Of a stretch of 64,000 nucleotides of DNA, positions 1-64,000 are shown one piece after another. Made by a program: the position numbers and the translations under genes. The notes below the pieces were generated by a model. It saw nothing but the letters and a program-made list of their open reading frames with translations, was not told the origin of the DNA and did no database searches. The DNA comes from Linnemannia hyalina (taxonomy: Eukaryota; Mortierellomycota; Mortierellomycetes; Mortierellales; Mortierellaceae), in assembly GCA_019671135.1 (NCBI GenBank), contig JAHRHY010000021.1, positions 372,001 to 436,000 of the forward strand, read 5' to 3'. How positions within the stretch are numbered: position 1 is the stretch's first letter; each line of letters opens with the position of its first letter.

Positions 1-142
1 TTCTTTCCCCTTCCTTGCACCATTGTCATCACTCTTCCTTTCTTTTCCCATCCTTCATTGTCATCACTTTCCCTTTCCTTCCGCTTCCTTGCAACATTGT
101 CATCACTCTTGCTTTTTTTTTTTCCCTTCCATCTGGCCCGAC

Positions 143-1978
143 ATGCCACCTGCTTCATTTTCTTCCCTCCCCCTAGAGATCACCATCCTCATAACTACCC
201 ATTTGGCCCAACACGATTTGGCACAATGTGTCCGCGTCTGCCACTACTGGTTCACGTTCTTCACTCCTTCACTCTGGCGGACTGTAAAGGCTGACGACCG
301 ATTCTCTGGCGAGGAGATGACGGCGCTTGTTGCCAGGAACGCGCATTTTATTCGGGACCTTGAACTTGTCAACCCTCAGATCGCAAAAGTGCTGGCGACC
401 CTTAAGACAGAAAGAGAAGGAGGAGAAGGAGGAGGGCTTCACTCGTTGGTTGTGAGTTTTGAACGAGTTAGACGAGGGCCTCTCCCGAGGTTGGAGTTAC
501 TACCAGAGCAGGAACAGGAACAGGCGGGGGTGGAGACGCGGGTACAGTCATCTGCAAGTTCGCAGCGGCAGCAGATTGAAGAGTGTGGAAACGCTCAATT
601 GTTGGGCAAACTTATGAGGGCGAACCAGGGCCTAAAATTCGTGTCAGCCGACGAGACTTGCTTTCGGAACAACGACGGGACGGACGCCTTCCAACTATTT
701 ATTGGCTGCTGCCCTACAACATCCCTGGAACGACTGGAGCTTCGATTCCGCAACCGACCCTCTCCTCTCTCCCCAGTCGCGGATTCTTCGACTTCATTTA
801 ACGATCTAGGCGATACCCACAAAGAGCTGTTTGCATCGGCGCCAGGGATACCCTTATTCGGCCCTTTCAAGGTCTTAAAGGAGCTACTGATCTCTGGCGG
901 TAATTTTCATATCGCCCCTCAGCGCCTTGCCTTCCTCGGTCGATGTGCCAGTCTGGAGCGACTCCTACTCGACAACATTGGCAGGATCCCCATGGCGTCG
1001 CTGAGTGCAGCTCTTCGCATGAGTTGTCCTCATCTGTCCATCCTGGAGGTGAAGGGGCCGAACAATGGACCAGATAACGATCTGGCTTACCTACTCTCGT
1101 CCGCCAAGAACCACTGGAGAGAAGTTTCGTTGCCGGACATGGGCGGATTCGGGACAGAGGCGTTTACGATTCTGATGGCTAGTGTCCGAACGAGGTTGGA
1201 GGTACTGAAGGTGGAGGGATGGGGTGACCTTGGGGGGACAGAGTTTTTGGATATACTCTGTTCTGCTCAGCATCTCAGACGACTTGAGGGGCCCGCGGAT
1301 GGGAAGGCTCAGGAGAACACGACGGAGCTGACCATATGGGCTTATTTGGCATTCCGTCAACATACTCATGAAAAGGATCGGTCTTGGGCTTTGGGGCCAT
1401 CTTTGGAGTTCCTGCAGATCTGGATCGACGATGTTCCTCGACCTGACATTGTTTGTCAACGAGACGGAGACCCACTTCCTCTTGATCCAGATGTACCCGA
1501 AGAGGCAGAAGATATGCATCCCCGGTACGACGTTCAGCGGTGGGTTTATACGCAGCTGGGGAGGCTTACGGGTCTTCAGGAGCTGATTTTGGGAGTGAAG
1601 GAGTTGGATAACATGGCGTTGTTGGCAAGAAATGTTGCTCATTTGTCTTACGACCCGATTGCCTTGGAGGGGTCGTTGCGGCATGTGGCTCCTACATTTA
1701 TTTACCGCTCCTTGGAGTTCTCGCTGGAGAGTGGGCTGGAGTTGTTGGCGGAGATGAAGGAATTGAGGGTCCTGGATGTCAAATCGACTGCGCATAGGAT
1801 TGGAGTTGCGGAACTGGACTGGATGCATGTCAACTGGCCCAAGCTGAAGGAGATCAAAGGGTTGATGTCGAAGCGAGAGTGGTTGGGTGATGCAGAGGCT
1901 GGATTGGAGGTTATGGGTGCAGTGGAGAAGTGGCTGGATTCCCATCCTCACGGCATTGGCTCTTCATTTTATAGTTAA
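143..1978 (+). CDS. F-box/LRR-repeat protein (copy 1, intact)
   Basis: Single uninterrupted reading frame of 611 codons from the ATG at 143; the frame is open further upstream but without a better ATG. The first ~45 residues form an F-box-like helix set (LPLEI..I.THL, then QCVRVCHYWF and PSLWRTV), which in this family binds Skp1 in SCF ubiquitin ligases. The rest is a solenoid of leucine-rich segments (LERLELRF, LKELLISG, LERLLLDN, LEVLKVEG, LRVLDV). It ends with the motif HPHGIGSSFYS, which is repeated at the end of the second copy near 6.4 kb, so the two are paralogues. The substrate is unknown. No intron is visible. F-box/LRR identity is fairly secure; specific function cannot be assigned. 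Confidence 0.82.
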   Translation: MPPASFSSLPLEITILITTHLAQHDLAQCVRVCHYWFTFFTPSLWRTVKADDRFSGEEMTALVARNAHFIRDLELVNPQIAKVLATLKTEREGGEGGGLHSLVVSFERVRRGPLPRLELLPEQEQEQAGVETRVQSSASSQRQQIEECGNAQLLGKLMRANQGLKFVSADETCFRNNDGTDAFQLFIGCCPTTSLERLELRFRNRPSPLSPVADSSTSFNDLGDTHKELFASAPGIPLFGPFKVLKELLISGGNFHIAPQRLAFLGRCASLERLLLDNIGRIPMASLSAALRMSCPHLSILEVKGPNNGPDNDLAYLLSSAKNHWREVSLPDMGGFGTEAFTILMASVRTRLEVLKVEGWGDLGGTEFLDILCSAQHLRRLEGPADGKAQENTTELTIWAYLAFRQHTHEKDRSWALGPSLEFLQIWIDDVPRPDIVCQRDGDPLPLDPDVPEEAEDMHPRYDVQRWVYTQLGRLTGLQELILGVKELDNMALLARNVAHLSYDPIALEGSLRHVAPTFIYRSLEFSLESGLELLAEMKELRVLDVKSTAHRIGVAELDWMHVNWPKLKEIKGLMSKREWLGDAEAGLEVMGAVEKWLDSHPHGIGSSFYS

Positions 1979-2194
1979 CAAACTGTAGACATCCTAGCCC
2001 AACAGCGAAAGGAAAGCCGTATACCAGCTTATGGAGAGCATTAATGACCAGCATCTCGATCTCGAGGTCATTACCAGTTGCTGCAGGGTCCAGAGTCAGT
2101 TGAATCGGGGAGCAGTGCTTTATCAAGGAGCGTCTTCGCAGGTGAGTCTGTTGCAGCCATTAGGACCCAATCCTCCTCCAGATGATAGTTTACA

Positions 2195-2372
2195 GCCTAA
2201 AAACGCGGCGTGTTCTGACCAAACCTTAAGAAGCAATGTTGTGTGTGTCGCTGTCAATCGTTATAGCCCAAAAACGCGGCGTGTTCTGACCAAACCTTAA
2301 GAAGCAATGTTGTGTGTGTCACTGTCAATCGTTATAGTCCAAAAACGCGGCGTGTTCTGACCACACCTTAAG
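2195..2372. repeat. 71-bp direct tandem repeat, about 2.4 copies
   Basis: A unit containing AAAACGCGGCGTGTTCTGACC, CCTTAAG and a short GT run recurs with a spacing of exactly 71 bases (AAACGCGGCG begins at 2201, 2272 and 2343). It lies just downstream of the first F-box gene and codes for nothing obvious. Confidence 0.9.
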
Positions 2373-3303
2373 CTTTTTCTGTGTCTGTTTGCCCGATAAG
2401 CTACAAAATGCGCGGATGGACATCCAGGCACCAACAAGGGGCATCAACAAAGGGCTCATGATGAATTATTTTTTTCGTCTTTTCGCTCGTAAACATTAAA
2501 TATCCCGCTAACCCTTTCTCTTCTTCTACTTCTTCTTGCGCATTTCGACTTTCCCGTCCATCTTCTTTTCTTCACTCATTGACCACCGTCACCACATCCT
2601 TTCCATTGCTCGCATCGATAATCCCCCATTTTCTCTTCAATTACTCCTCTTCCTTCATTGTTCCCATCTATTCTCCCGTCCGTTCTTCCTGCAGCCATTA
2701 ATTGCATACTTGGTAAGCTATCACTAAAGAAGAAAATCCCCTATTGTCTTACACACCCACACACAGTTTTTCTTTCTTCAACTTTAAATGAGCAATGTGG
2801 GGTGTGATGTGCAATGTTTGCTTCGACAAAGTGAGAACAGCAGAGTCGAATGCAAAGTAAAGATGGAAAGATGGGAGGAATGAGAACGAAACAGTCGGAG
2901 CCGAGATGCGTGAGAGTCTCCAACAGATGTGTATGTGTGCAGCATGCACGCAAATTGCAAACCACATTAGACCGCGACTCAAATTATGACCCAGACCAGT
3001 ACTCGACTAAAACCCCCCATCACTTGGCCTGTGCACCATACCAACAAAGATCATCCATCATTCATTTGCTCCAGCTGAGTTGCTCTCTTAGTCGACTCCA
3101 GTTTTTGGAAAATGTACTTTTTTTTTTTTGACCCCCGGGAATTGGACACTCTATTTTCGCATTATCACACCATCCACAATGTTAAAAAGCACAATGTCTC
3201 CCCGCACCCGCGTCCCTTATCACTCCCGCAATCACCATCGTCAGAGCCGTAGCGGAAAACGACCACCCTCTCCTGACCTAATTTTGACTGTAATTTCAAA
3301 AAG
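2373..3303. other. Intergenic, no gene seen
   Basis: About 930 bases between the 71-bp repeats and the WLM gene. The sequence is pyrimidine-rich around 2510-2700 and 3040-3130, like a fungal promoter or leader. Short open frames here lack conserved features. Nothing else was recognised. Confidence 0.5.
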
Positions 3304-3897
3304 ATGGCCAACATAATGACGCTCGATAAGCTTAGAGTGATGGAGGCAAGGGGCGATGTCATCAGCTGGGAATACAGGCCGCCCAAAGGAAACATCTGGA
3401 CTCTCCAAGATATCCGCGACCGCGATTGCTTTGGCAGGGTCTTCGTGTGCGGGAACTCTGAGGAGTCGTACAAGCTCATGACGAGCGTCGTCGAGAAGGT
3501 TAAAGTCATCATGCGGAGACGTCGATGGTACATTGACGAGTTGCACGAACTCGATCCTGGAAGCAAGTACTTGGGTCTGAACGTGGGACATACCTTGGAG
3601 ATCCACTTGAAGCTCCGGACATGGAGAGGCCTCATCTCCCACAACGACCTCGTGCTCACGATGCTGCATGAGCTGGCCCATATCATTAACTCCTCCCACA
3701 ACGACGCCTTCTACGACCTTTTCTACAGATTGAAAGCAGAGTATGAAACTCACTATGGCGTCAAACTATCCACCAAGACTCGTACCACACAATGCGCCAA
3801 CGGCGTTGGGCCTGAGGAACAGAGGAGGAAGCGTGTGTTGAAATGGGAGCGGTTTTTTAGAAAGCTTTTTAGGATCAAAGATAATGAACGTTCATGA
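3304..3897 (+). CDS. Wss1-like WLM-domain metalloprotease
   Basis: 197-residue intronless protein starting at the ATG at 3304. Residues ~119-140 carry the zinc-metalloprotease signature HELAHIINSSH (HExxH plus a third histidine), followed by NDAFYDLFYRLKAEYE, the usual end of the WLM (Wss1-like metalloprotease) domain. Upstream, YLGLNVGHTLEIHLKLR matches the LGLNxN..I.LRLR block of the family. WLM proteases act in DNA-protein crosslink repair with Cdc48 and SUMO. This copy ends soon after the catalytic domain, and no long SUMO- or Cdc48-interacting tail is visible, so it may be a short paralogue. The C-terminus is basic (RRKR, RKLFR). Confidence 0.8.
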   Translation: MANIMTLDKLRVMEARGDVISWEYRPPKGNIWTLQDIRDRDCFGRVFVCGNSEESYKLMTSVVEKVKVIMRRRRWYIDELHELDPGSKYLGLNVGHTLEIHLKLRTWRGLISHNDLVLTMLHELAHIINSSHNDAFYDLFYRLKAEYETHYGVKLSTKTRTTQCANGVGPEEQRRKRVLKWERFFRKLFRIKDNERS

Positions 3898-4062
3898 ATA
3901 AACTCCCTCATCGTCGTCTTTGTTCCGACATTGGCCTGTATGTGATTTCTTTTGGATTGTCTGGAGACTGGCAAGACTAAATGGACACCCAAAATGGGCT
4001 TTATCAAGGTTTATTATTCTTTGAAAGTATCCCTTGTTTCCTCTGTTAGGTTGATAGGAGCG

Positions 4063-4650
4063 TCAACACTTAGAGTCGTCGTGCAGGGTCCCGCGCAGGA
4101 CCCGGGGAAGTGATATATGTCTCCGAGTGGGTCCCAAAGTGCGCCGCAGCAATGCCGCCGATTTCGACAAGGACTCGGGTGTCGACATGAGCAACGCTGA
4201 AAAGCTGTTGTGGCCACTCCTGGTGCCAGCGTCTGGTGGTCTGCATATTGAGCACGTGTCTCGTGCCCTGATCGAAACCCACAACAGCCATCGTCGCCGA
4301 GTATGCTTGATGTCGTGCGGGGCGGGTCTGCCCACCTCCCATGCCGTTCCTCTCTGTAATTGCGCCTCCTTTGCTGCCGTATCCGCCTTTCCGTTCCATT
4401 CGTACCCGCCTTGGCCCTTGAACCACTCGACTGTTGTTGACCACTTGCGCTTGCTGCAAATCTGTGCGACCACGGTCCACTCTGCAGCGTAATCGCACCT
4501 CAGTTTGTCACTCACCGACGCTCACTTCCGATTGACAACGACCTCCCTGAAATGATTCATCGCCGCTTGGTTGTCCTGTGGTATTGTGAGGATTCCTGCG
4601 ATCAATCCCATCAGTTCCAATTTCGTCGATGATGCGAATCCCCCGGTGGC
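4063..4650 (-). mobile_element. Decayed retrotransposon RNase H domain
   Basis: On the minus strand one frame reads ASSTKLELMGLIAGI (near 4600), the RNase H segment with the active-site Glu after the first strand, and further on VEWFKGQGGY.WNGKADTAAKEA, the C-terminal RNase H block W.KGH.G..GNE.AD..AKEA. A TGA at 4522-4524 interrupts the frame between the two parts. This arrangement is typical of the RNase H region of fungal non-LTR retrotransposons. No reverse transcriptase motifs are nearby, so this is a fragment. It abuts the start of the second F-box gene. Confidence 0.6.
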
Positions 4651-4828
4651 TCCCTTCACCACCGTCTGCCCCTCTCCCATGGCCGCTTTGATCAAAGTCC
4701 GCCCTTCGGACACAGTTTCCTGTATGTATTTTGCTTCTTCATTTTGCGACTCTTCTTTTTTCTTTCTGTTGTGTTCTGCATTGACTTCACTTTTCATTCC
4801 GCTTTCACTTTTCTCGCCTCCATCAACA

Positions 4829-6483
4829 ATGGCAAGCCTTCCATCCCGAATAGACATCCCCTTCTCAACCCTCCCCTATGCATCACTCTCATCCGTCCCC
4901 CAAGAGATCCTCGACCTAATCACCCTCCGCACCGTCGAGACAACTGACCCGACGTTCATCTCCTTCCTCGGTCTTTACCACCTACGCATCTCCAAGCTCG
5001 AATCTTTGACACTTTGCCTCAAGGAACACCCTGCCTTGAGAGTCCGCGAGTTCATTAATTCGAGCGACCTCACCGTACCGGCTACGATGGTCATGGGTCA
5101 AGAGTTTGTGGATGTATCAAGGTGCGTCTCCCCGGTGATCAACGTCCAGCAGGATAACCGATTTATAAGTCTGGACTTGGGTCGTTTCCGATACAAGGAC
5201 GGTTTGGACGGCTTTGCAGATCTTGTCTCGGCATTTCCGACCACCCACCTAGAAAAACTCCAGCTCTCGTTCCTCAACTCGATCCCACATGACAAGTGCA
5301 TCAACGACGGTAGCAATAAGGACCTGAATCTCGAAGATGTGGCTCGTTTCAATCAGTTCTTTCGAGAACCTTTCCGCGCCTTGAAGGAGATTGCCATCAC
5401 TTGTGGAAGCCAGAACAGCATGGACCATACCCGACTGGCCTTCCTGACCCGGTGTCCCAATGTGAAAACGCTTTGTCTCCATCGTCTGGACATCAAAGCG
5501 GTAGAGATGTTACCTGTGTGTCTTGGAGCTGCATGTCACAAGTTATCGAGCCTCGAGTGGAGGAAGAGTCTTTACAATAATGCTGATGAGATCTTGGCCC
5601 TGATCCGAACAGCCAGGTCAGGATGGAGAGAGTCGCGGTTGCCGGACATGCCTTTGTTTGGCACCTTTACATTTTCGGCGCTGATGAAGAATGTCGAAAC
5701 GCTGGAGGTGCTGCAGATAGAGAGCGCGGAGGAGTTGGAGATGAACGCCTTTGTGGATGTGTTGTGCTCCGCCAGGAATCTAAGACGGCTGGAGGGAATT
5801 GCGAATGGACAGAGGAAGAGGTTTAGGACGGAGATTCTGGTGCATGCGTACGAGACTTACTTGGATCATGTCGAGGGCGGAGTGGATCGGTCATGGGTGC
5901 TGGGGCCATCGATGAAACATCTTCAACTTCGCATCGAAGGAGTACCAAGACCGGATGCGTTGTATCGACATAATGGTGAGGAACAACCGACACAGGGGAG
6001 TTAGGACTAGATCCCTTTTTGAAATTCCATGTTCAGCGGTGGATTTCCACTCAATTGGGCAGGATGACAGAACTGGAAGAGCTCATGCTTGACATGCAAG
6101 ATCTGGGTACAAGAACCATGGAATACGCAGGCGTGGACCCGTCAATGAACCTGGCTGCGATGGAGGAGGCGGCGCTGCTAAAGGACACCCGCATGTTCAA
6201 CTACCAGTTCCTGGAATTTTCGTTGGAGAGCGGGTTGTATCTGCTGGCTGGGCTGAAAGAACTGCGGATGTTGGATTTAAGGTCGACTGTTCATTATATT
6301 GGAGTTGCAGAGTTGGAGTGGATGCATACGAATTGGCCCAAGCTGGAGAGGATCAAGGGTTTGAAGTCAGATCGGAGGTGGTTTGTTTACCATGCTGATG
6401 GACCTGCTGCTAAGGCTGCAGTGGAGAAGTGGATGGCTGCTCACCCACATGGCATTGGATCGTCCTTTTATTCTTCGCCCTGA
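4829..6483 (+). CDS. F-box/LRR-repeat protein (copy 2, interrupted near residue 383)
   Basis: Paralogue of the gene at 143-1978. From the ATG at 4829 (MASLPSRID) the frame carries an F-box-like start (SSVPQEILDLITLR) and LRR segments to a stop at 6004. A second frame from about 6011 to 6483 carries the remaining homologous part (FHVQRW..QLGRMTELEELML, then HPHGIGSSFYSSP). The two are in different frames. A 35-base GT-AG intron (5976-6010) would join them in phase but is implausibly short; a frameshift with stops is the alternative. The more conventional acceptor at 6036 does not restore phase. It could be a functional two-exon gene or a recent pseudogene. Confidence 0.65.
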
Positions 6484-6539
6484 ATGAGGTAAGCATTTTG
6501 ATCATGATTATGTGCTCAAATATTAATAAATATGATACC

Positions 6540-7458
6540 GATTGACCTCTGTTTTTCAGTCACCATCACTATCACCCTAGGATACATTTTTAATCTCCTG
6601 GACTCAACACGACTTCGCGCAATGCGTCCATGTCTGCAAAAAGTGGTCGTCTTACCTCACTCTTTGTATCGGATCTGATATGATCGTTTGCTCCCCAACC
6701 GGACAAAACAACAACAGCAACAACAACGGCGCTAGAGAAAACACCACGCTTGAGTTTCATCACTCCCCTCGTCCACAACAAACGTCAGGTCCGCCATATG
6801 AAGACTATCGACCCGTCGCTACTCTTCATATTTGTATTCACCCATACGACGATCCAAAACCTGCGATCGCTGGATTTCTGTCTCCACAACAAGGTGCCTG
6901 ATGAGTCCACCATCTGGTCGTCAGAGGAGATGAAAGAGGTTTTTGGCGATGGACTAGATACCTGAGATTATATCTATTTGAAGTCGTCCGTATGCGAGCA
7001 ACTGGATCGCCTTGAACGGTCTCCTGCAATGAACATCAGTCTCCGAAGGTTGACAATCGGTGAGGGGCGTCTTCAGAATCATCAGGACAGTGATGTTTTC
7101 AGGATCGTCAGGACAGTAATGTCTTCAGGATCATCAGGACAGTGATGTATCTCATGAGGTCATGGCCGAATTCACTACGGCATCGTTGGAGAGGCTGAAG
7201 ATATCGTTTGATGGACCATGGCGGTGACGACAGGATGGCGGGAACAATGACAGGAACGGGGATCCTCCGGAACTGCCTAAATCTTTACCTCCAGAAGGGC
7301 AAGTGTACTTTGAGGAGGAGCATAAGAAGAATAAGGACAAGGAGGGGTTTGACCATCAGAGAGTGGTCATTATCCGGTCGAACGATATTGTGGGCTCTGA
7401 GGTAAAGCTGAGGCGACTCGCCTACATGGCGCGGCGTGTCAAGTCGATCCACAGTTAA
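6540..7458 (+). pseudogene. Decayed third F-box/LRR copy
   Basis: At 6606-6660 the DNA resembles the F-box region of the first gene (bases for QHDFAQCVHVCKKW). No frame stays open. Fragments such as the frame ending at 6965 (KVPDESTIWSSEEMKEVFGDGLDT) and a frame ending in RLAYMARRVKSIHS at 7458 look like remains of coding sequence. Stops and frame changes separate them. A 26-base direct repeat (TCAGGACAGT.ATGT..TCAGGA at 7082, 7108 and 7134) lies inside. Confidence 0.5.
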
Positions 7459-7723
7459 CAGTACTCTTTAACTTCCTATGAACTCGGATTGTCTTGGTTC
7501 ACTTCTAGCTCCCATCGAAGCGTCAGTTCATGCTGTTGCGCGCAATGGGATTCCCCTCGGAGACTATCGCTGCACCAGTCAAGTAGGTTATCAATTCCAC
7601 CTCTTGTTCCTCTTAACCATGTGGTCGTTGTCGACAGTTCTTTCCTTCTTTTCCAGAAGCACAGGCATTAGAGAGGAGAGGGAAAGAGGGATAGAGGAGA
7701 GTGAAGGTGATGTTTGTACGTGC

Positions 7724-7758
<35 letters not shown>
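7724..7758. repeat. GT dinucleotide microsatellite
   Basis: An uninterrupted GT run. The homology shared with the right-hand inverted module near 25.3 kb starts just after it, so the run marks the left breakpoint of the duplication. Confidence 0.9.
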
Positions 7759-7760
<2 letters not shown>

Positions 7761-7812
7761 ACACGTGTAAAAATCACTCCAGGGGATCCGTGCGAAATAA
7801 TCGCAGTGCAGA

Positions 7813-7854
7813 TTTCTCGAAGTTTCGAACCCTTAAGACACGCGAGTATAAAAG
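7813..7854 (+). promoter_or_regulatory. Heat-shock element and TATA box, left module
   Basis: TTTCTCGAAGTTTCG at 7813-7827 is three contiguous alternating pentamers (nTTCn nGAAn nTTCn), a perfect heat-shock-factor site. TATAAAAG follows at 7847-7854. A long pyrimidine-rich stretch then runs to ~8320. The same arrangement is present inverted at 25230-25272. This predicts an HSF-responsive promoter firing toward the tandem array. Confidence 0.6.
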
Positions 7855-7859
7855 GGGTC

Positions 7860-8320
7860 TTTTCCCTCTGTCGTCTCTTTTCTCCCTTTCCTTTCTTCCT
7901 TTCTTCCTTTCTTTTCTTCCTTTCTCCTCACCCCACTCACTCGCCAGCCAGGACCAACAAGGACCAGGACCAAATCAAAACCATTCAAGCAAAGGGCGAA
8001 GACGAGAGGCACGACAGCGGACAAGAGCAACTACCGCTCTTTTTACGCGATCACGCGTACTTTCCTCTGTTTATCCTCCCAAGCCAACGCGTCCTCAAAG
8101 TAAACAAACAAACATTCACTTCCTTCCTTCACCCTTCCCTCTCCCTTCTCTCCCCTTCTCTCCCCTTCTCTCCCCTTCTCTCTCCCTTCTCTCTCCCTTC
8201 TCTCTCCCTTCTCTCTCCCTTACCTCACCCTTCTCTCTCCCTTCTCTCTCCCTTACCTCTCCCTTCTCTCTCCCTTCTCTCTCCCTTACCTCACCCTTCC
8301 CTCTACCTTCATTCCCCTGC
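7860..8320 (+). repeat. Pyrimidine-rich leader with CCCTTCTCTCT minisatellite
   Basis: Downstream of the TATA box the strand is almost purely C and T, with repeated CCCTTCTCTCT and CCCTTACCTCA units from ~8130 to 8310. Long open frames cross it only because it lacks stops. The inverted module at ~24785-25225 has the same composition with a different number of units. Confidence 0.75.
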
Positions 8321-8480
8321 CACTACCTCCACCACCAACCACAATCAACAGTACTCAGCAATCAACACGAAAACAGCAATCAGTCCCATCTTACCTCTAT
8401 CTCTCCCTCCTTCCCTCTGGTGCCCAATTGTTGCAATCAACCTTCCCTTTGCTAACATCGTCTCCCTATTCTTTTGACTA

Positions 8481-8564
8481 GATGCCAGCAAGACTAGCAG
8501 CCTGCTAGGCGAGGCCATAACTGACAACGGCATCTTCTGAATCAGCACCTGGACGTCTGTGAAG
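8481..8564 (+). ncRNA. Putative first exon of the tandem-array transcript
   Basis: The 84 bases before the first splice-donor-like sequence (GTAAGTATCT at 8565) are conserved in the inverted copy at 24534-24617. They follow the promoter and leader and end in GTGAAG before the donor. A short open frame from ATG 8481 stops quickly, so a non-coding spliced RNA is more likely than a protein. This is inference from layout alone. Confidence 0.35.
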
Positions 8565-10190
8565 GTAAGTATCTAAAAAGAAGCCGGTCGACTGCGTAAG
8601 CGGTGGGAGGCATGAAGGATGTGGCGACGCGACAACAGCGGTATCGGGGCTCTAGCAGCGACTCGGCTGGTCGGTCTCATCTGGTTGGGGATCCCTGTTG
8701 CTTTTTTGTCCCGGGGTACCCCCAGCGGAAGGGTGAGAAGTTGGCCACTGGGAGGGTTAGAGGTGGCTGCTGTCTAGCGGCGTCCCATTCTTCATGGCTC
8801 TTGGACACCCTGTGGTGGCCGGGGCCAATTTGGATGACTTGCTAGACGGTGCACAGCGGTGAGGTGCAAAGTTCGAAGACTAACCGTCTTTTTTATCTCC
8901 TTTTGCTATCCATTCATCTATATACACCACGCCTACATCAAACACTTCTCGATGAGCAACGTGTGATCAGGAGCTGGGTCAGCATAAAGGCAAGTATCTA
9001 GAAAGAAGCCGGTCGACTGCGTAAGCGGTGGGAGGCATGAAGGGTGTGGCGACGCGACAACAGCGGTATCGGGGCTTTAGCAGCGACTCGGCTGGTCGGT
9101 CCCATCTGGCTGGGGATCCCTGTGACTGATTTGCCCCGGGGTACCCTCAGCGGAAGGGTGGGAAGTTGGCCACTGGGAGGGTTAGAGGTGGCTGCTGTCT
9201 AGCGGCGTCCCATTCTTCATGACTCTTGGACACCCTGTGGTGGCCGGGGCCAATTTGGATGACTTGCTAGACGGTGCACAGCGGTGAGGTGCAAAGTTCG
9301 AAGGCTAACCGTCATTTTTTTTTCGTTTTGTTTTCCATTCATCTATATATACCACGCTTACATCAAACACTTCTCGATGAGTTGTGTGTGATCAGGAGCT
9401 GGGTCAGCATAAAGGCAAGTATCTAGAAAGAAGCCGGTCGACTGCGTAAGCGGTGGGAGGCATGAAGGGTGTGGCGACGCGACAACAGCGGTATCGGGGC
9501 TCTAGCAGCGACTCGGCTGGTCGGTCTCATCTGGTTGGGGATCCCTGTTGCTTTTTTGTCCCGGGGTACCCTCAGCGGAAGGGTGGGAAGTTGACCACTG
9601 GGAGGGTTAGAGGTGGCTGCTGTCTAGCGGCGTCTCATTCTTCATGACTCTTGGACACCCTGTGGTGGCCGGGGCCAATTTGGATGACTTGTTAGACGGT
9701 GCACAGCGGTGAGGTGCAAAGTTCGAAGACTAACCGTCTTTTTATATCTCCTTTTGTTCTCCATTCATCTATATACCACGCCTGCACCAAAAATTATTTG
9801 ATGAGTTGTGTGTTTTCAAGAGCCGGGCCAACATGAAGGCAAGTATCTGGAAAGGGGTGCCGGTCGACTGCCTTGCGATGGGAGGCATGGACTTTGTGAT
9901 GACGCGACAACAGCGGTATTGGGGCTCTTGCAGCGGCTTAGGTGGTAGGCTTCTCATCTGTCTGGATATCACTGCGACTAATTTGTCACGGGGTACCCCG
10001 AGTAGAAGGGTGAGAAGTAGGCCACTGAATGCTTCAGAGGTCGCTGCTGTTTAACGCAATATCTTGGTTCATGGCTCTTGGATCTTTTGTTATGAAAGTC
10101 GAGCCTGTTTGAATAACTTACTAACTGCTGCAGAAACCGCGAGATGCATATATCAAAGGCTGGCTGTCCATCATAGATACCTCTCATCTC
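8565..10190 (+). repeat. Left 425-bp tandem array (3 full units plus a diverged fourth)
   Basis: Units start at 8565, 8990, 9415 and 9839 (spacings 425, 425, 424). Each begins with a donor-like G(T/C)AAGTATCT and a conserved GC-rich core of ~300 bases. Next comes GACTAAC, resembling a branch point, then a pyrimidine-rich tract, and an AG followed by GGAGCTGGGTCAGCATAAAG before the next unit. The fourth unit is clearly more diverged. The core encodes no conserved protein: frames differ by stops between units. The array is nearly identical, inverted, to 22860-24533. Confidence 0.88.
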
Positions 10191-10694
10191 GATGATGACT
10201 TGACAGCCATAGTGAATATGACATAGCCATGTAGAGACTAGTGAGTTACATTGGTAAAAATAAAGGTGTGAATGTACCAAAACATCTTGGGCGATGCTGG
10301 CAATGCTTGTTGCTTTAACATGGATGCTAAGCGGAGATGCACAGAATGTCGGACAGAACATACATGTAACCGACAACAAAGGGACAAATGGTCAAAGGGA
10401 TCATATGCATGCATCTACCATTCCAAAGATACATTTATGCGAGACCCATTCAGCACAACAGAGAAGAACATGTGGCGCAAGCAACAAGCGAGCATGGTTG
10501 TTCTTTATTGTATTCTATCACACTGACTTCTCGTTTGTTGCACTATCGCTTCCTTTACCTCTAGTCCGTTCCATACCACCCGCCCTAGGTCATCTGTCCT
10601 CCACTATCCTTCAACTCGTCTCCCTTCCTTCCGATCTCATCCTCCTTCCTCCTCGACTCTCCCTCAGTAACATCCTCCCGTCGTGTCTTATCCG
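10190..10694. other. Intergenic, 3' side of the F-box/XPA-like gene
   Basis: No convincing gene. TTTATT at ~10504-10509 reads AATAAA on the minus strand and is a plausible polyadenylation signal for the gene ending at 10695. Confidence 0.4.
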
Positions 10695-11399
10695 CTAGAT
10701 CTGCTGCAAAGCCTGAAGAGCCTGGAGTCTTCTGTCGTAAGATCGTCGTCTGTCCAATTCTCTCCTAGGGTTACGCGCTGCGTCGATGCCGTTCCACCCG
10801 CCGTGGATGCGTTTGGCGACATCCTGAACCTCCGCGCGAAAATACAGCTCTGTCGGGATAACCGTGTGATGAGGCTCTGTGGCGACAGCGTCAACTCCTG
10901 CCATCACCAGATCTGACTTGGTGATGGCGTATATAGGGATCAAAGTCATGATCGCGACAAGTCCTCGGTTAACATCCTCTTGTCGCTCAGAGACGGTGTT
11001 GGTCCCGTCGACATAGCTGATGGTCTCGCCGCGGAACCGGAAATTGTGACCCATTTCGTTGGTGCGGCAGCGACAGCAAAGTGATAGAGTTGGTCCACCT
11101 TGGATGGCAGTCGCGAGCGGCATGTCAGAAGGGAGTGGTCGCCCTTTAGTGACGGAAGAACAGCGACCGCAGATATATCCAGACCGGAGGCATACTGCTG
11201 TCATTGCGTGGGCGACGGGCGGGTTGGTGATGTCGTAGCCTCCATTTTGGCACATGGTCGACCAGACGGGAAGCGCACGGACATGCTCGAGCCACGCGCG
11301 GTCAACTGTTGAGGTGTGAGCCAATGCCGCAGGGGGAAGGTGGTCGATGATCATGTGGATGATCTCGGGTGGAAAGATAGGAAGGTGTTGGTCGGCCAT
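10695..11399 (-). CDS. F-box protein fused to an XPA-like domain
   Basis: 234 residues from the ATG at 11399. Residues ~6-45 are an F-box (FPPEIIHMIIDHLPPAALA, then VDRAWLEHV..LPVW). The rest follows the order of the neighbouring XPA-like family: a first CxxC (CGRC), a second cysteine cluster (LCCRCR), YAITKSDLVMAG matching the ITKTEA..Y block, and LYFRAEVQDVAKRIHGGWNGIDAAR matching KMYEE.DVL..AR..YGGDVGI.NAR. I infer an SCF adaptor whose substrate-binding half is the XPA-like domain. The frame is open for another 100 codons upstream through 18-bp repeats. The shared promoter structure argues for the 11399 start. Confidence 0.65.
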   Translation of the reverse strand: MADQHLPIFPPEIIHMIIDHLPPAALAHTSTVDRAWLEHVRALPVWSTMCQNGGYDITNPPVAHAMTAVCLRSGYICGRCSSVTKGRPLPSDMPLATAIQGGPTLSLCCRCRTNEMGHNFRFRGETISYVDGTNTVSERQEDVNRGLVAIMTLIPIYAITKSDLVMAGVDAVATEPHHTVIPTELYFRAEVQDVAKRIHGGWNGIDAARNPRRELDRRRSYDRRLQALQALQQI

Positions 11400-11416
11400 G
11401 GGTGTTTGTTGTAGAA

Positions 11417-11560
11417 GAGATTCTTGTTGTAGTAGAGATATTTGTTGTAAAGGAGATATTTGTTGTAAAGGAGATATTTGTTGTAAAGGAGATATTTGTT
11501 GTAAAGGAGATATTTGTTGTAAAGGAGATATTTGTTGTAGAGGAGATTCTTGTTGTAGAA
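11417..11560 (-). repeat. 18-bp tandem repeat, 8 units, upstream of the F-box/XPA-like gene
   Basis: Eight 18-base units (plus strand GAGATATTTGTTGTAAAG and variants) lie directly 5' of the predicted start codon. The period keeps frame and would encode SPLQQI hexapeptides if translation began at the upstream ATG (11699). I treat it as leader sequence. Confidence 0.85.
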
Positions 11561-11574
11561 GTGAGGTTGTATGA

Positions 11575-12050
11575 GCAGGATGTGTTGAAAAGAAAAGACG
11601 AACCCCGTCGTTAAATGTCAATCCACCTGGAGCCAACAGAAAGAAAATCTTGTTGGTCGGTGATGGTGATAAATGACTAGATGTATCAAAAGAAACCATG
11701 AGGACATGTTGATCTCGCAGGGTTGCTTCAACTTTCTCGAGCTAAGCCCTACTGATGCGTCTCTCAGACATGGTGTCATTGCTTGCCAGTTCTTTTTTCG
11801 AAAAACGAAGCTTATTAAATTGGTTGAGCATGCACAAGGGAGCCGCGGGCAACAGGGAGTATTCGCTTTGATTGTAAAGTTTTATTTGTAGTCGTTGATC
11901 GTTGTTTGTTGAAGAAAAGAAACGAAAAGGAACAAAAAGAAATGAGAAGGAAGACTAGAGGTCAGTTTAACAGCCTCTTGCTTTATTTGCACCAGACAGT
12001 ACTATCCATCAGTCACATCTTCGGAACTTAGCCCATTCATGCCCACACCA
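11575..12050 (-). promoter_or_regulatory. Shared upstream/promoter module, copy 1 (F-box/XPA-like gene)
   Basis: Read on the minus strand this matches 20900-21480 (upstream of the XPA-like gene at 21620) and in part 22360-22750. Shared landmarks are the GGCTAAGTTCCGAAGATGTGACTGATGG-type block, AAGCTT..TTTTCGAAAAA, CTGAGAGACGCATCAG, TTTCTTTTGATACATC and the GGGGTTCGTCTTTTC leader. The arms are inverted relative to one another. Confidence 0.7.
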
Positions 12051-13037
12051 TTATGTTTTCCTATAATTATGCATCCCACTGAGAAGAACAATGGCAGGTG
12101 GATGAAGACGAACAAAAAATAAACGACAAGGGCATGAAAAGGATATGTAAAGAAAGCGAGGTTGCGGCTTAGGGCAGATGATGAGTCCATCGCCACCACC
12201 AAGTGGATCGAGATCCAGTAAGAGGAAAGAATGGAAACGGGATAGAAATTGGGCAAAGCAACCAAGTAATACATGATACACAACCTCAATGCCATTCCTC
12301 AATACCATTGAAAGTAAACGTACTGCAAAAGGATAATGGAGTTGTAAAACAAGGAATGATTATGGGATGTGTATTGTGATTATGCTGTTCCTCGAAGAAC
12401 TGTGTTTGCTCTCAATTCTGGAGTCAGCGCTCATTGTAGATTATTATTTCTACCTCTTGCTCCTCTTAGCCATGTGGTCGTTGTCGACAGTTTTTTTTCA
12501 CCTAAATTTCCTTCTTTTCCAGCAACACAGGCGTTAAAGAGGAGAGGAAGAGAGGGACAGAGGAGAGTAATGGTGTTTTTTGCTGTCGACTTTTTTAGCC
12601 TTTGATAGTTTTGCCTTTTGACGTGTTCGCTGTGCTCTCTCTTCAAAAAAATCAACACTCCTTTGCTTCAACGTCAATTGAAGTCTTTGCTTATGATCAA
12701 GGAGAATCACAAGAATGGTATAGACTGGCTGCTTTGTGGAAACAAAGAATGCCAAATGTCGCTCCTTCAGGCAGTTTCATAAAAAAGTAAAGGATCATGT
12801 TGCGAGGAACGCTACCACAATAAAGGTTTTCCTGCGGAAGCCGTGGCTACCTTCGAAAGTAGCGATGGTGGCGGTTGATTCAACTCTGTCACCTTGAGCC
12901 TAATATTTTCATATATAACCCCTTACTTGCGTTCTGGTTCTTTCCTTTTTCTTCATCTCTTTTCTATAAGACGTTCTAACAACAATACCCACGTAAAATC
13001 ACCCTCGTAACAAATCAACCTACTGAGTCGATAAACC
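12050..13037. other. Intergenic; carries a diverged copy of 7590-7710
   Basis: 12447-12575 resembles 7590-7710 in the same orientation (shared CATGTGGTCGTTGTCGACAG, then GAGGAGAG..AGAGGGA.AGAGGAGAGT). The 3' part (12905-13030) is a TATA-like, pyrimidine-rich promoter (ATATATAACCCC at ~12911) for the XPA-like pseudogene. No other gene was seen. Confidence 0.45.
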
Positions 13038-13648
13038 ATGGCCAATCCCAACCGTCCCCCCCGCCATGCCAAGAATGAAATAACCGTTTTCCTTTTTGTG
13101 GGCTCCAGCACCCACTCCCCGTGCAGATTGGACATGTTGGCCACTCTCAACCTGTTCTTATGTGCCTCCTGTACAGACGCAACCGACTCGAAACCCACCC
13201 AGAGCCTTACCCTCACCAGATGGAAACCTACATGGATACCCTCTTTGGAGCCCAGATCGTGCCCCGAATTACCCTGCTCGAAGCGAATCTGCATTACTTC
13301 ATGAACGAACCCCATCTTCAAGATCTTCCAAACGAAGAGGTTAGTTTTGTCGGGCTGGATAGCCAGAGATATCGCCTCCGGATGTTTAAAGAGAAGGACG
13401 TTCTCGACAGAGCTCGACTGGAGTATAGTGGCGATGTCGGGATCGCGAACGCCCGTAAGGTGTTTGTTCAACCTGGAGAGGAGGCCCATCAGGCCCCTGT
13501 TGGACCTATCCGCGAGAGAAGGAACCTCATTCGTCAGGCGTTCTGGAAGGTTGGCATCTTTGCTGCCTCAGAACTGCTGTTCGTGCATAGATTTGTAGAG
13601 CACAGTGAGGGAAACCTGCACGATATCGTTAATCTCTATGGTCCCTAG
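13038..13648 (+). pseudogene. XPA-like family member A, disabled
   Basis: From the ATG at 13038 the frame is lost in a run of seven C (13056-13062). The correct frame then meets TGA at 13076-13078, exactly where the second cysteine of the first CxxC is expected (reads C-Q-E-stop). The second pair is also broken: C-L-L-Y in place of C..C. Downstream the domain is well preserved: VPRITLLEANLHY, then MFKEKDVLDRARLEYSGDVGIANAR, then RERRNLIRQAF, ending at 13648. AATAAA lies at ~13780. The long intact tail with damage confined to the N-terminus suggests recent inactivation. Translation from an internal start would give a zinc-finger-less protein. Confidence 0.65.
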
Positions 13649-14482
13649 GTTGACTTTCCCCTTTTCCGTTGTCCCCCTCCTTTTTGCCTTGGCACCTTCT
13701 TTTTGTCTCTTTTCCCCTCTCACCCGTTTTTTAGTCACTTCTTTTGCCTCTCCTCATTCAGTTCTTTGTTTTCTCTACAATAAAAATCAGTTTCCATTGA
13801 TACAGAGGTGATGTTTTGTGGCTGTTTTGAGTATGCATGTATAACAGATGCGAAGGAAGGATATCCACTCCGATGCATACCCAAGGAGGCAGGGGATACT
13901 TCCAATGAATTGCTCCTTTTTGTGACAATCCGCCTTGGGGCTGACAAAAAATTGATGGCGTTAGAGCGGCGAAGCGCTCAGACAATAAGCAAACACGAGC
14001 AAGGAGGACCAGGACCGATGTATTCTAGGCCTGCATAATATGAAATGATCGATAAGAGAGCGATGACATTACGGTGGCGAATGTTTTTTTTTTTGCTCAA
14101 AACGAACGCTACAGCTAGAAACCTAGTTGATATGCAGAGACAACGGAACGAAGTGCCAGAATGCCACGAGCTTGTATTTCATTCTCACACATTCCATAGC
14201 TTATCCTTGAACCCCTATCCAGAAACGGACTAATGAAAGTTTTTTTTAGTGTACCTTGGCCTTTGCCATTAGCCATTGATATAAGAAACAGACAAAACGC
14301 CTTACTTGCAAAAAAAGAGGCTTGATTGTCTTCAAAATGGCGATACACCTCAGCTTAAATACTGCTTGCATTAGTGCCCGCTCTCACTCTCTTTTTCTCT
14401 CTCCTTTTTCTTCTATTTCTTCAGCTTCCTTCATTCCTCCTACCTTCACCCAACAGCACTTGCGCAAGAAAGCCTTCTCAGA

Positions 14483-15136
14483 ATGCCCCCCAAACAACCA
14501 CTCGATTCTACAAACCATAAGTCGAACAAGCGAGATACGAAAACGAACACCTGCAAGTTCTGCAAGGGACGTTCTCCTGCTGAAGGACTCGATCGAGTCC
14601 TCCCAGTACTGTCTCGACGTTTTGGCGTCGTGGGGACGACGGTTATTCTCTGCCTCGATTGCAGACGCAAAGAGTTTGCCATCAAAAGCGAGCCCTATCC
14701 TCCAACAGTCGAGTCGTATATGGACACCGCCTACGGAGGCAGGATCGTGCCTCGGATCAACGAGAACGAGGCGAGATTGCATTATTGCTTGAAAGACGAC
14801 CAGTTTCGAAACTTGCATCACATCATCGTACGTCCTGTCAGAACATCCCGTGACCCCTACGAAGTCATGTTGTACGACGAAAAAGCCATTCTCAAACAAG
14901 CTCGGTGGGTACACGGCGGTGACGTCGGAATCGCGAATGCCCGTCAGTTCTTTGCTGGCCAAGGAGAGCTTGTCGAGCTGCCCCCTGTTGGACCTGTCCT
15001 GGAGAGACGGAACAAGATCCGACAGGCGTTCTTGATGAGAAAGGTCTATGCGTCCTCAAGGTTACCTCAAATCAGGGACTATGTCAAAACTGGACGGGGA
15101 AACTTCGAGGAGATAGTCGACACCTTGGCTGTCTAG
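14483..15136 (+). CDS. XPA-like zinc-finger protein, family member B
   Basis: Intact 217-residue intronless protein from ATG 14483. It has CKFC (residues ~24-27) and CLDC (~58-61) as a likely four-cysteine zinc site, then IVPRINENEARLHYCL, corresponding to ITKTEAK..Y.L of XPA/Rad14. MLYDEKAILKQARWVHGGDVGIANAR follows, in the position of the XPA MKLY..L.I...L.VWG segment. The C-terminus has the family signature PPVGPVLERRNKIRQAFL. XPA binds damaged DNA in nucleotide excision repair. This family is shorter and has wider cysteine spacing (~30 residues), so DNA repair function is not implied. AATAAA is at ~15357. Confidence 0.65.
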   Translation: MPPKQPLDSTNHKSNKRDTKTNTCKFCKGRSPAEGLDRVLPVLSRRFGVVGTTVILCLDCRRKEFAIKSEPYPPTVESYMDTAYGGRIVPRINENEARLHYCLKDDQFRNLHHIIVRPVRTSRDPYEVMLYDEKAILKQARWVHGGDVGIANARQFFAGQGELVELPPVGPVLERRNKIRQAFLMRKVYASSRLPQIRDYVKTGRGNFEEIVDTLAV

Positions 15137-15699
15137 TTCACCATCTTTTACTTGCATCCATTCATTTCCTTCTCTTTTTTTCGTCATTTTGTTCGCACAA
15201 TCTTTCTCACACCGCCAGTTTTTCTCCCGCTCCACTGCCCTCTCATTTTTTTCATCCATTTTTCCTTGGCGGCGACGCATTTCTTTGTCTTCCTACGTTC
15301 CCTGTATTGCCTTGCCATTCCTGTCTACCTTTGGTTAGTAGGACTCTCTATCTGCAATAAATATTCGTTTAAATTTGAATCTGACTGATCGCAGCTTGTC
15401 TGAAGAAAGAAAATGTACTTTGCAAACACCATCGCCCTTTCCCCCGATTGATTGACGAAAGACGATTACTGAGCGAAGCTTTGTCCATAAACCTTATTTC
15501 AGAAAACACCAAAGTTCATGAGGGCTTGATTACCTTCCTTGAGCTTGAGGTACATAATATTTTGAGCAACCTTCATGTCTGCTCTCTCTTTCTCTCTTTG
15601 TCTCTCTCTCTGTTCATCCTCAGCACCACGCGACCCTCTCTCTCTCTCTTATTCACATACAACAATTGACACAGTCAGTAACCCCTTCAATTATATACC

Positions 15700-16428
15700 A
15701 TGTCAAACAACAACAACAACAACAACCTCATGCAATGTCAAGACCGCAATAAACACCATCCTTTTTAGGCATTGATGGGACTCCTTCCGGTCCAATTTAG
15801 AGATGCAAGCGGCTTTCATAAAGCTCACCTCTGCCTCAAGTGCAGATGCAAGGCATTCAAGTTCATGCAGGAGCCCTATCTTCATCAAGTCGCTGCCTAC
15901 TCGGACCCCATCTTTGGAGCCATGATCGTGCCACGGATCTCTGGGAGCGAGGCGAACCTACAGTACGGCCTGGACGACTCCTTTCTCGAACTCTTGCCTC
16001 ACATCACTGCACGTTTTGTTCCCTCAGCTGGCGAGGTTTATATGATCAAAATGTACGAGGAAAAAGAGATTCTCGACAGGGCTCGTTTGAAATATGGAGG
16101 CGATGTCGGTATCGCCTATGCCCCTGGATGGTTTGCTGCACAAGGAGAGCAAGTCGAACTGTCCTCTGCAGGAGTTTTCCGAGAAAGAAGGGAGAGGATC
16201 CGAGAAGTGTTTCTGGCGAAAGGCCACTTTGCGGCGCCCGAGTTACCGTTCGTCAGACTTTATGTTCAAGCTGACCAGGGCGATCTAGAAGTGATCGTCC
16301 GGACCTATGATATTGGCTGGTTTCACCATTTCACCATTAGCCTTTTTGTCCACGTAAGCTACCTTTCTGATTCGCCACGGAACTTTTCTCCCCCTGATCC
16401 TCACTGTTTTTTTCATGCTTTCTCTTAG
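15700..16428 (+). pseudogene. XPA-like family member C, disabled
   Basis: The ATG at 15700 opens with seven Asn codons, then C-Q-D-R, where Arg replaces the second cysteine of the first CxxC. A TAG follows at 15766-15768. Beyond it the same frame continues with an intact CLKC, VPRISGSEANLQYGL, MYEEKEILDRARLKYGGDVGIAYA and RERRERIREVFL. The usual stop after YDI is lost (TGG), so the frame runs ~36 codons further to 16428. The start loss and end extension both point to a pseudogene. A downstream start would yield a protein lacking the first cysteine pair. Confidence 0.62.
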
Positions 16429-16959
16429 CTTTTGATAGTTGTGCTTTTGGACATGTTCATTTCCCCAAATGAACGATCTCTTTTTTGTTCCATCATCAAA
16501 CACAATAAACTCTTCATTTCAATATGATATTGATTGGGTCTTGGCTTGTGATCACAGAAATACACAAGTTGTGCACAGAATAAAAAAAGTGAGAGCGAGT
16601 GCGCCATTTTTTTTTGCTAGGGTTCGTGTTTGTGAAGTCTTCATGAAATCAAAGTAAGTATGTCTTGCTTCGCTCCTTCAGGTACCTTCACCGACAATGA
16701 AAGGAACTAACATGTGTCAAGAAAAAACGCGTTTATATTTCTTGAAGAATGAAAGAGTGCTAAAAAAATCCTTCTGCAGGAGCTGTGGTTGCTTACGAAA
16801 GGGACGATGAGGCGATGATTCGACCTTTTACCTGCGACCACACCTATTTGTTCTTAAATACCAATTTGAGTTTTTTCTTTTCTTCTTCGTTCACTTGCTC
16901 TTTCTCCCCAGACAACAACACCCACGTCCTTTCACACGACCAACCCTCCGCAACACATC

Positions 16960-17586
16960 ATGTCGAATCGCAGCAACCCTCGACCAACATGTCAGGACTG
17001 CGGAGAACGTTTTCCTAACAGGGGGTTCAATCAACCCCTTCTGGTGAACATTACACAGAGAGGTGTCTTAGAAACTCACTATCTCTGTCTGGAGTGCAGA
17101 CGTAAGGCATACAACACCTCCCAGGAACCACTCCCTTCAGGAGTCGACGCGTACGCTGACCATATCCATGGACACACGATCGTGCCTAGGATCACCAAGA
17201 CGGAAGCGAGACGACAGTATTGCTTGACTGACTGCCATTTCAGAGATATGCGGCATGTCATCACCGCACACTCTGTCAGGACTGCAGATTACGTTTACGA
17301 CGTTAAGCTGTACGAGGAAAGAGACATCATCAAGGTGGCCCGCCAGGTGTGGGGTGGCGATGTTGGGATTACCAATGCTCGAGAGTGCTATTCTTGGCAG
17401 CATGGGGGTGTCACTTATACGCCCACGCCGCCAGTAGGAATTGAACGAATGAGAAGGGACAGGATTCGTCAGGCCTTCTTGGATTGGGGATTCTTTTTTG
17501 CGGCGCCGACACTGCCATGTGTGTCGAACTATGTCAATTATGGTCAAGGACACTTAGGCAGGATCGTCGCGATCTATGGAAACTAG
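16960..17586 (+). CDS. XPA-like zinc-finger protein, family member D
   Basis: Intact 208-residue intronless protein. CQDC (~11-14) and CLEC (~44-47) are the paired cysteines. IVPRITKTEARRQYCLTDCHF is the clearest XPA-like block in the window, almost the XPA ITKTEAK..Y.LKDCDL pattern. KLYEERDIIKVARQVWGGDVGITNAR follows, with WG as in XPA. The C-terminus is RMRRDRIRQAFL and ends near YVNYGQGHLGRIVAIYGN. AATAAA is at ~17709. It lies 0.5 kb downstream of disabled copy C and in the same orientation. Confidence 0.68.
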   Translation: MSNRSNPRPTCQDCGERFPNRGFNQPLLVNITQRGVLETHYLCLECRRKAYNTSQEPLPSGVDAYADHIHGHTIVPRITKTEARRQYCLTDCHFRDMRHVITAHSVRTADYVYDVKLYEERDIIKVARQVWGGDVGITNARECYSWQHGGVTYTPTPPVGIERMRRDRIRQAFLDWGFFFAAPTLPCVSNYVNYGQGHLGRIVAIYGN

Positions 17587-17589
17587 GTT

Positions 17590-18372
17590 ACTACTGCCGG
17601 GGGGGTCTTTTTCGTCCATGCCCTTCTCATTGCCTCCTTTTAACATCCGTTTCCCCTCTGCACATCTTTTGTCTACTGCCCTGTAGTTGTCTGTCTTTTG
17701 ATTTTAAGTAATAAAGATCATTTCCCTTTGGATTCAGAAATGTTGTGATAACTTCCTCGATGAAGAGAACAAGGCAGCTGTCCAGGTAAAATGACGTGAG
17801 AGATGAACAAAGACCATTTCGATCATGCTCTTGGGTACCACGATGGGGTTTTTTACACGTCGCCCATTAGAGGCTGAAAATCTTTGCTGACGGTGGGGAA
17901 GAAGTGGACAGTAAAGATAAAAAAAAGGGGTACGATGGCTGAGCGAAGTCGATCAAACTATAGCAACTGTACAGTCAATAAAAAGAAGAGCGACTTATTG
18001 TGATACTATTTTTTTGTTAGTGCTTGCTCATGAGTGCTTCAGACAACACTCATCGCGACAAACACACAACACTGCTGATGCCAAAACACCATCAGATCAG
18101 GTTCAATAACAAGACAACGCGTTCAAAACCAACACGAACGTAAATAGATCGCCATTGGCTGGCATCTCCAAGGGCAGCCTTAAAAATAAAGTGCCTCCCA
18201 ATGTTGCGAATAAGGCTTTGCTCTTGTATTGCTGAATGTGGAGGAACATTAATCATCTACGCTCCTTCAAAAATCTCCTTCATATGTCGTACACTTCCTT
18301 TCCTTCTCTCTATTTTTTCTTTGTTTTATCACAACCTTCACACTCCACAACCAACACGAATCAACAACCACT
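17590..18372. other. Intergenic between family members D and E
   Basis: Contains the 3' end of member D (AATAAAG near 17710) and a pyrimidine-rich leader just before 18373. No other feature was recognised. Confidence 0.4.
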
Positions 18373-18978
18373 ATGCCCACCAATTCCACGCGGTGCCAGG
18401 ACTGCAAACGCCACTTTCCTACAAAAGGGCTTGAACGCCTCCTTCCAGTGCGACTCAGATGGACAGGCGAGTTGGGGATACTTGATCTCTGCGTCACGTG
18501 TAGACGCAAGGCCTACAACACTTACAAGGAACCCTACCCGCCAGGCGTGGACGTATACATAGACCCAAAGACCAACGTCAGCATCTTACCTCGTATTACT
18601 CTAACTGAGGCGACAGCCCAGTACTGCTTGCTTGACGGACACCTCGAATCGTTGCCGTACATTCAGGTGCATGCTCTCGAGGCGGTTAATGGCGTGTACA
18701 AAATCAAGATGTATGAAGAGAGACTCGTTCTCGAAAAGGCGCGCTGTCTGTATGGAGGCGACATAGGGATTGATAACGCCCGTGACGCCTTTTCTTGGCA
18801 GAAAGGAGGGAGTATTGACTTGCCACCCGCAGGAGCTGTTCGAGAGAGAAGGGACAGGATTCGCGAGAAGTTCCTTCAGAGAGAGCTTTTCGCGCCATCA
18901 AAGTTGCCAACCATTCAGTGTTACATTGAATATGGCCGTGGAGACTTGCGGGAGGTTGTCAACGCCCTTGCTATCTAG
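18373..18978 (+). CDS. XPA-like zinc-finger protein, family member E
   Basis: Intact 201-residue intronless protein from ATG 18373. CQDC (~8-11) and CVTC (~41-44) form the putative zinc site. ILPRITLTEATAQYCLLDGHLESLPYIQ matches the ITKTEA..Y.L..DLE block. KMYEERLVLEKARCLYGGDIGIDNAR and RERRDRIREKFL complete the family pattern. AATAAA lies at ~19190. Same orientation as A-D. Confidence 0.66.
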   Translation: MPTNSTRCQDCKRHFPTKGLERLLPVRLRWTGELGILDLCVTCRRKAYNTYKEPYPPGVDVYIDPKTNVSILPRITLTEATAQYCLLDGHLESLPYIQVHALEAVNGVYKIKMYEERLVLEKARCLYGGDIGIDNARDAFSWQKGGSIDLPPAGAVRERRDRIREKFLQRELFAPSKLPTIQCYIEYGRGDLREVVNALAI

Positions 18979-19376
18979 GCGATATTCTTCTCTTTTGCGC
19001 TCATTTCCCTCCTTTTCTTCACTTTCTTTGTTTTGTACAGCCTTTCCTTCAACCCCACTTTTTGTTCTACTTCTCCGCCACCTTCTTTTCGATCTTTCAT
19101 TTCTTGTTCTCTTTATGGCGATTTTTCCTTTTGATTTCTTTTATTCTTTGTAATACCCGCCTTTTTTCTCTCTCCCTGCTTTTCTTTGACAATAAACCTC
19201 GTTTTTTCTTTCATCCACCCTTGTAATGAATTGTGTTGTCTAGCATTGATGAAAGAAAAAACGACCACCCGCCGAATGAAAAAGGAACAGTCGATCCCGA
19301 CCCGTGCCCCTAGTAATTGAAAATAATTTTGGTGGCGTCAGACAAGCAAGGATCTGAAAGAAGACTGGGCGGCCTG

Positions 19377-19499
19377 TACAGATGGATTACAAAAGTTTTG
19401 CAACAAAAAATATGAATTTTTTTTGAGGGAAAGGTTGAAAGTGAAAAGAAGCCCTATTTGTTTTTGTTTTTGTTACAAAACTTTTGTAACCCATCTGTA
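19377..19499. mobile_element. Tc1/mariner-type MITE
   Basis: Terminal inverted repeats of ~34 bases: left CAGATGGATTACAAAAGTTT..., right ...AAACTTTTGTAACCCATCTG. They are flanked on both sides by TA (19377-19378 and 19498-19499), the expected target duplication of Tc1/mariner elements. The interior is ~50 bases with no coding capacity, so it is a non-autonomous miniature element. Confidence 0.75.
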
Positions 19500-20629
19500 C
19501 AATGATGAGAGGTGGTGAATAATAAGGTGTTTCTTTTGGCCTTGACTGGCGGAAGATGACCGCAATGAAAGATCCCCCCTACCAGTCATAATATGGAAAT
19601 AAGCGATTTTGGCGATGGATCGAATACTCTTTGGCAATTCCTCTTTCTTTCTTATATGCCCTTGCTATCGCCTTTCGCCTTTCTCCCTCATCCCGTCACC
19701 GGTAAAGAGACATAAAAATGAGGATAGGTTGGGATGTCCTTCTTACCACCAGTCGCTGATCATTGGTCCGTTTGGAAGAAGGAAATGCACACTCAGACCA
19801 TGCATCACAAGCAAGCAAACAAAGAAAAGAAAGAGGGGATCCTGCGGACCTAAAACCACAATTTAGCCTGTGTGCGTGTACAAGGGGAACTAGGGTTCGA
19901 GACTTTTCTCTGTTCCCCACATGATGTATTGTACTCATGTTGACAAAAAAAAGGCGGGAACACCATTTACTACAGGCACATTGCCACCTCCACAACTGCA
20001 GACATCCGAGCATGCTCTAACATTCTTTTTTTTCCTATCGAAGACGCTTCTCGATTGCAATGGGTTGGATGTTCCTTGCAATTGCTAAAGTCCGCAACAT
20101 GACTTCAATGGTTTGACAAACAAAGAAAGGGAGTCCTCGACGCCTCTATCTTATTTTTCACAATATAGCGAGGGTACTATGATATCATATTGTAAGGGAG
20201 TTAGAAGTGGATATAAACTGATCATGTGAAATGTCAAATGAGAAAGTGAAAACCAGTTCTTTTGGTGACGAACGCGTACGTTCTTGCTCGTTCTGATTCG
20301 TAAGGTCTCTATGCTCGTGTTTGGTAATCAAGCAACTTCTTTGTTGATTCAGCTCCATGTGCAATTACGAAATAAATCAGTCAATCACATCGCCTCTGTG
20401 AACTGCTGAACTATCAACGGTACAAAAAAGGAAAACGTCATGCAAACTTAAAGGGCAGTCCTATGATCATTGTGTTTATTCGCCTCTGCCATTGTCTATC
20501 AACTTTCCATGTATGAATTTATATGTGTGTGGGTATGTTGGCTGTTGTTGCAAGAACTTTGTAGGAAAAAACGTGCTTGGATTAGTCAGCAGAAGTCTCT
20601 CTCTCAGACAATTGAGCGGCAATAGAAGG

Positions 20630-20691
20630 GAAGCTCTGACCCCAGCCGCTTCGTCAGCAAAAATTGCAGACGAGGCTGGGTTCAGAGCTTC
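20630..20691. repeat. Long imperfect hairpin
   Basis: GAAGCTCTGACCCCAGCC..CGTC (from 20630) is complemented by GACGAGGCTGGGTTCAGAGCTTC (to 20691), with a ~13-base loop. It may be a small structured RNA, a foldback element or a terminator-like structure. Confidence 0.6.
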
Positions 20692-20899
20692 ATTCAGGAG
20701 TAATAAATTTTGGTGGCGTTCAAGGAACCACTGAGAACAGAAATATAGCGCGAACGCGACTGTAGGTTAATACACAACTGGCTGCAAACTGTACACAGAT
20801 GATTGCATGATGATTGGAACTGAGAGGCGATGCCCTACAAAAAAAAGGATAATTGCCGATGCTGTGTGATAAATAGATCTATAGAAAAACAGGATGGGG

Positions 20900-21480
20900 T
20901 GGGCATGAATAGGCTAAGCTCCGAGGATGTGACTGATGGATCGTGTTGTCTGGTTCAAAGAAAGCAGGAGGCTTTAAGTTGACATCGACTCTGCGTTCTC
21001 GGTTTTTTTTTTTTTTTTTGTACAGCGTTTCGTTCTTGCATACCTGTTGCTCCACCAACTAAACTTTACAATCAAAGCGAATACTCCCTATTGCCCGCAG
21101 TTCCCTTGCGCATGCTCAACCAATTTAATAAGCTTCATTTTTCGAAAAAAGAACTGGCAAGCAAAGACACCATGTCTGAGAGACGCATCAGTAGGGCTTA
21201 GCTCGAGAAAGTTGAAGCAACCCTGCAAGATCAACATGTCCTCATGGTTTCTTTTGATACATCTAGTCATTTATCACCATCACAACAGATACATCTAGTC
21301 CTTTATCACCATCACAGCAGATACATCTGGTCCTTTATCACCATCGCAACAGATACATCTAGGCCGTTATCACCGTCACAACAGATACATCTAGTAATTT
21401 ATCACCAACCGACGAGAATATTTTTTTTGTTTGCTCCAGGTGAATTGGTATTTAAAGAAGGAGGTTCGTCTTTTCATTTT
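20900..21480 (+). promoter_or_regulatory. Shared upstream/promoter module, copy 2, with 32-bp VNTR
   Basis: Inverted counterpart of 11575-12050 and direct counterpart of 22360-22750. It includes five 32-base units (GATACATCTAGTC.TTTATCACC.TCACAACA; unit starts at 21256, 21288, 21320, 21352, 21384), a TATTTAAAG TATA-like site at ~21450 and the GGTTCGTCTTTTC leader. The 32-base period breaks frame, so the ATG at 21244 is not the protein start. Confidence 0.7.
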
Positions 21481-21619
21481 TCCTTTCTTTTCTTTTCGTT
21501 ACTTTTCACTCTATTTCCTTCCTTCAACAAGCAACAATCAATCACCACCACTCAATACGCAGCACTCTCCAACCCACACACAAAAACCCAATAACCAACA
21601 TCCACAAATACACCTAACC

Positions 21620-22204
21620 ATGAATGTCCAGTGCAGCCACTGTGGGAGGATGTGCGTCAATGTGGGGCATGAAGTTGCTCTTCCCGTCCGTGCTCAGGGA
21701 CAGGAGGAGCGTTTGTTTTGCAAGCAGTGCCGACAGAGGATGTGCATGGAGAAGGTGGTTGTGGAAGAGGTTCCAGCCCGTTTACTTGGATACGCCAACG
21801 AGTACTGTGGACAGAACGTCGTCCCGATGCTTACCAAGTCCGAGGCAAAAATGATGTATAACCTCAGAAACCGTGACCTAGAGACCATTCCCATTGAGAT
21901 CGGTTATCCTGTTAGCGCTGACGGCAACTGTGTCACGGCGTTCCTTGTCAACGAGCGGGATGTTTTGCTTGTTGCTCGGGGAGTCCATGGACTTCAAGTG
22001 GGCGTTGACAACGCTCGGTTCCTTATCGGTGCGGCGCCATTCCCCGAGGAAGATATCCTCAACCGAAGAGACGCCATCCGAACCCTCTTCCTTCAGAGAC
22101 GATATTTCGCTCGGTCCGACCTTCCACGCATTCAAGCGTTTGTTCAAGGCCAGCAAGGTGGTGCAGCGGAGCTTTTGGCGATCGTCCACGAGATGGCCAT
22201 CTAG
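21620..22204 (+). CDS. XPA-like zinc-finger protein, family member F (divergent)
   Basis: 194 residues from the ATG at 21620, preceded by ACC. CSHC (~5-8) and CKQC (~36-39) are the cysteine pairs. VVPMLTKSEAKMMYNLRNRDLETIPIEI matches the XPA ITKTEAK.EY.LKD.DLE block very well. FLVNERDVLLVARGVHGLQVGVDNAR and NRRDAIRTLFLQRRYFARSDLP complete the family pattern. It is the most diverged of the intact copies. Its promoter is shared with the F-box fusion gene instead of members A-E. AATAAA occurs at ~22393. Confidence 0.66.
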   Translation: MNVQCSHCGRMCVNVGHEVALPVRAQGQEERLFCKQCRQRMCMEKVVVEEVPARLLGYANEYCGQNVVPMLTKSEAKMMYNLRNRDLETIPIEIGYPVSADGNCVTAFLVNERDVLLVARGVHGLQVGVDNARFLIGAAPFPEEDILNRRDAIRTLFLQRRYFARSDLPRIQAFVQGQQGGAAELLAIVHEMAI

Positions 22205-22359
22205 GCCATCTGTCCTTCCCTTCTCTTGAGTTAGCTTTTCATTTTCTTTACTTGCTTCTTTTTTTTTTGTCTTCTTTCTCCTTTCAATACCATCTTTCTT
22301 TTCTTTACCTTTCTTCATTCTTCATTTTACGTCTTGGTCGCTCTCCCCTTTTTTTATCT

Positions 22360-22750
22360 ACAGCGTTTCTTTCTTGCATACCTGTTGCTCCAAATAAACT
22401 TTACAATAAAATCGAATACTCCCTGTTGCCCATAACTCTTGTGCATGCTCAACCAATCTAACAAGCTTCATTTTTCAAAACATAACTGGCAAGCAATGAC
22501 ACCATGTCTGAGAGACACAGCAGCACAGCTTTACTCAAGAGAGTTGAAGCAATCCAACATGTCTTATGATTTCTTTTGATACATTTAGTCATTTATCACC
22601 AACCAACAAGATACATCTAGTCATTCATCACCAACCAACAGGTACATCTAGTCATTTATCGCAAAGCAACAAGATATTTTTTTGTTGGCTCCAAGTGGGC
22701 TCCAAGTGGATTGGTATTCAAGAAGGGATTTTTCTTTCCACAGTTCTTTT
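22360..22750 (+). promoter_or_regulatory. Shared upstream/promoter module, copy 3 (driving a truncated F-box)
   Basis: Direct repeat of the 21020-21480 region: same CAGCGTTTC.TTCTTGCATACC block, AATACTCCCT.TTGCCC, CATGTCTGAGAGAC, TTTCTTTTGATACAT, and three 32-base units instead of five. It sits immediately 3' of family member F. Confidence 0.65.
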
Positions 22751-22778
22751 CAACTCATCCAAGGCCGACCAACAGCGT

Positions 22779-22890
22779 CATGTCATCTCATGTCATCCCA
22801 CCCCAGATCCTCTCCATGATCATCGACCACCTTCCTCTTGCGACGTTGGCCCGGCTCTTGAAAACACACAACTCATCAAATAATTTTTAG
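22779..22890 (+). pseudogene. Truncated F-box start fused to the tandem array
   Basis: ATG 22779 begins SSHVIPPQILSMIIDHLPLATLARLL, an F-box closely resembling that of the gene at 10695-11399. After about 24 residues the sequence becomes the end of the 425-bp array and stops. The array or a rearrangement therefore cut off the rest of an F-box/XPA-like gene. Confidence 0.6.
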
Positions 22891-24533
22891 TGCAGGCGTG
22901 GTACATAGATGAATGGAGAACAAAAGGAGAACAAATGACGGTTAGTCTTCGAACTTTGCACCTCACCGCTGTGCACCGTCTAGCAAGTCATCCAAATTGG
23001 CCCCGGCCACCACAGGGTGTCCAAGAGTCATGAAGAATGAGACGCCGCTAAACAGCAGCCACCTCTAACCCTCCCAGTGGTCAACTTCCCACCCTTCCGC
23101 TGAGGGTACCCCGGGGCAAATCAGTCACAGGGATCCCCAGCCAGATGGGACCGACCAGCCGAGTCGCTGCTAAAGCCCCGATACCGCTGTTGTCGCGTCG
23201 CCACATCCTTCATGCCTCCCACCGCTTACGCAGTCGACCGGCTTCTTTTTAGATACTTGCCTTTATGCTGACCCGGTTCCTGATCATATGCAACTCTTCA
23301 AGAGGTTTTTGGTGTAGGCGTGGTGTATATAGAAGAGTGGAGAACAAAAGGAGAACAAATGACGGTTAGTCTTCGAACTTTGCACCTCACCGCTGTGCAC
23401 CGTCTAGCAAGTCATCCAAATTGGCCCCGGCCACCACAGGGTGTCCAAGAGTCATGAAGAATGGGACGCCGCTAGACAGCAGCCACCTCTAACCCTCCCA
23501 GTGGTCAACTTCCCACCCTTCCGCTGAGGGTACCCCGGGGCAAATCAGTCACAGGGATCCCCAGCCAGATGGGACCGACCAGCCGAGTCGCTGCTAGAGC
23601 CCCGATACCGCTGTTGTCGCGTCGCCACACCCTTCATGCCTCCCACCGCTTACGCAGTCGACCGGCTTCTTTCTAGATACTTGCCTTTATGCTGACCCAG
23701 CTCCTGATCACACGTTGCTCATCGAGAAGTGTTTGATGTAGGCGTGGTGTATATAGATGAATGGAAAACAAAACGAAAAAAAAATGACGGTTAGCCTTCG
23801 AACTTTGCACCTCACCGCTGTGCACCGTCTAGCAAGTCATCCAAATTGGCCCCGGCCACCACAGGGTGTCCAAGAGTCATGAAGAATGAGACGCCGCTAG
23901 ACAGCAGCCACCTCTAACCCTCCCAGTGGCCAACTTCTCACCCTTCCGCTGGGGGTACCCCGGGACAAAAAAGCAACAGGGATCCCCAACCAGATGAGAC
24001 CGACCAGCCGAATCGCTGCTAAAGCCCCGATACCGCTGTTGTCGCGTCGCCACACCCTTCATGCCTCCCACCGCTTACGCAGTCGACCGGCTTCTTTTTA
24101 GATACTTGCCTTTATGCTGACCCGGTTCCTGATCACACGCAACCCTTCAAGAGGTTTTTGGTGTAGGCGTGGTGTATATAGAAGAGTGGAGAACAAAAGG
24201 AGAACAAATGACGGTTAGTCTTCGAACTTTGCACCTCACCGCTGTGCACCGTCTAGCAAGTCATCCAAATTGGCCCCGGCCACCACAGGGTGTCCAAGAG
24301 TCATGAAGAATGGGACGCCGCTAGACAGCAGCCACCTCTAACCCTCCCAGTGGTCAACTTCCCACCCTTCCGCTGAGGGTACCCCGGGGCAAATCAGTCA
24401 CAGGGATCCCCAGCCAGATGGGACCGACCAGCCGAGTCGCTGCTAGAGCCCCGATACCGCTGTTGTCGCGTCGCCACATCCTTCATGCCTCCCACCGCTT
24501 ACGCAGTCGACCGGCTTCTTTTTAGATACTTAC
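22860..24533 (-). repeat. Right 425-bp tandem array (4 units, inverted)
   Basis: Minus-strand units begin at 24533, 24109, 23684 and 23260 with AGATACTT(A/G)C on the plus strand, i.e. GTAAGTATCT for the first and GCAAGTATCT for the others. The units match the left array at 8565-9838 almost base for base. The final unit ends in the same ATTATTTGATGAGTTGTGTG variant as the third left unit, so the arms are a true inverted duplication with one unit gained or lost. Confidence 0.88.
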
Positions 24534-24617
24534 CTTCACAGACGTCCAGGTGCTGATTCAGAAGATGCCGTTGTCAGTTATGGCCTCGCCTAGCAGGCTG
24601 CTAGTCTTGCTGGCATC
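24534..24617 (-). ncRNA. Putative first exon of the right tandem-array transcript
   Basis: Inverted copy of 8481-8564, lying between the pyrimidine-rich leader and the first donor-like site. The role as an RNA exon is inferred from the conserved splice-like junction. Confidence 0.33.
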
Positions 24618-24784
24618 TAGTCAAAAGAATAGGGAGACCATGTTAGCAAAGGGAAGGTTGATTGCAACAATTGGGCACCAGAGGGAAGGAGGGAGAGATA
24701 GAGGTAAGATGGGACTGATTGCTGTTTTCGTGTTGATTGCTGAGTACTGTTGATTGTGGTTGGTGGTGGAGGTAGTGGCAGGGG

Positions 24785-25225
24785 AATGAAGGTAGAGGGA
24801 AGGGTGAGGTAAGGGAGAGAGAAGGGAGAGAGAAGGGTGAGGTAAGGGAGAGAGAAGGGAGAGAGAAGGGTGAGGTAAGGGAGAGAGAAGGGAGAGAGAA
24901 GGAGAGAGAAGGGAGAGAGAAGGGGAGAGAAGGGGAGAGAAGGGGAGAGAAGGGGAGAGAAGGGGAGAGAAGGGAGAGGGAAGGGTGAAGGAAGGAAGTG
25001 AATGTTTGTTTGTTTACTTTGAGGACGCGTTGGCTTGGGAGGATAAACAGAGGAAAGCACGCGTGATCGCGTAAAAAGAGCAGTGGGGGCTCTTGTCCGC
25101 TGTCGTGCCTTTTGTCTTCGGGTCCTGGCTGGCGAGTGAGTGGGGTGAGGGAAAAGGAAGAAAAGAAAAAAAGAAAGGAAGAAAGGAAGAAAGGAAAGGG
25201 AGAAAAGAGACGACAGAGGGAAAAG
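24785..25225 (-). repeat. Pyrimidine-rich leader, right module
   Basis: Purine-rich on the plus strand (GGGAGAGAGAAGG units). It is the inverted counterpart of 7860-8320 with a changed unit number. Confidence 0.7.
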
Positions 25226-25229
25226 ACCC

Positions 25230-25272
25230 CTTTTATACTCGCGTGTCTTAAGGGTTCGAAACTTCGAGAAAT
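25230..25272 (-). promoter_or_regulatory. Heat-shock element and TATA box, right module
   Basis: CGAAACTTCGAGAAA on the plus strand at 25257-25271 is a perfect three-pentamer heat-shock element, with the TATA box (CTTTTATA, plus strand) at 25230-25237. It faces the right array, so the two modules point toward each other. Confidence 0.6.
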
Positions 25273-25299
25273 CTGCACTGCGATTATTTCGCACGGATC

Positions 25300-25400
25300 C
25301 CCTGGAGTGATTTTTACACGTGTCCACTGCAGAGATTTTTACGCGCTTCCACTGCGGAGATTTTACACGTGTCCACTGCGGAGATTTTATTACGTCAACA
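25300..25400. repeat. Short direct repeats upstream of the right heat-shock promoter
   Basis: TTTTACACGTGTCCACTGC(A/G)GAGAT recurs about three to four times with a 27-30-base spacing, each containing an ACACGTGT E-box-like core or a variant. Only the first part is shared with the left module, where a GT run replaces the rest. Confidence 0.6.
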
Positions 25401-25419
25401 CCGTTTCTTGATTTTACTT

Positions 25420-27302
25420 TCACTGCCTCACCAACCCACCCTCGCCTTATTCTTCTTCGTCTTCAACCATCCCTCGCCCTCACCCCAGAACGAGGCCATC
25501 TAAAGAGCCTTTCGAAATCTCAAACCTCTTTGCTATGTCGCTACCGCCTCAAATCCCTGGCAAACAACAAGACCAGCACCAACAAACAGACGCAACAACA
25601 AGCTGGACTACCGCTCTCAGAAGCTTCACCGACTATTTGACAATACTCAATCACCATCCCTTCCGTTGGTCAGAACCCGCATAGGCGCAGATGCCGGCCA
25701 TATTCTTGGCGACGACATTTGATATGATCACAGAGTCCACCAAGGCCAATACCTTGATACAGTCCCACTCCCATTCCCACGAGAATGAATACCTCTTCAT
25801 CATTCTCCAATCCATTCCACCACGGCCACAGCTGTCTCTCGCCAACAGCACAACAACTCGGCACAGAATATATAAACCACGGAACATTCTACATAACAGG
25901 ATCCCAAGACTGCAAGACCCGCATGTCTCCCGTTTGCGACAGCCACTATAGATTTCCCCACGATAAGCAGCCTCCGTTACCCGCCAACAGGCGCGGAAAA
26001 AATGCGCATGTCTGGTTATATGATCCATAGGGCTCTGCCGATGCCAATATCAGTCGACCCTATTCCCCTCCTCTTAACTGGCCAGATGACGACAAGCGAG
26101 TCTCTAATCAGAGTTTCACTCTTACCGCCCCCGCCCGAACGACTAAAGATCAGCTCCGCGCCGAATGGGAAGCTTTACAAAAATCGTTGAGTTCGAGTCA
26201 AAGAGGATCCTAGACAAAATTATCGTACTCAACAGCCGTCGCTGCTGTGGCACCTGTGGTTGTCATCTGGCTCGAACGCATCCGGGATCATCCCTCGTAC
26301 TTGCCGGACGTATGCCTCCTTGATTCTCATTCGTACTCGACGTCCTAACGCGAAATCCCTGAATCAGGCTTCTCCGGATGCGCAATCTCTGAACGGGGCA
26401 CTTTTTCCCCCTTTACCAGCCTACGATCCAAACATCAAATTCTGGTTCCCACCCGACCCCTACAGATCGGATTTAGATATCCTTCGTGCTAATTAGGAAC
26501 ATCTACGCCGTCTTTACGAGTGTGGGACTCGATAGATCATAAACGACTTTATCAGATTTGGAGACCGCCAGTTGCCTATCCGCTCTGGTGGTGTGCTTGG
26601 ACAAGACATCATGGAATCCAGATCCTCTTCTCGCCCATAGCGAGCTCGTTACGAAGTCATCCGACTCCTTACCCCATCCGCCATTGCCATCACCGCCTGC
26701 ACTGCTCCCACCTCATCTTCGCCGGCTGTCAGACACTACACGGTCCAGGAGTAGGACTACCCAAGGAGGCGGATCGTCTGCGTCGGGGTCGGAGTCGGAA
26801 ACGAGTCGTCGTTGTCAAAAGAAACATTCCCAACGCGCCATGAGCTTTTGTTCTTGCTCCTGCGTCTTCAGTTGCTGCTTCCGGTAGTGGCGGTGGCTCA
26901 CAAGCAGGAGGCGATTCCATGACCATTGGAAGATCCAGGAAGCGAAACTGGAACGAAGTCGGACACATGGATCAGCAGGACCTTAACAGTCAAGTGTTCG
27001 AACAGATTACTCGACGTATCCGACGTCAGGAGTCAGAGTTACCATCCTTGTTTCTGCAGCCTTTGCGATTGTCCCAACCGCCTGTCGTCAGAATCTTGCC
27101 GTGTAGTCCGATCCAGGGTCCACCTCGTCAGGTCAAACAGCAGCAATTAGGAGAAGGAGCACAGGAAAGAGCACAGGAACACGAGAACAGGGACAAGGGT
27201 GGCGATGGCAGTGATAATTCCGGTGGAGGTGACAGGGGCAGAGACGAGCAAACCAATCAACAAAAAATTGAAGACAAGGAAGATGAAGACAATGATCTTT
27301 GA
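25420..27302 (+). pseudogene. Decayed or poorly modelled coding region, unrecognised
   Basis: Coding-like fragments change frame repeatedly: LVRTRIGADAGHILGDDI near 25675, TKDQLRAEWEALQKSLSSSQ near 26150, PPLPAYDPNIKFWFPPDPY near 26410 continuing through a TAG, and a final frame from ~26840 to 27302 with ...NEVGHMDQQDLNSQVFEQITRR and an acidic, Gln/Gly-rich tail. No splice pattern joins them convincingly by eye. It may be a pseudogene or a gene with several introns. No family was recognised. Confidence 0.35.
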
Positions 27303-27469
27303 AGCAATTTACCTTCCCCCCCGCCTCCTTGCGATTTCATACCACCGATGTCACTTTTTCGTTCATAGCATATATTTTCATACATTTCCTGCCCTATTGT
27401 TGAATAATTGAATTGTTATTATTGACATGTCTTTTCTATTCCTAAAACGAGGCTGATACCGTTACTTTT

Positions 27470-28899
27470 CTATCCATGCTTGAAACCAAGGACGAAGCCT
27501 CCGACAAAAGTAGACTTGAACTGAAAGTTCTTTGTCAACAGGTTCATCAACCACCTGAATCCATGCTTGGCATCATTGATTGTTACTTTTCCATCTCGAT
27601 CCACATCAAACTGATCCACAAACTTGCCCTCGATCCTCTTCCAGTTCACTTGGATGTATCCCGTGTTGACCAACAATTGAAGAGAGACGAAACCGAGACC
27701 GACGACTAGCATCATGAGCTTTCCCAGTTTCTTGAAGAGGTATCCTGAGCAGAGTCCCATTGCCATTCCGAACGACAGTTCTTTGCCGTTGAGCAAGGGT
27801 TCCTTCTTCAATCCGACTATGAGATTAAGAGTAGATGCGTGATAAGATGGTTGTTAGTACTGTGAGGTAGAAGGTTCCTTCGTTCTTTTCGCCATCACTG
27901 CCATCCAATTGGAGAGAGAACAATCTCCTTTTCCTGCTAGTCAAGGTCCTGTGCGAGCACTTACAATCGTCATAGATGGTGTCAACTAATTTTACAAGAA
28001 GAAAAAAAAAATGAACGCATTAGCAAATCTTTCTCCAGATGACAGTCCCACGACTCAATTGCGCCAGTTCGCGATCCACCGATCGCGCTCCACAGAAGGA
28101 ACTAGCCGATATGTCGCAGAGGATACCCCATATACACACCCGATCCGTTCACCGGTTTCACCAATGACGTCCTAATTGCCAAACTCCATCACTATCTTCC
28201 TCTACAACCTCTCCCTACTGGTCCTCCTCCATTTCCCCCTTCTGCTGTCAACAACATAACCAAACCACCCACTCAACAAAGCAGGGATTAAACCTTGGCC
28301 AAGACACATCCAAACTTACGTGGTGCAGCGGCACAGTGAGCAACCCTGGGTGCGAACAACGAGCTACTGCTCGACATGTAGGACGCCATCATGGATCGGG
28401 AGTAGATCAAGGGTCCAACAAGACAAGTAGTCGCAGCTCCTGCGCCGATCATAGTCCTGGACGCGACACCTCCTGCTGCTGCGGACTTGAACGCTGCGCT
28501 CAACGCTGATGTCTGGAAGACCGACGGTTGTCTCTGGACTATGAACAGGATTGAAAAGTAAGAAAGAAATGCGTAGAGATTGCATTAGCTGATCGTTCCA
28601 TGTGGGAGAGAGAGAGAGAGAAAGGGTGTGATGTCACTCTAGCAATCAGACACAACCAAACTGAACAACAGCAAAAGTGCTGCTCCTTCGTGAAGGGAAG
28701 GTTCAGAAACGCAAAGTGCGTCGGTCGGTGTTATACAAGTTTTGAAATGTGTTCCCTTGGTTGCTCGTCAAGAGGTTGCCAATGACTCACAGACAGCGGC
28801 ACCTGATGAGGACGCGAATCGAGACTGGTGAACTGCCTGTTGACGAAGAAGGGTCGATGGTCCGACAGAGGGGATTTGGCGGATGGTGGTCCTGAGCAT
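27470..28899 (-). CDS. FUN14-domain mitochondrial protein
   Basis: Predicted exons on the minus strand: 28899-28791, 28538-28320, 27987-27967 (a 21-base microexon) and 27816-27470; total 696 bases, 231 residues. The N-terminus (MLRTTIRQIPSVG...LLRQQAVHQSRFASSS) is a typical Arg/Ser-rich mitochondrial targeting sequence. The C-terminal ~115 residues are the FUN14 domain: ELSFGMAMGLCSGYLFKKLGK, a hydrophobic span LMMLVVGLGFVSLQLLV, GYIQVNWKRIEG, a DVDRDGKVTINDAKH calcium-loop-like segment and GGFVLGFKHG at the end. Vertebrate FUNDC1 is a mitophagy receptor in the outer membrane; fungal family members are little studied. No LC3-binding motif was identified. Phases at all three junctions agree. 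Confidence 0.82.
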
Positions 28900-29537
28900 G
28901 GCGACCGGACGGATCGAGTGTGCGAACATCGCTTATATGGTTGGCGGAGAGTAGTGAAGTGGGGAAGAAGAAGAAAAAAAAGAATGGTGGAAGGAGAAAC
29001 AAACTGTTGTAAAAAGAAGAGGGAGTATTAGCGCGACTTTTCTCGTGAATGATTCGATCAGTTTGAAATTCTTACCGTGGCTTGCATGCATGGCTGCGCT
29101 CACGCCGAAAATGGGAAAACCGAACCCAGCAGAGTAGACATTGGGTCCACTTGGTCCACTTCGATCCACAACCATTGTCTGCTGTGTTGTACTTTTTTTA
29201 CTCTTTCTTTTATGTTTATTTATCAACACCGATAATGCTTCCTCTCCACATACATCAGTTGTAGTCTACCGTCATTGCTCTCGTCTATTTCCTGTAGTCC
29301 GCCTGTCCGTTTGAAGGGTGTGGTCGCAAGTGGTCGGTTGATGCCAAGTTGTCACGGTCACTAACCTCTGTTCAGGAGGGCGTAGAGAGGTGAAAAGTCA
29401 AGAGTCGAGAAAGAGGACGAGGAGGACGTTGAAGGAGCAAATGAAGTAAAAACTGGGCTACCGATGTTCAGTTGGAGGAGGAGATATCGCGTCAACAGAA
29501 CAAGTGCCAAGATGGTGATAATCTTGACAACCTCGCT
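28900..29537. other. Intergenic between FUN14 and PP5
   Basis: Probably the FUN14 promoter plus the PP5 3' region. A minus-strand frame from ATG 29175 ends at a donor-like site at 29075; it could be an alternative first exon but lacks a targeting signal. Nothing else was seen. Confidence 0.35.
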
Positions 29538-31719
29538 TCAGAATCCTCCACGGAACTTGTTAGAGTAAGGTTGTGTCTTGGGGTGCTCCACAGCTTCAAA
29601 CTGAACATAGTCCAGCTTGTATCCCTTTTCCGTTTCGGGTGTCACATTAATATACGCTCCTTTGTTTCCGACCGAGTCACTAGTAATGCAGAGGGCACCA
29701 AACACAAGATAGAGATTAGTATAAGTGCGATTGAAGAGAAAGGTGCCCAAGTGAATAAACACAAAGTTAACGCGACAATGATTCCATGAGTAGACGCCAT
29801 ACCAGTAGTTGGGTGCTGAGAAGATGGTGACGCAACGTCCATCGTGCTCCACCTGGTATCCCTGTTGCTTGACCTCGTGGCTTCGAATAATCATATCTAC
29901 AACAATAGCAAATATACAGACGTTAGTATCAACTGCACGTTCATTAGCGACAATCAAAGCATAAAACCTTGTTATAAGTCCGAAAAAGACAAAAAAAAAC
30001 GTACCGATGTTGTTCATCTTGCAGAAGTTCTCGGTGACATCGGGTCCGAACTTTTGTCCAACACCGCGGGCACTAGGACTCCGTCCTGGCAAGAACTGGG
30101 GATCAGCCCAGAGCAACTCTGACATCAAACCTCCCTGTCCAGGCTGGCCCTTGGTGACACGGTCAATGTTGCGAATCTCCTCCAAAGTGACATCGTCTCT
30201 TGAGCTCAATCCGCCGTGGACGACAAAGATCTTCTTTTGGACCAAGTGTGCCAAAGGCAAGGTGGCAAAGGTCTCCGAGAACATCTTGAACATGGTCTCT
30301 GAGAACTTGGCTTTGACCTCATCCTCAAAACCATAGACCTTGTTCATGTCGTCCGTCTCGTGGTTGCCGCGTGTGAGGTACATTCCTGTGGGGTAGAGCA
30401 GCTTGTAGGCAAAGAGGGTCAAGATGATCTCGAGCGAGAAGCTGCCGCGGTCGACGAAATCGCCGTTGAAGAGGTAGGCGTGAGTCTCTGAGGGGCGGCC
30501 GTTGAGTTTAAAGATGTTGTTAAAGTCGTAGAACTGTCCGTGAACATCTCCGCAGATTGTCAGCTTGTGGTCCTTTGGAATCTCGACGTCGACCAGCGAG
30601 GACTGCTCCATGAAGTACTTTCTCGCCTGGAGAATAATCTATGGGACAATTGTCAAAAGAAAAAAGAGAATGAAGGTTGGTTTCCGCCACTTAATCTCAA
30701 CTAAAAAAAATCCTGCTCGCTGACTGGACTTGGCTGGAGTGCTCGTGTTTGAGTGTTCTTTGTGTTTTTGATCCTTCCCGTGTCTGCGCCTGCCATTGTC
30801 CCTGCTCGTCCGGCTGAAATTTGAAAGCACAAGAACAGCACACTTAAAAAAACACAAACAAAGACAGACGTGGGCGCAAACACAACGATCGGGAGGGAAA
30901 GTTACCTCGTATGCGTAGCGACGATGGATCTTCTTCTGGCCGATAAAGCGCTCAATCATGTCATCAACAAACTCCTTGGTGACCTTGCCATCATCGATTC
31001 TGACACCATCATAAGCGTCCTCGACAATAATGGACTGGGTGTCGATCGAGTCAGAGACCTTCTTGACAACCTCGTTGGAGGCAATTGCCTTCTCAAAGGC
31101 CATCCTAGCGACGGTCTTGTCGCAATCGTCCAGCTTGAGCTTGGCGTCCTTGTCGTTGGGCGCAATCTTGAGCACAATTCTAAAGTCCTTGGCAGCCTCT
31201 TTGTAGCGGGCGAGGGCGTACTTGCCGACTCCACGACGATAGTATCCCTTGGCGTACTTTGGGTCAACCTCCACTGCCTTGTCTCCATCACTAGCCCAGA
31301 TCAAGATCAACAAAAAAAATATAACAAATGTCAGCCCCTGAGCTCATCATGATCTTCCTTTGGCTGAATGAGTTGCTGTCAGTTGAATGGCGGTGACTGT
31401 GTGTATGCAGCTTACAGAATAGCGGCACCATAGGCCTCGATCTTTGTGTGGGCAAAGGCTCTGTTGGCGTAGAAAGCGGCGACGTTGGGATTGACCTCGA
31501 TAGCCTCAGTATACTTCTCAATGGCCTCTTCAAACTTCTTGTCTAATCAGTAAAAAGTCAAGAGTGGAAGGTGCGATTTGTTAGATCAGACTTTGTATGA
31601 ACGTATGAATCAGTCAATAGGTGGAGGAGTGAAGTAAACGTACTGGCGAAGAGAATGTTGGCCTCTTCCTTGATGGCGTTCGCCCGTGCGATGTCCTGTT
31701 CGGAGACGGGGGTGGTCAT
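29538..31719 (-). CDS. PPT1: Serine/threonine protein phosphatase 5 (Ppt1)
   Basis: Six predicted exons: 31719-31644, 31542-31416, 31290-30906, 30638-30005, 29896-29803, 29679-29538; total 1,458 bases, 485 residues, close to the ~500 of PP5. The N-terminal ~130 residues are three TPR repeats (ANKKFEEAIEKYTEAIEVNPN, GDKAVEVDPKYAKGYYRRG). The PPP catalytic core has GDVHGQFYD, GDFVDRGSFS, LLYPTGMYLTRGNHE, HGG, LLWADPQ, IIRSHEV and SAPNYC, i.e. all metal and phosphate ligands. PP5 binds Hsp90 through the TPRs and dephosphorylates Hsp90/Cdc37 clients. It lies head-to-head with the BAR-domain gene, 378 bases apart. Confidence 0.93.
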
Positions 31720-32097
31720 GGTCGTCGAAAGAGTGGAGTGAGGGGAGGAGGAGTAGGGAAGGAGGAGGAAGAGAGGAGAAGAGAGGAGAGGAGGAAAGAG
31801 AAAGAAAAGGACCTGGCGTCGCTCCTCGCTTTACGGGTGTGTGCCTGTGCCTTTTTTTATCTTTCATGTGTACTCGGTGGCAAATCAATTTGGCAGGCCA
31901 TGCGATCGATTCTTCTTCCCTCTTAGCTCTCTCTCACACACTCTCTCTCTTTTTCGTGCACTTGTCCTTTACTACTCATCAACCCCTTCGTCCCTCACCA
32001 ACACTTTCATCAACTACTCACACGCATCACCACCTTCCCTACTCTCCACTCACTCACACCCTCACTCTCACTACTACAACACATATACACATTAACC
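31720..32097. promoter_or_regulatory. Divergent intergenic region, PP5 and Hob3-like gene
   Basis: 378 bases between two divergent start codons, with pyrimidine-rich leader-like sequence on both sides. It is a likely shared bidirectional promoter. No TATA box or specific factor site is clear. Confidence 0.5.
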
Positions 32098-33609
32098 ATG
32101 AGTTGGTAAAGAACACACAACAACTCATTCACACTCGCGTCACACCCTAATCTCAACACTGTTCACGTTAACACCAACTAACAAGCGTCGCCCACCTGTC
32201 ATCCTCCTTCCTCAATGGATACATAGGTCAGGATTCAAGAAGAACCTCAACCGGGCAACCACCTCCGTCCTCTCAAAGACCGGAAGTTTGGATAGGACCT
32301 CCGACCGCGAATTCGAGGAAGAGGAACGCCGCTTCAAGAGGTACCTTTTCACTCCACAGACGTCCACTCAATCGCGTATCACACTCTTCGTCGTCGTTCT
32401 TTTCTCTTACTCTACCACCAACCTTTTCTTTCTTTTTCAACTAATAGCTTGGATCAAAAGGTTGAAAGGCTTCACAAGGAAGCAGTGGGATACTCTCAGT
32501 CTGTCAAAAGTAAGGGTGTTCTCAGTAACCACCTCCTCCAACCAATATTTCAACCCATCGACATAACGAACTCTCTTCGTTTTCTTTGCCATCTGCTCAC
32601 CAACAGCAGATAACCAAAAAAAAAAAAAAAAAAAAAAAAAAGTCGAAAACACCACCTTGTGACGCTATCGACGGCTGTGTCCCTTCCTGACTCTTCTAGA
32701 CCTTCTACTCCTTCGCCAAGCCAACAGACACAAAAAGAACACACGATGACGAGAAACCCTAACCTCAAAAATACCGTTCTTTATGTGTAGATATGACGGG
32801 ATCACAACTCAAAATTGCTTCGACAATTGACCAATTCTATGACGATGGAGCACCTATGGGCGTCTACGGTGTGAAGTACAAGGAGGCCGTTGGAAGACTG
32901 GAGCAGCAGGCCCAGGATGAATTGGTACGAAGCAAAGAAACATACTCTGTGCATAATGCTTAATCAGGATAAGCAACTTGGACTATTTCACTCGTCCCCT
33001 CGTTCTCTCGACCAGCCCCCTTTAGTTATGTCGTATTCATACTCCGAGAGGCCACCTGGCGTGAAGGCAAAGGACATGCCCAGGAGCATCAAAATCAGTA
33101 CTCTAGATCCACAACCTCCTAACATTTTCATTTTACTCCTGTGTGCTTGATAGGATGCTTCGTACAGGACAGCAGTGCTGGAACCCATCGGTCGATATGC
33201 ATCCTACTTTCCCGAGATCAACGAAGCCACGCGTCGTCGCAATAAGAAGCTCCTCGACTATGACGCCGCCCGCTCAAAAGTCCGCAAGCTGGTCGAGAAG
33301 CCGTCAGAGGACTCTACGAGACTGCCCCGCGCAGAACATGAAGCCAACGCGTTGAGGGAGGCTTATGAGACCATGAATGCTCAGTTGACGTCTGAGCTGC
33401 CAAAGATTGTCGATGCAAGAGTGGCGTACCTGGACCCTTCGTTCGAGGCCGTTGTCAAGAGTCAGTTGAGCTTTGCACAGGACGCCCATAACACGCTGGA
33501 GGGATTGAGACAGTTCTTCCCACCCGAGACGGAGGGCTATGAGCTGGAGGCGGCTGCGGATGGCATCTTGCAGCAGATGAGGGAGCTTTCCATCTGCGGA
33601 CTCGCCTAA
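32098..33609 (+). CDS. hob3: BAR-domain protein, Hob3/Rvs161 amphiphysin family
   Basis: Five predicted exons: 32098-32105 (only ATGAGTTG), 32227-32340, 32448-32509, 32791-32924 and 33154-33609; total 774 bases, 257 residues, the usual family length. The protein begins MSWSGFKKNLNRATTSVLSK with the amphipathic start of N-BAR proteins, then DREFEEEERRFKSLDQKVERL, KLLDYDAARSKVRKLVEKPSED, and LPKIVDARVAYLDPSFEAVVKSQL, and ends QQMRELSICGLA, the hallmark Hob3/Rvs161 tail. There is no SH3 domain, as expected for Rvs161. The family bends membranes at endocytic sites and supports actin organisation. A run of ~30 A (32612-32641) lies in intron 3. Confidence 0.92.
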
Positions 33610-33836
33610 GGCCACAATTGCTCGACTTTCAGGATTTGGAAGGAAGCAGGATCGGGGGCGGGAGCCGGATTTACTTTTTGCTGTATCGCCACTTGGACCA
33701 GACAAACTCAATACCATGTACCCAGACTAATTAAAAACCACTTAATCCACAAACACCTGTGTTTTTACGTTGGATATATTCATGGACACGCCAAGGGGGC
33801 TTCATCTAAGATTCGTTTCTGTCAGAGCATGGATAT

Positions 33837-34943
33837 TTAGAAACCAAAGAAGCCAAGGTTGCCGCCGGTGAACTCTTGGTACTGCTGCGAAGCTCTCCAT
33901 TCTGCATATTGAGGGTTCTTCTCGAGGTTGTTCTTCACGGCCATGATGGCAGGGGTCAACTCTTCAGAGACCAGGGGCGTTTCTCCTTCTCCGTTGGTCA
34001 GGTTAATCAAATGCTCGACCACCGACGCCGTCTTGATATCCGCAATCGACAACTATGGACCATGGCAGGAACAACATGGGTTATGCTCATTGGTTAGTTG
34101 GTTAAGGTACTCCAGCGAGGAGAATATGGTAAACTTCAGGACAGTCCAGGATACAAAACAAAAAACAAAAAACGAAAAAAAAAAAAAAAAAAAAAAAAAA
34201 AAGAAAACACCTTACCTGGTCTCCAACATAGTGTCCATTGGACCCATTAGCCACCAAATACTTCTCATGGGACTTGACCCACTGCGGTAAATTGGTTTTC
34301 TTAAACCTGGCCAAGAAGGCGGCGCGATCGGACTGAGGGGACTGGACGACGGTGTGGATAAGGAAGGTGATGAGGGCGTGGGTGGAAGAGTGGAACATCC
34401 TGATCTGGGATTCTTCCCAAAAGTCCTTTCCAAGCAAGTTGCCTGCGCGCTTTGCGAGGAAGAATTCAATGGCAGAGATCTCTGCTATTTCGAAGGACTG
34501 GGTAGAGGGTGTGGAGAAGAAGAAAGGAGCAGAGGACAAAGGTGAGAAAAGGAATACTTATCGAATCGACATGAGTAGAGAAAATGACTGACTGTTATAC
34601 GCGTGTGTGTACCTTGCCGCATTTGGTCTCTTCGCGGAGGATGGGGATATGTCCAAAGGGCGTCAATGGCTTCTGGGCCATCCATTCCTAATGGTCGGCA
34701 AGTGGAGAATAAAAAGTAATTGATATGTTAACATGGGAGAAACGTCGTTTGACAGTGTCAATCCTCACAAAAAAAATTAGGCCGTACTCTGAAGGAGAGG
34801 GTGTGGTTCTCGTAGGGCTCGCCCAAGAGGACCAGGACTGTACGGATGCAACCAGCGAGGCCGTGGAAGGGAAAGTAAGTCAAATGGTGGACGTTTTCCT
34901 TGGCCAGGATCAGATCTGAGATTGAGGTGGATGGTGCAATCAT
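33837..34943 (-). CDS. Glutathione S-transferase, copy 1 of 3
   Basis: Four exons, 34943-34788, 34687-34613, 34497-34216 and 34052-33837, all joined in phase 0; 729 bases, 242 residues. The N-terminal thioredoxin-like half has LTYFPFHGLAGCIRTVLVLLG, with the Tyr that activates glutathione in sigma-like classes, and a PLTPFGHIPIL block (cis-Pro before Ile). It continues with SFEIAEISAIEFFLAKRAGNLLG. The alpha-helical half has HYVGDQLSIADIKTASVV, the N-capping box region. It conjugates glutathione to electrophiles. An A-run of ~33 lies in the third intron. Confidence 0.85.
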
Positions 34944-36137
34944 TTTTTTTTTAGGAGAGAGAGAGTGAGAGCGAGAGAGTGAGAAAGTGAGAGTGAGAGT
35001 GAGAGTGGAGAAGAAATTGATTGATGAGTCTTGATGAGTGAGAGACAGAAAATTAAGGCAGTGGGTTGGCTATTTATGCGAAATTGTGAAAGTTTGAAAC
35101 AGATGAGCTCATCCAACGACATCAAGCACTCAAAAACAACGCACACGTTCTTATGAGAGAAACTGCCCGAAAAGGATGCGATCCTTACTTCTCAATGCCA
35201 GCTCATAGATGGAGCCATGTTTGCAACCGGGGATCCATCCTGCCCTGCTGCACTTTTCAATCTTTCTGAGTGTTGACTAACCTTTTTATTGTCAATGCTG
35301 CGCACAAACAAAAACAAGCACTCGGAATGTTTTCCTTTTCCAGGGTCCTCCGTTACTCCAATTGGGCGTAATACTTGGTCGCTCTCATTCTCCTGTGTGT
35401 GTTCATGACGATCAAAGGGACAATGATGCGGGGCTCAAAAGAAAAAAAAAGGTTGGGGGATGTGTGCAATTGTTTTCTATCAACCCCGTCTCCGCCTGTT
35501 CGGCAATTGCGAGCCCCATTTGGACATGGTCCTTTTGTCATTCAATTTCCTTTGCTGGTCGAGATGACAAACTCAAACTATCCTTTTTGATTTAATTACT
35601 TTCCTATGCTTCTTTTACGCGCTTGGTCTATGAATAAACTCTCTTTCTTCGGCTTTGTACTTCTCACACGTTTTCCTTCCGCCTGGTCAGGCAGAGACAG
35701 ACAATGCACGGATGAAATGACTCAAATTAGTTGCAACTCGACATTCTTGCTTCAGCCCATTTCATCTCTGCACTGTCTGCTTGCGCTCCGGGGGTGTTTT
35801 CCTTACGACGATCGAGTAGCAATCTCCATTGTACAGTTCAGCACAATAATCCACATTATCACCACCAACCTTCGCGCTTTGTTTGCTTTTGCGAAACTTT
35901 TTTCTTGAGCAAAAGAGATAGCTATGGGTGTTATTCGTTTCATACGAGTGTGTTTATTTTTTGTTCCTACCAGCATTCATTGCTCGGCGACCCTCGTTCT
36001 TGTGTTCCCAACACTTAGTTGAGATCTACGAGGTGCATGCGAAATTGCAACTTTATTCCTATGCGGTGTTGGTGCATTCCTTTTTTTGTTGGTGCGCATC
36101 ATGTGCAGTTGTCTCTCGAAACCATCCCTGCCTTACT
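34944..36137. other. Intergenic between GST copies 1 and 2
   Basis: Promoter side of copy 1 (GA-rich on the plus strand at 34950-35010, a CT-rich leader on the coding strand) and 3' side of copy 2. No gene recognised. Confidence 0.4.
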
Positions 36138-37098
36138 TTAAAAGCCAAAGAGCTTCTTGTTGAGCTCATCATAAGCCTTCCATTCAGAACTCGCCTTCCA
36201 GACCGCGTACTTGGGCATCTTCTCAACGGCGTCGTAGACTGCAAAGATGGCGGGAGTCTTTTCTCGCGAGAGGAAGCGCTCTCCCGAGATTGAGATCAGG
36301 TTGTCGATCGTTGTTGCTGTCTTCAGATCTGCGATCGAGAACTATTGGAAGGAAAGGAGGGAGGGGAAAAAAATTGTGTCAGTGGATGTGTGTGCTAAGA
36401 TCATTGCAGGTTTACATATATTTTTCTTACACGCATTTCACATGAACAAAAAAAAAAAAAAAAAAACCACATACCTTGTCACCAACATAATGTCCGTTGC
36501 ACCTCTTGCCTTGCAAACCCCTCTCATGGGTCTCAACCCACTCTGGCAAGATCTTTTCCAAATAAATCTCCGTCATTTGCTCCTTGTTCTCCTTGGGGGC
36601 CCTCACAACCGTCGTCACCCATTTATCAAACACCGCCTGGGTCGAAGAATGATACATCTGGATTTGCGCTCTTTCCCAAAGGTTGTCGCCCATCCAACCG
36701 TACTTGTCACCTAGGTAGGATTCGATGGCAGAGAGTTCTGCGAGCTCGAGGGTGTGGCCCGAGGTGGGGTCTGTCTCATAGAGAACGGGGAGGGATCCAA
36801 ATGGTGTTGTTGACTTTTCCTTTGTCCAGTCCTAATGGATATCAAGAAAAGGAAGAGCAATGAGTAACGAAGAGAAAATGGGGGGAACAAATGGTAAGTG
36901 TCGATAAGGAAGGCATTTGAAGGATGAACTTACGACGGGGTGGGTAAAGGTGTAGTCGGCACCAGAGATGGCGAGCATGGCACGGAGAGCGGGGAGGACA
37001 CCATGGAAGGGGAAGTAGAGAAGCTCGTACTTGTTGTCCTTTGATTTCGCAATCTGCGACATAGTCTCTGTCGAAATGTCCTTTGATGGAGTCACCAT
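36138..37098 (-). CDS. Glutathione S-transferase, copy 2 of 3
   Basis: Three exons, 37098-36934, 36831-36475 and 36341-36138, all phase 0; 726 bases, 241 residues. The N-terminal domain has ELLYFPFHGVLPALRAMLAISG and TPFGSLPVLYETD, then LELAELSAIESYLGDKYGWMG. The C-terminal domain has GHYVGDKFSIADLKTATTID and ends WKAYDELNKKLFGF. Its first intron is at the same codon position as in both neighbours, and its second matches the third intron of copy 1. Confidence 0.87.
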
Positions 37099-37940
37099 TT
37101 TTTTTTTCGTTGTTTCTGAGTGATTGAGGGGTAAGGAGGAGGAGAAGAGATTTGTTGGTTATTATTGTGTAAGAGAGTGTAGATTGCTGTTTGGATGGTT
37201 TGATGATGAGAAAATCGGGAGGAATGGTCCCTCCTCTTATACATCTTTTTTGTCTTCCTTGTTTTGCGCCACTGGTGCGTTAATGCCTATGAAGACTGGT
37301 CAATGCTGCGTGATGGGGTTAGCATTTTCGCGAAGATAAATTTGGCAAAAGGAAATAAAAAAAGCGGCGTCTTTCTCCCTCTCTCTCTCTCATTCATGAC
37401 CAGTCAGACCATCAATAAAGATGCGCCGCACTCATTCATTCACGCGTTGAAGGATAACTGCACAAAAGTAGAAAAGGTGTGGAGGAATTCGGAACTGCGT
37501 CTGCAAGAAAAAAAAAATCCCACCCTTCGCCGATCGAAATTTAGGCAATTTTCAGACCCTTGAGCGCAAAGCGCAGACCCTTCCTACAACAACAATGAGA
37601 TCATTTCACGCCATCCCCATAAACGGATGGACGTTCCACTCGACGAACAAACAGAGAGTGGTCAACCTTTGTGTCTATTTGTCAGCGCTCATCCCTATAC
37701 TTGCTAATGCTCCACAGTGGAACAGCCGTTACTTTACTTGTCGATGCAAGGGTGGCAGCTGCAGGTGTTGCTGAGAAGGAATCCCAAAGTATATCCAACG
37801 CGTACATTCCTACACCAATTTTTAGGGTGAACATATCTCTTTCTCTCTCACCCCAATGCCAACGTCCATATAAAAAGAATAGTCGAATTGTATTATTGGG
37901 ATAGAGGGGCAAGACTAAGACTAAGAAGGGTCCCGCACGC

Positions 37941-38789
37941 TTACAGACTAAAGCGCTTCTTGGTGACCTCGTTAAACAACTTCATATCCTCAGAAGCACT
38001 CCACTTCTTGTACCTCTCATCCGCCCCCACAGCCTTACAAACCTCCATCATCGCAGGCGTCTTCTCCTCACTAATAAACTTGTCCCCAGAAACCTTCATC
38101 ATCACCATCGCAGCCGCCGCAGTCTTCAAATCCGCCAACGACACCTCCTCGCCCACATAATGTCCCATCTTTGCAATCCCCGCAGCGACATTCGCCTGGA
38201 GAGCACGTTCATGGAATTCTGCCCATTCGCCAATGAAGCTGTTGACAAAGGTTTCCATCATCTTGGCACGGAGATCGGGGTCGGCGGTGCGGATGACCAG
38301 GGTGACGAATTTGTCGAACAAGGATTGGGTTGAGCTGCTGTAGGCCAGGATCTGGTTGGCTTCGTAGGAGTTGGAGCCAAGGAAGTTGTATTTGCGGCCG
38401 ATGTATTCCTCAAGGACTGAGAGTTCTGTGAGGGGGAGGGTTTGGTTGGTGGTCGGGTCGGTCACGTAAAGGATCGGCATGTGTCCAAACTGCGTCTCCT
38501 TCTTCTCCACGGGCCAGTCCTACATTTTGGTTGAAAAAGAAAGAAAGCATGGTTAGTCGTTGTACATGAGTTGAGGTAGGAATAAGAGATCGATACGGAT
38601 AGAATGTGAAAAAGTGCGACATACATCAGGCTGGGTGAAGGTGACTTTGGCGCCGGACATGGCGAGCATGGCACGAAGGGCGGGGACGACACCGTGGAAG
38701 GGGAAGTAAAGGAGCGAGTACTCGTTGCTCTTGCCCTCGAGGATCTTGGACATGGCCGCGGTCGACAGGTTCTTGGTTGCTTCGGTCAT
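37941..38789 (-). CDS. Glutathione S-transferase, copy 3 of 3
   Basis: Two exons, 38789-38625 and 38519-37941, joined in phase 0; 744 bases, 247 residues. It has YSLLYFPFHGVVPALRAMLAMSG, TQFGHMPILYVTD, LPLTELSVLEEYIGRKYNFLG and MGHYVGEEVSLADLKTAAAAM. It is the intron-poorest of the three: the intron after GDQ/GDK in the other copies is absent here. The tandem, same-strand arrangement indicates local duplication. Confidence 0.88.
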
Positions 38790-41700
38790 CTTGCTTTTGC
38801 TTGTTTTGGCTGGTTTTGGTTGTTGAAGTTGGTGGGTGGGTTGTCTTGTTTGTTGGTTTGTGAAGAAGGAAAGAAATGGGATGTGGATGTCTTTTATATT
38901 GGTGTGAACTGGATCAAGACATTCAGTCCGATTAATAAGTCATCATTTGTTTCCCATCAATAACAGCCATGCTGGTGATGGGGGAGGAATGGCAAAAAGT
39001 AAAAAGAGGGATACGTACTCGCTTATTATTTTTCTCTTTTGTTCTCTAGACCCCGGACGACCCTTTTGCTCGATGCCCGCGATCACCTCGATCACTACCT
39101 CGGACTGTGGGGTCAATGGGTAGACTTTTGGGGACTAGGTACTCCGCTCAACAATTTTTTTGTTATATTACTTCCCTCTATCCGATCGAGACAAAAGGGA
39201 TCAAGGAAACAAAGAGGAGGAATTGGGGGAATGGAATGTGGCCGAGTGTGGGGCTGATATATCTATGGGGGGGGTGGGGGGTGGATTGGATGCTAGGATG
39301 CATGGGGAACCTAAGATGAATTGGGGAAGAGGATCTGATATCTGTCCCCCCATAGATCGACTAGGTGGGGTCTGCGCACAACGTTCCTGGGGTATGTTTA
39401 TTGAGATAGCAAGCTTGTCCAGGACAAGCTCATCCGAGGCTATTTGATTCGTTATTTCCTTGCAAATGAACATTTAGAAAGCATTAATTCCATGCGTAAC
39501 TCGATCCCTTCGAGGATACACGGAGACAGCCTCAATGCTGCCTTTGTCGCCAAAACCAATGATCCGCAACTTGTCGAGAAGAGAGAAAGGCAAATAAATG
39601 GAAGATGCATATACCTTTTCGACAGCATGTTCACCCCTTTGTGTCTTTGTCAACCCCCCTTATCCGTTATTCTAGTCTGTAAGGGACAACCACCACCTGC
39701 ACCCCCGTGAGTTTTTTATCTGGATGTGGTTCGTGCCATGAAGTGGCAAAGGATAATAGGACAACAGCAAAAACGCAACCCCCAAGATTTTGACACCTCC
39801 TGGATACGTTTCATTATTGCAAAAGAGAGAGAGAAAGGGCTCTCGTTTGGTTATGCTCCTTCGACCCCATCTGAAAGTACAAAGACAACGAAACTGGCAC
39901 CGCTCTCTATGCGAGTGCAGCAGTGTGTGATCTGTGGTCTACGGGGGAGGAAGGAGGGTCAGTGCGGAAGCAGTCTTTTTTTATCCCATGGATGGATGGA
40001 TGGATTGGTCATGACCCCCTTCCTATGAACCCCTCTTACCTCTTTTTTTTTTAAGCAACACAACTACGAGTTAGAAACCTCCTTGACGAAGAGACGGGAC
40101 ATAAAACATAAACAGTGGACAAAAGGTGGAGCCGGCGGTACCTGTGAGGATGTGTTCCTGGAGGATTCCCTTTGAATTATATCCTTCCCGCCATTCCTTC
40201 TTTGACTCGTCTTACCATTTACCTCCTTGCCCCTTGCCCCTGTTATCGGGTTGTTCTTTTGGCTAATATTTATAAACAAGTAAACAAAGGAGCAAGAAGA
40301 GAACTAACGAGCAAGCACTGGCTTGGAACGAATAGCAGGAATGCAACAGAGTGTTTTAGGATCTATGTCCCTTACTCTTCATCGTAACATCCATCCTTGT
40401 CCTGAACCCCTCAACGCTTAACGGCTATCTTTTTGTTTGTTCAGGAACATTACCGTAACAGAGAGCGAGAGTAACGGATACAAATGAACACAGGAGCGTA
40501 CCTGGAATCCCTGAACGAGTGCCACGGTCTACATTCATCTCATTGACCATACATGTTTTGTCCTATTTTTGTCATCTGGTAACTGTGAAAGAGCGCGTGA
40601 GCGAGTACTTCATCTTAAGTTCCTCGCTCTTTCTTTGGCTCGCAACCCCAACTGCATCCGCCCCTTTCTTTTCTCTCGTGGGTGTGTGAGTTCAAGTGAA
40701 TGCCTTTCCCTTTCTTACAATAATTCATATATCTGCATCTTCGATTGATTGTCGAACTCCTCGCTCCCCCCTTTTCTCCTTCCTCCGTCTCTCTCTTGCT
40801 GAGCTCTCTCCCTCGGTCAGTCTCCTTGCTCCAGATTCTCTCATCAAACAGGAACACACACTCCTTCCTCTCCTCTACTCTCCTCGAGGGTAGCAATTAA
40901 TATAGAAAGGGTGCATGCAAGGAGAGGATCCATTGGCTCGGAATGATAGCCTCCATCACTTTGTCTTGGTCTCGTTTTGACTTCCTTTTTCTTTTTCTTC
41001 TTTCTTCCTTTTTACCTTCTTCCTCTTCTATATCGACTCTTTTGTCCTGCTCCCGTCGACTTTTTTTTCTTTGGTTCAAGCAAGGAAACAACCTCCTCCT
41101 TCTCGCACACACTCAACCTCCTCTGGTTCCACGACCCCTTCCAGCTCCACCAAGCATAAAACCAACAGTCCAGGATACATCACTTGTGATTCGCGGGCCT
41201 CCCTTCTCTTTTTTTCCTTCCCGCCAATCCATTCAAGGTTTTCCTTTTTTTCACCTTTTGTTCATTGGAAGACACAACAACATCAACAACACAGACAGGA
41301 ACAAGGACACAGCAGTGCCGCTTCTTTTTCTCTCTTTCATCTTGTCACACCTTGACAGAGTTTAATTTTGTGTTCGATTGAGAAACTCAAACACAACAGA
41401 ACAAGTGAAGGAAAAGACAAGTGGCGAGACTCTCAACAACCGTCTTCCATCCACCAACCTATCGTGCTACAATCGTCAACAATATATTTACCGCCACGAC
41501 TATTACGATACCAGTTGATCACACGGCCCGCCTACTGTTCTGTCAACCAACCTACCCGCGGAGAAAACTCTCTTCCACCAAACTCGACGGCAAAAAAAGG
41601 AGGGAAACACAAGGTCGTTTTTTTTTTGTACCCAATCCTGCCGCCCACTCGCCTGCACGCCTCCCCCCCTTTTCTTATCTTGGCCAACTGAAGGTAGGGT

Positions 41701-42693
41701 TCATTTTTTGATCTTTGGCTATTTTTTCTTTCCTGCATTTGTTTATCGCCGACGCAAACAAGGGGTGAATGGGAGGGCAACGACAGCAGCACAGGAAGAA
41801 AACAGGTGTGATTTCCGCAGGAAATGAATTGTCAGTCGTCAACTTTTCTTTCATTCATGCGACGGGAAGAAAATTGTGCGGGAAGGGGAAGGGAATAGGC
41901 AGGCACTGGTGGATGATGTATTGATGCAGACAGGATACGAAGATTATGCTACTGGTGTCAGTCATCTGTCTTTTACTCGGGTTTACAGACAAACAGACAG
42001 GTCAGGACAAGGTTCAAGGGCAAAGAAAGACTAATGAAGGGGAAGAACAGGGATATATCTAAATGAAAAGATGAGCAGGGGACTAAGGAAGTTTGTTGCA
42101 TGCGAGAGAGCACTCTCACAAGGACAACGACAAAGAAAATAAGGACAGAACTCAGCAGCAGCGGCAAAGTCAACAACAGCTGAAAAGGTCTCTTTATGTT
42201 AAGAAAAGAAGAGCGATGGATGGGCGTGTCTGCGCTGGGTTGAGAGCGGGTTTGTCATCCCAGTCGCACTATCTTTTTTTTTAACATCCAAAGGGAAAGA
42301 AAAAGGCGGCAAAATAACAACCATGTCCTCTACTTGCACTTTCCCTTCCCATCCCAGACACAAAGCATGGCATGCCTGATTTGAGTCACAGACCGTAAGC
42401 GGCGGTTGGATTTTTCTTCCCTCGCTCCTTTCTTCCCACTTCCCTCTTCCCTCTTGTCTCTCGTCTGTGTTTGTCATGGTGTCTGTTTCTTCCCTCCACA
42501 CATCCGTCATCGTTGCTGTGTTTTCTTTCCCGCCAATTTCATTATGAGCATAAAGAACGATAGTATATTTCAATTCGCCACCAGCAATTTATCGCCTCTT
42601 ACTGACCCCCTGTCCTGTCCCCCTGTCTATGAATGAATTGAATAGCCTCCTCTCTTTCATCAGGAAAGAGAAAAGTGAAGTGAAGAACTAGAC
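38790..42693. other. Long intergenic region, no gene recognised
   Basis: About 3.9 kb. The first part is the promoter of GST copy 3. Frames at 39-40.5 kb show no conserved motifs. 40.6-41.7 kb is strongly pyrimidine-rich and may be leader or promoter sequence of the large gene starting at 42694. A G-run with a partial inverted partner is at 39255-39275 and 39345-39360. I found no tRNA or rRNA here. Confidence 0.45.
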
Positions 42694-45600
42694 ATGGTCA
42701 TCTTCCCAGCCCCCAACCCGCTGCCTCCTCTCCCTCCACCATCTCCCTCTACTTCTTCCTCTTCTTTACCTTTACCCTTGTCTTCCACTTCCACTTCCAC
42801 TTCTTCGTCAACCTCCTCTGATAATCCTCCGTCGCCCTCCCTCTCACCTTCCTTCCTTTCCTCTTCTTCCTTCCATCCCTTTTCCCATTCAAGTCCCATC
42901 CCACCATCACAAGACTCCCCTTCCCGCCACTCCTCTTCTTCCTCCTGCGTCTCCTCCATCACCCTCTCTATCTTTACCTCCCCTTCGCCACCAGACCTTG
43001 TCCTCCTCTATTCCACCCCGCCTTTATTCTACACAACATCCACGGTATCTGCCTCAGCATCCGCATCCACATCCTGTCTTCCTTCATTATCTCATTCTGC
43101 CTCCCCTTTCGCTCTTCCCGCCAACAACAGACTCTCGACATCATCTTCATTCCCCTCTGTCCTACCCGCACCCACCCCATTCCACAAACACACGAACCAA
43201 CATCATTCTCACCTCTATCCTCCTCAAACTGCTACCTCAGCGACAACATCAACGAACTACGGCGGAAACCCAGGTGCATTCTTCAGCGTACGTAACGTCA
43301 ACGTAGATAGCAATGAGCTCCTTTCCCATCTATCCTCTTCTTCACACCAGACCCAAACCCAGGTCTACACACATCATCATCTCCTCGACAGTGGAAGCGC
43401 AAGTGCCACCGGCAGTGGAAGTGGATATGATCGACATAACCAAACACGTCGTCATCTGCAGGAACTTGCTCAGGAGCAGTACCGTCAGAACCATCAAGGT
43501 TTTGTCAACGACTCTGACACCGACGACGACAACAACGAGGACAAAGACAGCAACCAAATAGAAGAGGAAGAGCTCGACGAGGCACAGTATCGGTTTGAGG
43601 CTCTACAGGAACCGTTCACCCAGACTGAATATTATCGTCACTGTCATAAAGGGAGACGATCTGGTCGTGACCCCATACCAGCTCCCTCTCAACGACAACA
43701 ACAATACAAACAGCGACCAGCAACAGTCGACGACAGCTCAGCAGCTCCACAGCAACAACAATCTCAGCAGACACAGCCACAGGAGCAAGAGCACCAGCTG
43801 CAGCAACGAGAGCAAGGTCAACGGCGCACAGGAGCATCCACTCGTCACCAACTTGCCCCTCTTCTCATTCCCCCTCCTACCCTTCCTATCTCTACTACTT
43901 CACATCCGCATTCAACCCAGTCGACTTCTGTTCCAACTATCACAAAGACCAAGAAGAAGACTCGTGTCCCCTCCAACCGCTCCCTCGGCTACTTTTCGAG
44001 GATAATCAAACGACTCTCTCGACTCGGCTGCACCTGTGCTCCTTCCTCCACAAAATATCCAACTTGCATCAACAAGAGTGATATTGATGGTGTTCCTACA
44101 GTGTTCCAAACGTCTGTTCACTTTCCCTCCCAACTGACTGTTCATTCCATACCATCCAGTCTCTCAACAGACCTCTCTGGTTCCATCCCATCGATCTACC
44201 GTAACCGCCCTCAGCATCCAGGGTCTAAGCGCCGACGCCAGAAGAAAGCTGCCGCCTCTGCTGCTGCAGCTACCTCTACTGGCACCAGTGTTCGTCCAAT
44301 TAAAATCAAGGCCAAGAATACTGCTCCTTCCCGACGAGACAAAGGGAAACAACGAGCAAAGTCGCGTTCAAGAGCGGGATCCCTGCTAGATGTAGACGAA
44401 TCTAGAGGACGATATCCTTCTACTCAACGACACCAACACCAACATCAACCTCAACCACACCAGAGTTCCCTTTCCCTCTCGACCATCCATACCTGGTGTC
44501 CCTATTGCTACAAGACTGTCCCCAGCCAGGATCAGTCTGACCATCATTATCGCCACCACTTTTACAACCTCATCTCGCCTACGCGCGCCCCTCTCAGAAT
44601 AGAATCCGACTCTTCTTCTCGTTCGAGTTCGCGTTCGTTTCGGTCGCATCGTCCTCGATCATTGTCTCCTTATCCCCATCCTCCCACCTCCCCACATCAA
44701 CAGCGACAACAAAGACAGCGACACCGGTCAGCATCAGTGGACACGGCTCGATCGTCTATCCTCTCGCTGTCTAGTGAAGAGTCGTACCTGTCGTCGGATA
44801 TCGAGGTCACCCCCAACACCCTGTTTACATTTGTGCATCCATTACCCCATCAACAAGTACAAACAGCAACAACAACAGCGACAACAACGAGTGGTACCGC
44901 TCCTTTTCCCGCATTCGCCGCATTAACACCGACAACAACAACGACGACGGGAGTAGTAAGAAAAACCTTATCTGCCACCACTGCCATTATTGCTGCTGAC
45001 ACCGAATCGACATTTCCAAACCTTCCGCATAAAAAGAAACTCTCCCTTACCCTTTCTGCTTCTACTCCCACTTCCTCTTCTGTTTCCTCTTCTTCTTCTT
45101 CGTCTTCTTCTTCGCGTATCCCTTCTTCTCCATCGCCATACCCACCTCAGCACCCTGCCCCTCTTCCCCCTCACCCTCACCCCGAGCTTGTAGTCTTTGC
45201 GTCCACGCCTACTGTCTCTTCGGCCTCATCCTCCTCCCCTGCGTCGTCTTCTTCGTCGTCAGCTGTTGTTGTTGTTCGAAGGTCAAACAGTGCTCGTGCC
45301 CCTCAGCGACCCCACCAACCTCAGGAGTCCAAGCTCGAAGTCACTGGAAATCGATTTTTATTCGTCGGTGCACAAATCGATACACCAGCAGAACAAGCCT
45401 TGTCGACTCTTTCTCCTGCTGCTGTCTCGACCATTGCAGCATCCTCTCCTCTTTCTTCTTCTTCACCTCCTTCTTCGCCTATTGTCAACCTCCCGGTCAA
45501 GGAGACTCCTCTTCCCTCACTCCCTTCCAAACAACCTCCAACCACCACCACCACCAAAAGGAGACCTCTATCCTGGGCATTCCCCTCTCCTTCTTCTTTC

Positions 45601-48600
45601 ACATTCACCCACCCCTTTAAGAACAAACAAAAAGACAAACACAGCTCCACCAGCAATCCACAGCAGAGCACAACAACCACAACCAATTTCCCAACTGGCT
45701 CACAACAACAACAACAGTCAGTCTCTGTCTTTGGATCAGCCCCTCTCTCTCTTTCGACACCTTGTCCACCTCCACCACTTTTCATCCAATTCGTGAGAGG
45801 CTTGGAGACCCATCCTTGGTTCTCTGATCCCTCGGCCACGGACAGGGACGTCAACATACGGGACATTTACCCTCGCTTTGGCAGCGGAGGCGGAGGAGCC
45901 AGCGGAGGGATTACAGGAGGGAGAGGCGGTCTCAGCAATAGCCATCATCCCAAGGGTGCCTCGTTTGACGATCCAACCGTCTTTGCATCTCCTGGTTCGG
46001 CCAAGAGGAGGTCGTGGACGACAATTTTTCCCTTTCGGAGTAGACGATCCTCCATGCCTGCTGCCACTCTCTCAGCAAGGTCCGCTCCCTCTGCTAGTGC
46101 GACCATCATCCCAACGTCGCCTTCGACCTCGGCCGTCCACCAGCACCCCAACTATCACAACCATCATCGCTACCAATCTCAGCAATTATACCCAGCTCCT
46201 CATCCACAACAACTATCTCAGCAACAGGATCAACCTCAAAAGAAGCGATCGACCTTTAAGCGATTTTCTGCCCCTACACCAGCACGAAAGATGGAGGTGT
46301 TGACGATACAACAGCAAGAGGCGTTGCTGCCGGCCGTGCCTTCGACCACAGGTGGCCATTACCCCTCTGCATTGGAAGGAACAGGCCATCAGCAGGTCAT
46401 TGGCAGCACTTGTAGAGGCAGGGGCAGAGTCGTTTATGACCCCAACAAGCCTTTACCCGCCATTGTTGCAGAGGGGGAGAGCGACGAGGACGATGGCCAC
46501 AGCAGCAACATCAACAACAGACCCGCATCAAATGAACCCGCGGTGCATTCTTCCCAGGGGCAGTCACGCCTCCCACCTGTCCCTCCTGCCATCGTTTTAC
46601 CGACACTTTCGTTACCCGCTGCACCGACCCCATCCTCCTCCTCGAAGCAACCAACCTCCTCTCCTACCGCGTCCTTACCAGTCGTGGCAGAGGGATGGCC
46701 TCATCAACAGCAGCAGCAGCAGCAGCAACCTGCGGCAGTGGTGAAGAAACACCAGCGACGCATGTCCTTCTTGCCCTCGTCCCTTATGACCTCGAACCTT
46801 GCCAAATTTATCAGCGGCAATGGTAGCAATAATAACACCAACAACAACTCCCAGACGGCTACTTCTCCGTCGACTGGATCATCTACCGGAGGACTAACTC
46901 TAACATCATCTTCGAATGCTGCTGCAGCAGGAGGAGGGGCAAATCCAGTTGGTGGAGGTCAAGCCCATGGCCAAGGGGGCATGGGAGGAAGAGATGCAGT
47001 AGGAGGAGGGGTAACAACCAATTTGAATCCCACCTCTCTATGGTCTTCTTCTCGGTCGCCCGGACCCGGGGAGGGAGAATTGTTTCAGGTCGATGGCATT
47101 CTCCATCACGGCAGGAATCCTCTTAACAACACCATCACCAGTGCTACTAGCACTGCTGGTGCGACGAATACGGCATTGACGATCGAGCAGTTCAAGTGGA
47201 GCATGATCTGTTGTTGTAACGAGATCAAGACTCGAGGTAACGAAATAACGCAGCGAACCAGCGATGATACGATGGAGAGAGAAAGGGTAGCAGTAGTGGA
47301 AGTTGCATATACCTTTTATGATTTTTACTTCCCATCCCTTTTTCCCATTTCTCTGCTTTTTTTCCCTTTTCCCTCCCTATGCGCCTACCCCCTTTTTTTT
47401 GCTTTTTCTTTTTATCGGTGTCCTCGCAATCCATGCGATCCATGCATGCATGCTAAAATAATGATGTTTTGTATGGACTGGACCCCTCTTCCCAATCCAA
47501 TCCAGTCCAGTCCCATGTCCCCTTCGTCGCATGGAGATTGCGTGGGCATGGCATACATCGACTTTTTTTTTATATTTGCATTTGTTTATTTTCCCGACAC
47601 AGTGAATTGAACCAATCCAAACATCGATCCATCCATGTTCCTGCAAAACTAATTTTTTTTTCATCTCTCTTCTGTCTTCGTGATTGCTATACATACATGC
47701 ACATATCACACAGTGTTCAAGCAGCAACAGCAGCAACGACTGGGCTCACTGCAGGACGATGCCCCTCATGCACCACCATCCTTGGGCCAGAAACCATTTC
47801 CCGACTCCCATAACCCCTATTCAGGTGCTGCTGCATTACCACCAACGGCCTCGAGTAACAAAAAGGCGGACAAGAACAAGTCACGGTCATCGAACGGCAA
47901 TGGTGGCAACAACGGCGGTAACAATTCGGGCAGTGGAAGCGGACACCTCTCGTCGGCAAACAACTCGTACAATATCGCAGCGGCTATCGAACAAGCAGCT
48001 CAGGAATCTCGTGCGACTTTGCAGGCGCTGTTGATGGTCATGACGTCGTCGTCATCGTCGATGGGGATGGAAAAGGACCGCGATGGCTTGGATCCCACAG
48101 TTCTCACGAGTAATGTCCAGGCTTATCGTGGTTCGAATGCAACCTCAGGATCTCAATCGCAGAACCAGTCGCTGTTGTCGTTGATCGCTACTGGTGGAGG
48201 AGTATCCATGTCGGCAACAGGAGCAGCGCCACCTATGCGATCCCACTCCAGTCACCACCTCTCTCGCTACTCTTCCCACTCAGTCTTGTTGACGGGTCCT
48301 ACGACCACCCCAGGAGGACAGCCGTCTACAGGTGGCGCGCCGACGACTCCTCTGCGGAACAACAAGCCGCAGTCAGGAATGGCCAACTCCTATGCGCAAG
48401 CGACCAACGCCATCCTGAATCCGCTCTCGTTACAGGACCTGGCATTGTTGTTGGCGTATTTGCTGTCGATTGCTCCGGAGCAGTGGATCCCTTGGCATTT
48501 GTACGACTTTTTTGTTCGACCGCAAGGAAGGAGTTACAAGGACTTGATCGAGATGATGCCGACGCACAGTCAACGGATCTTGAAGGCCTTGTTGGAGACG

Positions 48601-50820
48601 GTCGAGGCACTTATCGACTATGCGACTGTCGCTGGACTCCAGTATCAGAGGACTCTTTCTCATCAGCAGCAACAGCAGAGCGGACCTGCAGGGAAGCAAC
48701 CGACATTGGCGCACTTGCGGTCTAGGAGCGAAGTCGATCCTGGACACAGTCGTAACAATGGAGGATATGGTGTTGGCGCGAACCCCATGCTGAGGTCTGC
48801 AGGATCTTCGATGCTCAGTCTTGCCAAGGCCCTTACGATTCTGGAGCCGCCCTTCTCCGCTCAGGAACTGCAGCAACTCCAACAACAGCAACAACAGCAG
48901 CAGATGAAACAGCAACAGACGGGTTTGCACCCTGCAGCGCGTGGTGGTGATACGGTGCATCAGGAGATTGCATTGCGGGGTCGGAAACGACGTGTGATTC
49001 TGGACAGTCTTTCAGGATTGGTCTTTCGACCACGGGCGAATGAGTCTCACCGTGGAGATGGTGGTGCTGTGGGGGCGATGGGGGTCTTGATCGAGTCGCC
49101 TACCGAAGGTGGAGGTGGTGGACTTTTGTCGCCGGAAGAGAAGAGTAATGGGGGGAAGGGCAAGGCGATGCGGAGGAGGAGCTTCTTGGGCGCCGCTACG
49201 AGTATCACGCCTTCCGGGTCGTCAGCAGCAGCTGCTGGAGGACTTTCACCGGCGGCTGTGGCGTTGCAGCTTCAGATGTCTGAACGTGAACGTGAGGCGA
49301 GTCATTTGGCGTTTGATAACTTGGTGTCTGCGTTCGAGACTGAGTTTGTTCGTTCTTTGCCATCTTTCGTCGCAGGATCTGGAACTGGCGCCAAGGCGTC
49401 GGCTACTACCACAGTGGGAGGAGTCGAAGCGGGTACAGAGTCTCAGGATGAGCTGCCAAACGTGACATTGCCGCAGAGTCTCGCAGCTGCCGGAAGTGTT
49501 GCCAGGATCCGGTCGTCTGACGGCGTTGCTGTTGTTCCTGGGCAAGGAATTGATCGATCTTTCACGTCGCCGTCGACATTGCGGCAACAGCAGTCCTCTC
49601 CACGACAGGCGAGGTCATTACCGACGGCAGTCTCGGCACCCACGGATCTAGCAGTACGGTCCTTATCGTTGCCGCCCTGGCGCAAGACGCATCATTCTGC
49701 GTTACAGCTTGGACAGCACCCCCCTCCCTCTCCTGTCAGTCCCAGCGTTGCTAGTGCAGCGAGGCAGGAGTGGTTGCCACAGTATGCGTTCCAATCCCAG
49801 TCATCATCACAACAGCAGCAGCAGCAGCTTCCCCCTCTCCCACCGCAGTCATCAGCAACAGCAGTAACGGGAACGGGAGTAGGACTGGGACCAGTGCCAT
49901 TGAACACGGCTCTGACAGTCTCAACGAACAGTATTGTGAAGAGTCCGTCAGAAGAGCTGACAGAGACGTTGCAAAAGCAACCGCCGGTGGTCGAACCAGC
50001 CCCGGTGTCGGCTTCGGGATCGACAACTACCTTGCCTGCGGTTGTTCAGTCGCTTGCCATTGCGGGAGCTCCTGTGTCTGTAAGGACCCTTGGGCCTAGA
50101 TCAGGATCTGTCGTTGCTTCCGAGAAGGCGCCTGGCGATCTTGATGCTGAGCAGGAGACTGTCGAAGTGCGTCCCCGAGGCGGGGTTGTCAGACCTATAA
50201 CCGGCCCTGCTGTTGTCACACCAGCACCTGCGACGCTACCAAGAAGAACATCCCAACGCTCATCAACCCGCAAGACCCGTCCCATGTCCCTCGACAATGG
50301 CCAGGACTCCGCCTCTTTGAGCAGCTCCAAACTACTTCGGACGAGGACATTATCAGGAACGATCTCGTCGACTTGGACGGAATGGAAGGACCACTTGCTG
50401 GTCCTTGAGGAGGAGGAATATGTCATTGAGGATTCCTCCGAGTCGCCTTCGATCTCTTCTGTCACTTCGGATTCTGAGGGTTCTCTTCTTTCGGATTCTG
50501 AGGATGAAGTGTCTGAGGGTGGGAAGGGAAGTGGTGGTCATGATAATGAACATGGACATGAACATGATGATCATGCTGGTGATGGGTCTAGACGGAGGAA
50601 GGAGAAGAGGCAGGAGAGGCGGAGGCAAAAAGAAAGGCAAGAAGATGCTACGCCTGCCGCTGCGGGAGGAGGCGAGGATGGGAGAAGAACGAACAAGTCT
50701 AGTGGGACATTTGGGGATTTGAGGGCTTTGGCAGCCGCGATTGCGGCCAGTCAACAGCGTCAGCAGCAACAGACGCAGCAGCAACGAGCTGGTGGTTCTG
50801 GTGCTGGAGGAGTTGTTTAA
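42694..50820 (+). CDS. Very long low-complexity protein, tentatively Msb1/Mug8-like
   Basis: Two exons, 42694-47236 and 47714-50820 (477-base GT-AG intron); the join preserves phase and gives 7,650 bases, 2,549 residues. The second frame has no upstream ATG, which supports splicing. Most of the protein is Ser/Pro/Gln/Thr-rich and likely disordered. A C2H2-like CPYC...HHYRHH lies near residue 605. Two conserved-looking parts stand out: EQFKWSMICCCNEIKTRG (~1497-1514), and LQDLALLLAYLLSIAPEQWIPWHLYDFF..., followed by ILKALLETVEALIDYATVAGL (~1745-1810). The latter resembles the RhoGAP-like fold of the Msb1/Mug8 family, which acts in polarised growth. The C-terminus is acidic then Gln-rich. The family call is tentative. 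Confidence 0.5.
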
Positions 50821-51269
50821 TCCTATTTATTAATACTTTAAACATCAAAACTTTTTAATAATATGCATAATTTTTCTCTGTCAGAAGCGCTTGGATGGTG
50901 GTGCTTGTTGAAGGAAAAAGAAAAGGAGCGAAGTGGTGAAGGACGGTACACGAACGCGTTTACTATTCGCTTTTTTTTTTCCAAGTCGCAAATCCAGTTG
51001 GGACAAAATCCCAATTATCTTTGAGTGCATGGCAGTCACAAATGTAAACAAATCAATGGTTAAAAAAAAAAGAAAAGAAAGGACCTTGACATAACCAACC
51101 TGCACCGCGCTCTTCTTTTCTTTTGTTAATTCCTCGGACAACGAACCTAAGCATCACACCTTTCTGACATTCGCCCAAGTTGACCCTCAAGAAGAGCAGT
51201 TGCCTTACCCGACACACACAGACCATACAACGGACATTCAGAGACACCTACCCACCCACATAAAGAACC
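50821..51269. other. Intergenic between the large gene and IPI1
   Basis: Contains the 3' end of the large gene and the IPI1 promoter or leader (pyrimidine- and CA-rich from 51100). No other feature was seen. Confidence 0.4.
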
Positions 51270-54200
51270 ATGCCAAAGTCGAGTAGTAAACGCAAGAAGG
51301 AGAAGAATGCTGACTTTAAGGTACCCGCCGACCCACCATTACCACCACCACGACACCCAGAACAAACGAACCTCATTTTCACTGTTTACTGGCTGTTGTA
51401 ATGGTCTATTAATGGTGTGTGTACGTTTTTTTTTGTCGAATAGAAAACGAAGCTGAAGGTGGGAAAGAAGAAGGCGGTGGCGGACAGTTTCACGGATACG
51501 TCTTTCAAGTCCAAAGGTACCACTCCAAACCCCAACACTCAACATCCTAACATCGGCCTCTTCGCATGTCTCGCTGCCCAATCTCCACTGAATCTATACC
51601 TAACCCCACTCTTCTTTATCACCATACGCAATGAACAGCCATCTCGCTGCCTAGTCAGTCGATCAGCCACGACAAGACGGCGCTGTTGACGAACGCAAGG
51701 AATGTGACCTTTGTGGAGCTGATGACTCAATTGAAGCATTATAGTCCAGGAACCAGGAAGGATGCGTTGTTGGGATTGAGGGATCTTTTCCACCGACACC
51801 CGCATTTGTTGCCGCTTCATTTGGGTGTGCTCGTTAATTCTATTGTTCGTTTGTTGATCGACGACGTAAGTGTCTCCTTTCTACAATTTCTGGATCCAGG
51901 GGGAGGGGGGCTGTTGGGCGTTGTGGTTATCATTCTTTCGTGGCAATGTTGATCGGACGTCCCAAGCTAAACTTTATCCGTTTCTTTACCTTCTCTTTTT
52001 TATATGATAGTCGCCTGTGGTCAGGAAGGCGTTGCAGAACTTTTTGGGCGAATTCATTCCGATGCTGCATGCGCGCGATATCCACCCGTTCTTGCCGCTG
52101 TTGATCGTTTATACCTGCTCGGCCATGACTCATATCCTGGACGATATTCGGGAAGATGCGCTCAAGTTTATGGATCTCTGGGTTGCTGCTGGTGGGCAGG
52201 TTGTCGTCAATGGGTTCTGGGATAAGGTACTTTGTCACTCCTTAGGTGCATATGCCCAGTGTTTTTTGCTTTGGACGATTCTTTTTTTTTTTCAGTAGGA
52301 CACCCAATGGCTTACGACGAAATATTTTCATTTTTTGATGAACGTTGTGTGTGTATAGATTATTCCAAACTATGTGTCAATGTTGACGTCGGACTCGAAC
52401 GCGTCAACCAGCTCGAAGAACGCCAGCGCAATGTCATTCACGGCCTCGGCCAACAGCGGGATGGCCACTCCTTCATCATCCAACAGTGGATCTTCAGGAG
52501 TCGTGGCGAGCGCAAGTGCAGGAAAAAACGCCCCCGGATCCATGAAAGCAAAGTGCGATGTTCTGGAGAGTTTGGCGGGGTTCTTGCAGGAGGGTCTAGG
52601 TGGCGAGGGAGGTGACAAGGATCCATATTGGTTTTTGAGAAACTTTTTGGGGACTGCTCATGCTCGCAAGGCGTTCAATGCTGCACGGACTCAGCGTGGT
52701 GCTCATGAGGATCTCTCGAAGGGTAAAGGCGGCAAGAGCTCTAAGAAGCGCAAGGCGTCATCTTCTTTGGGAGCGTCCAAGAATGGTCGGTCTGTTCGCA
52801 AAAAGACGAATGGCGAGGATGAGGAGGAAAGTGACAGCGAGGACGACAGTGATGAGAGCGATTCGGACTCGGAGGATGAAGGATCGTCGGATACCGCGAC
52901 AGAGGATCATGCAGACAACCACAACGACAACCCAGAATCGCTTCATTTTGACTCATCACCCATCATCTCGTTCGGAAACTCTCACAGACACCATCAACCC
53001 CTGTCGACTTTCCCTATGCACCCCTCGGTGTCGCGTTCGTCGATGGCCCAGTCGATTTGGGGTAACCTGACTCGGGATGCAGCATCTGCAGGAGGACAGC
53101 AACAGGACTCCAACGCCCGCACCAGTATTGCCATCAAGGTTTTCCACCAACAAGGAGGCGCTAGTGCTTCAGGAGCCGGTGCCAACGCGGGAGTCAGCGG
53201 AAGTGGCAAGACCAGTGGCGATCAGATGGGAGGTGTCCAGGGCCGACTTTCTCAGATTAAGCCCCTGATTGCGACTCTGCACCCACTGTTGCTTTCGGTC
53301 TGGTTGGATACCGCACCAACAGTATTTTCATCGACAACGACCATCCATTCGAACCATTCGTTGACGGTTGTGCATTTGGTGTTGAGGATCTGGGGTATCT
53401 TGTGGAGGGCTGCTTTGGCTATTCCCAAGAAGAAGACTACTGCTGAGACGGATGAGGAGCGGGAGCAGGAGAGGGAGGAGGTTCGGTGGCTGGATGAGTT
53501 CTTGCAGAGTTTGTTGCGACATGTCTTGATTTACTTTCCCTTTGGCAAAGACACCGTAGGCATGATCGACTCCAAGGTAACTTATTTGCACCATTTTTTT
53601 TTTTTGGTTTTGTTTTGCGACATTTGCTTGACATTGCTTGGAAGGGATGTGAAATTGACAGTTATTTGCAAAATTTCCTGAACGAAAAAAAAATAGGTGT
53701 CGGTGTTGCTGCAGGAGATGAACACGACGTACTGTGAGCTGACATCATTATTCTTGTTGGGATCGGGAGTTGGACGGACACAACTCATGCGCAAGGAGCC
53801 ATCAGCAGTTGCCCCCTCGAACGACAAGAAGTCAAAACGTCAACAGGCCAAGGCGGATCTGAAGCTCAAGTCTTCCAAGCGACTCTCGAACAAAGACGCC
53901 AAGAAGCGACAGGTGGCCTCTGTTACTGCCTCTGCTGCAGCTGCAGCTGACTCTTCGGACTATGATAGTGAGGATGATGATGAAGAGTTTGCGGAACACG
54001 ATCGGGCTGTGGCTGCGGCTGCTGGAAACGGGAAGCAGGAGATGTTTGTGGCGGTTCAGGTTGTTACACCCCCTTGGGCAGACCAGGTTGTCGAGTTTGT
54101 GTTGGATACTCTTGGATGGTCTAACCCTGAGGACTCTGATTCAGATGATGAGGATGAGGACGAGGCCAAGGGCTTGTCGTCGGCGTTGACAGAGATGAGC

Positions 54201-55165
54201 GGCATGTCGACGGATTTCAAGTCTCAGCATCTGGTAGCGCTGCTCCCTACGCTGTGGACACTCCTGAATTGTCTGGAGACTAAGCGGCGGGAGTGGGTCT
54301 TTGAGGCGCTGATGGCTTTCTTTCACCAGGCACATGTTCAGAGCGGGTCTAAGCGGACGATCCTTCAGTTCTTGGCGCTCGTGATCAAGTTGCAGTCGCA
54401 CCCTCATTACACAGGATCGTTTACGATTAACGTGCCCGGAGCGCCGCGTCAGGGTGGTGGTGGAAGTAATCGGAAGGCGTTGTTGGGACTGGCAAAGAAG
54501 GATAGGAAGGAGCAGCAGGCTTCGATTCGGAAGCTGTCCAAGCTTTTGGAGACCAGTTTATTGAAGCTGCCCAAGCTGTTGTGGGATCTGGGCACGGAGC
54601 GGATCGAGACCAGTCAGACTGTGTTGGATCTGTTGGCGTGGGTCACCGTCATTGCGGGCGAGTCTTCTGCGTCGTCGTTAGAGGAAAAGGGAGGCGCGGC
54701 TACTACGGGAGCGTCGATTAAGGAGGCTGAGCGGGCACAGTTTGTCAAGACTTTGCAGAGTTATATGTCACTATTCTTCTGTGTCACTGTTGCGGCGCCC
54801 AAGGGAAGTGATGCGGCGACGAGGACAATTATGGGTCCGTTTGTGAAGCTCCCACCTGCGCTTCAGAGACGTGCGATTGAGATTGTGTTTTATTCGGGTG
54901 TTGAGCTGCCCTTGGAGGAGAGCGGTAAGAAAGTGAGGGGGAAGAAGGGTGAGCAGAAGCAACAGGTGCCTCTTCTCGCTGCCGTCAAGTCTTGCTGTCA
55001 AGGTAACTCATTTTTTTCATTATTTTTTTTGTTCGTTCTTGTCTCTGTTGAGTTGTGCTGCAGCTGTTGTATTAACGATTGAAAATGTTATTGTTTTTTT
55101 TTTTAGTGGGCGAACTTTCGGAGGAGACACGGTTATACATTCAGGAGACATTGCGGATCAATTAG
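51270..55165 (+). CDS. IPI1: Ipi1/TEX10, pre-rRNA processing (Rix1 complex) protein
   Basis: Seven predicted exons: 51270-51320, 51444-51516, 51639-51865, 52011-52226, 52359-53576, 53697-55002 and 55107-55165; total 3,150 bases, 1,049 residues. The N-terminus MPKSSSKRKKEKNADFK, KTKLKVGKKKAVADSFTDTSFKSK and ISLPSQSI, then NVTFVELMTQLKHYSPGTRKDALLGLRDL, is the Ipi1 signature. HEAT-like segments follow (SPVVRKALQNFLGEFIP). The length is like animal TEX10 and not the short yeast protein. Acidic Ser/Asp stretches occur near residues ~345-385 and ~680-700. Ipi1, with Rix1 and Ipi3, drives ITS2 processing and 60S maturation in the nucleus. It converges with IML2, 211 bases apart. Confidence 0.93.
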
Positions 55166-55376
55166 ACGACTCACTTTACCCCCCAACCCTCAACTGCATA
55201 AACTCATCTCACTTTTAAATAATCACAATTACATTTTTTTCATGTCAAGTTTTTACTTTTGCGTAGTTTGTTGTCGTCATTTGTTGCTGTTGTTGTGCTG
55301 TTTTGCAGTTTGCTGGTATGTTCATTTTGCCATCGTGGTATCCCTCCAATCTTCGTCTTTCCCTCTCTTCGGCTCG

Positions 55377-55563
55377 TCAAACATATTCCCCTTCGTGGTA
55401 GACCTCGATCGTAGGAAAGTCCTTGAAGTCCCTTGTCAACTTGGCCGTGCTCCTTGTCGGTGGCCCATACTCTCCTGAACCCCCAGACACCGTCCTGCTC
55501 ACCGACCCAGATCCTAGGCTCCTTTTCCTCTGCTGTTGTTGCTGCTGTTGCTGATGTTGCTGA

Positions 55564-55618
<55 letters not shown>

Positions 55619-58297
55619 GCTGCTGTTTGTAGATGACGGAGAGGTTGGTCACGGCGGCGTCCAAGTTCACGACCGACGAGTCAATGGAGGACGTTGACCG
55701 TCCTGATCTGGCCTTTTGGGATCCGGCCTCCGACTTTGCGGCGGCGATGGCGCGGTCTTCGTTGAGCAAGAACAATGCGGCGTGGGCCTTGGCAAAGACC
55801 AAGACCTGTAATGAGTTCCTGTCCTTCCCGGCTGCAAGCGCAGGGAGTCCCAGGAGCGTCGGGTTGATGGTCGAAAGGAGGTACTTGAATTTCGACTCTG
55901 CGTCGTCCAACTGTCCGAGTTGCATCATGATTAATCCCAAGTTGTAGTGTGCAAAGTAGTATGCGTAGGTGTCGTCCAGGATATAGGGCGAGTAGCGAAA
56001 GACGGTCTTGAACGACCTTACGGAGAGAGAGCACATGTCTTGGTCAAACACTTCCTCTGGAAAGAACGCAATCTGTTTCGCAACAAGTCCCAACAAGTAG
56101 TTGGCAATACAATAGTCGTCATAAAAGTGCTCATACCCCCGTACCCTATCCGCCCGGGTGAGGGTATGGATTCCGGAGCGGAAGGTAGAGAAGAGGCCTT
56201 TGGTGGCTTCGATGGTATAGTCGCCCTTGGGGAGGGGGGATTCTGAGATTGCGAGCATCGATGCGGGGAGGAGGTCGTCGAGACGTTGGACTTCGAGCAT
56301 GATGTTGGAGAGTGCCACGCGGAGGGATTTTAAGGGCATCATGTCAAAGCCGTTCCAGAGGACGAGGAAGTCGTAGTCGGGGAGAAGGAGGCGGTTGTTT
56401 TCGTTGAGGTATCTGTTTGCCTTCCTTGCGCAGAATGTCTATTTTTTCGAATGAAGATAATGCAGTTTGTTAATAATGTTGTCCAAGTTACAAAGGACCC
56501 TCAGATAAAAATAAAAAAAATAAAATAAAAAAAAGGGGGAGGGAGGAGAGGGACGTACCTCGGGGAAGACCTCGACACCACAGAACTTTTGCTTGCCTGG
56601 TTCAACCTTGCGCATCAACTCCTCAACTCGCTTCGCCTCCTTTGGTAGCCCACGCCTCAACGTCGTGATAGCAGCCAGGTACCGAAAAATCGTCTTTGTC
56701 CAATTACTCTCCCTCAACAAGACCCTTGACTTTGTACACGCCAGATCATAATCGCTCTCCATCATGGCACACATGAGCTGCTCGAATACACAAGCATGCT
56801 TCAAGTTCCTCCACTCGGGCTGGGCTTCAATCGACTCATAAATCGCAATCGCCTCCTCCAACCTCGTGTTCACCTGGGCATGTCGCGCCCTTAGGAAGTT
56901 GAACACCATCGAGTCCGGGTACTTGTGTAGGTTGTAGTTGTTGATCCGCTCGGCGAAGGAATAGTCCACATGTCGAAAGGGCAAGAACGACGCCGCGATG
57001 AGGTGAATCGCGATGGGTGTGATATCACAGATCTGACGACGCATCCCCTCGTTGTTATCAGACTCCAGTCTTTCCTGAAACTCGAACGGTGAATCGTCCC
57101 CAGCTCGGGGGTCCCACATCCCTGCAGTGTTTAACAACTCCAGCCCCCAATCCCTATCCGAAGGGAACCCCACAAACTGCAGAAGGGAGATGATAGCGTC
57201 GGGCAGGAAAGAGATGGCAATGTTGAACAGCGAGGATGCAAAGATAAGCCCCGTGACCAGATGTTCGTCGATATGGTGTTCCGAGATATCGCCACCAGCC
57301 TTGAGTTCGGCCTCGGTCGCGTCGATGTAGGATTTGAGGCCGTTGAAGATTGCGAATGCTGAACGGAGGGAAACGGTTTCTTCGAGGAGTGAGAAGAAGT
57401 CCTGGTGGTAGAGCACACTGAATCCTGCGCGCAGAACCGTCGCCTCGGCGTATATCAGTTCCTAATTGGTGCAGAAGAGAGTAAAGGAAGGTTAACTTAG
57501 GGTCGACTGCATTGGTTGTGGGGTATCTCATCCAGATCATTGCTCTCCCTCGTGCGAACACAGCCGTTCTTAGTAATAAAAAACAGAATATTATTATTTG
57601 ATCATGCTCCATCCCATTGAGCCCTAGCAGCTCTCCTGTTTCCCCCCCTGCAGCTCACAATATAATAAATCGCTGTCCGTCCGATATACAAACAAACAAA
57701 CAAACAAACAAACAAAACAATATGAACATGCATGAAAGAAAGATGTACGAGACTTACGGCATGCTTCTCGATCCTGGTCATGCCCCGAAAGCTTCCAGCG
57801 CCAATCGACCCAATAACCCAAGACCCCAAAGCCTTGACCGTCCCAAGTCCCACAATCGAACTCGCCGCCTTCCGCTGCTTATCCGCAACCTTCAACGTCA
57901 AATCAAAACTCTTCATCGCCTTCTCAATCTCATCCGGATGGAACGTCAGAATCGCTCTCAACGCATCCACAAGCGCCTTTCCAAACTGATAATACATCGA
58001 TTCCGGTTTATGGCGTCCTCTGAGAAGGGCCTCGGCTTCTGTCATGCGATTGTTTAGCGCATGGTCCATGACGATCCGGAGTTCTGCGAGTTCTTCGTCC
58101 ATGGCCTTTTCGAGATTGGATTTCCGAGGATTGGAGTCGAACATTGCGGGGCGGACGAGAAGGTGCCAATTGGGGACTGGTTTCTTGACGCGTGGTGGTG
58201 AGGTGGTGGTGCGACGCGAGGGGTTGATGACCATGGAGGGGAGGGGGGTGGTGGTGAAGGATGTTCCTTCATAGGGGTGTGCTGATGATGGTGGCAT
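55377..58297 (-). CDS. IML2: Iml2/TTC39-family outer-membrane or lipid-droplet TPR protein
   Basis: Three exons, 58297-57758, 57461-56559 and 56438-55377, all phase 0; 2,505 bases, 834 residues. Motifs of the Iml2/TTC39 family include LKSYIDATEAELK, GLIFASSLFNIAISFLPDAI, LLQFVGFPSDRDWGLELL, YPDSMVFNFLRARHAQVNTRLEEAIAIYES and LLLPDYDFLVLWNGFD. Helical repeats continue to the C-terminus. Yeast Iml2 helps clear aggregates from lipid droplets and mitochondria. A long polyglutamine tract broken by a few His interrupts the C-terminal part (55555-55625), and the protein ends YHEGEYV. Confidence 0.92.
55545..55630 (-). repeat. CAA/CAG trinucleotide repeat (polyglutamine in IML2)
   Basis: An almost pure TTG run on the plus strand (CAA on the coding strand), with a few TGC and ATG interruptions giving Gln and His. 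It lies inside the final exon of IML2 and is in frame. Confidence 0.95.
57690..57718. repeat. AAAC tetranucleotide microsatellite
   Basis: Seven or so AAAC units inside the first intron of IML2, close to the splice donor at 57757. Confidence 0.85.
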
Positions 58298-60840
58298 CTT
58301 TGCTTTGGAGGTCGTGTGTTCGTTGTTTGAGGTGTTCTCCTGTTGAATAGGGTATATGTACGATGAAGTAATGTGAGGGGTATATGTCGGAGTGACCGAG
58401 ATACTGGTGGCTCGAGCCAAGAGAAGTATCAAAGAGAATATAAAACGGAGAGGAAGGAGAATGGAGGAAGAGAGGGAAGGCGAAGAAAGGTGTGGGGGGA
58501 GGGAAAGAAAGACGGAGGAGTGGGTGAAGAAAGACACAAAACAAAATCGAACAAGGAAAGGTCGTCTTATTTATGTTCGGATGGGGAGACTGACACTAGT
58601 AGAAGAGAGCACTTCGTTGAAAAACTGAACCATGAAGCAGAGAATAATAAAGGGCTCTCATACTATGAGATGACCAAGCTAAAGAAGACAACAACCAACA
58701 AACCACTTTACCTACAATCCACTTTACCAACAACGCTACTCCTGTTTTGCATGTTCTCCAGGGATCGACAACCACTCTATCGACACCCTCCCTCTCCATT
58801 GTTCATCACCGACCCCATTTCGCCAATTGTCTACGACCATCGCTTTCTCTGTTATTATCCGGACAATAGAGGACGTTGGTACAGGGTAGAGGAGAAACAG
58901 GTGTCTACCATCTGCAAGGGCGCATGCACTTGCAATGCTCACGTCCAAAATAACATAATTTTTTTCCTCGACCGACCGATCAAAGAGCAAAGTGAAGTAC
59001 AGAATAAATTCCCTTGACATCCGAAGGCCACAGCGCCATTCTTCTGCAACAAACGAGACTTTAATATTTGTGAAAAATGAAAAAAGTGAACAAAGGAGGA
59101 CGCATTGTTTCCACAACACCACGTCCTCATTTTTCGTGAGGATCATCATTGTCTGTGTGGCAGAAACAGGTTGGACAAAACTGCAATGCATCGAGAGAAA
59201 AAGGATAAGATCATGATAGGCGGCTTGGCAGCCGAGGGGCATTTAGGGGTTGGTGTGTATGGAACAAAGATGTATGTGTGGAGAATGCAGATTTTTTACT
59301 CCCTGCAGAAAAGGAGGCGATGGAACAGGGCGAATAGTGAGCCGCGGAGAACGGTGCTCTGGGGCAAATACATATCCAAACATGCTCTTTTTTGTGTTCG
59401 TGTAAGCACTAGGCAGGTGGACATGAAGGTAGGAGGGATTGTGAGCATTTTCATTATTGTTGTTCTTGAACTAGAAAAAACTATCCCGCTGGGAACCTAA
59501 CGCCTGTGGAGCAATAAGGCAAAAAAGCGACACCAGAGATGGTCGTTCATTTCAAGGGTCTGGCCTCTACTTTCAGGGGCCTTCACCTGCATTCCCGTTT
59601 TTTCCCTTCTTTTCAGACATGCCACCTACTTGTTCGCTCTTGCCATTGTGAACATTTATCCAAAAGGGCTAAAATAAATGAGCGCCCTGTGCGACGACAA
59701 CAAACACAAAACTCAAAACAAACCACTGCCTCTCTCGTTTCCATAAGCACATGTTAATAAGAGCCAAGAAGGAAGAGAAGTAAAAGAACGGCAACATCTT
59801 GTAGACAACGTAAGGTTCAATCCAGAACATAAAGGCGAGGAATGGAGCACGAAGGCTAGAGGGAGGAGAGAGAGGGAGAGGAGTGACAATTGCATGCTGA
59901 TCCAGGTGGTATCTAAGGAGCAAGAGAGTCTTGTTGTTTTTCCTTCCCATAGTCCAACTGGCCAAGCTCAATTCAGTCCTCGGACTGCCCAGAAAAAAAA
60001 AGAGTTATGGCCAAAAAGTCCTAGAAAGCAGTATTTTTTATGTTTCTATGCATGAGCCAAGGAGGAGGTAAAAATGTTATGCATGTTTAATAACCCTCGA
60101 TTCGTAACCAAACATGCATACTAGCATCCAATTGGTCTCCCATTGGACGATTGGCGCGAACGAGTGGCACAATTGTGCATATGCACATTGTGTCCTGTGT
60201 GGAATTACCCTTTTGTTGTGGAGAATCCTCTCCATCGTATTTTGTTCTTCTACCCCACTTGGCACTTGGACCCAGCTATAGCACAAACTTTCACTCGCCG
60301 TTATTATTTCCACTCTTTTTCTTCTTTTGCATCCACTCCTGCGCAAAAGATATCCTCACCGGGGTTCTTGGCATTCTCGGCCGACAAGATAACTTTGCTT
60401 CTTTGCAGTCAGTTGTGAACATGGGCAAACGCGCTTTTCTCATGTTCAAAGGTAATGAAGGCCAAAGTTTTTTCTGTTTGCCAAACTGCCCTGCTAGCTA
60501 TTATATAAGGCGAAGCGCGGTAAATGAAAGGACGCGTCATGTCCTACTAAACGACAACATAGTTTGGTATTTCACGTCATGATTACAAAAGTCCGTTTTC
60601 GTCTTTTACCCTAGCTCGCGTCAAGAAAATTGTCCATACCCCACAATCAAACCGCGTCCAGCTCTTTTTTCGTGAAAGACTTATCTTGTCGACAGTCAGA
60701 GAAAGAGACTGGCGAGAAGTAAGCCGTACAAGAAAATAAAAGAACGCCCATTGCAAGAGTAGCTGAGGTTGATGAAAGCGATGAAAGTTTTAATGTTGCT
60801 GGTGGAGAGAGGGTCCTGCTTTCTTTGTGACCAAGGAGGT
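58298..60840. other. Intergenic between IML2 and the nucleoporin gene
   Basis: About 2.5 kb. 58300-58540 is purine-rich on the plus strand, a pyrimidine-rich leader for IML2. Frames of 100-214 codons (for example 58373-59017) show no motifs and have mixed composition. No gene was recognised; a short or unfamiliar gene cannot be excluded. Confidence 0.4.
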
Positions 60841-63800
60841 CTAGTGGGCTGGCTTGTGAGTGATGTCCAAAGAACCCATCCGCGTTTCGAGCTCCTTCAC
60901 CATCTTTGTCGTCGTATCCAGCATACCCCCCCTAGATTCACAATTGAAGAAACGCGTTGGAATGAATTAGCACATTCGACGTACAAGAATAAAACCGATA
61001 AGGGACAGAACATAGAACCCATCCACGAGAAAAGAGACTTACTGGTCAGCGATAGCCGATTCGATAGGCTTGATTTGGGCATCTCCGTATTGCTTGACAG
61101 GCTGTCGCTTGCCAACAACAGTAGATGCACGGCGTGGCGACCAGGACTTGGTAAAATCTGGGCTTCCCGAACGATCCAAGAGAGAGTAGCTGACCCTTCT
61201 GTTAGGGTCTTCAGAAATGCTCTGTCCCGACGCCAGCTGCTGTTTCATCTCTGCCAATCTCCGCTTCAGGACCTCGTACTGTGTTCCAACGTGGTGCCGC
61301 CTTGCGTCGAGTGCCTTGACGACCTTGTCCATTTTTTTCACATCGGCCATCCACTCCTTCTCGGCAGGACTCAATGCGGGCTCCCGAGACTCCATGACTT
61401 TCTGCAGCAGACCATCTGCACGCGCCATCAGGGCGCTTTGCCGAGCAATCTGAGCATCCAGTCTGTCAATCTGCTTCTGTACTTTTGCGCCGAGCGTCCC
61501 TGTGATATGCTCATACGTCTTCTGCACCACATCCTGTTGACGAGCATATTCTTTCTCCTGTGCGACCAGTCTAATAGTGAAAGGTAGTAAAGACATGACG
61601 GTTGAGTATGAGCTTGTTTTCCCTTCGGCAGAAAACATATCTCAGGTCAGGTATGCATATCTAGAACGCACCTCAGTTGAGTAAGATCGCAGGCGGTAAA
61701 GACCTCGCGCAGCGACTCCCGAACGCCCTGAACCATTTGGCCCAAGAACTTCAAATTCTCCTCCGTGACAACAATCTTGGCTGACCCAACGCCTGGTGGG
61801 AGAATAACCTGGGGCTGCAGTGGCAGTCCGTTCAATGCCATCAATCCACATTGCTTGTCAAACATTGGCTCTGAGAGGGAAACTGTGTATGTGCTACCGC
61901 CGTCGTCTAGAGGTGTTGTCAGTGACCCTGTGAATGTTGCTGGCGATGGAGTGGCACCACTGGTGGCGCTTTTCCTGGGTCGAGGAGTCAGCTCCATTCC
62001 GATGAGCTGTAATGAGGATGTCAACAGCAGAAGAGAGTAGTCCAAGTACGCGTCCGTCACAATCGACAATCCAATGATTGGAGCAGGCGGGCTAATCGGT
62101 TGAAGAATGCGCAAATTGTCAGCCGCGCGCAAAACAAGGGCATTAAAGCCAAAAATGAGTAATTGGTCGCGCATGTTACCTTGTTTTGGTGGGGCGGGTG
62201 TTGGCGACAGATCCGACAGCAGACTTGATCTTGGACACGAAAAACTTGTTCATCAGGGCAATGTGCTGTTGGCTGCTCGATCCAGACTCGTAGATAGCTG
62301 TCAACTCGTCCAGCCAGGGACGAATTGATATGCAATGTGCTCCTGCCTCGTGGTATATGTAGAATGTGTCGCCGTACATCGTGTCGGCCACCAGTACGGG
62401 TCGGTTTACGATACCCATTCTCGTTTCAGTGAGTCCATAAGCTCCACTTGATGATGTACTGGTTGTTGCAAAGACTTTGAGAAGACCCAGATCGACCGAC
62501 TCGTACACAGCTACCTCTGGCAGCCTCTCCTCCTCATCATCATCATCATCATCATCTAGCCCATATGTCCCGCGGGTTTTTGACTTTGATGGTAATGACC
62601 AGCGTCCTGTGGGGCGATCAAGAGCAATGCAGATATCGACTTTTCCGCTGGAGTGAGCCATCGCAAGGACCTCGGCCACCTCATTCTCCAAACAGAGAAT
62701 GTCATATGCCCTGTTGTCGTCATCATCCAGATCGATAGGCGCTGGCTTATAGAGGAATGGTCCCTGTCGAGAAACCTTGCCGCTCTTGAGAGTGGGATTC
62801 TGCACCAGGACGATCTCTTCCGAGAATGGGTGAGGCTGAACGCTCTCCACCACCTTGTTGATCCAGTTCTTCTTCACCAATGCCGTCTCGAATGACTCCT
62901 GTGATGCGCTCTCGTCAATCTGATTGCGAATTTCGTCTAGATCCGCTGCATTCAACGTGCTATCGTGAGAACAGGTGTGAGGGAACGAACCGTTAGTCAT
63001 GAAGATATTTGCAATATCACGATGCGTTGGTATGACAGGATGGCCAATGTAATTGTGAAACAATGTTTGAGCATATAGAATACTCACCAGGTCTGTGGCA
63101 TCACTGGGCAAACCATGTAGAGATCGCCTTCCCGAGTCAGACCATACACTGCGAGCTGACCCCATGGTGAGTACTTAGAGCCAAAGCAAAACGAAGCTGC
63201 CTGAAGAACCTCCATGCCGTATGCCCTTGATGCTACTCCTTCGTCCCTGAAGCTAAAGATCTGCTCTGGTTCGTCAATATTTGCCGCCACATCATACATT
63301 CTAAGAAGAATATTAAGGAAGCGGGATCGTCGTTAGAATTTGCACATTGAATAAAGACAGACATGTCCGAACCAAATCATTCATGCTATAAAATGAAATA
63401 CGACAAAGTGCACGGGAAAGTAATATGTACCTGAGAAGACCGTCATGGGTGAGGACGACCAAGTGTGTGAACCCCTTGCTGAGGGGGTGCCAAAGGACCT
63501 TGACGACCTTGGACTCGCCCTTGTTGATGTGGTAAAATTCTCCGAGAACAAACGACTTGCACTTAATGACTGGCTTAGAATCCTGCTTGCTTGATTTCGA
63601 AGGCGCTGCTGCAATCACAATCTTTTCGTCTCCTACAATCGCCAGCAGTTTGCCGTCCTGGTTCAGAACGAGTCGCCTGATATCGAAATCCACATCCTGG
63701 ACCTTCAACACCTACTCACAATAGGAGGTAACGGAGGAACACGTTTAGTGGGCTAAAATCGAATCGTACGTCCTATGACCGCGTTTTTCGATTCATTATG

Positions 63801-64000
63801 AAAGAAACACATAATAACAAAGCCTAAGATCCTCTGTATGTCAACCAAAAAAGTACCTTGTGCTGTCGCTTGTCAATATACTCGATCGCAGATTCCCGTC
63901 CACGATACTCAACACCCATCTTGAGCTCCTCAAGACTGGCATAGCGGATCTGTCGCCCCACAGCAACATACAGATCCTGACCCCGAACAGCCATACAAGA
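60841..64000 (-). CDS. NUP82: Nup82/Nup88-family nucleoporin (5' end outside window)
   Basis: Partial. Exons on the minus strand: beyond 64000 to 63857, then 63711-63431, 63300-63088, 62959-62180, 62091-61672, 61570-61043 and 60931-60841. Phases agree at every join. The N-terminal part is a beta-propeller (ALLAIVGDEKIVIAA-type strands, KVLWHPLSKGFTHLVVLTHDG, GSKYSPWGQLAVYGLTREGDLYMVCP). The central EAGAHCISIRPWLDELTAIYE matches the EAGVHSV..W...L block of Nup88. The C-terminal 200 residues form coiled coil (AQEKEYARQQDVVQKTYEH, VLKRRLAEMKQQL). Nup82/Nup88 anchors the cytoplasmic mRNA-export module (Nup159/Nup214) to the pore. The start codon lies beyond the window. Confidence 0.85.

Follow-up and report, generated by a model that had tools for sequence, protein, structure and literature searches.

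Introduction

Clear matches of the XPA_C fold (PF05181) among solved structures were found only in XPA/Rad14 and in the N-terminal domain of SLC30A9 (2ENK), the latter belonging, unlike the proteins described here, to a zinc-transporter-family protein. The N-terminal extension of XPA holds partner-binding sites. The F-box, which is joined to XPA_C in the nearest relatives of the present proteins, is usually the part by which a receptor docks onto an SCF ubiquitin ligase. The DNA-contact residues of XPA are given as W175, K141, K151, K179, R207 and R211 in the consulted sections of two papers (PMC9739396, PMC6599211). In the open-access literature, no title on the fungal XPA-fold family reported below was found, most subscription papers being outside the scope of the search.

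Array members and their coordinates

The window (the whole stretch of 64,000 nucleotides analysed, from Linnemannia hyalina, Mortierellaceae) contains six related loci, A to F, all on the + strand at positions 13038-22204, as a preliminary description had stated for six family loci in 9 kb. The same description had taken all six as proteins with two CxxC pairs, which proved correct for four: B (14483..15136, 217 aa; zinc module, XPA_C-like domain and C-terminal stretch), D (16960..17586, 208 aa; the highest Pfam XPA score among the members), E (18373..18978, 201 aa; 47% identity to D) and F (21620..22204, 194 aa; the most divergent member). These four are intact and intronless, and their N-termini start 4-23 residues ahead of the first Cys, so that the N-terminal region of XPA is missing from them. 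The other two are decayed. Member A (13038..13648), read from three-frame translations as a family match with one TGA, has its ATG out of frame with the conserved part; its first CxxC is interrupted by an in-frame stop, and in the second one Cys has been replaced by Tyr. Member C (15700..16428) has an in-frame TAG, has lost the first CxxC through one of its Cys, and is read through at the C-terminus past the missing normal stop.

Judged by sequence, the kinship among the six loci is not chance, since D retrieved the other five from its own genome (E-values of 5.5e-51, 1.2e-41 and 3.7e-33 for E, B and C, and of 1.8e-30 and 4.4e-13 for the weaker A and F, respectively) and two 208-aa homologues of D with 84-87% identity were found in other sources. 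Family copies also occur in the L. hyalina genome outside 13038-22204. The motifs previously read as ITKTEARRQY in D and LTKSEAKMMY in F were verified, and so was the XPA-like order, seen here as the zinc pair, (I/L)T.(T/S)EA, an LY-type segment and GG. The motifs are less uniform than had been described, with INENEA in B, and LVNERD in F against LYEE elsewhere.

Relationship to XPA by sequence and predicted structure

In searches of the PDB, D alone gave human XPA as the top five of 11 rows (best E 2.7e-5), and two profiles of the stand-alone proteins, A4 and A6, placed human XPA first (5/5 and 5/9 rows, best E of 9e-6 and 3e-6, respectively). Against an alignment of three XPA/Rad14 sequences, hhalign gave a probability of 89% (E 2e-6) for A4 and 95% (E 5e-8) for A6, the E-values applying to that single comparison only. 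The Pfam XPA_C model was matched by D (E 8e-5, 22.9 bits) and F (E 0.21, 12.0 bits), with no match for A, B, C or E at E <= 10; the gathering cut-off is 25 bits, and by Pfam's own rule none of the four intact members qualifies. Predicted structures were obtained with pLDDT of 88 for D and 89 for F (88.6 by AlphaFold2, from an input alignment without F-box proteins). For both models XPA/Rad14 topped the Foldseek and VIA-align lists with about 70-85 aligned residues, the match being the DNA-binding subdomain XPA_C with the zinc finger excluded and the whole-length TM-scores low. Taken as a fold family, defined by a significant profile match and a sheet-helix-hairpin / helix fold, XPA_C includes the array proteins. 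The likeness to XPA/Rad14 extends to (I/L)T.(T/S)EA followed by LY, clearest in D and E; unlike XPA, the array proteins have extra C-terminal helices and a longer zinc spacer.

The zinc module is not clearly that of XPA. No XPA_N (PF01286) match was found in the four intact members by Pfam at E <= 10, but L. hyalina's own XPA is also below the XPA_N cut-off (22.1 of 27.1 bits). The four Cys were paired with those of XPA by hhalign only across gaps, and the VIA alignments begin past the zinc module, for which VIA gave weak matches to ribosomal proteins, a GATA-type finger (AreA) and the endonuclease Hpy99I. Of the XPA relationship originally suggested, the XPA_C domain is upheld by profiles and structures and the zinc part not clearly so; the structural comparison proposed as a check came out for XPA, and the proposed Pfam check gave sub-cut-off XPA_C matches in D and F only.

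F-box relatives and phylogeny

All 18 matches of a homologue search, the query's own record included, carry XPA_C in precomputed Pfam annotation, and 16 of them also an F-box model. One protein (C14:524384) clears both Pfam cut-offs (XPA_C 34.6, F-box-like 36.5 bits). Within the window, an F-box-like gene, a member of the wider family, lies next to the array on the - strand at 10695..11699 (334 aa) and encodes CxxC..CxxC with a divergent XPA-like C-terminus (..GGWNGIDAAR..). Its F-box-like match (E 1.7e-4, 21.7 bits) is below the cut-off of 24.3, it has no XPA_C match, and its phylogenetic position, on a long branch (1.95), is uncertain; it is matched by the C14:524384 protein at E 3.8e-18 with 28% identity. 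For B, D, E and F, no F-box match was found by Pfam at E <= 10.

The phylogenetic tree of 28 rows included A and C as open parts only, and P0010 (154 aa) despite its lack of the zinc module. Omitted were L017/L040 (C12, internal stop), L043 and L039 (C8), the copies L012, L013, L020-L024 and L050, P0003/P0005 (identical to B/F), P0006 (N-terminus in another frame), the short P0009 and P0011, and 10 of the 18 F-box-type matches. All 13 F-box-less rows form a single clade (99/95), sister (97/96) to L011 on C1, a homologue of the F-box proteins. L011 has no Pfam F-box at E <= 1 and probably carries one, given that residues 241 to 451 of the F-box + XPA_C protein, F-box included, match it. Of the 28 rows, 25 lie outside XPA (100/99), and among these the array proteins group with the F-box + XPA_C family. 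The XPA rows are set apart as a whole (100/99), and L. hyalina has its own canonical XPA (Rad14 match at E 3e-43, XPA_C 89 bits), which pairs with Rad14 (98/87); a long branch leads to true XPA, with 1.18 changes per column to each side of the root. Simple duplication of the XPA gene was rejected on the basis of the tree.

From these comparisons, the array proteins and the Mortierellaceae F-box + zinc + XPA_C proteins (such as KI688_006771 of L. hyalina, P0012) are taken to be of common descent. They have in common CxxC..CxxC, the XPA_C-like domain, HGG.(V/I)GI and the contig C14, and are grouped together apart from XPA. The intact array members differ in the absence of an F-box match and of the long N-terminus, and in a C-terminal stretch, common to L011. 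The view of the array as stand-alone XPA domains had overlooked the F-box + XPA_C relatives, which by their F-box domain may be SCF substrate receptors.

DNA-contact residues and proposed function

All three XPA/Rad14 rows have NP169-170, an aromatic residue at 175 and R207, and none of the four intact array members does; K141 is present in 3/3 against 2/4, and position 211 is basic in 3/3 against 1/4 (Lys in E, R211 itself being absent from all four). K179 was found in two and K151 in one (Arg in F), neither being diagnostic, as both are also missing from Rad14 and L. hyalina XPA. The intact members thus do not have the contact-residue set of XPA. In eight F-box proteins picked from the 18 XPA_C-bearing matches, W175 and R207 are absent throughout (0/8 each), and NP and the basic residue at 211 are kept (8/8 each); the further F-box-type rows (L011, L035, L036 and 10695-11699) have NP in 1/4 and K141 in 1/4. 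On these alignments, the F-box-less proteins are not alone in lacking contact residues, some of which are already missing from their F-box relatives. The loss of several residues with which XPA holds DNA suggests that the array proteins probably have a role outside DNA repair, and together with the separate canonical XPA it makes their decoupling from excision repair plausible.

Since the fold is kept and several DNA-grip residues are gone, binding of protein partners is proposed, and the array proteins are tentatively read, with a probability of roughly 40%, as protein-binding adaptors or competitors of F-box proteins. The ancestor would have been a member of a Mortierellaceae family joining F-box, zinc module and XPA_C domain. 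The F-box region would have been lost, most simply once (a direction that we infer), after which the genes would have been multiplied by tandem and inverted duplication, with turnover by birth and death. The fold would have been retained while several residues gripping the ss/ds-DNA junction disappeared, part of this loss being visible in the F-box relatives too. B, D, E and F would then act as stand-alone reading heads of F-box proteins, and such free heads would bind a similar ligand without recruitment of the ubiquitin ligase.

Nucleic-acid-binding regulators, in which the XPA fold and the zinc module bind DNA or RNA with altered specificity, are a possible but doubtful alternative. The fold is kept in the models of D and F, the zinc module has the weak VIA matches given above, and D at least, which retains equivalents of K141, K179, the VWG Trp and Y181, might still touch DNA. 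Against this are set the missing NP loop, W175 and R207 in all four intact members, the basic residue at 211 in only one of them, and the net charge of the XPA core (+1, +2, -2 and -1 in B, D, E and F, respectively), a weak measure that favours the alternative in D and is -6 in Rad14 and -1 in L. hyalina XPA over the same stretch.

Turnover, duplication structure and selection

The region upstream of F (20880..21479, +) is an inverted copy of the upstream region of the F-box gene (11588-12065), with two blocks of 85% over 412 nt and 82% over 101 nt. A third copy (22349..22850, +; 82% between 21011-21355 and 22349-22676) runs into a short stretch resembling the F-box gene (11320-11404 against 22850-22756, 75% over 95 nt) and is read as a remnant truncated at 425-bp repeats. 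Further out, the left arm of an inverted duplication (7757..10082) is 90.7% identical to the inverted right arm (23020..25327); the left arm holds 3.5 copies of the 425-bp tandem repeat (8562-10050, TRF) and the right one overlaps an array of 3.9 copies (22884-24536). This repeat was also found on C5 (about 187, 584, 600 and 653 kb), with no family member listed there. Stops are present in the copies at C14:287k, 348k and 354k and on C23. As read from the sequences, A, C and the dispersed copies show that the family turns over by birth and death within segmental duplications of inverted orientation.

Carriage by a transposon was considered and rejected on Pfam searches and on the occurrence of the 425-bp repeat on C5 without a listed family member: among 13 long open reading frames from other parts of the window, no transposase was detected by Pfam at E <= 0.001, and six of the 13 had no Pfam match.

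The stops in A, C and the dispersed copies and the abundance of inverted duplications would also be expected of a nearly functionless, self-multiplying family carried by unstable inverted repeats, a reading regarded as quite unlikely. The B, D and F types each recur in other assemblies. The counterpart of B in L. elongata (P0004) is 84% identical, those of F (P0007, P0008, P0010 and P0011) are 70-71% identical, and the full-length P0001, P0002, P0004, P0007 and P0008 retain all four Cys; P0006, its N-terminus read in another frame, is without them, and P0009-P0011 are shorter. The dN/dS ratios (NG86; dS obtained for all but 4 of 15 pairs) were 0.34-0.39 among B, D and E, with dS above 1 and imprecise, and speak against absence of function; however, the ratios of 0.21-0.48 for pairs with the decayed A or C are similar, so the ratio is no proof of present constraint.

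A role as accessory excision-repair factors, that is, as duplicated XPA proteins, is suggested by the XPA homology and is highly improbable, given the position of the array proteins apart from XPA in the tree, the missing XPA N-terminal region, the lost contact residues and the presence of a canonical XPA.

Extended to the Mortierellaceae as a whole, the adaptor or competitor reading would have the XPA reading head pass out of repair into an F-box ubiquitin-ligase reader and then into a free, quickly turning-over array that tunes or competes with the ligases, a sequence of events considered unlikely in its entirety. An XPA fold first joined to an F-box, then alone and multiplied, would be a natural experiment on the non-repair uses of the fold, in which the absence of grip residues is seen in two tiers, the F-box proteins being without Trp175 and Arg207 and the array proteins without the NP loop as well.

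Array loci and gene models

The 51.5-Mb genome of Linnemannia hyalina was examined, and six related loci (A to F), all on the + strand, were located at 13038-22204 of the window (C14:372001-436000). All six had been described in advance as encoding proteins of about 200 residues with two CxxC pairs; this held for B (14483-15136, 217 aa), D (16960-17586, 208 aa), E (18373-18978, 201 aa) and F (21620-22204, 194 aa), but A (13038-13648) and C (15700-16428) were found to be decayed. AATAAA was present 76-220 nt 3' of the stop in 6/6 loci, the expectation in the window being 0.22 per 400 nt. The gene model of D was supported because two 208-aa proteins from other sources matched its full length at 84-87% identity. 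A protein on the same contig (C14) was 100% identical to L. hyalina KI688_006771. In another frame, a 151-aa ORF (14337-14792) ran across the start of B; P0006, from Mortierella sp. GBA39, takes in part of this frame and is probably an incorrect gene model.

Separate counterparts in other assemblies were found for the B type (L. elongata P0004, 84%), the D type (P0001 and P0002) and the F type (P0007, P0008, P0010 and P0011, 70-71%). B-type and F-type genes are probably neighbours in Mortierella sp. GBA39 too, because P0006 and P0008, both from this source, are on contigs of equal size (13,919) with locus tags _000783 and _000786.

Relationship to XPA and to F-box proteins

The proposed XPA relationship was supported in that XPA came first in profile and PDB searches, but D alone stayed slightly below the Pfam XPA_C cut-off (E 8e-5, 22.9 bits). 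With D alone against PDB, human XPA made up the first five of 11 rows (best E 2.7e-5). A profile of 13 stand-alone proteins (zinc module and XPA_C-like domain) gave five PDB matches at E <= 10, all XPA (9e-6 to 4.4e-4), and a second profile, headed by F, gave nine, the first five being XPA (E 3e-6 to 1e-4) and the remaining four at E 1 or worse. Adding F-box relatives improved the XPA match to 2.8e-12, and Rad14 and SLC30A9 came next. Profile-profile comparison of the stand-alone profiles with an XPA alignment (L. hyalina XPA, human XPA and Rad14) gave probabilities of 89% and 95%.

The XPA_C search of the genome yielded two places, the canonical XPA on C2 (XPA_C 89 bits; Rad14 E 3e-43) and a protein at C14:524384 whose F-box-like and XPA_C scores both exceeded the Pfam cut-offs. 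Its 18 database matches (own record included; named sources Linnemannia, Mortierella, Haplosporangium and Dissophora) carried precomputed XPA_C domains in 18/18 and an F-box model in 16/18. More distant F-box relatives were found at C14:260077, C14:262813, C14:382710 (window 10695-11699, - strand), C1:699950 and C48:101547, the last aligned over the zinc module only. Both domains of the F-box relatives are recognised by Pfam; what is new is the F-box-less array, missed by its cut-off, and among the titles listed for the open-access library none dealt with such an array. Another F-box-like protein (E 2.1e-9) was noted at the left window edge (2-1972), with no XPA_C match at E <= 0.001.

The tree had 28 rows; all 13 F-box-less proteins fell into a single clade (99/95), whose sister was the C1 protein (97/96), and true XPA was set apart (100/99). 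A C-terminal stretch beginning RR was common to this clade and the C1 protein. A single loss of the F-box region is the simplest reading, short of a proof.

Proposed role and DNA-contact residues

F-box proteins normally bring a receptor into SCF ubiquitin ligases. The zinc/XPA_C part of the F-box relatives may read a ligand, and the array proteins would be this reading part set free, with a reduced grip on DNA; they may act as adaptors or competitors.

The XPA residues holding DNA were taken from PMC9739396 and PMC6599211, and the following counts refer to the positions given there. K141, NP169-170, the aromatic residue at 175, R207 and the basic residue at 211 were present in all three XPA/Rad14 rows, and K151 and K179 in the human row only. 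Among the intact array members, K141 was found in 2/4 and a basic residue at 211 in 1/4; 0/4 had NP, 0/4 an aromatic residue at 175 and 0/4 R207. In the F-box proteins examined (8 of 18), K141, NP, K/R179 and R211 were each present in 8/8, and 0/8 had R207 or an aromatic residue at position 175, so part of the residue loss preceded, or was independent of, the F-box loss. The four other F-box-type rows (L011, which is the C1 protein, L035, L036 and window 10695-11699) had NP and K141 in 1/4 each (both L011) and R211 in 2/4. In the hairpin, where the alignment is uncertain by a few positions, Trp was absent throughout from 4/4 intact window members; the F-type relatives P0007 and P0010 had it a few positions earlier.

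Rivals to the adaptor or competitor role are a changed nucleic-acid binder and a nearly functionless family. Family copies with stops were found at C14:287k, 348k and 354k and on C23. The dN/dS (NG86) was 0.34-0.39 among B, D and E, which speaks for past constraint only, since pairs with decayed A or C gave 0.21-0.48. A repair factor is the least likely reading. An open frame at 3277-3891 carried a WLM domain (E 1.5e-25), which marks the family of Wss1-like proteases; this DNA-repair-type gene is probably near the array by coincidence.

Inverted duplications

The locus set lay in an inverted duplication, whose outer arms (7757-10082 and 23020-25327; 2.3 kb, 90.7% identical) bear a 425-bp tandem repeat and whose inner arms lie 5' of the F-box gene and F, respectively; an F-box remnant adjoins the right arm. 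F-type copies at 348k and 351-358k were flanked by related inverted pairs. Inverted duplication was likely the engine of copying. The 425-bp repeat was also seen at C14:352k/357k (an inverted pair), C14:255k and C5 (about 187, 584, 600 and 653 kb).

An F-type pseudogene (L021:1394-2173; C14, about 348.4-349.2 kb) was within a near-perfect palindrome with a 16-nt centre and arms of 382 nt that were 99% complementary; this palindrome was nested in a longer imperfect one. Two 100% identical F-box-less members in opposite orientation, C14:500854-501447 (+) and C14:532159-532752 (-), 31 kb apart, flanked the F-box and XPA_C gene at C14:524384; either they arose by recent inverted duplication or the copy was duplicated in the assembly. 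Tandem repeats of 32 bp (GATACATCTAGTC..) were located upstream of F (21256-21407) and of the F-box remnant (22578-22676); a similar unit precedes the F-type palindrome at 348k.
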